This document shows positions 1-64,000 of a stretch of 64,000 bases of DNA, piece after piece; the first letter of the stretch is position 1; each line of letters opens with the position of its first letter. The position numbers and the translations under genes are program-made. This stretch comes from Rhynchonema sp. JSB1_4 (lineage: Eukaryota; Nematoda; Chromadorea; Monhysterida; Xyalidae): the NCBI GenBank assembly GCA_030248065.1, contig JASAMV010006270.1, forward strand, positions 1 through 64,000, read 5' to 3'. The notes under the pieces were generated by a model. It searched no databases and had not been told where the DNA came from. It worked only from the letters and a program-made list of their open reading frames with translations.

Positions 1-150
1 CCATGCAACCTAGGTCTAGCCGGCTCCAAGACGGGCGCTTGTAGGATGCGCAGCAGTTCTACACGCAGCAGAGATCCGTGCTACCTGGGTGGGGATGATA
101 GGAAGAGGGGCGCGGGCGGGTCTTTCACTTATGTGCACGGGCTATGAAGC
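1..150. repeat. Dispersed repeat, copy 1
   Basis: This stretch recurs at about 1420-1560 with scattered substitutions. Both copies share the core ctagccggctcc and the phrase ccgtgctacctgggtggggg. No coding capacity was recognised. It probably belongs to an element that continues left of the window. Confidence 0.6.
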
Positions 151-1400
151 TGTGTTCATAAATGTGTGCCAAGAAACATAAACTATAACTTAGCTAACGC
201 AGCCGCAGCAACACATTAATGACCGGTGATACTAATATTGGTGATTACCTTGCAGGTAACAAAGGACAAACGTCTAAGGCCAAGCCATGGCAATAAAAAC
301 GCACATAACCATTTCTCAAACAGTTTGTGAGTGCCACGTGGTGGTTCACTTATGACAGAAACTAATGTGAAACGTTTCGCAAACGTAAACACTAACTGAG
401 CCAATGCCGTGTGGTGTGGTAATTCTGTAAGGAACGCTGTTGTTGGTAAATGTTGAATGTAAGTAAATACATAATATCAAGTTTATAAATATTGTGTACC
501 AAAAAACATTAACTGTAACTTACCGACCGGTTCCGAATGAAGCTGCGTTCATAAATGTTTACACGAAAAGTTCATAAATGTTACATGTAAAAAAACGTTA
601 AAGCGGGAAACCGTATATCTCATGCTTGCTTTTTTACTACGCAGTTAGACTGTTTATGTCCAACGGTCACAAAAACAACGATCAAACGAAATAAACCACG
701 TTAAAACTGTCAGAATTTATCTTTGAAAAGTTGCTTTCAGGAACAAACGCGAGCTTGTGCCGACTTACGCTCACCCTTTTGATCATGAAAGGCAGTGAGA
801 CTGAGACAAGAACCAGCTCGCTGACAGATGAAACCTTTGTGAAACATTTCACACGTGGCTGTTGGTTGACGAGCTGGTTGGATTCCCTACTAAATGTTCT
901 GCCGTTGCCTGATCAAAAGGGGAGCGTAAGTCGGCACAAGCTCGAGTTTGTTCCCGAAAGCAGTTTTTTTAAAATTAATTCTCACAATTTAAACGCATTT
1001 CATTTTGTTTGAACGATGTTTTTGTGATCACTCATCGTATATAGTCACATTTTGTTGCGAAAGGCCGGATTCTGAGAGCATGCGATATCCGGTTGCCCGG
1101 TTTAACTATAAATTGTTTACCGCTAACTATGTATAACTTACCTACCTGTTGTGAATGAAGGTGCGTTCATAAATGTTCACACGCAGAGTTCATAAATAAA
1201 AAACGTTAACTGTAACTTAGGTAGCTGTAACTTAACCATCTGTCCTGAGTGAAGCTGGGTTCATAAATGTATACAGGAAAAGTTCATAAAAGTTGTCTGT
1301 CAGAAAACATTAACTATAGCTATAGTTGTTATAGCTTAGCTAACTGTATCTTAACTATGTGTTCTGAATGAAGGTGTGTTCATAAATGTTGTGATGTCGT
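150..1400. repeat. Degenerate repeats containing gttcataaatgt
   Basis: The motif gttcataaatgt recurs at least seven times, usually after a gaatgaagctgcg-like lead and before a taactgtaactta-like tail. The spacing is irregular and decayed. A fold-back element lies inside it. No gene was recognised. Confidence 0.5.
645..1040. mobile_element. Fold-back (inverted-repeat) element
   Basis: Two arms of roughly 180 bases are inverted copies around a short centre near 830. For example, gcgagcttgtgccgacttac on the left is matched by the reverse complement of gtaagtcggcacaagctcg on the right. The match extends outward past 700 and 1030. The reading frame spanning it is a by-product of the palindrome. 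No TSD was identified. Confidence 0.65.
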
Positions 1401-1409
1401 AAATATGAA

Positions 1410-1730
1410 CGGAAAAGGGGATCCAGGCAACCTAGATCTAGCCGGCTCCGAGACGGACCCTTGTAGGATGCGTAGCAGTTCTACGCGCAGCACACATCCG
1501 TGCTACCTGGGTGGGGGTGATGGGAATAGGGGGGAAAGGGGGCTCTCACATATGGGCAGACAGAACAGCGCCAGCCAGGCAGGCCAAAAGAGAAAGGGGG
1601 CGGGGGGGCCCCACTTCCCCCCCCGAACCACAACACACACCCCGTAATTTGGCCGCACTACCGCACACAACTCGTTTTACATCAAATACATGGGGGCGCG
1701 GGGGGGCGCGGGGGGCAGTGAGGTGGGGTT
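1410..1730. repeat. Dispersed repeat, copy 2, with C/G-rich tract
   Basis: The first 140 bases repeat the sequence at the window start. After it come purine-rich and C/G homopolymer stretches up to 1720. No gene was recognised. Confidence 0.5.
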
Positions 1731-1734
1731 TGGC

Positions 1735-2229
1735 CGTATATGACAAACGGAAGACCAACCTTCTGTATTTGGCGATAGATTTGAAGAGAGATAAAGACTC
1801 ACACCATACTCACTTTGTGTCACAAGAGCAGCAAATAGCTAATCCGCACAACCGCAAACAGGCGAGCAACGTGGAGTCTGTCGATAGCTTACGACACGCT
1901 CAATAACTGTACATTATACGGTACGGGGTGTCCTATATTAACACGCAGCTGTTGTTGGGATGTCTGGGAACTGTATGAGTCCATCACAACACCATTTCAA
2001 ACTGAAATATAAGCCCCCCAGGCAATTTTTTTGAGGATCATGGGCAATAAAACACATGAAAATATGCCTTTTTACCTTAAAAAAAGTCAGAAAATAACGA
2101 AAAAAGTGAAAAAATAATAAAAAAAGTGGACTTACTTTTTGAAATTTTAAAATAAAAAACGTGGCCAACTTTAAAAAAAATTTTTTTTTGTACAAACAAT
2201 TTTTACTTTTTTTTAAAATCCAACCCTGG
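1735..2229. mobile_element. hAT-type family A, 5'-truncated copy
   Basis: From about 1738 the sequence matches 5320-5824, including the phrase gaagaccaaccttctg, and it ends in the same terminus (aaatccaaccctg). The left terminus is missing. The A/T-rich last 200 bases are typical of the family. It is non-coding. Confidence 0.7.
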
Positions 2230-2350
2230 TTTCTTCTGGCTGCGGAAGGTTGACAGTTTTCCAGAGCGCACTGTTTGAACTGGAGTTGAGACTGAAGTGA
2301 CACGCATCAGTCACAAAACGGTCATAAATTTACTCACCACCAGGCTGCAG

Positions 2351-2714
2351 TATAGTCCAACCACGTGCTCATGAGACGACTCTTTTTAAAGCTTGCTTGA
2401 CCCAGATTCAAAAATGCGCCGGCTACACGTATTTTCGTAAACAAAAGAAAGAGATTGGGCCGAGAGACATTATCACAAGTTCCAGCTGGCTGACCTCAAC
2501 TTGTTGCGTGCTGACGCGAACAGCAGCGTTGTTCAACACGCAAATGTTTTGGGAGTCAAAAGGGAATTTACGCACCGAGGTGGAGAGCGTGTTTTTAAAA
2601 AATACATGCGTTTCTCTTTCTTTCATTTCCGAAATACATGGAACCGGAATATTATTGGATCCGTTCAAGTCAACTTCAAAATAAGTCGTCTCATGAGTTC
2701 GTGGTTGGACTATA
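2351..2714. mobile_element. TA-flanked inverted-repeat element carrying a deubiquitinase exon fragment, copy A
   Basis: Termini are near-perfect inverted repeats of about 32 bases starting tatagtccaaccac. The outermost TA at each side is consistent with a TA target duplication. The interior, about 2448-2590, resembles codons of exon 11 (28233-28499) of the Lon-USP gene. The shared blocks include cagctggctgacctcaa (ttccagctgcttgacctcaa in the exon) and cgcaccgaggtgga. In this copy the captured frame is shifted by a small indel. It has no transposase, so it is a non-autonomous element. Copy B lies at 29657-30018. Confidence 0.85.
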
Positions 2715-2796
2715 CACAGGTGTGCTGTATGTGTGTGCAAGAGGCACCCTGATCTAGCAAGATGCACGTGCATTATTATTGCTTGTCTCTGCTCAC

Positions 2797-2820
2797 TGTG
2801 TGTGTGTGTGTGTGTGTGTT
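2797..2820. repeat. (TG)n microsatellite
   Basis: An uninterrupted run of about 12 TG dinucleotides. The surrounding 2715-3370 shows no recognisable gene. Confidence 0.9.
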
Positions 2821-3374
2821 TGCACACGCAAAGAACAAACATGGGCACACTGCAGCAGTATTGATTAATTATGCAACGCTACCAACACCATTCTGTTTCA
2901 CCGACCCACCTAAATAATAAAAGCAATCTTTAGACGACCGCTCAGCACAGCTCCTGTGGCCCACAGGAGTGCGCGCTGTAAAGCAAGAGCACAACAAGCG
3001 AAACAACACCACACTAGGAGGCGTACGTTGTAGACGAGGACTGGGGATGAGATGGGTCGGCTTCCAGCTGACACCGCTCTTAGGCCTATATGCACCCAGT
3101 CCAAATCCAACGTCGTCTCATGCGCAGCTTTTTGCAATTTTTAAGTTTGCCGTTATTTTCTGGAAATTGTTTGCTGAGTATTTTCTGATGTTTTGTCTCA
3201 TTTTTGTTGAAAGATTTGGTTGGCCCTGTTTCCAAAGTTACAATCAGAAAACAAAATCACCAAAAACATATCTCGGCACCTGCTGGCATGAAAAGCGAAC
3301 AGCGCCCGAAAGTGCCTGGTCACTATAAAGAGTGTATGCTGTGTGTTTTGGTTGCATAAAACTCGTGCGTGATG

Positions 3375-3624
3375 TTTCACTACCACGCACCACACCATTT
3401 CACACTGAAGTATAAGCGCCGCAGGCAATTTTTTGAGAATCATGGACAATAAAACACATGAAAATATGCCTTTTTACCCTAAAAAGTCAGAAAAATATCG
3501 AAAAAGAGTGAAAAAATAATAAAAAAGTGGACTTTTTAAAATTTTAAAATAAACAAAGTGGCCAACTTTTTAAAAAAAATTTTTTTGTACAAAAAAAGTT
3601 TTTACTTTTTTTAATCCAACACTG
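3375..3624. mobile_element. hAT-type family A, right-end fragment
   Basis: This matches the last 250 bases of the 5036-5824 element (gaagtataagcgcc, then A/T-rich DNA) and ends in a slightly altered terminus, aatccaacactgg. The left part is absent. Confidence 0.65.
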
Positions 3625-5035
3625 GCTTACGGTTGCCCAAGCAGAGTTGAATAAACATAGGGTGACTCAAAAAGTGGAAACCTTTTTGTGAAGCTAGATG
3701 TCGGCCGTGATAACACGTGGATATCCTGTTTGCATTTCAATCGAGAGCACTGGCGCTCTAGTTTTCTGTGTTAGACTTTTGTCTCCTCAAGCGCTCTGGG
3801 GAATAAGTCGTTGAGCCCTGAAGCTGATCGGCGCCAATAATTAGCCTATGGCTTGTGCGTTTTATCCTGCCTATGCTTTCAAAATAGGACGATTGTCTGT
3901 GAAAACAGGATGAAACGCACAAGCCTTGTACAGCATAACGTCTGTCAAATCATCTTTTTTGGCAGGTTCACATCAGGTTGTGCCAAACTCGACCACTGTA
4001 AACCAGAATACCGAATCAACCGCGGGAATGGACAGTTCTCAGGTATGCAATTTATGAATCCATTTTGAGTTCCAGAAAACTTTTGACGAAAATGGATATC
4101 CAAAAAACACAATAAAAACATGTGTGTATTTCAGCTCGTCTTTTCTTCGAGCCGTGGAGTACGATTGTTCAACGGCTGGGTGCGGATTTCAACAAATGCA
4201 GACAGGTTGGTGTGGATTGACAGGGCATTCCAATCTGAATATAGGCGGCGCACGGGCATTTCAGTAAAGTCTGTTTGAGCAGGAATAAGGGCAAACTCCA
4301 AAGGAGCAAAACATAAAAATGAATAGGCCCTTGCCTAAGCCTAAACCCAAACACAAAAGATACATAAGTGGAATCCTAAGCCTTAACCCTGACTCCAAAA
4401 TCAGTCTGAGCCCAAACCCTTGGAACGAAATGAGAGCTCTGCGCTCTTTTGGTAGTGCTCTTTTTTCTTGCGCAAATGGTCTTACTCAAACCAGCTTTGT
4501 TCAATCGCCCGGTCACCTGCATAGGAATATAGGCATGTTGCCCTCAAGCCTGTGGTGATTAAAAAATAAACGTTAAAAATAAAACTCCATACGGACAATG
4601 GCCTACGAGAGCATTTTTTATATCTGTTCTTCCTATTGTTTCCATTCCAAACAGAATTTGACAACACTAAAATATTCTATTCAGGTGCAACGACTAGCGA
4701 GCAGCGAGATTGATGGAATGTCTGACGAATTCGTGATTTCGTCTAATTTTGATTCGGTCAGTCGAGCTGATGTTTCATCGATCGGTGACAGAGGCACGAC
4801 ACGCAAGGAACTTTGCGACACGCGTATGGTATCGGGTCTTTCCTTATTTGTATAGGTCGAAGGACCCGCTCAACCAGAAATAATTTTGGACCAGCTATAT
4901 ATTTTTGTTGAAAATCAGGGGAACCTGGTATTCCGGCCATGAAATATTCAGAAAAATAGTCGTTTTTGTAGACCAAGTCTCATCAAGCAAAATTTCAGCT
5001 CTCACAAAGTATCTTTCAACCATATCCCGTACTAT
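3625..5035. other. No gene recognised
   Basis: Only short, low-complexity reading frames are present on both strands. None shows a domain, a splice-linked partner or a signal peptide that could be defended. Composition is ordinary for the window. Confidence 0.5.
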
Positions 5036-5824
5036 CAGGGTTGGATTAAAAAAATTTTTTATTATCGAACTTTTTTTTAAGAAAAACTTTTTAAACTTTT
5101 TTTTTTAAAAATCACTTTTTTTTATTCCGGACCCCCAAAAAATTGGTTTCTTGAGGAATCAAATTTCTGAAATCATGTCAGTAAGGTATGTTTTGAGGGG
5201 CACTAAAGAGAACTTTTCCACTGACTTGCATGTTTACGTAATCACCTGCGATCTAATCCCTTTTGGTCATGACTTTGAGAAATTCGAAGGTAATGTGTGT
5301 GTAATGTGGTTATACATACTGTATGTGACAAAGGGAAGACCAACCTTCTGTTTGTGAATTTGGGGATAAATTTGAAGAGAGATAAAGACTCACACCATAA
5401 TCACTTTGTGTCACACAAGCAACAAATAGCTAGTCCACACAACTGCAAACAGGCGAGCAACGTGGAGTGTGTGGATAGCTCACGACACGCTCAATAACTG
5501 TACAGTATACGGTATGGGGTGTCCTATATTATACATGCAGCTGTTGTTGGGATGTGTGGGAACTGTATGAGTCCATCACAACACCATTTCAAACAGAAGT
5601 ATAAGCGCCATAGGCAATTTTTGAGAAACATGGGCAATAAAACACATGAAAACATGCCTTTTTACCTTAAAAAAGTCAGAAAATAACGAAAAAAAGTGAA
5701 AAAATAATAAAAAAGTGGACTTACTTTTTAAAATTTTAAAATAAAAAAAGTGGCCAACTTTTTTCTTTAAAAAAAAATTTTTTTTTTACAAAAAAATTTT
5801 TTACTTTTTTTAAATCCAACCCTG
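5036..5824. mobile_element. hAT-type family A, complete non-autonomous copy
   Basis: The element starts cagggttggatt and ends aatccaaccctg. It is flanked by the exact 8-base duplication cgtactat (5028-5035 and 5825-5832). An 8-bp TSD and CAGGG ends are hallmarks of hAT elements. The 789-bp interior has no transposase domain and both ends are A/T-rich. It serves as reference for the fragments at 1735, 3375 and 31800. Confidence 0.88.
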
Positions 5825-5833
5825 CGTACTATA

Positions 5834-6064
5834 GGTGGAATTTTCGCATCGGTGTAAACAAGAGATGGGTGTAAGTGTCTGTAACACCCGGTTGAAAGCT
5901 CGATGTGGAAGACGTCGGTGTAAACTTGAAAGATGCCACGCCAACAGAGAGCTGTTCCGCGTTTCATGTTTACACCGAGCTCTGTCGCTTGGAGCTTTCG
6001 ACCGTACTTTACACCGACTTAGTTTACACCCAACTCTTGTTTACACCGTTTCGAAAAATCCCGC
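5834..6064. mobile_element. MITE with GGTGGAATTTTCG ends and ggtgtaa sub-repeats
   Basis: The left end ggtggaattttcgcatcggtg is matched by the inverted right end (acaccgtttcgaaaaatcccgcc). Inside, ggtgtaaac or its complement recurs many times. The only other copy seen is 31650-33297, where a hAT element sits inside it. Here the hAT element directly abuts the outer edge. Confidence 0.75.
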
Positions 6065-6667
6065 CAATGACTGTACATGTATCATACAGTATGTACTGCA
6101 GCAACGCCAATGCGAATCGGCGGCTCGTTTCTGTTGCACGCGTGTCTCGTGTTCCACCGCGCGTCGCACGCGTGTGCCCTACAAACTCGAAGCAGTCTGT
6201 GTGCTGCCGGGAGGGTGTGCGACGAGGAAGGGCCGGCCAGACCGGAAACGGGATGCAAACGAACTGCTCAGTTAGTTAATACTGCTCATTCTGGTCTGCC
6301 CTGATCTTGCAAGACGACCCAAAATAATCTATCTGGGTCGCAATAATTTGAGAATTACACAATATGTGACTCATGGTAGGGATTCACATTATGTTATTCA
6401 TATTATGTGAATATTCACATTCATATTATGTGAATCCCCACCATGAGTGCAACAGAAGTAAACCGGACTTTGCTGGGGTTCTGCTTTGTCCAAACTTTTG
6501 GATGCAAAAATTTAATCGGACAAAAGCCCGACGGACTTTCGCCCAATTCCGAACAAAGTGTCCCCTGAATAAGAATAACAGACGGTTCATTGAAAATGGG
6601 TTCCGATATCATTTGGAAACCATTTGGGATCAGTAGGTGCTCGCAGTGCAGCTCATTGTTCGTAATC
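6065..6667. other. No gene; one AT-rich palindrome
   Basis: At about 6375-6440 the motif attcacattatg and its complement alternate, forming a near-perfect palindrome around 6408. Nothing else was recognised. Confidence 0.5.
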
Positions 6668-7560
6668 CAGTGTTCGAACGGGATTCATTTTTAATCCCGG
6701 GATCGGGATTTCGATCAAGAAAGTGTCAGGATCGGGGTCGGAATCGGGATCCCGGTTTTGAAAACCCGGGATCCCGGGATCGGGATCGGGATTGACCAGA
6801 TAGTCCAAAAGCGATAATTTTATCATTTTATGCATAAAATGCAAGTTAATGTCACAGACAATCATGAAACATGTTTATCACACATGGATAAACAACACCA
6901 TGACCACCATGACAACAGTTCCTAGAAACTGAGTCCCTTCGTTCGATGCAATTTTGTGTAACCGTTCAGTTCTAGCTCGACCTTTTCGCGATTGGTGGTG
7001 CTTACGGTTTCATCACGCTCGGAATCAGCCGTCGAGCACCTCTTAGGGGCGCGGCAATGCAAACGCGGTTGTGGACCGCGGGTCAGCAATAATTCTATAT
7101 GTCCAATGACCGCGTTTGCATGGCCGCACTTGCGGGTCATTCGAAACATTTATTTAGCCACTACACACAAAAATGAACCAATGAGTGCTGTGCGACGTTG
7201 GCTCGACGCTGATGGGCTAATTTTTGTGTGTTGCAGCGAAATAAATGTTTCAAGTGACCCGCAAACCGCGACCAGCAAGTGCAGCCCTGCAAACACGGGG
7301 TGGTTGTTGGACATGTAGAATATTTTTCTGACCCGCGCCCGCGTTTGCATGGCCGCGCCCTTACAACAGCTTGGCGAATTATGATTGCATAATTTTTTTA
7401 CTTTTTGTTCTCAAAAGTTAATCCCTATCCCGGTACTTTTTTGGGCGCCGGATCGGGATCGGGATCGGCATTGACTTTTTCAAAATGACGGGATCGGGAT
7501 CAAAAAAAGGGCGCGGGATCCCGGGATCGGGATCGGGGTCGGAATCACGTTCGAACAGAT
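6668..7560. mobile_element. hAT family C (GGGATC-rich ends), decayed copy
   Basis: It begins cagtgttcgaacgggattc and both ends carry runs of gggatc/gatccc. It matches the complete copy at 25178-26315 but has lost the transposase C-terminal segment. Only the codons for a short N-terminal flank of that domain remain near 6920-6990 on the minus strand. The right terminus is altered and no clean TSD was found. Confidence 0.7.
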
Positions 7561-8493
7561 CATTACTGAAACATCAGTCAATTTGTTGCCTGCCTTTCAG
7601 TGTGGTTTGACGCTCCCGTTTGGCGAGAAAGACACGAAGAGTTCAGAAGATCGAAATTCCACAATAAAAATCTACCCGTGATTGGCAGCTGCGTGGAAAC
7701 ATTGACGTTTCTCAACTGGCTGAAGTTGCGTACTGATTAATTCGTTGTGCTCCGGGGTGCCTGAGTGGAAAATTCTGGTGTTATCATATCATGTATATTG
7801 CTATTTCGTGTGCCGTTCTCATTATTGGGGCGCTTTGTAGTGATTCGTGCTTTACCGAATTAGCGCACACGGCAGCATAAATTAATCGTAATCTGCATTT
7901 ATCTGTTTTATTTCATGTAACAGCATATTCATATATGTTTAATGAAACATCATCGAACAAAATTAAATAGGTGTTGGTTCACAGATCAAGAAAATCCGTG
8001 ACACCGGACGTCAACGCTGACTGAACAAAAAATTGCGAAAAATTCACATTTTCGAAGCGAAACTTCACTTTGCAAGATGTTAATTGTCCCCGAGACCATT
8101 ACTGATGTTTCACAAGTCCCTATGATAGTGACACTACGCTTCATATATGGGGCCATCGGGACATCGGAGATATACTGCGGTGAAGACAGTTGTGCAGCAG
8201 ATATTTTTTTCTTCAATACCATAAAGCGCAGACGTGCGTGATTTGTGCGGGCTGTGCTCCCTTGTGCAGAGAAGCTAACGGTACGGATGCACTAGAAGGA
8301 CCAATTTCGTGGCAACATAAGAATGCTTGTCGTGGTGCACGTCTGTAAGCAAAAGAAGAGGTTGTGCACATAAAGAGAAATACCTACAGAAGCAAAAGTA
8401 TTTGTATAACAACTTGTGCGCGATAACAAAGCAATATATACCAATCGACGGAGCCTTCGAGCTCCACAAGATTGTGTATCGTTTAAAGGGTGT
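7561..8493. other. No gene recognised
   Basis: No convincing exon, domain or repeat was identified in this interval on either strand. Confidence 0.45.
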
Positions 8494-8501
8494 GCCCCCA
8501 C

Positions 8502-8974
8502 CAGGGTTGGGCAAAAAAAACGACGGCGTTTTTTTTTAAAAAACGCCTGGGTCGTTTTTCGTTTTTTTTAAATCCTGAATTTCCTTGATTTTCCCTGATT
8601 TTTCAGGGAAAGTACCCTGATTATCAAGGAAAATCAATTTTTTGTCCCATTTTTTTCAAAAAATTTTCGACCAATTTTTACTTTGTCGAGATACGTCGAT
8701 ATACGGAGTTTGACTTTCAGTGATGACCCCGGCCAAAGTTGGTCCCACGATGCGGGTCTGATATGGGATCTTAGCAACTCGCTAGAAAAGGGTTGAAACC
8801 TGTTTATTTTGCCTCAGAACACATAGAATGACTTCATTTTACCACGTTTACTTCCCAACATGAGCGTTTTCCAATTTTTTTGGGGGCATATTTTGGTCAT
8901 CTGGGCGTTTTTAAAAAAACGTTTTTTTTATAAAAAAACGATTTTTTAAAAAAAACGTTTTTTGCCCAACCCTG
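8502..8974. mobile_element. hAT-type family B element
   Basis: Ends are cagggttgggcaaaaaa and its inverted complement. The TSD gcccccac is exact (8494-8501 and 8975-8982). The interior is non-coding with A/T homopolymer arms. Related copies lie at 20492-20996 and 53015-53679. Confidence 0.88.
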
Positions 8975-9248
8975 GCCCCCACCGTGCAAATATACACTTT
9001 GCTGCTCAATGTAAAAGCGAGACCAATATGTGAAAATCAACGCGACGTAGGACCGACCTTTCATTATACACTGTCTTGGCAGAAAATGCGGGAACTCATG
9101 ATTTTTTCTTCTGTGTAGTGTATAATTGCCACGGCTTGTGCAGTCCCAAAAACTAAAAATGCAACAAACATCCAACCCATGCATCACACGACAAGCACAA
9201 GTGTAACCCATAAATCAACGCTATGCAATACACTATACCTTATCGATG

Positions 9249-10574
9249 TCAGACCTTAGTCGTGGGCACACCGTTAGTTGACGTGTCTTTGGGCTGTTTT
9301 GTTGTCGTATTATCACCATTTTCATTCATCGAAGACGTTTTCACGTTTGATTTCTCGTTGCCCGATTGTGCAGCTGGTTGTTGCGGGTGCTCGGTTGCGT
9401 TGAGTATGATTTTGACGTGTGGCGGACACGATGCCAGCTTGGGGTCGGCCGTGTTCAGCGCCTGTGTGTCCGAAAGGGGTCATGAAATAAACAGCAAGTT
9501 AAACAAAGTTTCGTATAGACGGCCAATCCATATTGTGACCAGTCGGAGTATTCTGCAGGTGTCGACCTTTTTACTGACGGGCGGTCATCAGGTCATCATC
9601 GGTCTGAGTGCACCACACCGCAACCACTTAACCACGCCCCGGGATTGTGTTCTTGGAGCAACTGGGCGTAGGCTTTTAGGCCTGGTCCACATCCACAATG
9701 CCCCAAACAAATCTCTCTTAAGGTGGTTGGTAGTTGTTGCTTTTGAGAAAGGTGCTATCGTCCTCATTATTCTGTCCGATCAGCCACGCCCCCTACCAAA
9801 CAAGATTACCGCCAGTCGCGACCCGTGCGTGACTGACCTTGAACAACAGTTCAGCGGCCTCTGGTTTGAGCTGTGCGGCTGTCATTTGCGCTTTCGTCAC
9901 CAAATACTGAATGATCAGTCGGTCCTGTCGCGGCGGTTTGTCCGCTTTTCGCGTGACGTTGAGCGAAATCTGTGAATTCGGCTCGATGAACGAATAGACC
10001 GGTTTGACTCGATAGGCGTCGTTATTGCTGCAGCGCACTGAAACATCAATGTGTAGATGCCAGCTTGTATGCTAATCTACGGCTAAAATTTTCGAGACGG
10101 AGAATTAGGTTACCACAGAGCATGTTAAAGTGGCCTTCATTGTGTGACATCAGCAAATTATTCAGTAACACAATATAATCACCTTGTTGCAGAGTTCCAT
10201 CTTGTTGGAGGTCGTACCACAAAGAGCGTGGACCAGCTACAAATCACGCACCGGCTGGCGGTTTAGGCGACATACATAAGCCAAGCCGACGAACAAATTA
10301 CAAACCGCCACCCAACGAGAGCTTTACCTCGAACTGATGGACAAGTAATCAAATTCATTCCTTAGCCTGGACGATTCGGATCAATATCGATCAAATGATT
10401 CCGACCTTTGATCGCCAATCGTTGCGTTTTGCTGTGATTGATCAACTTGAAAAAGTTCATCGACAGGCCTTTCGGGTCGAAACGTTTTTCGCTCGGCTCG
10501 GCCCCCAGCAGACAGTCGGGTTCGATGCCTTCGATTGCGTCCGGCTGGTCACTGGAGCCACACGGGTTGTCCAT
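9249..10574 (-). CDS. MSP-domain protein, three exons
   Basis: Exons on the minus strand are 10574-10406, 10037-9838 and 9461-9249, joined in phases 1 and 0 to give 193 residues ending in TGA. Exon 1 contains the first beta strands of an MSP fold (PKGLSMNFFKLINHSKTQRL). The exon 1-2 junction restores the typical AIKVRCSNNDAYRVKP block, which is strongly MSP-like. Exon 3 gives a Lys/Thr/Asn-rich, probably disordered tail. MSP domains occur in nematode sperm cytoskeletal proteins and in VAP-type adaptors. No membrane anchor is visible, so a small cytosolic MSP-domain protein is likeliest. A frame of 250 codons on the opposite strand is a shadow. The start ATG at 10574 is the first in frame; an upstream exon cannot be excluded. 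Confidence 0.8.
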
Positions 10575-10639
10575 TTTATTTTTTTCTGGTTTTTTTCAAT
10601 CAGTTGTAGAACCCGGCTGAATTTTCGGAACTAAAAAGA

Positions 10640-13600
10640 AGTCATATTATGCCAAATTTTAGATGACCAACAGACTGTCGAATCAGCCATGTCGCTGCGT
10701 GCATATGGTGGCAAGATTCAGTTCTGGACGGGCAAACTGCTGGGTCCATGCAGCAAGATTCAGACAATAAAGTTCAATGCAATTAAAAACAAAAAGGTAC
10801 CGCACCATCATGCAACTTCGCAAAATCACGAACAGACTGTGAAAGTTGGTCGCGAATTCGAACGAGGGGCGTGCAAACGACGTCATATGTACACCCAGCG
10901 CAAACAAGCCACAATAAGCGAGAACCAACGATAAATCTAGAGACGCCTGATGTTACGGTTCACACAAATTGTTAAGTACAGTAAAATATATAAAAAACAC
11001 TTCTGCCGAATGAAACATATTGTTTCTTGAGCTCAAGAATATTTTGCATTTGCCGCCATTTTCCAAAATGAAACTGCGCATGCACATTGTGGCATCACTG
11101 TTCCAATACGATGGTCTTATTGGGCCCAGAGAGAATGCAGAGAGACCAATGGCACCCTTGGGACAAATGTGCACGATTATGATGGGGGCCGTGATTTGCT
11201 GACTCGCGCTCAGATTCGGAATGGGTGCTCATGTTGCGCACTTGAGGCGCGCAGAATATTGAGCACACTTTTAGAAAAAAGAACGGTTTGAGAGAAGCTA
11301 AGCACGTGAAAGTTGTTTCAGTTGTTTCAGTGAAAGTTGTTTCAAAGTTGTTTCAACAACTCAGCGGTACCAGCTGCTTTTACTGTAGAATCGCATCTAG
11401 CTCAAAATCAATCAGAATTAGTAGTGCGGCCAGCCACTGTGCTCAGCAAAAAAAACAAAAAAAATAGTCAAATTGCGTGTTCTCGGTGCAGGCAAGTGTC
11501 ATATCAAGTACATCAGGTCCAGCGAAGCTAAAAGTCCAATGGCAAAAACACGGAGCGCGAAAGCGCGCATATGCTCTGTGGGGGGCACAAAACTTTTTGG
11601 CGAATGTACCCGTGTTTTGTGCCACCGCAAATGGTGGTCTCATACCAAAATGGGCTTGGGGCGCGAATAAATGGTTCTCTGCTCTCTCTATCTCTCACTC
11701 TGATAAAGTTAAGTGGTCGCCATAACATGTGACATTAGGCTGAATTATGCAAGAGTGCGGGCGCGCGTGGCGGCAACCAAAAAGAGATAAGCAAAAGTGT
11801 CGTGCCGAATAAATTTCGCTGAATTGGTTGGATACAAGCTCGTTCGCATGACCACGCTGACTTGCTTCTTGGTGTTAGTGCATCAAGTCTGACTTTGCAT
11901 GCAAGAACCTGATGTCATGGGCTTCAAAATTATAGCAAGAGACATTTATTGTCGAATGTCATGGTGACCAGTAAACAGCAGGGAGAAAATGTCAAACTGG
12001 ACCAGCGCATGCTCTACCATGTTGCACGTCTTCCACATACGCCCTCGCCCCTCTCGAATTGAGCCCTCCGCGGTCTGCATTCGGAAACGTTCTCTATATT
12101 TGGGTGAAATGTTAGAAACGAGGAGATCCCGATTTTCCAGATTTTTCCGAATGGAGCCCCAGGAAATTACATATATGGAAAATAACGGCAAATAACGGTT
12201 GTCGTGTATAAGCGAATGAAAACTTCGATTCGGGCGCATACATTTCAACATCCATTCTTTGCTGGTATGTTTTAGCCAAAAAATTTATCCGCAGACGCAC
12301 GTGAGCCTGCTGTAAGTCGGATGTTTGCGACGCCAATACCATGTGATGACAACAAATGGTGCGACGATATGAAATTTGATGACGCTCTCCGACTCTATGG
12401 TTCGTCTGTAGTAGTCACAGACACAGGTGCGTTTCTGCCGAGATTAAATGGGTAACCTCGATGCATGTCACCCGGACATATGGCAACGGTACCCACGAAC
12501 GTTATGCTTCTGCATTCGACTGCATGCGTTTAATGCTGTCTCATGCATTGGACGAAACGCGCACTTCGCGATTCAGCTAAAAAACAACAACACAAAGCAT
12601 GAACTAAATTCGCTTCGGGGAAATATCTTGCCGCGAAAAATTATTCTTGCACACTTCCTTGTTTCGACCTAATGCGACGCATTACGGTTTTCTTGAATGC
12701 AGACTATATTGGTGCCATACGCATTAAAGGGTCTCCGCCATATATATATGCGACCGAAACCAATTTCAATGAGAGTTGGCACCGCAAGTGCGCTTGGTCC
12801 AAAACACTCACGGCCAAGAAAATCTTTTCCCATATCAGCTCCCTGTCTGAGCCAAGAGGGCTGAAAGGTAAAAAATTTTGACCCTACCTCAGCACCTTTA
12901 AACCGGGCCTGCCGCTATTGTTTTTTGGGTTTTGGACCTCGGTTTTTTCATACTACTCGTTATAGTTGGCACTGAGATGAAGAACATTAACCTTCAAGAA
13001 CTTCACCAAACTGACGTTTATCCACCGAAATCGATCCACCAACATGGCCGCACGGGAACAAACTATCCCAATATTGACGCACTACAGTATGTGTGCATGG
13101 AAATCAGGATTTCCAAAGCAAAATTCAAATCACAGAGGTGTGGTATAGGCGGCGCGTTACGGTAGGTTGACAAAACATTTGTTATTTACAAAAGAGCTGA
13201 TGTTTTATCGGGCTACCGTAACCGCCGCCGGCGTTCTATCGACACATTCTATCATTTTTTAGTTTTTTTTCGCAAGATCGGTCCCACTCAATTTCTCTTT
13301 CGTTAGAACGTGGAGGAATGAACAAACCAGCCAGCAGAAGCACAAAGTGTCATGAGCTGATGGACGGACTATACATATGTACATACATAGGTAGTGGACT
13401 GCGCTGCAGCAAGAACAGAGAAAACCCACCAGACGAATATACATATAATACATAGATGTGATGTGCTTGCGGCCACAATTCTACCACAATTCGCCACACA
13501 GCCATGTGCGCAAAAACATGGAATACTGTACGGAAAGTCGACGCTGTGCTGATTGCAAATTCAATAACCAGAAATCGGCATCCTAGCGCTCGTTAAAGTT

Positions 13601-15027
13601 GTTTCGGTCAGAACGACTTTGTGCACTTTAGCACAGCTGAAAAGATACACTTATAAGTGTTTCATCTCAAGCGTGCATGATTCGCATGAGAAAACCAGCC
13701 AGCGAAATCTGCCCGACATGACAAGAATGTCAGGGCCACGTCCAGTTTGCTTCACGGCTATCTCTCCCCTATCCGATGCAGATGCACTGTTTGCCTGTTG
13801 ACCTTCGTTGGTGGGCCCCGGGGTCCGTAGTGGCAGATGACCAAGGCTGACACACAAGTCATGAAAACAGAATTACACGATACAATTGAGAAGATCAAAA
13901 ATGGAAAATTGGTCTATAAACTGATAAGAAATCTATCGCGAGTGCCGTTCAAGAACTATAAATTTATTTCTCGAGGTTAATGTTGAGATACTCGTGTTGG
14001 CTTCAAAGTTTATCTGCGAGGCGAATTTCAATCACATGTAGATTCGATTTTTCGGCTCAGGTGAGTTTTCGGCTCACATATAATATCAGTTTTCAGGCGA
14101 TCGACGTCAACTATGTACATATAGCCCACGTTTTGGGAATAAATGACCAAGGGCCACCCTCCATTTTTGGCACCTTGGCGAAGACCTTCCTCAGGGTAAA
14201 AATGACCAAGCGTCAAACTAAACTGTTTTCAGCTGAACTTACTAAGGGCAATGAACACAAATACAAACGATCATGCTCATTACGATGCCGGGGTGAATTT
14301 TGTAAACTAGGACGGAATTAAACAACTTCGGACAAAAAATTTGAACAAACCGTTGTATCCCCCTCAGAAGTAGCCACGGTACTAACCCGATCTGGGGTGG
14401 GGGGAATAAATTTTAGTGGGAGATACTGTACCATATTAGTCTCGCGGGAAACCAATTTTTATGGGTTAAAAAATGTGTATAAATGGCGCGAAGCGCGCAA
14501 ATTTATCCACTTTGGTCGATTTTGACCAATTTTTAGACATTTTGAACCAAAAAAGGTAATTTTGGGGTGAAATTTTGGAAAAAGTGGGAGAGATACCGTG
14601 CCAGAGAGGGGCGATACCGTACCTCAGCGCGGGGGGCCACATACCGTACCGGCGAAGGGGAGATAATGTACCTTTGAGGGGGACACCCCCCACCCACCGC
14701 CCAGCCACAGCACTGACACTGATAAACGTGTAAACGAGCACAAACTATAGTCTTTCATTTTATTCTCGGTCCAAACAAAGTATACAGCAAATGTTTCATC
14801 GCAACAGCAGCCATCAAGTCACACGCATATTTCGAGCCACGTGGTCGACTTGTTGGTTATCATCCACGACGATGACTGCTGTTTTCAAGGCGTTGAAACA
14901 TTTTCTGTATACCGCCTCAGGACTGTTATAAAACGGAAAGACTATACCAAAAGAATTGCGGGCAGTCTCACATACTTTCGAACTCATTCTCGAATAATTT
15001 GCGGTCCGGATCAAGGTGGTCCATCAT
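10640..15027. other. Long stretch without a supported gene
   Basis: Short frames occur on both strands but none has a recognisable domain or a phase-consistent exon chain. Near 11310-11355 a short aagttgtttca motif is repeated four times. A minus-strand pair of frames at 12342-11946 with AATAAA just after its stop is a weak candidate only. Around 14380-14690 the sequence is C/G-rich with gataccgt repeats. Confidence 0.45.
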
Positions 15028-15030
15028 TCA

Positions 15031-15168
15031 AATCCACTGGTCCTTCTTGTATTCGTTATCATAATATTTATTGTCTTTCAAATTCCACAGTGACCGTGCG
15101 TCAAACACGCAATCAATCAGCGCTTCTTTGCCCTCGTCACCAAGCAAACTTTTTGATTTGTCAGCCAT
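15031..15168 (-). pseudogene. MADF-domain-like exon fragment
   Basis: The minus-strand frame from the methionine at 15168 reads MADKSKSLLGDEGKEALIDC and continues through SLWN, KYYDNEYKKDQW. This matches the start of MADF/Adf-1 DNA-binding domains: LI..V, then LW and Y.......W. It stops after the first helix-turn region and no phase-matching second half was found downstream. It may be a lone exon of an incomplete gene, or a relic. Confidence 0.45.
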
Positions 15169-15574
15169 TTCGAAGTGCGCAAGCAAAAACTTGCGAAAAC
15201 CACCTGAAAATTGCATCTCCTGTTGTTCATGTTAAGTGATTACTTCAAAAATGCTGACGAAAAAAATCAAAGTCACATTTTTCTGACTGCTACTGCCGGG
15301 CAGTCAGAAGTATAAATCGACCTTTAAAGTAGAGCGAATTCAATTTAAAATAAAGGCACCACCCGATATTTTTGAACCACAAACTTCGAAGTGCGTCAAC
15401 GCTCTCACAATCCGTTGGCAACGGATTTGAATGCCGAAATCACTATGGGCCCGCCGCTGATTGGTCGGTTTCATCAGTCGGATGGCGACAACCATTTCTT
15501 CGTGGTCGCATGACTCTGAAAAGGCGAAACTGTACTGAGTCGAAGCGCAATTTGGGCATACTGTGTATATCAAT

Positions 15575-15705
15575 GGCACAGTCGTCAAATCAAAGTGGTC
15601 AAATCGTTTTGTCAACTCAAGCAGCCCCAACTGAACACGAGAAATAACACATTGCGTGACGACAAGATTTGACGAACTGACTTGACGACTGCACTATAAG
15701 CCCAG
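15575..15705. mobile_element. MITE with CAGTCGTCAA ends
   Basis: The left end acagtcgtcaaatca is inverted at the right as ttgacttgacgactg. A related copy lies at about 27803-27930 inside a long intron of the Lon-USP gene. Non-coding. Confidence 0.6.
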
Positions 15706-15808
15706 GATGACCATTCGTTTACAAAAACCGCGTCTTGTGCATCAGCCAGCGCGACACTGGAACATCTGACTTTTAACTTTGACGTAATTGACGGTGTGCT
15801 TGACTACA

Positions 15809-16350
15809 GGGTGGAATTCACAAAACAAAGTCAAGCTCAACGTCAAAGTTCAAAGTCAGATGTTTCGGCCTCACGCTGGCTCGTGCAGCAGACGCGATTT
15901 TCTAAACGAAAGGTCGACTTTGACGCATTATTGTGTAAGACTGGATGCTGATCCAGCCAAAATATTATTATAGGAGTGTAACAGAGGCGTTTTGTGAGAG
16001 TATTTCTGAGTTTCATGAATCTCTGAAAAGAGGCAAAGAAATGAATAGACGATCACCAAAGGGGGTGCAAAAAATTTTGACTGCGGTCAATAATCGCCAC
16101 ATTATTTCAATACCATTAGTCAGAAATTATTATAACTCAGAAATAATCTTCTGAAACGCTTCTGCTACGTCCTTAAAATAACAGTATCCCGAGAAACGCA
16201 TCCAATCATGCACAATAATGCGTCAAAGTTGACCCTTCGTTTAGAAAATCGCGTCTGCTGCACGAGCCAGCGTGACGCCGAAACATCTGACTTTGAACTT
16301 TGACGTTGAGGTTGACGGTGAGCTTGACTCTGTTTTGTGAATTCCATCCA
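15809..16350. mobile_element. Long-armed inverted-repeat element with GGGTGGAATTCAC ends
   Basis: Two arms of about 145 bases, starting gggtggaattcacaaaac, face each other around a unique centre (15955-16195). One further arm-like segment lies just outside at 15725-15805. The same termini occur in a 130-bp element in the last intron of the Lon-USP gene (28860-28991). No transposase frame was found. Confidence 0.75.
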
Positions 16351-16699
16351 ACGTGTTACTCAAAGCTTATGACGCTCTTGCCACATTGCACAGCGTGTTT
16401 GGGTGTGATGACGTGGAGCATAACGTGGATGTGGGCTGTGTCTGATTTCAGTTTTCATTTCATTTTCAATTATTATATCGCAGAGAAATTCACGTTGACA
16501 GAAACGAAGAATCGATCATCAGCAGCGATCATATCAGCTGGATTACGCACGCGCACCAGTAACAGAATGGTTTGTTTTTATTATTCTTATTTTGACTTCG
16601 TTTTCTACTTTAAGTAAACTTCCGCACCAATCACTTGGCTTTGTTTATTTTTTTGATAAGCAATCGGTCTCAGAAAGTTTCCTTTTTGAAGTGGCAATG

Positions 16700-17975
16700 C
16701 TCCACAAACGAACCATAAGGACGCGTATAACCAGAACTGGAAATATTTCTGGAGCACCAATTTTCATTCTATGTATGTCCGAAAAACTGGAAATAATTCA
16801 GGAGCAATCTTTTTTCATCTATATGTCAGTGATCCAGAAATAAAGGAAACCGGCCGTCCTTTGCAGACCTAGACCATACCGTGTCATCCTGAATTCTTAC
16901 ACGCCTAAAAATAGTTCGGGTTACTGTCGCCACGTCTCACGTGGTTTGCGTGTGAAGCCGATGAACAACACACAGCAACATGCGCTAAATATTTCACGAT
17001 CTGGTCCTTTCACGCGTACTGCAAATGGCACGAGACGTGGCTACAGTAACCCGTGTCTTGGAATTCATGGTGATACGGTATGGTTCTAGTCTGCAAGGCA
17101 CAGCTGGTTTGCATTTATCTCCAGTTCTATCCATAGGCAAAACTGGGGTTATGTATTTCTGGAGCTGTTCGAAACATTTATGTCTCTAGGTTATTCAAGA
17201 AACAACGTTGTGTGACTGCATGCAACATTTTCTTGATTACAGTGTGTGCCAAATTATAACTGCAGCATCAGTTTAATGGTGATAAAACGCAAAGAACACC
17301 GAACATCAGCTTCGGATCTTTTAAACTTTGCTATTGGCGCTTTACCAAGCTACATATTCTCGCTGTTCTGCACACACATGTTTCACGTACCAGAGAATTC
17401 TGGACGATGCCCCTAATTTGCTGCGTTATCAGAACAGGACTTCCTATCTCAGTACACTATATTTTTGTGGTATGCAGAAGGCAGGGATCCCGTAGTTAGA
17501 ATTTTCATTGTGTTACTTTGTGCACATTTAAAGAACATTTATTCAGTACAAGGTGCTCAAATTAAATTTTTAGGTGCAAAAATCTGACCGATGGCGTAGG
17601 AGAGTTGATACCTGTAGCACAGGCATCCTCTTCCGTGAAGTCACAAGAAGGAAAAGAACCCCTAGATCGCAAGATTTTCACTTTCTGCAGGCTTAACAAA
17701 ATGTTACTTGTAATCAAAGAAAATATTGCATGCACTCACACCACGTTGTTTCTTGAATAACCTAGACACATAAATGTTTCGAACTGCTCCAATGTCTCCA
17801 GTTTTGCGTATAGATAGAGCTGGAGATATTTCTGGATTTCTGACATGGAATAAAAAATATTGCTTCAGAAATATTTCCAGTTTTGCGTACAAATAGAGCT
17901 GGAATTATTTCTGGCTCTCGGACATAGAATAAAAATTGTTGCTCCAGAATTATTTCCAGGTCAATCTATACGCGT
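16700..17975. mobile_element. Large inverted-repeat element with nested MITE
   Basis: Left blocks 16715-16840 and 17105-17240 correspond in inverse order to 17707-17975. Shared phrases include ggttattcaagaaacaacg against cgttgtttcttgaataacc. The left arm is interrupted at about 16860-17100 by a smaller inverted-repeat element with ends gcagacctagaccatacc. The centre (17240-17700) is unique and non-coding. Confidence 0.7.
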
Positions 17976-17998
17976 CCTTACGACCGGTGCCACTAGTC

Positions 17999-18287
17999 TG
18001 TTAATTATATTTCGACATAGTGTATAAGCCCCATTCAGCGATGTTTGGAGCGGGCTGGGTCGACGCCATTCTAAATGATTGTTTCAGGCATTGCCAATTC
18101 AGGCAAAGACCAATTGAACCTTGCTTGCTGCGTGGCGCAAAGACACGTGGCCTGTCATCGCACAACACCAACAATGTTCAATGGCTCTGCGCCGATTTGG
18201 CAATGCCTGAAACATTCATTTTGAATGGCGTCGACCCAGCCCGTTCCAAACATCGCTGAATGGGTTTTATATGTCGAAATTAATGAA
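17999..18287. mobile_element. Fold-back element upstream of the Lon-USP gene
   Basis: Arms of about 95 bases with cattcagcgatgtttgga on the left and its inverse on the right surround an 80-base centre. It ends about 15 bases before the first ATG of the proposed first exon, so it would form part of the promoter or 5' leader of that gene. Confidence 0.75.
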
Positions 18288-18301
18288 CAGACTATACGCA
18301 C

Positions 18302-19132
18302 ATGAACCAGCATAATAACGCCCATTGCAAAATTTCCGCCGCGTACTTGCCCCAAAATTTCCTAATCAATTTTCAGAATCGATTTCTGTTGATATTATTT
18401 TTCGCCGCCATCATATCGGTCATCGCCGCCATCGGCGCACGAGACGGTCAACGCCAGGCGGACAAGGATTCGAACGCCAAGAAAGAGAAAGGCAAATCAG
18501 GAAAACCTAAATCAATGACAACAACAACACCAAAGCCAGGAAGTCAGGAAAATCGGCAACAGGTGGGAAATGAACTGTCTCCCGGAACTGCTCCCAGTGA
18601 AAAAAGACAAACTCAACCGAAGACAAAGACGAAAAAGACTCAAAACACTAACAAGGGACCGAATACGCCAAGAGGTGACCAACCGAATACGCCCTACAAC
18701 CTACGCATGCGAACACGACAACAAACACCGAAAGCAGTTGACCCAAGAAACGGGCCAATTGAAAATCGAAAACCTGCTGCAAACACCTTGACCACCGAAG
18801 CACTCATATCCAAATCAGAACCACCAGAAACTGCCGCAGCTAAATCAACATCAATAGTAACGAAAGGAATCGACGAATCAGATCATCAAACACCAGCTAA
18901 TCCGAAGACTCCAACATCGGCAACCGAAACACGAAAGGAAAAACTTGTCCGATGTTTGGGCCCATTTTGCCAACGGTTGGCATATCTCACCAACGGATTC
19001 AGAGAATGCAGCAAACAAGATATAATACACGAAATTGACGGTTTGGTCCAACGATCTGAATTGTCTCGACAGCAGGGAGAGGACATGAAGGCCATTTTCG
19101 ATGATCGATCGCTGGTTCGCAAGCTCAAGCAG
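18302..19132 (+). CDS. Exon 1: signal-anchor segment and basic low-complexity region
   Basis: The open frame begins with a hydrophobic run (FLLILFFAAIISVIAAIG) and continues with a Lys, Thr, Pro, Gln-rich stretch. It ends in a more structured part containing LVRCLGPFCQRLAYLTNG. A GTGGGT donor at 19133 in phase 0 fits the phase-0 acceptor at 19409. Left unspliced, the frame runs on to a stop at 19219, so it could instead be a separate secreted or membrane protein of 305 residues. A TTTTCAG acceptor near 18375 also allows an upstream first exon. Confidence 0.55.
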
Positions 19133-22100
19133 GTGGGTGGAAGAGAACTTATTGTTTTTTGGGCTGTGGACGCGCGTCGCGTTTTTCACTTCGGACCTAA
19201 AAACATTCCTACACGTTAAAAAAACAGCACAATTTCTCACACGCCAACTCGCTGTCAGGCGTTCAGAGCACCCGAATTAGGCAACGGGGTATTGGGTCCC
19301 TGTCATTCGTAAAGAGCACAATAATGCTGCAAGCCACGGCAGACCCATGGTCATATCAACGCCCATGTGAAATCCATTAGAGCCACGTTGAACAACCGAC
19401 CACTTCAGATGTTTAAACATGGCGGAAATGTGCTAATCGAGTACAGATGCAGGCCGAGTGCGTTGTCGTATCTGCGCACCGAAGAGCATGGAGAAGTGGC
19501 TCACAGGATAATCACATGCTCCACGTTGGCGTGTGCAGAGCCATATACAGACGGTAAGTACCAAATGCCAGCAGTTTTCTAGATTTTAGAAATAGCGCTG
19601 CAGATCAGACTGATTTTGTCAAACTATTCTGTGTTCGATTCGATCTAGGCAATGCTTGTCGCCGAATCCTTTGAAACGGGAACATAACCGAGCATTTTTT
19701 CACAGAGCACACGGGAAACGAAGTTCGAGAGGGCTTTCTGTTGCCACTGTTCATGTGCTGCTCCGCAATCAAGCCAGATCTTACCCTACCGGAGCTGATC
19801 ATCAAGGTCGAGCACGATGAACGTTTAGCGGTCGAAGCGACAGAGATGGCACTGCTCGCAAGGAGGATTGCTGACGCCGTGAGTTCATTCGTGATATGTG
19901 AGCACAGACACCTCACAACCGACTTAAAATATTTTTCATTCATCAACCGATAAGAACAACTTACACCGTAATTGAGAGCAAGTCTCAAATTACCCGCCAC
20001 ATGACCGCAAGAGTAACCAGCCACAAATGTTTCAGGCCAGCCCAGCCATACCTGAGGAAAACTTCAGAAGAAAATTCTTTGTCTACACACACGACATGAA
20101 CAGACTCCAAGGGGGGTCGTGCCAGATGTCCCTGGTGGGCATGATGCTCGCTCTGGTCTCTGGTCTGGTGATCGCCCCAGCGGTCGCAATAACTGCCGGT
20201 GCCACACCATATGGAGCATTACAACGTGTTAGTTTCAGGTCAATCTTTATCCGTGGTATTTTACCAATGCTTATAAAGTCATTGTGCGACCAATATCCGG
20301 GAAGAGCGGTTGTTTGAGTGCTGAATCAGAATTTCGAGTCAGTTCTGGTGTGAAACCAAAACAAACGCCCGGGACTTTCAGGAAAATCGGTAAAATGACC
20401 ATGAATGGTGTTCACCCACTTTGAGCACTTTGGGGAGGTCACGCGGCCAATGGACCAGGGATTCTGACTCCCCGTCCATGTTACTCCTGGGCAGGGTTGG
20501 GCAAAAAAAACGACGGCGTTTTTTCTTTAAAAAACCACGTTTTTTTCAGAAAAACCCGCCTGCGTCGTTTTTCGTTTTTTAAATCCTGAATTTCCTTGAT
20601 TTTCCCTGATTTTTCATGGAAAGTACCCTGATTATCAAGGAAAATCAATTTTTTTGTCCCATTTTTTTCCAAAAATTTTCGACCAATTTTTACTTTGTCG
20701 AGATACGTCGATATACGGAGTTTGACTTTCAATGATGACCCCGGCCAAAGTTGGTCCCATGATGCGGGTCTGATATGGGATCTTAACAACATGCTAGAAA
20801 AGGGTTGAAACCCGTTTATTTTGCCTCAGAACACATAGAATTACTTCATTGAACCGCGTTTTCTTCGCAACATGAGCGTTTTCCAATTTTTTTGGGGGCA
20901 TATTTTGGGCATCTGGGCGTTTCTAAAAAAACGTTTGTTAAAAAAGGTTTTTTTAAAAAAACCGGTTTTAAAAAAAACTTTTTTTGCCCAACCCTGCTCC
21001 TGGGACCAAGCTTGCAGCCAAAATCAATTTTCCACCGAGCTTCCTCTGCCCTTACAGGTCGGATTTGGCTGAAAAATCCTCAAAAATCAGCACAGGCCTA
21101 GTTATATCATCAAGCTATGTACATGAAGCACATAGTTGATTGTTTCACGCAGAGTACACACAGTACAGTAGATTACTTCATTCCTACTACTGCAGTAAAC
21201 CTCTCTTATGCGCAAATGCACAGGTTGGCTGTTGTGACGCAATGCTGTTTGCCGCCCGGAACGGCCACATCAGAAAAGTCATCGTGCCAGTTCACAACAA
21301 AGAGGACGTGGCGAGGATGAAACCAATAACCGAAGTTAGTTCAACACTGTTGTCTTCATTAATTCCTGAGATCAGAATATGACACTGATAAGCCTCTAAC
21401 TACACTTCTAGCCTACTAACTTCTGCGCTTTCAGCCGATGGCAGTCGTCCTGGCCAGAGATGCGTTCCACGGGCTGCAAGAGCTGTTCGATAACAAAATA
21501 ACGTTTGCCAATCCCTACACTACACCGCAGCCTACACTGACATCAAAGCCAGACAACGAAGGACTCGTTCGTTACGTTGTGTCACCGTTTGGTTTCGTCA
21601 AGGACAGTGTTGTAAGTTTCCTATTGCATATGCAAACATTGCTGGTGCAATGACTTCTAAAGTTATTCAGGCTTCGAACACCATGAACAAGACCACCGGC
21701 ACCCAATTGAAACAGTCGGCAAGCCAGTCGCCGGCGCATTCGGCAAGCGTGATGACGCCGCATGCGTAGGTTTCGATAGATTATTCGTTTGCAAACCTGA
21801 CGTGAATCTTTCACTTTGTAAATGCAGATTCACTTCCAAATGCAGATCTGAATCCAGTGACGTCGCTCCCGGCTACGACCTCTACTATCAGAATACAGGC
21901 ACGGACTGCTATGTGACCACCGTTTTATGGGGACTGTACACGTGCTTCAAACAACACTTGAACGGCAGGAGCGTCGAAACGGTGCGTCTAAAAATGAAAT
22001 TTTGAAATATTTCGTTCTGTTGGATTCTGCAACAGCAACTGCAGTATGTAATCTTTTGACCAGCAGGGCAAACTCACCAAGTGTTTGAACCAGCACGTGT

Positions 22101-25100
22101 TACAAACCAAACGATCAACAAAACGCGAGCAACTCCCGACTGTGACCGAGTTGCGTAAGCAATTGGACGATATTTATGGTCAGTCTACAATCGGTTTTGC
22201 ATAGTTTTGTTTGGTATTGTCACGCTTTGTTCATGGGTACCACATGTGTACACGTTCCTGACCCACAATAACCGGTAATGGAACACGTGTAGGGAGAACA
22301 AGGCAAAATGGGTTGGAAAATAGGCCCTTGAAATATTTTCAATCCCCTTCAAGGTGGATATCCTGAGGCATTTTCTTTTCGCTTAATTCTGGGCGATCCC
22401 CTGAGGCATTCTCTGTCCACTTTGCTGTGGGTCCCTGAGTTTATGTGCCATCTCCTTTACTGTGGATCCCCGGAGGTATTTTCTATCCACTTTACTGTGG
22501 GTCCCCAGAGGCAGTGGTTTTAAAAAAAAATTTTTAAAAAAAAATTCGTTTCAAAAGCTAAAAATTTTTTTTTATTATTTCAAAGTTCGAAAATTTCTCT
22601 ATTTTTTTGCACTAAAAGTGCTTTTTTTTGTATAAAAGTTGCTACTGTTGACATCACCTGACCCAACCATGGGTGTATTGGTGCCATAATCGTTGTTTTG
22701 TGGCATCTAGACGTAGTGCGCACACTCACAGGGCCTCTCATATGACTACACACGTACATGTGACTGGGTGGGCATTTATTTATCCATGCCCCAGACCCGA
22801 AAGGAGTGATTCTATTTTGTATTCACTCTGATTTCACACTATGTGCAGCTTATTTGCATTGGTCGTGTACCTAGACGTCATAATTTCACTCAAAATTCCC
22901 ATCCCGAATATCAGAAAGCCATACCATCACACCCGCACCACCTGGGGAAGGGTACGGGTGTGTACCTGACTATGGTTGGTACTTATCGACCATTGGATAG
23001 CATGGTTTTCGTATCACCTGTGCTTTATATGCACTTAGAACACATTATGTGATAACAAAAATACCCCTATTTTGTACTTGAGCGCTCATTTTTTAACGTG
23101 TTGGGCAGATTTTGACAGGAATAAAAAAAATTTTTAATTTAACAAAAAAAATTTAAAAAATGGGGTTCGAATAAAATTTTTTTATTAAAGCTGCTGGTCA
23201 ACAACCCTTCGACCGCGCTTGATCTTGGGGGTAGTATATATAAACAAAGTTTGGACATCGTGTTACTCGTCCCTAATCTGGCGAGCCGATTGGTTGCTTC
23301 CTGATGTTTCGCGGCCTCGTTGAAATTTCCCCCTGGTGAAAAAAACCGAAAAAATTTGAAACGCTGCTGTGACACGAATAGGCTGTTTCAAAGTTTGACA
23401 CCAGAGTGACAGCAACCTCCAACAGTGTGCCGAAAACCGCAATGCACAATAGCCATTGAAACGTCCGCATTGTTGAATAAAAAAATGAAAGGTTTCAGAA
23501 ACCTGGCCATTTTTTGTTAGGATATTCTACTCGTATAATTTTAAGCATCTGTGGTGAATGAAATAAGTTGTCAATTACAAATAAAAATCCCCTAATTATC
23601 AAGTTTTTTGTTTGTGCTCCCCAGTTTTCAAAACCCTACACAGCTCACACAATGTTTGCCACAACATGCGCGAGACAGCCATTCTCAAAGCACACACACA
23701 ACCACAACACACAGCCGGCACAGCGATAACACAGCAATGTTTCAGCTGGCAAGCTTTGTTGTGTGTGTGCGCTGTGGAATGGCTGCCTTGCGCATGTTGT
23801 GGTAAATATTGTGTGAGCTGTGTAGGGTTTTGAAAACTGGGGAGCACAAACAAAAAACTTGATAATTAGAGGATTTTTATTTGTAATTGACAACTTATTT
23901 CATTCACCACAGATGCTTAAAATTATATGAGTAGAAAATCCTAACAAAAAATGGCCAGGTTTCTGAAACCTTTTATTTTTTTATTAAACAATGCGGACGT
24001 TTCAATAGCTATCGTGCATTGCGGTTTTCGCCACGATGTTGGAGGTTGCTGTCACTCCAGTATCAAACTTTGAAACAGCCTATTCGTGTCACAGCAGCAG
24101 TTCAAATTTTTTCGGTCTTTTTCGCCAGGGGCAAACTTTAACGTGGCCGTGAAACATCAGGAAGCAACCAATCGGTTCGCCAGATTAGGGTCGAGTAACA
24201 CGATGTCCAAACTTTGTTAAAATATACTACCCCCCCCCAAGATCAAGCCCGGTCGAAGGGTTGTTAACCAGCACCTTTAACCACTGCCCAGAGGTACATT
24301 CAGCTTACTGCGGGTCCCCGGAGGTATTTTCTATCCACTTTACTGTGCGTCCCTGGAGGTATTTTCAATCCACTTTACTGTGGGCCCCCTGAGGTATTTT
24401 CTCAGCGGTTTTTGACGCACAGGTCTGGCCTATTATGTGCAAGAGTGAAGCGCTGTGGTTGATGACGGCATATTGAGACTCGGACAATGAGCGATCGGGT
24501 CTCACCAGCACCGACGGCACTGAGCATCATTCACGGCCACTTTCAGGCATGAAGAATTTCTCGGTGGATGAGCACAACGACATACACGACTTCTGCCACA
24601 AGTTAATCGGCAGTCAGTTGACAACCACACCCGACGGCGGTACCGCGGAACGCAACGATATGTTAACGTTTGAAGAAAGATCCGAATTTGCCCACCAGGT
24701 GAGATAAACTGGTTCAGATATGCACAAAATGGGCTCACACAACCACTGCTCTCGCAGTTGGTCGCGCGTTCGTTTTTTCAAATAACTTGGATGTTGGCGT
24801 CGGCTTACCTTTGACATTATGCTTTCTTTGGCAACCAGAGACGATGTTATTCTTTTGTGTTTACAATGTGGCAATGCAGGCAAGCGAAAGCATGAGCGTA
24901 TTCCGTCTCGTGCATTCGCGCAGTGATCGATGAATTGGTTACGACAAAAGGTGGCCCGAGCACACTAGCGGATTAAGGGCGGCCAGACGGGCCTAGGTCC
25001 TCCTCTGGCCAAAGTGGCCCCCGAGGGGCCTCCATTTTGGAGAAAAGGACCCATAAATTGCAAGATTTTCATTCTAATGTACTAGGGCCTAAAATCGTGC

Positions 25101-28100
25101 GCGTGAGCGTGAGACACACGTACTTCCATGAAATTGGCTGTCGCGCGTTGCGCTGCGCGCGCTGCTCATATTGTGAACAGTGTTCGAACGGGATTCATTT
25201 TTAATCCCGGGATCGGGATCGGGATTGTGATCAAGAAAGTGTCGGGATCGGGATCGGGATCGGGATTGACCAGATAGTCCAAAGGCAATTGTTTTTATCA
25301 TTTTGTGCATAAGATGCACGTTAATGTCACAGACAACCATGACACATGTTTATCACACATTGATAAACACCCGGAACAGTGATTAAAGCCGATTGAAAAT
25401 CGAGAATAGCTGATGACGGATAAGTTCAAAGATCATAATTGTGTCGATCAATGGCAAAGCCTTTGACAAAAAGACAAGCATTTCACCATTTTCTGGTTTC
25501 AAGCAGTATCTTTTGCTATCAAACAAATCAGCTGCACTCGAAAAGAGCTGTTCAGAAGGCACGCTCGTAAGCGGAGCGCTTAGATATTTGGAAGCTAGAC
25601 GTGCCAGTCGCGGAAACTTTGTCTCATTTGTTGCCCACCATGACATCATTTCCTCGAAACTGAGTCCCTTCGTTCGATGCAACTTTGTGTAACCGTTCAG
25701 TTCTAGAGCTCGATTTGTTCGCGATTGGTGGTGCTTGCGGTTTCATCACGCTCGGAATCAGCCGTCGAGCACCTCTTAGGGTCGCGGCCACGTAAACACG
25801 GTTGTGGGCCGCGGGTCAGCAATAATTATATGTCCAATGACCGTCATGCATAGCCGCCATTGCTGGTCGCGGTTTGCGGGTCACATGAAATATTTATTTA
25901 GCCATTACACACAAAAATGAACCAATCAGCGCTGTGCTACGGCAGTCTGCGACGTTGGCCGGATGCTGATTGGTTATTTTTTGTGTGTTGCACCCAAATA
26001 AATGTTTCAAGTGACTCGCAAACCGCGACCCGCAAGTGCGGCCTTGCAAACGCGGGGCGGTTGTTGGACATATAGAATATTTTTCTGACCCGCGACCCGC
26101 GCCCGCGTTTGCATGGCCGCGCCCTTACAACCGCTTAGCGAATTATGATTGCATAATTTTTCACTTTTTGTTCTCAAAACTTAGTCCCGATCCCGGTACT
26201 TTTTTGGTCGGGATCGGGATCGGGATTGACTTTTTCAAAATGACGGGATCGGGATCGGGATCGGGATCAGAAAAAGGGCCCGGGATCCCGGGATCGGGAT
26301 CCCGTTCGAACACTGATTGTGAATAGTATTTGGCTTAAAATAGCCCATTTGTGAACAAGCGCTGGATAAAAACGGTTTTTGACAAATCAAACATGCACTA
26401 GACAAAAATGACCAACATCACTGCACTGAGTACATTGTAACTTCACTATTTCAACTGCTTATTTCGATTCCGACATTTTCTTGATCCCAATCCCGATCCC
26501 GGGATTAAAAATGAATCCCGTTCGAGCACTGCTGACGAACCCTGGCGCCTCGGTCTGCCTGCGAAAGTAGGGCGAAACAGACCAACATTACTGCACTCAG
26601 TACATTGTGAGTTCACCATGTGCCCGGCTTGTAGTGGCTCTTTGCCCTCACAATGCACAGATGTGACGAAACTCTGTTTACCAGAGTTTGCCCACAGTGA
26701 TGTTACAGCCCAGCAATAAAAGCTGCTGGTGGGACTTTTGGGAGGCAAATTTGCCAGAGGCGTTCGCACGGACGTGCGCCATGACGCCTCGGTCTGTCTG
26801 TCAAAGCAGGGCGAAACAGACCAACGTTACTGCACTTAGAATTTGCCTCCTGTGCCGAAAGCTGGATCCGCCACTGCACGAGCATATAATGTAGAACCGT
26901 GCGATCTCACCGCCGAAGCTCCACAGCACGATGTGTGGGCTGATCGCGCAATGCTGGCGTCCGTAAAAAATATTTCAGGTGGTAAGTATGACCCAGCATA
27001 TGGTCTGCGTCAGGCTTGGTCGGGTGTGGTCGGAGGTGCAAATAAGTTGGATGATTATCTTGCGATTTTGCTGTTTCTGCGATTTCTGACTTCACTATGT
27101 GCACTGCTTGTAGTGGCTCTGCCCTCGCCATGCACAGATGTCACGGAGCACTGTTTATGAGTTTGCACGCAGTGATGTGACAGCCCAGCAATAAGATCTG
27201 CTGGTGGGGCTTTTTGGCGGCAAATTTTTGAGAGGCGCTCGCACTGACGAGCCCTGGCGCCTCGGTCTGTCTGCCAAAGCAGGGCGAAACAGACCAACAT
27301 TACTATACAAGTACATTTTCGCAAGCACTTCAGGAAAGCGCTCAGCCTCAAATCTGTCGTTTGGAAATTACGTTAACAGAGCAAGTGTGTTTAAGTACGT
27401 GGTCCACATAAAGTGCGTGCTGGCTGCAACAGCACAGCATAGGCCACCAGGCAGGGAGGGGCCTGCTTTTCAATCCGAGCCACACACAATTGGACACTAA
27501 GATGTGAAGGGCACGGCCGCAACAGTTTGGCCATATTAATGGGGATGTATGCACATTAATGTGAAATGTAGCTTATTGACATTGCGCCCGTTTTCGTGAA
27601 TACACCTCAAAATGTTGCTTATGGACGCACGCAATGTGCGAACAATCCAAACATCGTGCGGGAGAGAGTTTTGGCTGCTGGAGGTCGGGGTTGTACATAT
27701 GCCTTTGTCGTGACCAATTCATCGATCAATGCGAACGCACAAGCCGGAATAACGTCATCCTTTCGCATGCTGCCACTTTGCAAACACCATAGTGCTAATG
27801 GTACAGTCGTCAACTCAAGTAGTTAACTCTCGTCGTCAACTAAAGCAGCCCTAAATGAGCGCAAAAAATGTACTGGGAGTTGACGGTTGCCGACAGTGCT
27901 ATAAGCCCACCAAAGTAGTGACGATTTAAAAAAAACATTTTAAAGCAATTGGAGTTGCGCCGCTGCTCGAACGCGAAATGTAAGAAGGTTGATTTGTACA
28001 ATCTGGGTGAGGGAAACGTACTCGAGTTGATTAGACCGTCGAATGATCACGATGAACCGGCTTCAATCCACGACTTGATGGCACTAAAAGATCATCAATT

Positions 28101-29302
28101 CAGGTATGTATGTACAGTATATACTTGCTGTTTGCAATATGCTTTATTCAAACACGTTCTTCGTACACCCAAAGTATGATTTGCACTGCTCTGGATCTCA
28201 TATTAAACCGCAAAGCGGTGAATGCCAATCAGATGTGATAAACTCTTTTGTGGCAAGGGTCAAAATTTTCGAAAGCGCAACCGTCACCGAGAGCGCTGCG
28301 CCCCCAAACATGATGGTGACAACTTCCAGCTGCTTGACCTCAACTTGCTGCGTGCTCACGCGCGCGAACAGCAAGGCTGTGCAACGCACGCGCGCTTTTT
28401 GAACAAAATGGAATTTACACGCACCGAGGTGGATGGCGTCAGATATATAAAATACACTGTTGCGCAACCGCCTCCGGTGACGGTGGCGCTTTCGAGAATG
28501 TGGGCCAATGACTTAATTATCTTTGCGCAGCACCACATATTCTTTGCGCAGATGTCGAGAATGCGACACAACGACCGTTGCCCCGCGTGTTGAGCGTGGA
28601 ATCAGGCAAGATCAACCCGGTGGTCGATTTGTGATCGCAACAACGCGAATCTACGATGTGATCGATGGAAAACGGGTGTTCTTAACGAAGCCAATTACGG
28701 GATTGACCAAGACCAACAACAAATTGGGTGTGTGCGCCACGAATTCGTACGAGTAAGTCAAATCGAGTTGTTGTTCCTACGAATACCCAGTGCAGGCTCA
28801 TTGAGCTTTTATTTGGATAGAATGGTTGAGCCATAGATGTAGTAGTCAAAGATCAATAAGGGTGGAGTTCACAAAACGGTTGAGTGGAGAGTTCAGTGGA
28901 AAACATTACCACTGTATTCATCCTACCAAACTTTGTTTTCCACAGAACTTCCCATTCAACTGTCCACTTAAACGAATCGTGAATTCCACCCGATGAGCGA
29001 TATATTGAGACCCAGTTTGATATTCCCACTTTAGTGTCAAAGGCGTGGTTGTCTATCAACCGGGCATCGCCGACATCGCGGTTGATCAGTGGTTTGACGA
29101 AAAGACCGGGAAGAAGTGCGGCAATTACGACTACCCATCCGGCCACTACGTCATTTACGTTCCAAGCAGCACGGGCTGGTTGGAGCTGAACGACATGAGC
29201 AACGGGGCGGTGTCGCTAACGGACAAACAGGCAAACGGTCTATTTTTGAACCATTTGCACAATGTGGTGATGATATTTTTCGAAAAGTCAAATAGCAATT
29301 AA
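18302..29302 (+). CDS. Predicted Lon-type (S16) / ubiquitin-specific protease (C19) fusion protein
   Basis: Fourteen exons join without a phase conflict into 988 codons plus TAA: 18302-19132, 19409-19553, 19706-19878, 20036-20227, 21224-21334, 21435-21611, 21671-21765, 21846-21981, 22064-22178, 24547-24698, 27946-28103, 28233-28499, 28606-28752, 29035-29302. Residues 28-45 are a hydrophobic signal/anchor segment, followed by a Lys/Thr/Pro-rich linker. About 278-510 resembles the Lon proteolytic fold. About 585-988 has the USP Cys box, finger CxxxxC, and His box. Cys596, Asn591, His937 and Asp953 match the USP catalytic positions, so deubiquitinase activity is plausible. The Lon serine is kept (Ser411) but the lysine position holds Asp452. 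Introns are loaded with transposons. Membership of exon 1 is the weakest part; exons 2-14 alone give 711 residues. Confidence 0.65.
19409..21611 (+). CDS. Exons 2-6: Lon (S16)-like proteolytic fold
   Basis: Exon 2 matches the start of the Lon P-domain: GGNVLIEYRCRP, then TEEHGEV where Lon has TG.LGEV. Exon 4 carries the serine block as QGGSCQMSLVGMMLALVSG, against KDGPSAG-type sequence in Lon, followed by VAITAGAT. Exon 5 (VGCCDAMLFAARNGHIRKVI) aligns with VGGIKEKLLAA.RAGI..VI; the nucleophile-partner lysine is Asp here. VPVHNKEDV matches the IP.EN..DL segment. Exon 3 adds about 58 residues absent from bacterial Lon. No AAA+ ATPase domain precedes it. A proteolytically dead, scaffold-like Lon fold is the likely reading, by inference. 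Confidence 0.65.
20492..20996. mobile_element. hAT-type family B element in intron 4 of the Lon-USP gene
   Basis: Ends cagggttgggcaaaa and inverse. The exact 8-base TSD ctcctggg flanks it (20484-20491 and 20997-21004). It is about 90 percent alike to 8502-8974 by eye over the central part. Confidence 0.88.
21671..22178 (+). CDS. Exons 7-9: linker and USP Cys box
   Basis: Exon 7 is a Ser/Thr/Gln-rich linker. Exon 8 holds the USP Cys box (YYQNTGTDCYVTTVLWGLYT). It keeps the oxyanion asparagine five residues before the cysteine, while the usual Gly-Asn-Thr before Cys reads Gly-Thr-Asp. Exon 9 is helical and basic. Its acceptor could lie at 22064 or 22067 without changing phase. Confidence 0.7.
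22345..24410. repeat. Intronic minisatellite, split by a hAT element
   Basis: Degenerate units of roughly 35-45 bases containing ccactttactgtgggtccc and ggaggtattttc occupy 22345-22511 and resume at 24287-24410. The two halves are continuous once the inserted element 22512-24286 is removed. Confidence 0.75.
22512..24286. mobile_element. hAT-type element with CAGTGGTT ends, containing a giant fold-back
   Basis: Starts cagtggttttaaaa and ends tttaaccactg. The 8-base TSD cccagagg is exact on both sides (22504-22511, 24287-24294). Within it, 23197-23700 and 23770-24280 are inverted copies about 500 bases long around a loop of some 60 bases. It is therefore a hAT-sized fold-back without transposase, lying in intron 9 of the Lon-USP gene. 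Confidence 0.85.
24547..28499 (+). CDS. Exons 10-12 of the gene: USP QQDAHEF-like helix and zinc-finger region
   Basis: Exon 24547-24698 has SVDEHNDIHDFCHKLIG in the place of the USP QQDAHEF helix. Exon 27946-28103 begins QLELRRCSNAKCKKVDLYNL, the first finger strand, with a C-x4-C pair. Exon 28233-28499 begins with a second Cys pair, then has an extra stretch of about 55 residues, and ends VRYIKYTVAQPPPVTVALSR, the USP strand usually written as ++..lPp.L.i.L.R. The intron between the first two (3.2 kb) contains a hAT element. Splicing 24698 to 27946 directly gives the expected USP spacing, so frames at 26840 and 27572 were left out. Confidence 0.65.
24834..24960 (-). repeat. Inverted partial copy of 27700-27795
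   Basis: Read on the minus strand, this segment shares ccaattcatcgatca and several following blocks with 27700-27795. Both lie in the same long-intron region of the Lon-USP gene. It shows that the open frame at 27572-27826 is at least partly repeat-derived. Confidence 0.6.
25178..26315 (-). mobile_element. hAT family C element with partial transposase
   Basis: Ends cagtgttcgaacggg and inverse. The TSD attgtgaa is exact (25170-25177 and 26316-26323). Sub-terminal arrays of gggatc give the ends strong self-complementarity. It encodes the C-terminal dimerisation domain of a hAT transposase (next entry) and little else, so it is an internally deleted copy. It lies in the 3.2-kb intron of the Lon-USP gene. 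Confidence 0.9.
25383..25682 (-). pseudogene. hAT transposase C-terminal dimerisation domain (remnant)
   Basis: The frame contains MSWWATNETKFPRLARLASK, then LSAPLTSVPSEQLFSSAADL, the classic hATC signature (WW......P.LA..A...L..P.TSV.SE..FS). The DDE catalytic core and BED finger are missing, so no active enzyme is made from this copy. Confidence 0.85.
26440..27310. repeat. Hybrid repeat region: hAT family C end and three gcgcctcggtctg units
   Basis: At 26470-26531 a lone right end of the GGGATC hAT family remains. A unit containing gcgcctcggtctgtctg and agggcgaaacagaccaac occurs at about 26540, 26785 and 27250. Between units are short unrelated stretches, one with an exon-like open frame (26840-26981) whose phase does not fit its neighbours. 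Confidence 0.55.
27803..27930. mobile_element. MITE with CAGTCGTCAA ends, intronic copy
   Basis: The left end tacagtcgtcaactcaa and right block gacagtgctataagcccac match the element at 15575-15705. It ends about 16 bases before the polypurine and acceptor of exon 27946. Confidence 0.5.
28606..29302 (+). CDS. Last two exons: USP catalytic His box and C terminus
   Basis: Exon 28606-28752 continues the palm strands. Exon 29035-29302 contains GVVVYQPG, then SGHYVIYVPSSTGWLELND, the USP C-terminal His box with the following Asn-Asp, and closes VVMIFFEKSNSN before TAA. Phase 2 is kept across the junction. The gap in conserved sequence between YQPG and SGHY is longer than usual (about 25 residues). 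Confidence 0.75.
28860..28991. mobile_element. Short inverted-repeat element in the last intron
   Basis: Ends gggtggagttcacaaaa and its inverse (cgtgaattccaccc) define a 132-bp MITE sharing termini with 15809-16350. It fills nearly half of the intron. Confidence 0.65.
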
Positions 29303-29617
29303 ATTATGACTACGATATTATTGTGTTTTATTGTGCTGTCATGAATTTTCTTCCTTGCTCTCGATATTGCTTGCTTTTCTTGAACTATACAAACGTATTT
29401 CAATTATCTCAAGTGCTGCACATCTTATTACTGTTTCTTGTCGTTGTCAGTGCTCATGTCGGAGCACAACCCGAATGATGCGATTAGTCCCTCAAAATTT
29501 GAAACATCGCTCACCTTATGCAAATTACAATCACAGACATGACAGACGTGTACGTTAGGAATGATGGCCAGTGATCACACATTCTTATTGAAAATGCATT
29601 TAGCGGTTGTACAATGA

Positions 29618-29623
29618 AATAAA
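29618..29623 (+). terminator. AATAAA polyadenylation signal of the Lon-USP gene
   Basis: AATAAA lies 316 bases after the stop codon, the first canonical signal in the 3' flank. The exon-carrying element copy B begins 34 bases further on, so the mature 3' end would lie next to or just inside it. Confidence 0.5.
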
Positions 29624-29656
29624 AATTCGTGGAAGATTCGTGTAACCTTATTTACA

Positions 29657-30018
29657 TATAGTCCAACCACCAGCTCATGAGACGACTTTTTTTAAAGCTT
29701 GCTTGGCCAGATTCAAAAATGCACCGGTTACACGGGTTTTCGCAAACAAAAGAAAGAGATCGTGCTGAGAGACATGATGACAACTCCCAGCTGGCTGACC
29801 TCAATTTGTTGCGTGCTTACGCGAACAGCAACGTTGTTCAACACACAAATGTTTTGGGAGTAAAAGGGAATTTACGCACCGAGGTGGAGAGCGTGTTTTA
29901 AAAAAATACATGCGTTTCTCTTTCTTTCATTTCCGAAATACGTGGAACCAGAACATTATTGGATCCGCACAAACCAATTTCAAAAAAAGTCGTCTCATCA
30001 GTTCGTGGCTGGACTATA
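29657..30018. mobile_element. TA-flanked inverted-repeat element carrying a deubiquitinase exon fragment, copy B
   Basis: Same termini and length as 2351-2714. Its interior keeps an open frame of the exon-derived part, with LADLNLLRAYANS against LLDLNLLRAHARE in the parent exon, then RTEVESV against RTEVDGV. Copy B lies about 355 bases downstream of the stop codon of the gene whose exon it resembles, in the same orientation. It carries no transposase. Confidence 0.85.
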
Positions 30019-30183
30019 CGCAATTGTGATTGCCGTTTCTGCTGTGATGCACAGACCCACAAAGGGCCACAAAGTCTGTGTGTGTATGCGTACAGCCACA
30101 AACTGCACAACACACGATAAACGATTTGCAAGCGAGGTGTATAAGCAATGGGTGAGTTTGCTTGTTGGCAGCAGACGATGTTG

Positions 30184-30392
30184 AATAATAACGGGGAGCA
30201 CATGTACATTCCATAATCCTTAGTGAACAAATTGCAAAAAACTTTGCGTCCAAGGGCAGGCACTTCGATAGCTCAGTTGGTAGAGCAATGTCCCGGTTAG
30301 GCGGAGGACCTTGGGTTCGAGCCCCAGTCGAAGAAAGCCATTTTTTGTTCACAAAGGATTTTGGAATGTACATGCGCTCCCCGTTATTATAT
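30184..30392. mobile_element. Inverted-repeat element containing a tRNA-like gene
   Basis: The left arm ataacggggagcacatgtac and following 25 bases recur inverted at 30344-30392 (gtacatgcgctccccgttat). The tRNA-like gene is the entire centre. This is the structure of a MITE or SINE-like unit with a Pol III gene inside. Confidence 0.75.
30263..30334 (+). tRNA. tRNA-like gene with aberrant anticodon arm
   Basis: The acceptor halves cttcgat and gtcgaag pair over seven positions. The D arm gctcagttggtagagc and T arm ttgggttcgagcccag are well formed and match Pol III A and B boxes. The anticodon region has only a four-pair core (gtcc/ggac) around a 12-base loop, so no anticodon can be assigned. 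It may be a tRNA pseudogene or tRNA-derived promoter rather than a working tRNA. Confidence 0.6.
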
Positions 30393-30717
30393 GCCTTGCT
30401 ACCCTTCCCTCGGTTATGTCCCGAGCCCTTTAATACCTCACATCGCAGTTATAAACCAATCTTTGGGCGGTGACCACCACGGTTCATTTTGAGGGCAATG
30501 GAGGGCTACAGAAAAAGAAAATCAGTCGACATCAAAACAATAGCAGAGAAGAGAATAACGGACATTTCAAAGAGACGGTTTCGACCCGCCACAATGACGA
30601 ATATTCACTATGTAAAGCGGTTTTGTGCCCAATATGAGTGCTTAAAAATTCACTACAGCGGCTCATTCCAAAGAAGGGAACGTTGCGTCCGATTTGCTGT
30701 CCGCTTTCGTTGTGTGT

Positions 30718-33700
30718 TCAAACGGTGGACTTGCTCTGCTCAATGATGTCTTTGATGACCCGGCCGTGTTTTGGATCATCGATTAATCGATGCAGATCAC
30801 CCAATCCGTTCAACACTAGTTTGGCGGCGTTGTCGCTCAATCGCTTCGATTCGACCGTTGGTTCGCCTGCGTCAGGGGGACACAACGTCAATGTGGTTTA
30901 GAACGAATACGTTTGATATAATCAAAGTCCGGCCCAAGTAGAGCTTCTGGATCTAATTGCAGAACGGACATCCTAGCAGTGGCTGAAGTGAATAGGAGAG
31001 GACGCAAGGTAACACATTTAAGGCGCTTCGAGACATGAGAATTGACACTTAAGTGACAATTAAGTCACTTCAAGAGCATCGCAAAACTGGGAAGAACTAT
31101 AGGAAAAAAGAGCTCAAACAGGCTTACGAAATATTGCAACATCATCCAACCTGATAATGTGCTAACGCTATCGGCTTTGCAAGAGCAGTCCTAGTTGACA
31201 CTTTTATTCTTCTTCATGAGTGCATGTGGATGAGCAGCACTATACCTGTAGACCAGGCAACGAACAGGCACAACACCGCTATAGGTGGGCAAAGCCTTCA
31301 CTGTTTTATGTTTTTGTCCGAAGTTGTGGCTAGCCCTCAATGTAGCACGTCTCCGCCCCCGAGCGGGCACCGGAACCTGGCAACCGTTTTTCCACATCAC
31401 GGAGTCGGTCCGAATAGATACATATGGCTCGAAACTTCTTGTTTCTCCTCATTGTACCGTCAGCAGTATACGGTTAGACTTGTTTCAGCCAATTATGGCG
31501 TGAGTAGATTATCAGGTTGGGAGATGTTGCAATATTCCGTAAGCCTGTCTAGGCTTTATTTTCGTGTGGTTATATGCTGCAACAATATAACGCAAGTCCT
31601 GGTGACTGTCCTGGCCTCTGTTGGTGGGCAAGTCACATCCGATCACATTGGGTGGAATTTTCGAAACGGTGTAAGAGTCAGTTGGGCGTAAAGGTCGGCG
31701 TAAAGTTCGGTCGAAAGCTCGGTCGGCGTAGCTCGGTGTAAACATGAAACATTGCCTGTTATTAACGTGGAATGTTTCAAGCTTACACCGAGGTCTATCC
31801 AGGGTTGGATTTAAAAAAATTTTTATTATCGAACTTTTTTTTTAACTTTTTTGAATTTTTAAAAATTTTTTTTAAGATTTACTTTTTTTTATTCCGGACC
31901 ACAAAAATTTCGGTTCTCAATGTGAAAAATTGCCGAAATTTTTTGGAAGTATATTTGATTGTACTTGTGAATATAGGAATAGTTGACACCGACCAGTTGT
32001 GTTCACAAACGGGCAGTAGCGAGGTGAGATTTTTTACGACGAGCCAGATAACGTGACAATTTGCGCTGGCGATAGGCTGTCCACCATATGTACCTACATA
32101 TGTAAGATTGCAGTATAAAAAGTGAAGGCGTGTCACGGGAAAGGTAAATGATTGGCGCATTTTTAAGCAAAGTTACATGAAAACAGCAGCATAACCCGCA
32201 GTTTTGGAACGATAATTTAAAGGGGGCCTTTCGCATTTCAAACCCCCTTCAAACCTCGCATGTGTTTAGACAGTGGTCAAGGCGTTATAAAAGTCAAACA
32301 CACCGGAGGTCTAACGTTCAGCATGCGCCCAGGAGATGCCCTTCAAGAGGAACATCCGGGAACAAAATCAAATGTGGACCAGCCCAATTTCTACCAGCGC
32401 ATTCAGGCAACTCGCCTGATGACAAGGGCGATCAAGGCGCAGAATGTTTCGCATGATTTTTGCCCTGCCTCACTATAGAATTTCGCTTTTCTTTTTATTT
32501 CGAATTGCAACGAATTGTTCATGCGTGGCTGCTAAATGTTTCAAGGTCTGCTTGTCACGCTGGAACAATTCGTTGAAATTCGAAATAAAAAGAAAAGCGA
32601 AATTCCATAGTTAGCGGTGTTGCAAGTTTCATGCGAAACATTCATTAGCCTTGACACCTTTTTGATCAAGCAGTTTGCCTGAATGCGCAGGTATAAATTG
32701 GGCTGGTCCGCGGCACACTTTGTTCCCAGATGGTCCTCTTGAAGTGCATCTCCCGGTCGCATGCTAAAGACTGGGTTCTTGGTGCGTGAGAGTTTAATAA
32801 CGCCCTGAACAATATTTAAATGCGTGCAAGGTTTGAAGGCGGTTTGAAATGCGAAAGGCCCCCTTTAAGACTTCAAGCAGGTTTGACTTGCTGGAAGAAC
32901 TGAATGCGCACATGATGACGGCTGCTTAGGTAGTTTAGTAGAGCCACGGACTGTCTAACGTTGTAATGGCATTGAACCGATGCGAAATACAAGCCCCGCG
33001 GGCGATTTTTTGAGAAACAACAAGCAAAAACATGCATAAAAACAAGCATTTCACAGTAAAAAAGGGGAAAATAATAAAAAAAAGTTGTGAAATAATAAAA
33101 AAAGTGAACTTACTTTTCTAATTTTTAAAAACCGAAAAAGTGGCGAACTTTTTTTTAAAAAAAAATTTTTTTTTTATAAAAAAAATTTTTACTTTTTTTT
33201 AAACCCAACCCTGGGTCTATCACACTGAGCTGTCGACCGAGCTTTCCACCGACTTTTACACCCAACTGACCTTTACACCGTTTCGAAAATATCACCCATT
33301 GATGTGTTGTGTTGTGACTACCGAGTCAGATCCTATCCGAACACCAGATTGATATCGACCCAAGTCTTACCGGATTCGTGTTTAATTGCGATAATGCAAC
33401 AGGTAGCCACCCACTTTCTGAGCACAAAAAAGCATGACGCCCAGAACAGATCACACAGCTGTTGTTCGGTGAAGCAAACGTCACTGCCTGAAATCCAGCC
33501 CTTGATCATGTTTGTCGCCAAATACCCCGCTCCGTTATTCCCTGCAGATTCTCTTGCGTAGGTTTCACTCAGTCAATTTTTGTAGCCCCGCGTTGTGTGC
33601 CTCCTGAGACAACACCGTACACGAAGGCAATGTCACACATGTCAGAGTCATGCATCTATACCATTTATCGTTGCCAGCGAACCTCTCTCAGTGCACCGCG

Positions 33701-34635
33701 TTCATTCTTTTCCATGTTGGGACGCTGGGATTTGAGCAAAATACATATGTTGAGGAAAGCGGACTTTTGCTGTTCTTGATTGTTTGCCCTTCGGCTCTTC
33801 GGGCTGGTTTGTGTGTGCGAGAGAGAGAGAGAGAGTTATACATACGAGCCTTTACATACCATCTTTTTTCACCTGTTCCATGAACTTATTGTAGTAGTCG
33901 GACAACAGGGCTGGGAATCGAGAGCTCTCCATGCCAGAAACGAACAGCAGCATGCCCAAATCCAATATTGGATTGCCGCGATGCGATAGCTGAAACGGAA
34001 ACAATAAACCAAGGGGAAGAATTGCTGAAGAAAAAGAAGACATTAAACTACATACGGGAAACGGAAACACTGTTGAAGAAACCTGAGACATGAAACTGTC
34101 GAAAACGGAAACATTGCTGAACAAAGTGGAAACATAAAACTATATAAACTGGGAACATGGCTTATAGAACACGGATGCACTGCTGATGCAATCGGAAACA
34201 TTGCCGATGAAGGCGAAAACACTACTGATGAAAACGGAAACTCTGCTGACAAAAACGGAAACAACGCTGATGGAAGCGGAAATATTGCGAACGAAAATGG
34301 GAACATTGCTGGGGGAAACGGAAGCATTGGTGATGAAGACCGAAACACCGTTGGCGAAAACGTAAGCACGGTTGAAAACGGAAACACTGCCGATGAAGAA
34401 CGAAAAAGTAAATAAAGTGAAATATTGAAAAGGCATCCAAGAACGCGTTTGTCTTTTATCTCCACCTCCATGGAGCTCGGGCGTGTCACAAACCTGCCAA
34501 TCGACAAACGCGCGAATATCACTGGTCGGCTGGCTGTGTCCATCCAGTCGAAACATCACATTTCCGCCATGCATATCACCATGCACCAAACAGTCCGGCA
34601 CACCGGCCGGGCCGAGAATAAGGCAGTCGAGAGAT
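30718..34635 (-). CDS. CHK/ecdysteroid-kinase-like protein, 3' part, four exons
   Basis: Minus-strand exons 34635-34494, 33989-33860, 33541-33371 and 30866-30718 join in phases 0, 1, 1. Exon 1 contains the kinase-like catalytic loop CLVHGDMHGGNVMF followed by IRAFVDWQ, the Brenner-type HGD....N and the metal-binding D of the choline/ecdysteroid kinase-like superfamily. Exon 2 continues SHRGNPILDLGMLLF, also typical. The N-terminal lobe with the ATP-binding lysine was not found upstream, so the gene is 5'-partial or truncated. The family is expanded in nematodes and insects and acts on small-molecule substrates; the substrate here is unknown. The first intron is a minisatellite and the last (2.5 kb) holds nested transposons. 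Confidence 0.7.
31800..33213. mobile_element. hAT-type family A element with internal fold-back
   Basis: Ends cagggttggattt and aacccaaccctg, with exact TSD ggtctatc (31792-31799 and 33214-33221). Ends match 5036-5824. The interior 32210-32880 is a separate inverted repeat with arms of about 300 bases that share an open frame (next entry). Total 1414 bp. Confidence 0.88.
32210..32880. repeat. Fold-back with matching open frames in both arms
   Basis: Both arms can be read from their outer ends inward to give MRPGDALQE followed by a similar 25-residue stretch (DQPNFYQRIQA and DQPNLYLRIQA). The arms differ by several substitutions. No family was recognised. It may be a captured exon duplicated in inverse orientation. 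Confidence 0.55.
34000..34425. repeat. Degenerate intronic minisatellite (aacggaaacattgctgatga)
   Basis: A unit of about 25-30 bases containing cggaaac and a gctgatga-like tail repeats some 15 times. It fills the first intron (33990-34493) of the kinase-like gene. Open frames across it are by-products. Confidence 0.75.
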
Positions 34636-34939
34636 CTGGACCCAGTTACTTCGGGCGGGGGGGGGGGGGGGTGGTGGCCCCACATTCATCTTTCTATCGT
34701 CTTTCCGCATAATTTCCTGCTTTTAACCCCCCAAAAACAGCATGTTTTCACAAATTAGGACATCAATTTTTGCCGACCCTCAAATTCCCGGGTCCCAGTC
34801 ATCTATTATCAACACACTGGCCAAGTACCACACTTTCGTCCTGATGTCACGTCTGATTTGGTGCGAAGAATGAAAAATACAGTTTATTTGAAAAATGTTT
34901 GCAGCAATTCAGGCAAAGTAATTTAATAAACGCACCCGA

Positions 34940-35400
34940 TTCACGCCCGTTTCGCCACGCATGAAGGAAGAAGAAAATCATCGAGAACAAATTGAAGAAG
35001 ACCAAGGAAGAAGAAAATCATCATAAAGTTTGTGTCAAACAAAACCGATCTGTGAATTGAATGTTTTACGGTGGTTGAGCCAAGGTTACTGCAAGATTTA
35101 CTAAACTTACGTGTTCGTTCCAGGTCCTGTCCGCCCGTCCCACCAAGGAAGAAGCAAATCATCGAGAAAAAAGTGAAAAAAACGAAAGAAGAAGAAAATC
35201 ATCACGGAAGTGAGTGTCAAACAAAAGCCGGTCTGGCAGTTGGAGTGTCTGTCATTTGTGCTGAGATTTCTGTAAAGTTTGCAAAACTTACGTGTTCATT
35301 GTCAGGTCCTGTCCGCCCCGCCCCGCGCAGGACGAAGCAAATCGTCGAGGCGAAATTGAAAAGAACGCGAAAGAAGAAGAAAATCATCAGAAAGTGAGTG
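34940..35400 (+). repeat. Triplicated Lys/Arg-rich exon-like unit
   Basis: Three tandem units contain gaagaagaaaatcatc and, in the last two, caggtcctgtccgcc before it and a gtgagtg donor-like site after it. Only the third keeps an open frame, reading PVRPAPRRTKQIVEAKLKRT and then Lys-rich. The first two are disrupted. It may be a decayed tandem array of a small basic exon. Confidence 0.45.
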
Positions 35401-35615
35401 CCAAACAAATGCTGATCCCCAATTAGAGTGTTTGGCATTTAAGCACCTTCTATTTATCATAATAAAAGTATAGTGTTTGACATGCTTATGCGTCATTGAC
35501 ATTGTTATAATATTGAGGTATTATACAATTGTGTGACACTGAATTATTATAATTGTCACATTGCACGCTGCCGTCATAATTGAAAAAGTAAAATATTGAT
35601 TCAACATCATAACAG

Positions 35616-37529
35616 ATGAGCACTGGTACACGTAAGGGAGTGTTGGTTGTAACACCTGTGGCACCGTTGCGAGACAACAACCGTACACCAACACCACCGC
35701 AACGCATACGCAGTTATGACTACCGTCTCGCAGAGTGCACTGTTTGCCACAAAAGTAAGAAGCATTTGTGTTATACATACTCATGTGATTGATCAAATGA
35801 GCATCTCATGTTCAAAAACTGAAACAATGCAGCATTCGCAAAGCGGAGTAATCTGAAACGGCACTAGAGCAGCAATACGGCGTGTGGTAGATCGTTGAAT
35901 CGCGAAACAAAAGCGGCGGAGCGGATACCAAGGTATATCAAAATGATATAATGTTCCCACTGAGCTTTTCATTATCATTCATTACTGAATTATCATTGAG
36001 TATTGCGTACCTTGGTATCCGTTCCAGCGCCCGTCGCACGTTGGTTCAGCTGCATTCACAAGTCGAAGAACAACAGAAGAAAGTGAAGCGCGCACCACAA
36101 ATGCCAAAGCCGTACGGGCTGTGTTCAGACCGCAACAAGAGGAGGCATCAGGCCGGTTTGCGACGTGACGCCGAAGCTCGGGCCACTAGTGCACGCGTGC
36201 ACGTGAACCAACTATTGATTGACACGGCCTTCGGTTCCATGACCGTTGCGAAACTGCAACGTGCACTCAACAATGTCACGAGGCGTCGAATGGCCAAAGC
36301 ACTCGCAGCGATGCTGACAAAAGCAAAAAAGGCCCTGATCAAGAAACAAATCCAAAAGAACAGCAGAGAGAACTTGGTCCGTTGTGCGAAGCTGAAGTTC
36401 GGGTTGCGTAGTCAGTTCAGCTCACGTCAATACACAAGAGTTGTCACACAAACGGGACGTGGCTGCATTCCTGGTCTGAGGCCGAATCTATTGTCGGATT
36501 CACAGGTTTGGCATTTGTAGCTGTGGTCACTGTTTGTTACACGAAGCGCAATGCTAAAATATCACATGCAGTGCGTGAGGCACCGCATACTTTATGTAGG
36601 TTGGTACTGTGCAGGTTGGTAGTGGTACCAAGCTTGATACATTAGTGGGCAACTGAGAGTGTCGAAGGTGGTGTTGGACAAGCTGATGTTTCGCTGTGCC
36701 GTATTCCACCACTGGGCGTTGCTGCTGCGTCACATTTCGTGTCTGTCACGCATGCCGACAATCAATGCGGACCAATTGGCAAACATGATTGTGACCAGCA
36801 CCGCCCTGGCCAACATGCGGCTAAGCCTCATGAAGGCGGTGCCCGAAAGCTGGCTCCTTAGGCAGTCAGATTTTACGTTGTGCCGAGTGGTGCCCCGTCA
36901 TGCCTACCTTCTGTTCACCAAATACGACGGCGCCGGCCTTGGGCGCTTCAACATGCAAGGTTGGATCAACAACAATAAACTATAAACTGCTGCCTACAGT
37001 CACCTATTACTACAGTAGTACTGCTACAGTAACCCACAGTGGTACCAGCCCACCACCACTACTATCCCAAAGTAACACCAAGCCTAGTCAAATTTGTTGA
37101 TGTTCCAGGGCGCGAAGCTTTGAATTGCACGGCCAAACAGCAGTTGAAGAAGACGAAAGCGCAAGACAAATGGGCGCCTCTTCTGTTGTACAGCGCCATC
37201 AACACGGACTTTCTGACCAGGCAGAAAGCATTTAGGTGACAAATTAAGTGGCTTCCCAATGCTGAAGAAACATCTTATTTTACAAGACCACTAATGCAAG
37301 AACATTTCTCAGGTTCTCGGCCGGTGACGCACGACCAGGTCTGAAGACGTCCTACGTCCCTAACAAAACTACGATCGACATGGCCACCAACATCAAGTGT
37401 GAACACGATGGGTGTGCTCTCTGTGCTGATCAAAACAAAACGGAGCTGATCTTGTCACTGTGCAACTCCAATCCTGATGAGGTGGACTGTGCGTTGAAGA
37501 GAAAACTGCAGAAGTACATGCAGGTGTAA
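35616..37529 (+). CDS. Unrecognised Cys/His-containing protein, five exons
   Basis: Exons 35616-35754, 36063-36505, 36668-36959, 37109-37235 and 37313-37529 join in phases 1, 0, 1, 2 to give 405 residues and a TAA stop. The N terminus has a CTVCHK pair followed 28 residues later by GLCSDRNKRRH, suggesting a metal site. Residues about 80-195 are highly basic and helical. The C-terminal exon has CEHDGCALCADQ. No named family was recognised. The first intron contains an inverted repeat (ggataccaaggta and inverse). The acceptor at 36063 was chosen for phase only. The protein could be nucleic-acid binding, possibly transposon-derived, by inference. Confidence 0.55.
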
Positions 37530-37912
37530 GGCTGACCAATTGAGACTGATACCACTCACACACTGATACGATCCTATGCTACAATGTGTCTAGTCTGTTT
37601 TAGCTGTGCCCCAATAAATGTCAGTTTTAGTCAGGGTAAATAAGGTATGACACCCTACGAGTGGGGCACCAACCCAAACCAACCAAAGGAGTTGCTGAAG
37701 GTGCTGCACTGTTCTGGCCAGTCGACCATCGGTCAGAGGAAATAGCACTGTACAGCAACACACAACATCTTTGACAATAGCTGCTCTGCCATGCATGCTT
37801 ATTTGACTGGTACCAAGGACCAGCACAAGTAGCACGCATTAACAGACCAGATATTATCAAAGATGTTGGTGTTGCGCCGCGGGCTGAAAGGAAAAAAGAC
37901 AATGAAGCTTAA

Positions 37913-40900
37913 GCCATCAAGGGCTGCATAAAACCATAGGGGTCCCGCTCTCCAGAATTCAATCGGCGCCATCAACGACTGCATAAAACCATAGGGGTCC
38001 CGCTGTCCAGAATTCAATCGGCGCCATCAACGACAGTGCAAAACCATAGGGGTCCCGCTGACCAGAATTCAATCGGTGCTATCAACGACTGCATAAAACC
38101 ATAGGGGTCCCGCTGTCCAGAATTCAATCGGCGCCATCAACAACAGTGCAAAACCATAGGGGTCCCGCTGTCCAAAAGTCAATCGGCGCCATCAACGGCT
38201 GCTTAAAACCATAGGGGTTCCGCTAGAAAGAATTCAATCGGCGCCATCAACGACAGTGCAAAACCATAAAGGTCCCGCTGTCCAAAATTCAATCGGCGCC
38301 GTCAACGACTGCATAAAATTATAGGGGTCCCGCTGGCCAGAATTCAATCGGCGCCATCAACGACAGTGTAAAACCATACGGGTCCCGCTTTCCAGAAATC
38401 AATCGGCGCCATCAACGACTGCATAATACCATAAGGGTCCCGCTGTCCAGAATTCAATCGGCGCCATCAACAACAGCGCAAAACCATAGGGCTCCCGCTG
38501 TCCAAAATTCAATCGGCGCCGTCAGCGACTGCATAAAACCATAGGGGTCCCGCTGGCCAGAATTCAATCGGCGCCATCAACGACAGTGTAAAACCATTGG
38601 GGTCCCGCTGTCCAAAATTCAATCGGCGCCATCAACGACTGCATAAAACCATTGGGGTCCCGCTCTCCAAAATTCAGTCGGCGGCATCACCGACTGCGTA
38701 AAACCATAGGGGTCCCGCTGTCCGCAATTATATCGGCGCCATTAGCGACCGCGCAAAACCGTAGGGGTCCCGCTGTCCACAATTCAATCGGCGCCATTAA
38801 CGACCGCGCAAAACCGTAGGGGTCCCGCAGAATTCAATCGGCGCCATCAACGACTGCATAAACCCATAGGGGTCCCGCTGTCCAGAATTCAATCGGCGCC
38901 ATCAACGACAGTGTAAAACCATAGGGGTCCCGCTGTCCAAGATTCAATCGGCGCCATGAACGACTGCATAACCCGCTGTCCAGAATTCAATCGGCCCATC
39001 AACGACTGCATAAAACCATTGGGGTCCCGCTGTCCAAAATTCAATCGGCGCCATCAACGACTGCATAAAACCATTGGGGTCCCGCTGGCCAGAATTCAAT
39101 CGGCGCCCTCAACGACTGCATAAAACCATAGGGGTCCCGCTGTCCAGAATTCAATCGGCGCCATCAACAACAGCGCAAAACCATAGGGGTCCCGCTGTCC
39201 AAAATTCAATCGGCGCCATCAACGACCGTATAAAACCATAGGGGTCCCGCTGTCCAAAATTCAATCGGCGCCATCACCGACTGCGTAAAACCATAGGGGT
39301 CCCGCTGTCGAGAATTCAATCGGCGCCATCAACGACTGCATAAAACCATAGGGGTCCCGCTGTCCGGAATTCAATCGGCGCCATCAGCGACAGTGTAAAA
39401 CCATAGGGGTCCCGCTGTCCAGAATTCAATCGGCGCCATCAGCGACAGTGTAAAACCATAGGGGTCCCGCTGTCCAATATTTAATCGGCGCCATCAACGA
39501 CTGCATATAACCATATAGGTCCCGCTGTCCAGAATACAATCGGCGCCATCAACAACAGTGCAAAACCATACGGGTCCCGCTTTCCAGAAATCAATCGGCG
39601 CCATCAACGACTGCATAAAACCATAAGGGTCCCGCTGTCCGGAATTCAATCGGCGCCATCAACAACAGCGCAAAACCATAGGGCTCCCGCTGTCCAAAAT
39701 TCAATCGGCACCGTCAGCAACTGCATAAAACCATAGGGTCCCGCTGGCCAGAATTCAATCGGCGCCATCAACGACAGTGTAAAACCATACGGGTCCCGCT
39801 TTCCAGAAATCAATCGGCGCCATCAACGACTGCATAATACCATAAGGGTCCCGCTGTCCAGAATTCAATCGGCGCCATCAACAACAGCGCAAAACCATAG
39901 GGCTCCCGCTGTCCAAAATTCAATCGGCGCCGTCAGCGACTGCATAAAACCATAGGGGTCCCGCTGGCCAGAATTCAATCGGCGCCATCAACGACAGTGT
40001 AAAACCATTGGGGTCCCGCTGTCCAAAATTCAATCGGCGCCATCAACGACTGCATAAAACCATTGGGGTCCCGCTCTCCAAAATTCAGTCGGCGGCATCA
40101 CCGACTGCGTAAAACCATAGGGGTCCCGCTGTCCACAATTATATCGGCGCCATTAGCGACCGCGCAAAACCGTAGGGGTCCCGCTGTCCACAATTCAATC
40201 GGCGCCATTAACGACCGCGCAAAACCGTAGGGGTCCCGCAGAATTCAATCGGCGCCATCAACGACTGCATAAACCCATAGGGGTCCCGCTGTCCAGAATT
40301 CAATCGGCGCCATCAACGACAGTGTAAAACCATAGGGGTCCCGCTGTCCAAGATTCAATCGGCGCCATGAACGACTGCATAACCCGCTGTCCAGAATTCA
40401 ATCGGCCCATCAACGACTGCATAAAACCATTGGGGTCCCGCTGTCCAAAATTCAATCGGCGCCATCAACGACTGCATAAAACCATTGGGGTCCCGCTCTT
40501 CAAAATTCAGTCGGCGGCATCACCGACTGCGTAAAACCATAGGGGTCCCGCTGTCCACAATTATATCGGCGCCATTAGCGACCGCGCAAAACCGTAGGGG
40601 TCCCGCTGTCCAGAATTCAAACGGCGCCATCAACGACTGCATAAAACCATAGGGGTCCCGCTGTCTAATATTCAATCGGCGCCATCAACGACTGCATAAA
40701 ACCATTGGGGTCCCGCTGGCCAGAATTCAATCGGCGCCCTCAACGACTGCATAAAACCATAGGGGTCCCGCTGTCCAGAATTCAATCGGCGCCATCAACA
40801 ACAGCGCAAAACCATAGGGGTCCCGCTGTCCAAAATTCAATCGGCGCCATCAACGACCGTATAAAACCATAGGGGTCCCGCTGTCCAAAATTCAATCGGC

Positions 40901-41619
40901 GCCATCACCGACTGCGTAAAACCATAGGGGTCCCGCTGTCGAGAATTCAATCGGCGCCATCAACGACTGCATAAAACCATAGGGGTCCCGCTGTCCGGAA
41001 TTTAATCGGCGCCATCAACGACCGTATAAAGCCATAGGGGTCCCGCTGTCCAAAATTCAATCGGCACCATCAACGACTGCATAAAACCATAGGGGTCCCG
41101 CTGTCCAAAATTCAATCGGCGCCATCAACGACCGTATAAAACCATAGGGTTCCCGCTGTCCAAAATTCAATCGGCGCCATCACCGACTGCGTAAAACCAT
41201 AAGGGTCCCGCTGTCCAGAATTCAATCGGCACCATCAACGACTGCATAAAACCATAGGGGCCCCGCTGTCCGGAATTTAATCGGCGCCATCAACGTCAGT
41301 GTAAAACCATAGGGGTCCCGCTGTCCAGAATTCAATCGGCGCCATCAACGACTGCATAAAACCATAGGGGTCCCGCTGGCCAGAATTCAATCGGCGCCAT
41401 CAACGACAGTGTAAAACCATAGGGGTCCCGCTGTCCAAAATTCAATCGGCGCCATTAACGACTACATAAAACCATTGGGGTCCCGTTCTCCAAAATTCAA
41501 TCGGCGGCATCACCGACTGCGTAAAACCATAGGGGTCCCGCTGTCCACAATTCAATCGGCGCCATTAGCGACCGCGCAAAACCGTAGGGGTCCCGCAGAA
41601 TTCAATCGGCGCCATCAAC
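37913..41619. repeat. 55-bp satellite array, left block
   Basis: About 67 head-to-tail copies of a 55-base unit containing ccataggggtcccgctgtcc, gaattcaatcggcgcc and atcaacgactgcataaaa. Variant positions recur in blocks: a segment beginning 38361 reappears at 39772 (offset 1411), including the same shortened units (tcccgcagaattc; gcataacccgctg). This shows higher-order duplication. Because 55 is not a multiple of 3, frames shift from unit to unit; the array is not coding. Confidence 0.95.
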
Positions 41620-41624
41620 GACTG

Positions 41625-42764
41625 TGTCGTGACGATATTTGTGCGTGTCTATGTTGTGTCTCTGGCTAGAGTGCGCGGGCTTAGAAACCCCACGTACTGA
41701 TAACGAAGCATGAATACTTTTGTGTGTGATTTATCGTTGCTGGTTCAGTTGCAGTCCAGTCATGTAGAAGATGTGTTGATTTTACGGTGGATAAAGTGGC
41801 AATAGAAGGATAATAGAGAAGCAATGTTTCGTCACGTTATTCTGGCATAACCCTGTCGCGTCGAATCGAATCCGCAGTCGAAAGAAGTGCAATGTCGTGT
41901 CCCCTCGTAGTGCAGCCACTTGTTATGTGAGCTGGCACAAAAATTTGGAAAAACGTGGCTATGTGCACATTTTGTGAAGTGCACTTGAAAATTTACGGCC
42001 TGTGAATTCGGGAATAAGCGGAATGAAATAAAATGGCTCAATGGAATTCGGAGACAAAATTCAACGTCGTGTGGCATTCAAGTCGTGTGGTTGGCAACGT
42101 CGCTCCTTCCGAAGGGGGGAGGAGTATGTCGAGTCAAGTCACTGGCTGCAACTCCTGGAGGGTGGTAGCACCTCCAGTACAACCGCACAACACTGGTCAA
42201 TCGAACGTCAACTCTAATAGCCTACCCATCTCTCAAACGGTCAACAATAGTGCAAGTCGAAGTCGATGGCAACGAACAGCAACAAGCGGTGAACGGTGGC
42301 AAAGCGAACAGACGACACTCCCTAAGCGCATGTGCATGTCACCCACCGGCAGGCTGTCTGAGGTTGCGGCACACATGGCCGATCCGAACACAGTTAGGAG
42401 GGCCACAGATGGACTCATGCCTGTGGGTCGCTCAAGGTGGCGCATGGTCGCTCAAGGTGACGCATGCTGACTGACACATGCTGACAAGACTGGAATTGTG
42501 ATACATTCATTATTGAGTCATATTCAATTGAGCTTCTTGAGGGGGAGAATGTCGTGACGATATTTGTGCGTGTCTATGTTGTGTCTCTGGCTAGAGTGCG
42601 CGGGCTTAGAAACCCCACGTACTGATAACGAAGCATGAATACTTTTGTGTGTGATTTATCGTTGCTGGTTCAGTTGCAGTCCAGTCATGTAGAAGATGTG
42701 TTGATTTTACGGTGGATAAAGTGGCAATAGAAGGATAATAGAGAAGCAATGTTTCGTCACGTTA
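41625..42764 (+). mobile_element. Miniature BEL-like LTR element (TRIM type) inside the satellite
   Basis: Two 215-bp LTRs (41625-41839, 42550-42764) appear identical and run from tgtcgtgacg to gtcacgtta. TSD gactg is exact (41620-41624, 42765-42769). A putative primer site follows the left LTR (ttctggcat) and a purine tract (gagggggagaa) precedes the right one. Both resemble those of the 53681 BEL element, which also ends in ...TTA. The 710-bp interior has one frame of 145 codons (42033-42470) with no recognised domain. Non-autonomous and young. Confidence 0.9.
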
Positions 42765-42769
42765 GACTG

Positions 42770-43995
42770 CATAAAACCATAGGGGTCCCGCTGTCCAGAA
42801 TTCAATCGGCGCCATCAACGACTGCATAAAAGCATAGGGGCCCCGCTGTCCAGAATTCAATCGGCGCCATCAACGACTGCATAAAACCATAGGGGTCCCG
42901 CTGTCCAGAATTCAATCGGCGCCATCAACAACAGCGCAAAACCATAGGGGTCCCGCTATCTAGAATTCAATCGGCGCCATCAACGACAGTGTAAAACCAT
43001 AGGGGTCCCGCTGTCCAGAATTCAATCGGCGCCATCAACAACAGTGCAAAACCATAGGGGTCCCGCTGTCCAGAATTCAATCGGCGCCATCAACAACAGT
43101 GCAAAACCATAGGGGTCCCGCTGTCCAGAATTCAAGCGGCGCCATCAACGACTGCATGAAACCATAGGGGTCCCGCTGTCCAGAATTCAATCGGCGCCAT
43201 CAACGACTGCATAAAAGCATAGGGGCCCCGCTGTCCAGAATTCAATCGGCGCCATCAACGACTGCATAAAACCATAGGGGTCCCGCTGTCCAGAATTCAA
43301 TCGGCGCCATCAACAACAGCGCAAAACCATAGGGGTCCCGCTATCTAGAATTCAATCGGCGCCATCAACGACAGTGTAAAACCATAGGGGTCCCGCTATC
43401 TAGAATTCAATCGGCGCCATCAACGACAGTGTAAAACCATAGGGGTCCCGCTGTCCAGAATTCAATCGGCGCCATCAACGACAGTGTAAAACCATAGGGC
43501 TCCCGCTGTCCAAAATTCAATCGGCACCGTCAGCGACTGCATAAAACCATAGGGGTCCCGCTGTCCAGAATTCAATCGGCGCCATCAACGACTGCATAAA
43601 ACCATTGGGGTCCCGCTGACCAGAATTCACGCGGCGCCATCAGCGACTGCATAAAACCATAGGGGTCCCGCTGTACAAAATTCGATCGGCGGCATCGACG
43701 ACTGCATAAAACCATAGGGGTCCCGCTGTCCAGAATTCAATCAGCGCCATTAGCAACTGCGCAAAGCCATGGGGGTCCCGCTGTCCAGAATTCAATCGGC
43801 GCTATCAACAACAGTGTAAAACCATAAAGGTCCCGCTGTCCAAAATTCAATCGGCGCCGTCAACGACTGCATAAAACAATGGGGTCCCGCTGTCCAGAAT
43901 TCAATCGGTGCTATCAACGACAATGTAAAACCATAGGAGTCCCGCCGTCCAGAATTTAATCGACGCCAAGAACGAGTGACGTAAAACAAAACCGC
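42770..43995. repeat. 55-bp satellite array, right block
   Basis: About 22 further units of the same satellite. A five-unit block is repeated (42770-43090 against 43140-43400, e.g. gcataaaagcataggggcccc). Units decay toward the right edge near 43990. Confidence 0.95.
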
Positions 43996-44517
43996 AGGGC
44001 TCCCGCGGTGCAGACTTGAAAGTTATCGAGCATTTCACCGTCAGCGCCAGACTCGTGGTCAAGCTTTGTAAGGTCGCCGTGCAAGTAGCCCACCCGGGCC
44101 TGACTGCGGCCAACCGGAAGCCCACCGGTCCGCTATGTTTTACACGCAAACTGTATTGGTCGCACAATGACTATATGAGAATCAATCCCCCTAATCTTCC
44201 TGCATTGACAAGGCGGATATCTGGCAATTTTTTTTCACATTAGACCAGGTTTTGACAAGGGCTTTGCATTCTTGTCAGCGAGAAGAATGCGAAACACACG
44301 TGTGCAGGAGATGGATTCTTATAGCCCATTTTAAATGCAATGAAAGTGAAGCAAACCAACTAGTAAAATCAAAAGTGGCGCGTTACCTAGGTCGTCGGGC
44401 CAACGGAACGCCGTGGTTCGTTCTAAAACATTAGTTTTTACCTTTCCATGCGGGAGGTCACTCTGGCGATTATTATAGGCGTTGGGATGCTAATAACGAG
44501 CCTCATGATCATCGAGA
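43996..44517. other. Unique sequence between satellite and LTR composite
   Basis: A partial arm of the fold-back element seen at 48070-48342 lies at 44152-44225 (ttggtcgcacaatgactat). A plus-strand frame at 44447-44584 begins with a membrane-helix-like stretch but runs into the LTR. No gene is supported. Confidence 0.4.
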
Positions 44518-44920
44518 TGTGGTCCTGCGAGCTCGTAAACAGGTCACATAAGCATAAAACACCAATGACGTTCCAAATATGCCAATAATATGGGGATTTC
44601 AATCACCAAACGAACCGACAGATTCTCCTGACGGCCGGATTATCTCCGATTATTCAATACACAAATAGGATTTCCGCGTTCCGACTTTCTCGTTAGGTTT
44701 TATTAGTAAGTAAAGTCACAAAGGCAGCGCAATCGCGCCCAACACAACCAAGGAACGACTCCAAACGAACTTCGAAAACCAACACTCGACGACTGAATTA
44801 TGAGGAAAAAGAAAGAAAGAGAATAGGTTAAGCGGAAGAACACAAGGGTATCATGTGGTACACCAGAACGAATGTGTAATATAAGGCATAATAGAGGTTA
44901 TAAGTTGTCACCAGTTCACA
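44518..44920 (-). repeat. LTR, copy 1 (minus orientation)
   Basis: Reads tgtgaactggtgacaac to ggaccaca on the minus strand, 403 bases. It includes an AATAAA in the middle (rc of ggttttatta) and is the 3' LTR of the composite. Confidence 0.8.
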
Positions 44921-45195
44921 CTCCCCGACGCTCAGCTTCGTTTGACCCCAAACGACAATGAAGCAAGGCAGTTTTTACGAGAAAAGACACAAAAATAGCA
45001 TAAAAACAAGGAATATATGGATTGAATGACAGGAAAACACAAACATAAATGCAGAAATAACGATGTTGAAATTGCTATGAAAGGCGCAGAAAAATGGTTA
45101 AGATACGGCATAGTTACGATAAAGTGATTATACTCCATTGCATCAATTGGCCGTTGATCATTTCATGTCAGTTGGACCATTGAATGATGTAGAAG

Positions 45196-45585
45196 TTGAT
45201 GAGTGGGCATGGTACGCTAGCTGATTTACACACAACATTGAGGGTTCAATGGCGAGACGTTCAAGCCATAAGTCTAATCAATGAACTTCACATAGCACGT
45301 ACCACGCCAGGAAAAGGTGACGAATTTGCTACGTACGCTCGACGCACGTTCACCGTAGCAAATCAACATTCGAACACATTTACGTTCGTTGAAATTGATG
45401 AAAATCCAAGTCGAAACAAAAGTCACTTCAAACAAAACAAAGATGAACTCCATGGCGCAACAAACGACACAATACACGTAGAGATGAAGAGCTTCTCGAT
45501 TGCTCTCAACGTTGACGATACAAGAGACATACCAAATGGACAAGACGATACGTTGATAACGATTCGAAACGAAAAACTTCCTTAA
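45196..45585 (+). CDS. Open frame in the left palindrome arm, no recognised family
   Basis: A frame of 129 codons rich in Asp, Thr, Asn (e.g. FVEIDENPSRNKSHFKQNKD). The inverted arm at 47577-47700 keeps only its beginning, because about 490 bases are missing there at a gca microhomology. It may be a captured host exon or chance. Confidence 0.25.
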   Translation: MMSGHGTLADLHTTLRVQWRDVQAISLINELHIARTTPGKGDEFATYARRTFTVANQHSNTFTFVEIDENPSRNKSHFKQNKDELHGATNDTIHVEMKSFSIALNVDDTRDIPNGQDDTLITIRNEKLP

Positions 45586-46318
45586 CACTCGTTAGTTGAT
45601 TATTCCAATCCTCGATAACGACAAGAAAACAAACACAAAACGATGTGACGATGTCCTCAATGACACAAAGACGATGAGTTTGACGTTTACGCTTCGACAT
45701 TTTCAATTCGCTTTAGTTCTGCTTGATGATTCCGGTAACTCACTCCACTCTCCCCTCCATACCAACAAAATATCGCCGACCCCGGCGATGCATAGAAGAA
45801 ACCAACGACATTGCAGAAACACGTTGCAGTTGCAAAGAAACGGCGCTAACTTGAGGATGATCCGAATGACAACAAACAAGTAGTACCAGTACAAATAGCA
45901 TATACTGTAGGTGAATGTTGGCCGACACCCACACAAGAATACACCATCTACCAGTCACCACTCTACTTGACAGTTGAACACTCATATACCTCCGCCGTTA
46001 ACATTGATAGTTCGTCGAAGTCTCAAATGATGTTAGGGATCCCACTTCGTCAAACCATGCGAAGCAACATACACAACGTGCACTCCGAACGTCCATATTA
46101 CAAAACCAATTACACAATTGTGGAGCGATGAAGGCATTGCAAGCCTGTTTATCAGATGACACATCATCGATCTGCCAAACAACAAAGAAGAGAGTCGTCC
46201 ATTTTTGAACTACATTACAAAACTCTTACAATTCCATGTCGCTTGAACCATCAGAAAACGTCGTCTGTCATCATCCAATGTCATTGTAAAACTTGTCACT
46301 CGTTGCCGCAGTTACAGA

Positions 46319-47096
46319 AAACATCATCCGTTGCTTCGCCATCTGAATCCAACAAGTCGACAAAACGATCAAAGAAGAAGAAGGCTACTCGCAACGTGAA
46401 TTCGGCCGACGTCTTCGAGTCTGATTGTTCTGATGAACCGGAGTTCAACAAATCGGTTATCAAACGTCGCAAACCGAAACGTGATAAACCTGTTTTCATC
46501 TCGTGTGCGCCATTGATCACTGATTTTCGCCTGTCGTTGCTGTTTTTGGTTGGTTTAAAATTTCTCTGGTAGGTTTTGTCGTTTGTTCATTCATGATTAT
46601 CATTGTGTTACGTACACTCGTTTATTTTTCAGGTGCTTTCCGGATCTCGTTGTAGGTCTTTGCGTGAGCTTGCAAATAAAATTTGAATTTGAATTTGAAT
46701 AAACGAAAGTCCAATACCGACAGAACTGCGAGTTCAGGACTGGATATGATTGCTGATGAGACCAAACAAGTTCAATTGCTCGCAGAGAGCAAGAGCAATT
46801 CGCCAATTTGTGAGAAGCGTGTGAATAGCAGGGCCTGTGGTGACCGCACTACTACTATGGCTGAGAAACAAAAGTCTGTGGCTGAACGAGATCGACGCGC
46901 GAAAATGTGTTGTGATCAGCGCGACAAGGAGCCACCCGATCAGTAGCGACGAACTGCGAAAGAAATTTGTACATAGTAGGTATATCGTTATCGCTTTCAA
47001 CTAACCAAGTGGATATTCATCGAGTTATCGTTCTTGTGCTGTTTGTTTGGTTACTCTTCTTCATTCAACGTGGATATTGTGAGTTCGGCATGTTTC
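46319..47096 (+). other. Loop of the left palindrome
   Basis: The 780-base unpaired centre holds two frames: one with a Ser/Lys-rich run (46156-46572, ADVFESDCSDEPEFNKSVIK) and one at 46683-46946 rich in charged residues. An AATAAA precedes a gaatttgaatttgaat run at 46674-46698. No family was recognised. Confidence 0.35.
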
Positions 47097-47999
47097 CCGT
47101 AACTACAGCAACGAGTGACATGTTTTACAATGACATTGGATGATGACAGACGACGTTTTCTGATGGTTCAAGCGACTTGGAATTGTAAGAATTTTGTAAT
47201 GTAGTTCAAAAGTGGACGACTCTCATCTTTGTTGTTTGACAGATCGATGATGTGTCATCTGATAAACAGGCTTGCAATGGCTTCATTGTTCCACAATTGT
47301 GTAATTGGTTTCGTAATATCGACTTTCGGAGTGCACGTTGTGTATGTTGCTTTGCATGGTTTGACGAAGTGGGATCCCTAACATCATTTGAGACTTCTAC
47401 GAACTATCAATGTTAACGGCGGAGGTACATGAGTGTTCAACTGTCAAGCAGAGTGGTGACTGGTAGATGGTGTATCCTTGTGTGGGTGTCGGCCAACATT
47501 CACCTATATGCTATTTGTACTGGTACTATTTGTTTGTTGTCATTCGGATCATCCTCAAGTTAACGCCGTTTCTTTGCGTCGAGCGTACGTAGCAAATTCG
47601 TCACCTTTTCCTGGCATGGTACGTGCTCGGTGAAGTTCATTGATTAGACTTATGGCTTGAACGTCTCGCCATTGAACCCTCAATGTTGTGTGTAAATCAG
47701 CTAGCGTACCATGCCCACTCATCTACTTCTACATCATTCAGTGGTCCAAATGACAAGAAATGATCAATGGCCAATTGATGCAATGAGTATAAACACTTTA
47801 TCGTAACTCTGCCGTATCTTATCCATTTTTCTGCGCCTTTCGTTGCAATTTCAACATCGTTATTTCTGCATTTATGTTTGTGTTTTTGTATCATTCAATC
47901 CATATATTCCTTGTTTTTATGCTATTTTTTGTGTCTTTTCTCGTAAAACTGCCTTACTTCATTGTCGTTTGGGGTCAAACGAAGCTGAGCGTCGGGGAG

Positions 48000-48674
48000 T
48001 GTGAACTGGAGACAACATATTAACTCTATTATGCCTTATATCACACATTCATTCTGGTGTACCACATGATATTGGTCGCACAATGACTATATAAGAATCC
48101 ATCCAATAATTTTCCTGAATGGTAAGGCACGTCTCGCTGCAGATCACAAGCGTTCTATTTATATTTTTCCAAAACATTTCTGGCGATATTACAGTGAAGC
48201 TGTTTGAACACAGTGAGCGTGATATCGGCAGAAATGTTTTGGAAAAAATATAAATAGAACGCTTGTGATCTGCAGCGAGACGTGCCTTACCATTCAGGAA
48301 AATTTTCGAATGGATTCTTATATAGTCGTTGTGCAACCAATACCCTTGTGTTCCTCCACTTAACCTATTCTCTTTCTTTCTTTTTCCTCATAATTGAGGT
48401 CGTCCAGTGTTGGTTTTCGGAGTTCGTTTGGAGTTGTTCCTTAGTTGTGTTGGGCGCGATTGCGCTGCTTTTGTGACTTTACTTACTAATAAAACCTAAC
48501 GAGAAAGTCGGAACTCGGAAATCCTATTTGTTTTTTGAATAATCGGAGATAATCCGGCCGTCAGGAGAATCTGTTGGTTCGTTTGGCGATTGAAATCCCC
48601 ATATTATTGGCATATTTGGAACGCTATTGGTGTTTTATGCTCATGTGACCTGTTTACGAGCTCTCAGGACCACA
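48000..48674 (+). repeat. LTR, copy 2 (inverted), with fold-back insertion
   Basis: Same LTR in plus orientation, tgtgaactgg to ggaccaca. At about 48070-48342 it is interrupted by a palindromic element with arms of about 125 bases (ttggtcgcacaatgac; tgcagatcacaagcg). It is followed by tttggttggtcgaag, a candidate primer-binding region that also follows copy 3. Confidence 0.8.
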
Positions 48675-49105
48675 TTTGGTTGGTCGAAGTTGGTCGAAAT
48701 TCGCGAAACGAAAAATCACAAAATATCGTCAAAATCGCACTTTTCCGAATTTTTGCAGAAGTCGTAGACAGGTCGATACAGACTTTTGTTCGGCGAATCA
48801 GGTATCGTTGCAGTTCTTGTCGGTCGCTCCAACTTTTGATCACAATATCAGGCGATTACAGTACAACACGAATCGATCAGAACCTTCAAAAATGACGCAA
48901 AATCGCACTTTTTGACACTCAACAATTTTTATTTCGCTCAAATCGCCTTTATTCGCGCTGAAATACCGCTGAATAGATGACAGACGTTGAGAAGAACGAT
49001 GCTCACCACAAACGAAATGACGGTTGACGTTGATGTTAATTAAAAGAAAGTGAAATCCAAGAAATTCCGAAAAATTGTGAACTCTGAACCGCCACACCAA
49101 ACGTA

Positions 49106-49188
49106 TGCTCCCGGAAGGACTCGAACCTCCGACCTCCCAGCCACCAGGCCTGGACAGCCAGTTGCTCTACCAACTGAGCTACGGGAAC
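49106..49188 (-). tRNA. tRNA-like gene in LTR composite, copy 1
   Basis: The acceptor gttcccg/cgggagc pairs fully. D arm gctcagttggtagagc and T arm ggaggttcgagtcctt match Pol III boxes A and B. The body resembles a normal tRNA up to the anticodon stem (actggctgt), but the expected closing strand is replaced by ccaggcctggtggctggg, so no seven-base anticodon loop forms. It is 83 bases long. tRNA-derived; decoding function is doubtful. Confidence 0.65.
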
Positions 49189-49642
49189 GCGGTCTGGCTG
49201 CGGCTCAAAGTTGCACTTATACCCATGCAACCGTGCAGACACACACTGCTTTGCACGCCACACGCTACACGTTGCGCTGGCTAGCAGACTTCCAGTCCAC
49301 ACATCCTCCCATTCACGGAAGGTTTGACCTCAAACCTGCGGGTTTCCACCCGTCTTTTCTCCGAACCAGCGCTCTCAGTCGTGTCCCGCCACACGCAGGC
49401 ACTTGCGACCCAACCCTGAATACGGCAGGATTGTCGCTGCGCACTTCCCTTTCCACAGGCAAGCACTCGCGGGCTTTGACCCACAAGGGGCTAACCGCTC
49501 GCACCTCGTGTCCCACACGATAGCGCCACCTCCCTCTTTCAGAAGGTCTGACCCCAGACCGGCTCCTTGGCCGTGACTGCGGGTTGGTTCATCTCAACTT
49601 GGGCTCACCAATTGTGAACTCTGAACCGCCACACCAAACGTA

Positions 49643-49725
49643 TGCTCCCGGAAGGACTCGAACCTCCGACCTCCCAGCCACCAGGCCTGGACAGCCAGTT
49701 GCTCTACCAACTGAGCTACGGGAAC
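49643..49725 (-). tRNA. tRNA-like gene in LTR composite, copy 2
   Basis: Identical by eye to copy 1. It sits in a direct repeat of about 225 bases (49076-49300 and 49613-49838) that runs from gtgaactctgaaccgcc to cttccagtccac. It lies in the loop of the right palindrome, so it has no inverted partner of its own. Confidence 0.65.
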
Positions 49726-49838
49726 GCGGTCTGGCTGCGGCTCAAAGTTGCACTTATACCCATGCAACCGTGCAGACACACACTGCTTTGCACGCCACAC
49801 GCTACACGTTGCGCTGGCTAGCAGACTTCCAGTCCACA

Positions 49839-51106
49839 AAATTTCAATTTTTCTCGAAATCCGTCCAAATCGTTTCGATCCTTTTGCAAATGCACTCAGA
49901 AGAATAAGAAACTGAAGATCTCCAATCGACAAAGCAACACAAGCACAGGAACCAGTAGATCAGGTCAAAAAGACGCAAATGAAAAGTTGACTTTTGTCGA
50001 AATTCAGAACGAGGTCGAAATCAGTCGATGTTGTACGTTGCGCGTCGAGTCGAATACCAGATTGTAGAGCGTCTCACGCTGGTTCTTTTGATGTGTCACT
50101 CGTCCGTCCAGACCACTTTACACGAGACAAAACAAAAATCAAAAAATTATCGATCACGGGTAAATTCTACCCCAACGAACAAAAAAACAATTTTTATTTT
50201 ATATCAAATCACGTTGATCGGCACTGAAGTCGTGTTTTATGCGCAGTACTTGTTGTCAGCTACGATGTGGAATTGAATTGAAGAAGTTAACAGTTGATGC
50301 CGAAAAGAATGGACGCGTTGAAGGTCATAAAATATCCAAAAATCGTTAAAAAACGGTCTCACAACAAACAGATCAGCTGATGTTTCAAAAGTGCCAATAT
50401 CGTGTCGCCGTCGATTGTAGCAGTTGCAGCAGTGTCCAACCGTTGTGTTGATGCCGAAATCCAATCTCGTTCGATTCACCAAACACAAAAACAATCAACT
50501 CCAAAAATCGTCAAAATTACTTTTCACTCCACTTTCGCACTTCGTCGGCCAAAATCTATGTCAAAAAATCAGCGAAAAAAATGGCCAGGGGTCTGCCTTG
50601 GAAAAATGGGCAGAGTTCTGTCGAAAACTGGTTAATAGACCACCGGGAACACGATGCAACTCTCCAAACTCGACCCCCAGACAATCGTCACTTTTCGGCC
50701 CAGACGGACGTTCGATGCGATGTTTGTCGTTTTTCGACGTGTTGGCTGATGAAGCGATGATTTGTTGCGCTGATTTGAAGACGTCGAAGGTACCAGCACT
50801 CTAACAGCTCCCCTTACACTGCACGCGACCTAGACCTGCGGCGGTTTCGGTCCTTTTGTGCCTCACACAGGACCAGCTGTTAGAGCTGGCGTTGCTGCGG
50901 TTGAAGATGACGGTCGTAGCAGTTGCCGTAGACGCTGTCGCGGTTGTCGCGGTGCTCGTTGCTTCGGTTGGCTCACCTCGGACGGTCGAAATCTCAAACG
51001 AAAAACAAGTTTTAGGTTGATGAAAATTGCAAAAATCCCCAAAATAGCCCCCAAACTCTACAAAATCTGCTCCTTTAAGGTCGAAGGTCGCGATGGCAAG
51101 CCCAAC
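49839..51106. other. Loop of the right palindrome
   Basis: Mostly unique sequence without a recognised domain. Frames up to 126 codons exist on both strands but lack motifs. A gt-rich cgg repeat lies near 50910-50960. Confidence 0.4.
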
Positions 51107-51395
51107 AAAGCCCGCGAGTGCTTGCCTGTGGAAAGGGAAGTGCGCAGCGACAATCCTGCCGTATTCAGGGTTGGGTCGCAAGTGCCTGCGTGTGGCGGGA
51201 CACGACTGAGAGCGCTGGTTCGGAGAAAAGACGGGTGGAAACCCGCAGGTTTGAGGTCAAACCTTCCGTGAATGGGAGGATGTGTGGACTGGAAGTCTGC
51301 TAGCCAGCGCAACGTGTAGCGTGTGGCGTGCAAAGCAGTGTGTGTCTGCACGGTTGCATGGGTATAAGTGCAACTTTGAGCCGCAGCCAGACCGC

Positions 51396-51478
51396 GTTCC
51401 CGTAGCTCAGTTGGTAGAGCAACTGGCTGTCCAGGCCTGGTGGCTGGGAGGTCGGAGGTTCGAGTCCTTCCGGGAGCA
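51396..51478 (+). tRNA. tRNA-like gene in LTR composite, copy 3
   Basis: Inverted counterpart of copy 1 in the opposite palindrome arm. The same 83-base sequence with the same aberrant anticodon region, showing that the change predates the palindrome. Confidence 0.65.
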
Positions 51479-51909
51479 TACGTTTGGTGTGGCGGTTCAG
51501 AGTTCACAATTTTTCGGAATTTCTTGGATTTCACTTTCTTTTAATTAACATCAACGTCAACCGTCATTTCGTTTGTGGTGAGCATCGTTCTTCTCAACGT
51601 CTGTCATCTATTCAGCGGTATTTCAGCGCGAATAAAGGCGATTTGAGCGAAATAAAAATTGTTGAGTGTCAAAAAGTGCGATTTTGCGTCATTTTTGAAG
51701 GTTCTGATCGATTCGTGTTGTACTGTAATCGCCTGATATTGTGATCAAAAGTTGGAGCGACCGACAAGAACTGCAACGATACCTGATTCGCCGAACAAAA
51801 GTCTGTATCGACCTGTCTACGACTTCTGCAAAAATTCGGAAAAGTGCGATTTTGACGATATTTTGTGATTTTTCGTTTCGCGAATTTCGACCAACTTCGA
51901 CCAACCAAA

Positions 51910-52310
51910 TGTGGTCCTGAGAGCTCGTAAACAGGTCACATAAGCACAAATCACCAATAGCGTTCCAAATATGCCAATAATATGGGGATTTCAATCGCCA
52001 AACGAACCGACAGATTCTCCTGACGGCCGGATTTTCTCCGATTATTCAACACACAAACAGGATTTCCGCGTTCCGTCTTTCTCGTTAGGTTTTATTGGTA
52101 AGTAAAATCACAAAGGCAGCGCAATCGCGCCCAACACAACTAAGGAACAACTCCAAACGAACTCCGAAAACCAACACTCGACGACTGAATTATTGGAAAA
52201 AGAAAGAAAGAGAATAGGTTAAGTGGAGGAACACAAGGGTATCATGTGGTACACCAGAATGAATGTGTAATATAAGGCATAATAGAGTTAATATGTTGTC
52301 ACCAGTTCAC
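51910..52310 (-). repeat. LTR, copy 3 (minus orientation)
   Basis: 401 bases, tgtgaactgg to ggaccaca on the minus strand; the 5' LTR of the composite. The next minus-strand bases are tttggttggtcgaag. Its outer edge interrupts the envelope-like reading frame at 52311. Confidence 0.8.
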
Positions 52311-53014
52311 ACAGAGGTACTGGTGAAATTCCGCCATCACCGCAGCCTCATCGGAACTGACCAGTACAGCACCACTCAATTCAACAGGGAGCACACCGGA
52401 CCCACGCAAAAACAATTCTTCCAGCGCCAAGTCAGTACACGAACACACGATTTGACTCTCACGAGGATCACACGTACACGTATTGATGGACAGAAAACAC
52501 TCAAATTTCATGGCGTGCTCGTTCGTGGTGCATTGCAGGTTTCCGACAGTCCCCGACACAGGCGAACCGCCAACGCTCGCCGTTTGGACCAAAGCAACCC
52601 GATTTCCGTCTGAGATGAATTTCGAATCGAGAAACGGCATTTGCGGTGCCGTGACCGATGCAATCACGAACTCAATATGGTTCCATACTGTTGGTGTTAC
52701 CGGATCCAACGTCAGGGTTTTCTCTTGTTTCTCATTCGACTGCAAATGTGTCCCGTGAATTCCAATCACGTACGACCACTCCAAACACGAAAACACTTCG
52801 AAAACTATGTCACTGGTGGGCATTGCCGAGACACGATAGTACAAGCATGCCGAACTGCAGATTAGACAACCCTGCACCCAACAGCCAGGCGCATTTCTGC
52901 AGTAAGTAAAACCAGGATATTTATGCAAATGCTTCAGTTCATCAATGGCCGTCGTTGTCGTCGTATCGATGCATTTGGTGCCAACACATGAGCCCGCATT
53001 TGGACACCTCAGTA
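52311..53014 (-). pseudogene. Envelope-like (phlebovirus G2-type fusion protein) fragment, main part
   Basis: A cysteine-rich minus-strand frame of about 235 codons. Recognisable points are the Cys cluster around CWVQGCLICSSACLYYR, then a beta-rich stretch and a second cluster (CTCDPRESQIVCSC). This pattern matches the class II fusion glycoprotein domain found in envelope genes of nematode BEL/Pao elements. It is interrupted on the low side by LTR copy 3 and on the high side by a hAT element (53015). The frame runs to a stop only by entering LTR sequence. It is a broken relic; no functional protein is encoded here. Confidence 0.7.
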
Positions 53015-53679
53015 CAGGGTTGGGCAAAAAAAATTAAAAAATTTTTTTTTTGAAAAAGGTTTTTGAAAAAAATTTTTTTTGAAAAAAATTTTTTTTAAAT
53101 TTTTCGGGGGAACAAAATGTTCTAAAACGTCCAAAAAATGGCCTTTTTGGGGGTTATTTTTTGTCATTTTTTCTCAAGGGTCGAAAAATTTTCTTCACAA
53201 AATCACTTTTGGGCATGTATTTGGTATCTAAGATGCCCCAAATGATGTTATTATACCTTCCCGTGATACATGAGACACAGTATGCATGTACTTACATGGT
53301 ACTTTGATGTCATACCCCATCGGGTCGGTCATATACGACTGATTCAGCGACCCGACAAGTATTTCTGCAGCTTATATTCTCAATTCTGTATGGTTTATGA
53401 GTGAATCTTGCTTATTCGACCACAAACTGTTGTGTCTGATAACACAGAGCAGCAATCATAGGTCCATAACAAGCTGTTAGATCGCATCGAAATGGCGTAA
53501 ACACCCTTCATAAGTGATGCAAACCAAGTCACAAAAGTGACTTGTCAATTAAAGTTGCATTTTTTCGCGATTTTGCGCGTTTTTTAGGCAAATTTGGTAA
53601 AATTTCCCCGAATCTGAGACTTTTAAAAAGAAATTTTTTTAAAAAAAACTTGTTTAAGAAAATTTTTTTTCCAACCCTG
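53015..53679. mobile_element. hAT-type family B element, TSD split by the BEL insertion
   Basis: Starts cagggttgggcaaaa and ends ccaaccctg. The left TSD cctcagta (53007-53014) has its partner at 58555-58562, on the far side of the BEL element that inserted one base past this element's right end. The order of insertion is thus envelope fragment, then hAT, then BEL. Confidence 0.88.
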
Positions 53680-54060
53680 CTGTAGTGACGAATCCCCATG
53701 TGGCCTTGGAATGCAAAGCAGTGTAACGTGACTTTACTAAATATCACATGATTCATTGTATTTTGTCTACACACATTCTATCAGCTTATTTCCTGTGTGC
53801 TTGTGCTTGTGAGCTTCAGAGTTGGTAACGTGGTTTATGTGTGCCTTTGGAATAAAGTGTGTTATGAAGCAAAGACAGTTTCACATTATCTGGCATCCAT
53901 ACGTCGTGAAACTGTGAGACGCCGCCCGTGAAAATTTGAGACCGGTGTCTATGTGCATCTTTACGCTGAACGTTACTTTTCGGCCCCAACTACTAAAGTG
54001 AAATTGTGAAAAATTGTGAAATTTGACTGGAAATTATTGCGAATTTCGACGATTTCGACA

Positions 54061-54849
54061 ATGAGTGGCCAAATACGTTCGAAATGGTCATCGCCGACGA
54101 CGAAGCTGAAAGAAGTTTTGAACGAAATACGCGCCGAAGATTATCACAACCGTGAGTTGTTCGCTGAAGGTGATTCTTACAAGTTGATTCTTGGCAAAGT
54201 TCGCACCGAAAAACAACGTGTTACTCAGTTCTGCAGTAGAACAGAGCGTTACATAGCCACCCTGTACAAATGTCGTGACGAATGGCTCGCGCTGATCGAA
54301 TCGTTGAAGGCGAATCAAGCTGAGCAGAAGCAAGAGCAGGCGCTGTACGATGTCCAATGGACGAGTGAACGAGAACCACTGTGCGAACAGGCAGAGGAGT
54401 GGCTTTCATTTTTTGATGCAAAGAAAGAGGAAATTGATGACATTGTCAAGCAAGTAGGACGTAAAAGCCGCACAGGCAGTGCCGAGAATGTGACGGCCGG
54501 GTCTGGTTCTGGTGTTGAAGCACTGGTTCCGATTGTGCAACAGCTGGCCAATCTTCAAGTTGCTCAATCGAAGCCACAAAAGCACGTGAAATACGAGAAT
54601 TTGAAGCCGCTGAAATTTGATGGCCAACTAAAAAATTGGCCGGAGTTCTGGTGCCAGTTTAAGGCTAACGTGCACGACGACAATACGTATTCGAAGCAGG
54701 ACAAGATGGGCTTGTTGAAACGCAGTCTCGAACCGAACGTTGCTGCCGAAATTGAGGGACGCCCAATGACAGACGAAGGTTATGATGAGGTTGTTGCGTT
54801 GCTCGAGAAATGGATAAGCGTAGACGTAGAACTGGATAAGCATAGATGA
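54061..54849 (+). CDS. BEL Gag, N-terminal part
   Basis: From the first ATG (54061) the frame gives 262 residues. A charged helical region is followed by the start of a DUF1759-type Gag domain (LKPLKFDGQLKNWPEFWCQF, then LLKRSLEPNVAAEIEG). The domain is cut after EVVALLEKW, where the inverted segment begins; the last dozen residues come from inverted LTR-flank sequence. Confidence 0.8.
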   Translation: MSGQIRSKWSSPTTKLKEVLNEIRAEDYHNRELFAEGDSYKLILGKVRTEKQRVTQFCSRTERYIATLYKCRDEWLALIESLKANQAEQKQEQALYDVQWTSEREPLCEQAEEWLSFFDAKKEEIDDIVKQVGRKSRTGSAENVTAGSGSGVEALVPIVQQLANLQVAQSKPQKHVKYENLKPLKFDGQLKNWPEFWCQFKANVHDDNTYSKQDKMGLLKRSLEPNVAAEIEGRPMTDEGYDEVVALLEKWISVDVELDKHR

Positions 54850-54959
54850 TAAGGCCAACACTGTAGATACGAGTTACGAAATTGACGTAGAACACGATAC
54901 GATGCGATACAATATGATAAGCACATAGTACAATAAACGAAGTTTGCCCAAATAGCGAA

Positions 54960-55274
54960 CTGGCAAACAAAGAACATCGCCATTCTCTCCCCCTTGGACC
55001 AACCATCGTCTGGCGTGGCACGTTCAAGATCACGATTTACATCACGGGGTAATTTCTGCCTGAGGGTGTTTTCAAGAAATTCTTGGCTGAGACCGTCAAT
55101 TTCAGATCCCAACGCTGACAACTGACGTAACGCTGTGTCGGCGGATTCGACAATTTTCCGCAAAGAACCAGGGTCATTGGAATCAAACATTGGCAAGGTT
55201 TGCAACTGATTGATGTACAACGTTTTCAAACGCTTTTTGTCACCATACCTTTTCTCATTCAGCATGAAGCGCAA
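54960..55274 (-). pseudogene. Inverted segment carrying the continuation of Gag
   Basis: On the minus strand the frame reads RYGDKKRLKTLYINQLQTLP and on to LRQKLPRDVNRDLE, the missing second half of the DUF1759 domain. It then passes into a purine tract and the LTR-flank sequence that also occurs at 57975-58175. An internally deleted element piece has been inverted here, breaking gag. Confidence 0.8.
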
Positions 55275-55291
55275 CGCAACGATGCTGGTTC

Positions 55292-57970
55292 ATGAAACAA
55301 ATACCACAGGCTGACAAAATGAAGACGGAGAATATGAAAACGTTGGGTGTGAGAACCGACTACGAGAAAGACGAGTTGAGTTTCGCGAAGCCGAAAAAAG
55401 TGAACTACGATGTTGAAGTGACGAAAGCGTATGTGTTGAGCGTGTATGCATCGTTGTTTGATGTTCCTGGCTTACTCGCTCCAGTTCAGTTGAAAGCAAA
55501 GTTGTTCCTGCAAAAATTGCACGCCAAGAAATTTGGATGGAATGTGCCGTTGCCACAAGATTTGGTCGATGAGTGGCTGCAAATCGAAAGTGACTTTATG
55601 TTGGTCGATACGGTCAGTGTGCCGCGCTACATTGGCACAACTGCCAATTCGTCGGTTCAGTTGCACGTTTTTGTTGACGCAAGCAGTCGTGCGTTCGCTG
55701 CGTGTGTGTACGTTCGAGTGACCAACGGTGGTGTGCACCGAGTGTTCTTGTTGTTCTGCAAATGTCGCGTGAAACCGTTGAGTCAAAACAGCTCAGTACC
55801 GCATCTTGAGCTGATGTCGATGAAAATTGGAGCAAGATCGCTCAAGTTCGTGAACAACCAGCTGAATTTGCCGAATGTGACGAAACTGGTTGCGCATTGC
55901 GATTCGCAAGTTGTATTGTCGTGGATTCGTTCAGTGAAGTCGGTGAAACCGTTTGTGGATCGTGCTGTTGCTGAAATTCGTGAAATCGACTGTGAGTTCC
56001 GCTACGTCAACACCAAAATGAATCCAGCTGATGTAGCAACACGAGGCTGCAGTTTGGCTGAACTCAAAGCGAATCGTTTGTGGTGGCATGGGCCTGAGTT
56101 CCTGACCAAACACGAATCTGAATGGCCTGTATCAGAACGCATGCAGCCAATTACTGTCGATGAGCTGAAACGTATTCGTGAAAACGCCGAGAAACAAAAT
56201 GAGGCCGTGAATATTTTCCACGCGGCAACCGTGACAGACAAGGCTCAGTGTGACGTTCAAACGAGTGTGATTCCGTTCGAAAGATTCAGTTCGTATGATC
56301 GGTTGGTAATGACGACTGTGTACGTTCTGCGTCATCTCAAGGCTCGTGTGTTGTCAAAATTGTCGGTTGAAACGTTGCAAGGGCAACATTTGTTTGAACG
56401 AGTCAAGCAAACAATGAAAGAAAAAGGGTTTGTGACGGCCAAAGAAGTGACGTTGGCCAAAACATACGTCGAACGCGAAGTGCAAAAAGAGAATTTTGGT
56501 GACGCGTTCGAGGCGTTGCGTACAGGCAAACGCAATCAACTAGTCGAACAGTTCGGTTTGTACGTCGATCAAAACGGTCTGTTGCGTTCGAAAAGTCGAT
56601 GTACAAATGCACAGTTAACTGATGAGGCAAAGTATCCGATCATGATTCCGAAGAAGACGCACTTCACCAAATTGTTCGTGATGAAATACCATGAACGTTG
56701 CATGCACAACGGTGTTCAGCAAACGCTGATGGAAATACGGCAAAAGTATTGGCTTGTGTCCGGCCGAACAGAGGTTCGCAAAGTGATCGTACCATGTGTT
56801 GTGTGTCGCAAGTTGAAGGGCAAAGCATACAAATTGCCAAAGTGTCCGCCGCTACCAGCTGAGCGAGTGTCTCGTTCAGGTACGTTTGAAGGCGCCGGAA
56901 TCGATTACGCCGGACCAACTTATGTGAAAGAAAATCGTTATTCGAAGACACCCATGAAGGTTTGGGTAGCGTTGTTGTCATGTTTTTCGAGCAGGTCAGT
57001 GCATCTGGAGACGGCCATTGACTTGTCAACTGACAAATGTCTCAATGTGCTACGACGCTTCATTGCCCGAAGAGGAAAACCAAAACATTTGTACAGCGAC
57101 AATGCCACGCACTTCCAATTGTTGAAGAAGATTCTGAATGAAAATTGGCCAAATAACCCAGACAACGATGAATATCTCGACTATCTGGCCAAGGAAGAAA
57201 TCGAATGGCGCATGCAAACACCGCTAAGTCCGTGGAAAGGCGGCATGTTTGAACGAATGATTGGCATAATGAAGAGAATGATCAAAGCAGCTGTTGGCAA
57301 ACGATTGCTGACGCTGGAAGAGTTCCAAACGGTGCTGTGTGAGGTCGAAGCGATGATGAATTCAAGACCGTTGACATATTTGTATTCGGACAACGAGTCG
57401 TTTCAAGTGTTGCGTCCGATTGATTTCCTGGCACCTGGTCGTGAGTGTGGTGCAATTCGTTTCGCGAACGATGAGAGTGACGATTCTGACTACGAAGAAG
57501 GCGAAATGTCAACCGAGGCGATTGTGAAAAGGAATTGGGCTGAGCAATCAAAATGTCTCGATCGTGCATGGAAGTTGTACACGACCGAATATCTGACAAG
57601 TTTGAGAGAACGTTACAAGTCGAGCACCGATCAGCCCAGGGGAGCTGTCAATATGAAACCACAAGTTGGTGATGTCGTTTTGCTGGACGATGGTAATGTG
57701 CCAAGAGGATGTTGGCGATTGGCGAGAATCGTACGTTTGTTCCATGGTGACGACGGGGAATGTCGTTCAGCTGAAATCGTTGTATCGAATGGTAACTTGT
57801 TGAAGCGATCAATCAGCAAGTTGATCCCTCTGGAACTGCACGAAAACGAAACAGAGCAGAAGGAAAACGAAAGTGCTGTTTCGCAAGTCGAAAAGTCAAG
57901 TGAGTCGGAGGCACAACCGTTGCGTCGTTCGGAGCGGTTGAAGGCCAAATCCACGGTCGTGCAGACGTGA
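55292..57970 (+). CDS. BEL Pol, C-terminal part: Pao domain, RNase H-like region, integrase
   Basis: 892 codons. It begins just after the reverse transcriptase palm would lie, with the Pao-type block VLSVYASLFDVPGLLAPVQL. An RNase H-like segment follows (LHVFVDASSRAFAACVYVR; HLELMSMKIGARS). A zinc-binding H-H-C-C region is at residues about 463-508 (HERCMHNG; CVVCRK). The integrase core has D near 538 (GIDYAGPT), D near 601 (LYSDNATHF) and E near 653 (KGGMFERM). A DUF5641-type tail has VGDVVLLDDGNVPRGCW. No YxDD motif is present anywhere, so replication would need enzyme in trans. Confidence 0.88.
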   Translation: MKQIPQADKMKTENMKTLGVRTDYEKDELSFAKPKKVNYDVEVTKAYVLSVYASLFDVPGLLAPVQLKAKLFLQKLHAKKFGWNVPLPQDLVDEWLQIESDFMLVDTVSVPRYIGTTANSSVQLHVFVDASSRAFAACVYVRVTNGGVHRVFLLFCKCRVKPLSQNSSVPHLELMSMKIGARSLKFVNNQLNLPNVTKLVAHCDSQVVLSWIRSVKSVKPFVDRAVAEIREIDCEFRYVNTKMNPADVATRGCSLAELKANRLWWHGPEFLTKHESEWPVSERMQPITVDELKRIRENAEKQNEAVNIFHAATVTDKAQCDVQTSVIPFERFSSYDRLVMTTVYVLRHLKARVLSKLSVETLQGQHLFERVKQTMKEKGFVTAKEVTLAKTYVEREVQKENFGDAFEALRTGKRNQLVEQFGLYVDQNGLLRSKSRCTNAQLTDEAKYPIMIPKKTHFTKLFVMKYHERCMHNGVQQTLMEIRQKYWLVSGRTEVRKVIVPCVVCRKLKGKAYKLPKCPPLPAERVSRSGTFEGAGIDYAGPTYVKENRYSKTPMKVWVALLSCFSSRSVHLETAIDLSTDKCLNVLRRFIARRGKPKHLYSDNATHFQLLKKILNENWPNNPDNDEYLDYLAKEEIEWRMQTPLSPWKGGMFERMIGIMKRMIKAAVGKRLLTLEEFQTVLCEVEAMMNSRPLTYLYSDNESFQVLRPIDFLAPGRECGAIRFANDESDDSDYEEGEMSTEAIVKRNWAEQSKCLDRAWKLYTTEYLTSLRERYKSSTDQPRGAVNMKPQVGDVVLLDDGNVPRGCWRLARIVRLFHGDDGECRSAEIVVSNGNLLKRSISKLIPLELHENETEQKENESAVSQVEKSSESEAQPLRRSERLKAKSTVVQT

Positions 57971-58555
57971 TTTTCTCTCAAGGGGGAGAGAATGGCGATG
58001 TTCTTTGTTTGCCAGTTCGCTATTTGGGCAAACTTCGTTTATTGTACTATGTGCTTATCGTATTGTATCGCATCGTATCGTGTTCTACGTCAATTTCGTA
58101 ACTCGTATCTACAGTGTTGGCCTTATCATCTATGCTTATCCAGTTCTACGTCTACGCTTATCCATTTCTCGTCTACAACTAACGAACAGTCCCTTGAAAG
58201 AAGAAAGAAGGCATGAAAACTTGAATGAATGAAGGACTCTGACGAAGAAAGAAAATGGGACATTGGACTGAACTTTTTATTGATCTATTGAATTTGACTT
58301 TTTCAGAGCTTAGTTTAGATTCATTCTTCTGAAGGGGGAGGATGTAGTGACGAATCCCCATGTGGCCTTGGAATGCAAAGCAGTGTAACGTGACTTTACT
58401 AAATATCACATGATTCATTGTATTTTGTCTACACACATTCTATCAGCTTATTTCCTGTGTGCTTGTGCTTGTGAGCTTCAGAGTTGGTAACGTGGTTTAT
58501 GTGTGCCTTTGGAATAAAGTGTGTTATGAAACAAAGACAGTTTCACATTACCTGC

Positions 58556-58665
58556 CTCAGTACGCTGTCGACTTTCATGCTGTACGACCTGGCAAAAAAC
58601 TCACTGTTCTTCTTGCACATTAGTTTTATGTCTCTTTTTTCATCAACCTGACCGGGGCGGGCTCC
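58556..58665 (-). pseudogene. Envelope-like fragment, displaced upstream part
   Basis: The minus-strand frame in this segment (KLMCKKNSEFFARSYSMKV) directly precedes, in reading order, the frame of the 53014-52311 fragment; the two are separated only by the hAT and BEL insertions. Further upstream the frame enters G/C homopolymer sequence at about 58690 and is lost. Confidence 0.6.
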
Positions 58666-58689
58666 CTCCCCTCCTTTATCAATAAACAG

Positions 58690-60240
58690 GCGGCTTGTGG
58701 GGGGGAAAAAAAACTCCCCCTCCGGGCCCCCACAAATTTTTCCCCGCCCTTCCCCCCCGCCCCCCCGCCCAGAAACTTCCAACCGCCCCCCCCCCCCGCC
58801 GCCGCCCCCCCACACCCCCACAACAAAAAGACGGCGCCCCCCCACCACAAAAAATGAATGATCTGGTGCGAGGAGTTTCGTTAAGTGCTTGCATTTCGAT
58901 CTGATCGGCATGTATTGGGGCATCAGACCGTGTTGCCTCGTCGTTGTTCTTTGGTATGACGGCGTGTGATTGGTTTTGAAAGATGTTTTGATTGTTTTCT
59001 AGTCGTAAAATCTCCGGCCCGGCACGGCCCGTACCAAAGGCCCAAAATCGCGGCCCGGCTCGACCGCTGGATGCAAGAATACAGGTTGGAGAGGTTGGCT
59101 TGCTTTGTTTTGGTTGGGTTTTTTGATATTGGGAGAGCGGCCGGGTCTGGCCAGGCAGGGCTGTAATTGGGGGGGGTGACTCACTGACCCCATTTAGGAG
59201 GGGGCTCGGTCCAGCCCGATCCTCTAAATCTCCGGCCCGGCCCGGCCCAAACCAAAAGCCCAAAATCGCGGTCCGGCTCGGCCCGGGGCAGGCCGGGCCG
59301 GGCCGGGCCGCTTCCTAAATGGGGTCAGTGAATCAGCCCCCCCCAAATACAGCCTCTCCTAAATGGGGTCCGTGCAGAGCTCGCAATCGGGCCGGGCCGG
59401 ACCACGATTTTGGGCTTTTGGTTCAGGCCGGGCCGATTTTTTTTTGGGGGGGGGGGCTGTTTGGGGGGGGTTATTCACTAACTCCGGCCCGGCCCGGCCT
59501 GAACCAAAAGCCCACAATCGCGGTCCGGCCCGGCCCGGCCGGCCCGATTGCGACCTCTGCACGGACCCCATGTAGGAGAGGCTGTATTTGGGGGGACTGT
59601 TTCACTGACCCCAGTTCGGGGGGGGCCCGGCCCGGCCCGGCCTGCCCCGCCGCGGCCGGCCCGATTGCGACCTCATTTAGGGGGGCTGGATTTGGGGGGG
59701 GCTGATCACTGGGCCCCGTCCGAACCAAAAGCCCAAAATCGCGGCCTGGCTCGACCTCTGGGGCTTATTTTTTTTGGGGGGGGGGGGGGGCTTTTTTTTT
59801 GGGGGTGGGGGGGGGTGATTCACTAACTCCGGCCCGGCCCGGCCTGAACCAAAAGCCCAAAATCGCGGCCCGGCTCGACCTCTGCGGCTTTTTGGGGGGG
59901 GGCTTTTTGGGGGGGGTGATTCACTAACTCCGGCCCGGCCCGGCCTGAACCAAAAGCCCAAAATCGCGGTCCGGCTCGGCCCGGCCGGCCCGATTGCGAC
60001 CTCTGCACGGACCCCATTTAGGAGGTGCTGCATTTGGGCGGGGGCTGATTCACTGACCCCATTTAGGAGGGGGCGGGCCGGGCCGGGCTGTATTTTTTGG
60101 GCGGGGCTTTATTTGGGGGGGGTTGATTTTTTTGAAACGGTTTTTTTCGCCTGCCCGGCCGGCCCGGAAAGAGCTCCCAAATCTCCGGCCCTGCCCTGAT
60201 TTTTTTGGTCGGTGCGGGAAGGGCCGGACTGTTGCGACCG
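58690..60240. repeat. GC-rich degenerate tandem repeat region
   Basis: Blocks such as ccaaaagcccaaaatcgcgg, ggccgggccgggc, gattgcgacctctgcacgg and long G or C runs recur in mixed order and orientation about 10 times. It is strongly biased and non-coding; the many frames with Pro/Gly/Arg are by-products. Confidence 0.85.
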
Positions 60241-60790
60241 ACTGCGCCTAAAAGTTGAGTGGTGCGTTGTAATTCGACGAAATTATTTATTTTTAGATCA
60301 CAATCAATCTATCCATTAGATTCATTTATCACTGCGATAATAGCTGGCATGCCAAAAAAGGCAGAAAACCGTTCAGCGGTGGAAAAAAGCGCGCGCCAAT
60401 GGCAGGCGTGGCGTGAACGAGATGAAGCAGGTTAGGGTTCAAAGGGTTGAATTGAACACTTTTGGTTTTAGAGATGCATTAAAATGGTTCCAGGCGCGTC
60501 GACAAAAGAAGCCAGGATGCCGCAAACGCGCGGGAAGTGATCCAGACACCCAACAACCGTCTCAGGAGGACAGTTCAGTTGCTGGGCTTGGCGATTATGT
60601 TGGTTCAGTTGCGGCGTTTTCTTTGGGGATTTTATGGTTTACTTTTGAGACAAATATGCAGACAGGCAGGCAGACAGTTCGTGCCATTTGGGGAATTTGT
60701 TTTCATTTTTTATTGCAGTCGCCTGGCAGTCGTGTTAAAAAAAGAAAACTAAATCCGACAAACAAAAGGCCCCATTAAATCCTAAGTCAT
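60241..60790. other. No gene recognised
   Basis: Short frames only, for example a 121-codon plus-strand frame at 60413-60778 with a basic N terminus but no domain. Confidence 0.4.
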
Positions 60791-61061
60791 CTAAGTTAAG
60801 TATAGTAACTGGCAGTGAAATCTTTTGCTGCAGCAGCATCCTCAGTCAAGTATAGTAACTGGCAGCGAAATGTTTTGCTGCAGCAGCATCCTCAGTCAAG
60901 TATAGTGACTGGCAGCGAAATGTTTTGCTGCAGCAGCATCCTCAGTCAAGTATAGTGACTGGCAGCGAAATGTTTTGCTGCAGCAGCATCCTCAGTCAAG
61001 TATAGTGACTGGCAGCGAAATGTTTTGCTGCAGCAGCATCCTCAGTCATGTATAGTGACTT
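60791..61061. repeat. 50-bp tandem repeat, 5.4 units
   Basis: Unit ctcagtcaagtatagtgact plus ggcagcgaaatgttttgctg and cagcagcatc, exact period 50, with the first unit most divergent. Confidence 0.95.
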
Positions 61062-62500
61062 GTGGCCGGCTTGAACTAAGTCCTCCCCTGGCTGAGGCAG
61101 AAAGAAAAGAAAGAGATTCGCTCGGTGACTTTTAGGTCTTCTCTTGTGTTTTTCGTGTGTGTTTTGAATTCTGTGAGACTGCGCTAACCTTCGTTGATAA
61201 ACGTGATATCGAGAAGCAGCGAGTGGGATCGATCTGTGGACTTGAAAGGCGTGAATCGCAACCCCGGAGTGGACCGAGCGTCACTCGGCGGGGCCTTTTG
61301 GGATGTTTGTTTGTTCATTGATTTTGTGTATTCAACAGTGTTTGAGGCTTAGGTGACCGCGCCCCACAGCGATTTTTTCGGGGGTCTGAAACGGCCAAAC
61401 TGTAACCACAAAAGCCACAGCACGTGAAATTTTGTGTGGTGCAGCGTTGTGTGTTGTATACATCAAACAGCCTGCCTGCGCGCGCGCTGCACCCAACATG
61501 TGGTTGGTAAAGAGGTACAATTTTAATACACGCGGGATTTCGTTTTGGGCCACAACTTGTGATAGGAATGACCCACTAATTTCGTCCAGCGTAAAAAATG
61601 TTTCCCTACACCTACTGAACAACGAGATCGTCGAAATTAGTGCGAAAACCTTACGTATCTAAAAATTCAGCCCCAACAAAATTCGCATCTGTGGGTTCTG
61701 TAGTGTTGCACTTAGGTGCAACATGGATGGCCGTTTCAGAGCATGAAAAAAAATCGCTGTGCCCGTCGTCAGTCACGCCGGTCGGGCCTTCCCGTGTCGT
61801 GAAAGGCCGTATCGTTGGGTGGGACAGCCGTGCAGAGTGCTGCCTCGCCCTACGATTACATTTGGTGAGCTCTAGTTGAACGAACGCGAGGGAGAAAGGT
61901 GGTTTAGAGGTTTCGGGGGGAGCATTTTTGGGGGCTTTCAAAAAAAATCCCCTTGCTTCCCGTTGCTAGATCTAGCACCACATCAGTCCAAGCAACAATT
62001 ACCGACCCGGGCCGAGTGCAATCGACGCCGGGCCCGTGCAAAACCGATCAATCCAGAGACAAAAATCGCCGTTTTTCGCGTTTCGGGGGCAATCGAGAGC
62101 AATTTTTCTGATCGATCCCGACGGACAGCCTGGGCCGAGAAGTCGAAGCGGAGCGGACAAGCAGCAGAATCCAGGTAGCAGGGAGACATCACCGCGGCTC
62201 GAAGCAGGGGCACACCTATCCTGCAGCCGGGGCAGAACAGGTAAGTTTTGCCTAGGTAGTGAGTTTCTCCGTGCTTAATTTTTTTTGGTTATTTCTTGTG
62301 TGTGTGAACGGATCTTCGACGTCACCGGCAGCGAAAGAACAGGCTGACCGGGCGCCACACCAGTGCTAATCGAACAGGCACTGGTGACAACGCATCGCAT
62401 CACTGAACGTCGCAAGGAACCCGATAGGAGCGAAGGAGCAAAGGACGAAAGGAGCGAAGCAACAAGGAGGAGACGCTCAGGACCTTCGGCCGCATTGTAG
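61062..62500 (+). other. Mixed sequence with a candidate splice donor
   Basis: No protein domain was recognised. A consensus donor (cagaacag/gtaagt) at about 62238-62245 ends a G/C-richer, purine-rich stretch (61980-62240), compatible with a non-coding first exon. Evidence is weak. Confidence 0.3.
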
Positions 62501-63905
62501 GATTTCGTTATAAAATACTGCAAAGTATTTTATAGCAAATCCGGAATAAAAAGAAGCGTATCGATTGGAGCATTTTGTGCAAATAAGCACAAAATACAAA
62601 TTTATTAAAAAATTTGAGAGCCATTTTTGGGGGTTTTTGCATTTTTAAGTGCAAAAACCACAAATTTTCGTCCACAGCTCTCAGGCATCGTCAGTGCGAG
62701 TTTGAGTGCTTGAACTTGAACGTCGCACAAAAGGAGCATCGTTCGACGGCAAAAGGAACGAAGGACAACAAACGGACGAAGGACAACAACGCAGCCCACG
62801 CCCAGGATAAACGAGCAAACACGCTGCGCATAATTGACTGACCGTTTTTTATCGAATTTGAAAAGGAGTCTTCGGCAGCTTTTCAACGGAGAGTATTCGA
62901 TCGAAAAAGGAATTAGGAGCGAGGATTCGACCAACAATAGTGGAAAAGGAGCGATTTACTGAAAATCAGCCAGTAAAACGGGAACAGCAACAACGAAATT
63001 GCCAACGCCCCACACGGACGAACAAACACGCTGGCCGATTTTTCATCGAATTTGAAAAGGACCAACCGCCCGCTTTCAACGTTGATTTTTGGACCAAAAA
63101 AAGGAATCAGTAGCGAGGAATCGATCAACAAAAGCGAAAAAGCAGTGTTTTACTGGAATTTTATCCAGTAAAACGACAACAACAACGTCTTGGTCAATTT
63201 GTGCGATAATTGACCATTTATTCGCCCGCACGCGCGTCACCACTTCGCCGTTTGAGCTTGTTTCGCCGTTTTTTCGCCCCGTAGCCACTTTTTTGTGTGA
63301 CTTGGACGTAAAACTCCATTTTGCACAAAAAGAGGTGGAACTTCCGAAAAAGAACGTCGATTACCGCACCAACAACAGCCAGTCGCCTGATCAACGACAA
63401 TTTTGGACTGCCGCTGCCGCTGAATCGCGTTGATGCTGGGTTATTCACCACAAATTAGTGCTCGCGCGCACTAAGACACTGCCGAAATAGCTGAACGCAG
63501 ATGATTTGTGGGCCTGTTTTCGCCAACAGACCACTAAAATGCCGAAATGTTTCCACTTGTCTTTCCGTCAACCAGGCCGGCGCTTGTTCGTCGTTGTCGT
63601 TAGCTCGACTTCCACTGGAAGATTCGCAAATTCGGCCCGAAATTGTGTCCAACTGCCTCTCACTTGGACGAAATTCACAGCTTTTTGTCAACAAGCCGCG
63701 AATGCACGACTACAGCGCCTGTTGTAGACCGTAGGAGAGCTGAGCTGCTTTACCGCGCGTAGTGCTGAACTCGATAGTGCTGACGTGTACCTGTGCTGCA
63801 CGCTGATTGGCTGCTGTGCGCACCAACAACGAACGAGAATGCGGATCGGCCTGGTCAGGTGGGTTGGAGCCTCAAAAATCGGTGATTTATCAACGGATAA
63901 ATCAC
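62501..63905. repeat. Series of short hairpins in AT-rich sequence
   Basis: Perfect or near-perfect stem-loops lie at about 62501-62540, 62571-62596, 62631-62659, 62954-62977, 63147-63174, 63191-63216 and 63882-63905 (e.g. ttttactgg...ccagtaaaa). Two of them sit in a degenerate repeat of about 200 bases (62845-62980, 63040-63175) sharing atcgaatttgaaaagga and cagtaaaacg. No gene was recognised around them. Confidence 0.6.
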
Positions 63906-64000
63906 TAATTCCGCAGCGATTCGGCGACGAAAAGTTGTTGGATACCACGGCTGGCACTATTTCAGCCCGAACACGCTTTCCTGTTGAAGTGCGGCCACGA
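63906..64000. other. Right edge of window, nothing recognised
   Basis: Short unique sequence without a recognisable feature. Confidence 0.3.

Follow-up and report, generated by a model that had tools for sequence, protein, structure and literature searches.

A Lon-like proteolytic domain and a divergent ubiquitin-specific protease domain may form one predicted protein in the nematode Rhynchonema sp. JSB1_4

Can a Lon proteolytic (P) domain and a ubiquitin-specific protease (USP) belong to the same protein? The question is raised by a locus of Rhynchonema sp. JSB1_4, for which an earlier note on the window (the whole stretch of DNA that was analysed, 64,000 nucleotides) had described co-oriented Lon-like and USP-like exons joined by thirteen junctions. 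The rebuilt gene model runs from 18302 to 29302 on the forward strand and has 13 exons encoding 922 amino acids (922 codons without a stop); all 12 introns are GT-AG and in phase. The open, co-oriented exons of the note (Lon-like at 19409-21611, USP-like from 21828 or 21846 to 29302) are recovered, with phase and GT-AG borders intact. We lean towards a single protein, in which a Lon P domain that has lost its catalytic Lys, and for which no AAA+ motor was found, precedes a divergent USP domain whose catalytic residues are kept.

18302-19132, forward strand: exon 1, amino acids 1-277; open frame, GT donor at 19133
19409-19553, forward strand: exon 2, amino acids 278-325; start of the Lon P-like region
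19706-19878, forward strand: exon 3, amino acids 326-383; Lon-like with an apparent insert, phase 0 end
20036-20227, forward strand: exon 4, amino acids 384-447; Lon_C core with S411
21224-21334, forward strand: exon 5, amino acids 448-484; Lon_C core with Met454, 37 codons, phase 0 at both ends
21435-21611, forward strand: exon 6, amino acids 485-543; end of the Lon-like region and linker
21671-21765, forward strand: exon 7, amino acids 544-574; linker between the halves
21828-21981, forward strand: exon 8, from amino acid 575; USP Cys box with N597 and C602 (codon 21907-21909)
22067-22178, forward strand: exon 9; USP-like
24547-24698, forward strand: exon 10; USP-like, with HNDIHDF as a QQDAHEF-like box
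27946-28103, forward strand: exon 11; putative USP fingers, with C721/C726 (CX4C) as the first Cys pair
28552-28752, forward strand: exon 12; C768/C771 as the second Cys pair (CXXC; FRCREC spans the junction), strand FVIATTRIYDV
29035-29302, forward strand: exon 13; USP His box with H871 (codon 29144-29146), N886/D887, last strand, stop TAA

For exon 8, an alternative acceptor at 21845 would suit the phase just as well. A fourteenth exon is obtained only when 28233-28499 is included, which is probably the version used in the earlier note. We dropped this 14-exon model because 28233-28499 is a MITE. The chain stays in phase and free of stops, probably with 13 exons joined by 12 junctions. The false exon has the same splice phase as exon 12, and its coding score (1.8) is no worse than that of several true exons. 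Three repeats lie within the introns:

28233-28499, forward strand: MITE, not an exon, inside intron 11; 25-bp inverted ends at 28265-28289 and 28475-28499
28848-28994, strand not assigned: another repeat element, lying in the final intron (28753-29034); 33 matches besides the query
25386-25742, reverse strand: remnant of a hAT transposase dimerisation domain in intron 10, foreign to the gene itself (Pfam, 7.6e-18)

The inverted ends of the MITE are paired at 23 of 25 bp, its genome matches span 28253-28514, and its family has at least 57 matches (40 scored of 798 first-look candidates). The peptide PPPVTVALSR, considered as the USP motif LPxxLxxxLxRF, was rejected, as it is an inverted end of this element. 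DNA searches with exons 2-4 and 12-13 returned no other copy of an exon; what recurs elsewhere in the genome corresponds to introns 11 and 12.

The start of the predicted protein is less certain. Exon 1 encodes a hydrophobic stretch (residues 28-46, hydropathy 2.86), followed by a low-complexity region rich in K, T, P and N and by a short folded-looking end; no Pfam family scored over its cut-off in a 310-aa ORF covering the exon. An acceptor-like TTTTCAG lies inside the predicted exon at 18370-18376, and an inverted-repeat element (18023-18271) ends 30 bp upstream of the ATG. Given these two features, the first exon may sit further upstream, leaving the true 5′ end and the N-terminus uncertain. 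The proposal that the protein is secreted or membrane-anchored accordingly keeps the hydrophobic stretch in its favour, while anchoring or secretion itself stays uncertain with the N-terminus.

Whether the two halves share one mRNA turns on the region around exon 7. Its flanking introns are 59 and 62 bp long with fitting phases, and neither AATAAA nor ATTAAA occurs between the halves in 21600-21840. From these features a single transcript over both halves is likely, and one mature mRNA would be made from them. The chief alternative is that the model alone joins two adjoining genes, possibly an operon pair: a Lon-like gene that ends after 21611 and a USP gene whose start lies after 21671. Exon 7 does hold an in-frame ATG (ACC ATG AAC), a TGA follows within 14 codons if the frame is read on beyond 21611, and there is no known reason for Lon and USP domains to occur together. 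Nonetheless, we regard two genes as unlikely, given that exons 6 and 7 are only 59 bp apart, that the interval lacks those two polyadenylation hexamers, and that splice sites and phase fit across the junction. The spliced leader SL1 was not found as an exact 22-mer, and the Rfam SL1 model gave no match either, the controls being likewise silent. The in-phase GT-AG chain supports the view that a Lon-derived module and a USP-like domain are read in one frame.

The first half is recognised by profile search, as the earlier note had anticipated: Pfam Lon_C matches residues 409-479 (profile positions 109-179 of 205) with 25.5 bits (E = 1.1e-5, cut-off 21.1), or 24.8 bits when the whole 922-aa protein is scanned, and the PDB chain 1z0c matches the Lon core at E = 0.0035. 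The Ser is kept (S411, codon 20117-20119, in GGSCQ in place of GPSAG). At the place of the Lys that we take to be catalytic stands Met454 (codon 21242-21244), with VGCCDAML in place of VGGIKSKV; the alignments to 1z0c and to the Lon of contig C3479 of the same genome both put Met454 there, free of gaps, so that the Ser-Lys dyad of family S16 lacks its Lys. Pfam found no AAA+ ATPase in the two sequences scanned, the 922-aa protein and the 310-aa ORF over exon 1, and an undetected AAA+ exon may lie further upstream. With Ser kept, Lys replaced by Met and no AAA+ match, the Lon half is most likely a pseudoprotease. The Met at the Lys place and the missing AAA+ match also fit the earlier note's wording of a 'Lon-like binding module' rather than a protease.

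Exon structure ties this half to a true Lon gene. In codon and phase, the intron before VGG coincides with that of the C3479 Lon; it follows the Ser by 37 residues in each gene, and each continues with an exon of 37 codons. A second common intron is indicated by this equal exon length; its donor in C3479 is inferred, as the ORF at this place (7128-7502) continues without a stop beyond it. A third intron, of phase 0 and within the loop before the core, is 5 residues off its counterpart. The two core exons align to the C3479 Lon with a score of 54, reached by none of 1000 shuffles (best 50). Exon 2 (GGNVLIEY) was set by eye against GGHVMMVE of that Lon, the computed alignment stopping short of this exon. 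In another Lon of this genome (C1735) no intron interrupts the reading frame at VGG, and tblastn of the Lon half against the seven Lon loci of the genome gave a best E of only 0.10. Introns and alignment together show that the Lon half is genuine and shares ancestry with a true Lon gene. The common intron points to duplication of a Lon gene of the nematode's own lineage, followed by fusion, as the route, rather than to horizontal transfer or chance likeness.

The second half is harder to place. Scanned alone without the false exon, it matches the Pfam family UCH with 17.2 bits (E = 0.0041, best stretch 4-140 of the profile), and with the false exon 15.4 bits (E = 0.014, best stretch 4-233). 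Both scores of the proposed UCH/C19 match stay below the curated cut-off of 23.9 bits. UCH is the sole Pfam match of the unaltered half at E up to 10; it is unlisted when the whole 922-aa protein is scanned, neither part of the half matches it alone, and the reversed sequence matches no Pfam family. The match rises to 24.3 bits, running from 4 to 236 of the profile, only once the ends are trimmed and a 24-residue loop ahead of the USP His is removed. The residues N597 (oxyanion Asn), C602, H871 and N886/D887 follow in order, their roles being assigned by USP7 numbering, and the closing strand is in place. A small Cys-box profile of our own ranked this sequence 118 of 2001 (with shuffles) and outside the top 6 of the 2666 ORFs of the window. 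A His-box profile, trained on 11 rows with one visibly false catch kept in, picked it weakly, at E 0.91 as the first of the 2666 ORFs and at rank 13 among the 2001. The half is probably a divergent USP domain with its catalytic residues kept, and from these residues we infer deubiquitinase activity.

Could an unrelated sequence merely mimic a USP? The sub-threshold UCH score, its absence from the whole-protein scan and the weak box profiles would fit such a reading, as would a first finger pair of the form CX4C rather than CXXC. A PDB search of the half, with the false exon included, likewise named no USP chain (39 sequences, all Mdm2, best E 0.22), and tblastn against 39 Lon and USP loci gave no clear USP alignment (best E 0.068, at a USP locus; 0.49 for the His-box piece). 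We nevertheless consider mimicry improbable, since UCH is the sole match of the unaltered half, its profile runs in order from 4 to 236 once the loop is cut, and N597, C602, H871 and N886 are present along with the closing strand.

Codon use gives a mixed signal. In 11 of the 13 exons the predicted frame has the highest coding score among all six, largely because the other frames contain stops. Against stop-free non-coding controls, only 6 of the 13 exons score above the 95% point, and exon 1, which shows no coding signal by codon use, falls below its control mean. A decaying pseudogene of an older fusion would be consistent with this weakness in exon 1 and about half of the other exons, with the strong divergence of both halves, the lost Lon Lys and the transposon-rich introns, but it is improbable in view of the 922 stop-free codons, the 12 in-phase GT-AG introns, the retained USP catalytic residues and the confinement of repeats, in the stretches tested, to introns.

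Protein searches returned no homologue among 8000 candidates scored at E up to 0.01, or among 3101 and 1844 at E up to 0.1; the query for the 8000 and 3101 candidates still contained the false exon. Genome-wide family searches at E up to 0.001 list neither the Lon nor the USP exons of the window. In the same genome, 57 matches to Col_cuticle_N agree with a nematode source, and a search for pectate lyase, which had no working control, gave no match. In the literature, the titles and abstract openings seen gave no description of a Lon/USP pairing. Both domains are of known kinds, and their pairing may be a new domain combination.

By the single-protein reading, the Lon P domain would have been copied from a Lon gene whose most likely type is the peroxisomal one (LONP2), a label that the C3479 Lon carries by likeness. 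The copy would have lost its catalytic Lys and been fused in front of the divergent USP domain. The USP half would remove ubiquitin by means of Cys602, His871 and Asn886, and the dead Lon half would guide it as a module for docking or for forming oligomers, perhaps on a membrane through the N-terminal hydrophobic stretch. More tentatively, and at slightly less than an even chance, we propose a nematode-specific class of deubiquitinase, possibly membrane-anchored, in which a dead, motorless Lon P domain, a LONP2-type duplicate together with its exon structure, is the aiming or oligomerising module of the USP. If this is one protein, a bacterial-type Lon fold, normally fed by an AAA+ motor, would have turned into an inactive binding component within the ubiquitin system. 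What a Lon P domain can bind without cutting would then be open to test.

Compared with the C3479 Lon (MEROPS S16), the window protein shares the P-domain core sequence, the VGG intron, the 37-codon exon and the phase-0 loop intron; it differs in the missing AAA+ match, the change of Lys to Met and an extra insert in the first half. With USP/UCH proteins (MEROPS C19) it shares the order of Cys box, QQD-like box, candidate finger Cys pairs, RF-like strand and His box, as well as the oxyanion Asn and triad; it departs from them in the CX4C finger, in the Lon domain in front, and in scoring below the Pfam cut-off unless the 24-residue pre-His loop is removed. USP30 is a membrane-anchored USP without a Lon domain; by description rather than sequence, it resembles the window protein in its hydrophobic stretch before the USP domain. 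LONRF proteins combine a LON substrate-binding domain (the Lon N-terminal domain) with a RING ligase. Pfam listed neither of these in the window protein. LONRF proteins likewise bring a Lon-derived part into the ubiquitin system, whereas the window protein carries the C-terminal proteolytic fold of Lon and a probable deubiquitinase.

We consider that the fusion, in one predicted gene, of a dead Lon P domain with a probable deubiquitinase is likely to be real. In the final model, 13 exons on the forward strand (18302-29302), forming a chain that is open throughout, encode 922 residues. The 12 introns between them all have GT-AG borders, with compatible phases and lengths from 59 to 3247 bp. The earlier note had described thirteen junctions; its in-phase, co-oriented chain holds, but the number becomes 12 once a transposable element at 28233-28499 is dropped. 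With this segment counted as a further exon, the totals would be 14 exons and 13 junctions. We rejected that option because the segment is a transposable element (MITE), with 25-bp inverted ends in which 23 of 25 positions pair. Its interior is 76-77% alike with two further places in the window, and a genome DNA search with 28104-28551 gave at least 57 match rows, its own included (40 of 798 first-look candidates scored). Repeats within the gene are the following.

23227-24234: inverted repeat of 458 bp, 93% complementary, in intron 9
25386-25742: hAT remnant, in intron 10
28253-28514: MITE family, about 245 bp, many genome copies (from genome matches, with 40 of 798 first-look candidates scored)

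The false exon has an in-frame coding score of 1.8, similar to true exons, and an inverted end of the MITE imitates a USP motif in one reading frame. Its omission keeps the frame because its acceptor and that of the next exon share phase, and creates FRCREC, a USP-like finger pair. The score for UCH, the Pfam family of USPs, rises from 15.4 to 17.2 bits, while the best stretch shrinks from profile positions 4-233 to 4-140.

The in-frame coding score (trained on 1289 codons from 21 exon pieces) beats those of the other five frames in 11 of 13 exons. Compared with the control, it exceeds the 95% point in 6 of 13 exons and the mean in 12 of 13, exon 1 lying far below the mean. Genome DNA searches covered exons 2-4 and 12-13 of the 13: 19409-20227 (exons 2-4) returned only itself, and 28552-29302 (exons 12-13) returned 33 other match rows, all inside the last intron. 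The most hydrophobic stretch of the protein is residues 28-46. Because an inverted-repeat element stops at 18271, 30 bp upstream of the ATG, and an acceptor-like TTTTCAG lies at 18370-18376, the first 25 residues may be intron, and the secretion or anchoring proposed in the earlier note is therefore no more than possible.

The Lon assignment was borne out by the Pfam profile Lon_C (25.5 bits, cut-off 21.1; 27.2 bits when the Lon region is scanned alone). In the PDB, the sequences that match this half best (E 0.0035-0.0051) are Lon protease 1rr9 and several labelled protease La homolog (1z0c and related chains, which we take to be archaeal LonB). A genome-wide Lon_C search found matches on two other contigs, C1735 and C3479; the window's own Lon exons were absent from these matches at E up to 0.001, and plain tblastn of the Lon half against the genome's Lon loci reached a best E of 0.10. 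The core aligns with the C3479 Lon over 71 residues without gaps. None of 1000 shufflings of the two core exons attained the score of 54 (best 50), nor did any of 500 for the whole region.

Exon structure is also common to these two genes. In both, a phase-0 intron lies 37 residues past the Ser, directly before VGG (C3479) or VGC (window), and the next exon has 37 codons with phase 0 at both ends; in C3479 the end of this exon is an inferred donor, beyond which the frame stays open (ORF 7128-7502) with un-Lon-like residues. Each gene has, thirdly, a phase-0 intron in the loop ahead of the core, at positions that differ by 5 residues when counted from the Ser. At VGG the Lon of C1735, unlike these two, lacks an intron. 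A Walker A motif and an NKL end are present in the C3479 ORFs, and their Lon presumably resembles peroxisomal LONP2. Lon descent of the first half is well shown, and the most economical reading is common descent from a C3479-type gene. The catalytic Ser is kept (S411), and the Lys place is Met454 in alignments to both 1z0c and C3479. Since, in addition, no AAA+ family occurs among the Pfam matches of the 922-residue protein or of a 310-residue ORF over exon 1, the Lon half most likely cuts nothing.

As to the USP claimed for the second half, UCH is indeed its sole Pfam match, but at E=0.0041 and 17.2 bits it falls below the cut-off of 23.9. UCH is not among the matches when the whole 922-residue protein is scanned, nor when two parts of this half are scanned singly; the reversed sequence has zero Pfam matches. 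We then altered the half, excising a 24-residue loop that precedes the His box and shortening the ends; UCH thereby rose to 24.3 bits (profile 4-236), a gain to be judged in the light of this alteration. Peptidase_C98, another ubiquitin-like-protease family, came second with a weak match (E=0.054). The oxyanion N597, C602, H871 and N886 occur in order, their roles being assumed from USP7 numbering. Our own weak His-box profile ranks this half 1st among 2666 window ORFs (E 0.91) and 13th of 2001 against shuffles; the equally home-made, weak Cys-box profile ranks it 118th of 2001 against shuffles and outside the top 6 window ORFs. Ordinary USPs are numerous in the genome (75 UCH match rows, 121 candidates scored), the window's USP exons being absent from these rows, and none of the fetched genome USPs is a close relative (best E 0.068). 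There is a fair case that the second half is a USP-type domain and a probable deubiquitinase.

The gaps between exons 6 and 7 and exons 7 and 8 are 59 and 62 bp, and neither AATAAA nor ATTAAA occurs within 21600-21840, which leaves little space for one gene to end and another to start; a single transcript is likely. Protein database searches beyond this genome returned no homologues, and among the papers listed by searches aimed at a Lon/USP pairing, no title or abstract start describes it. As far as could be seen, this would be a new combination of known domains.

The window is the beginning of a 69,962-bp contig. The 204-Mb genome has 57 cuticle-collagen matches, in keeping with a nematode, and no exact SL1 spliced-leader 22-mer, an absence that a dorylaimian or enoplean origin might explain. 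Elsewhere in the window we found:

34143-34685 (-): phosphotransferase/ecdysteroid-kinase-like gene fragment (APH 1e-4, EcKL 1.7e-4, both slightly below cut-off)
37913-41624 and 42765-43987: satellite array of 55-bp units, split into two blocks with about 68 and about 22 copies
49106-49188 (-), 49643-49725 (-), 51396-51478 (+): three tRNA copies of equal score

Around 49044-49523 and 51058-51540 there are near-identical ORFs of opposite orientation, which suggests an inverted duplication. Further along, an ORF (52302-53033, -) with a match to the Phlebovirus G2 fusion glycoprotein (8.9e-60) adjoins, on the opposite strand, a BEL/Pao retroelement (54010-57970, +) with Peptidase_A17 (3e-41), DUF1759 (1.2e-9) and integrase parts.
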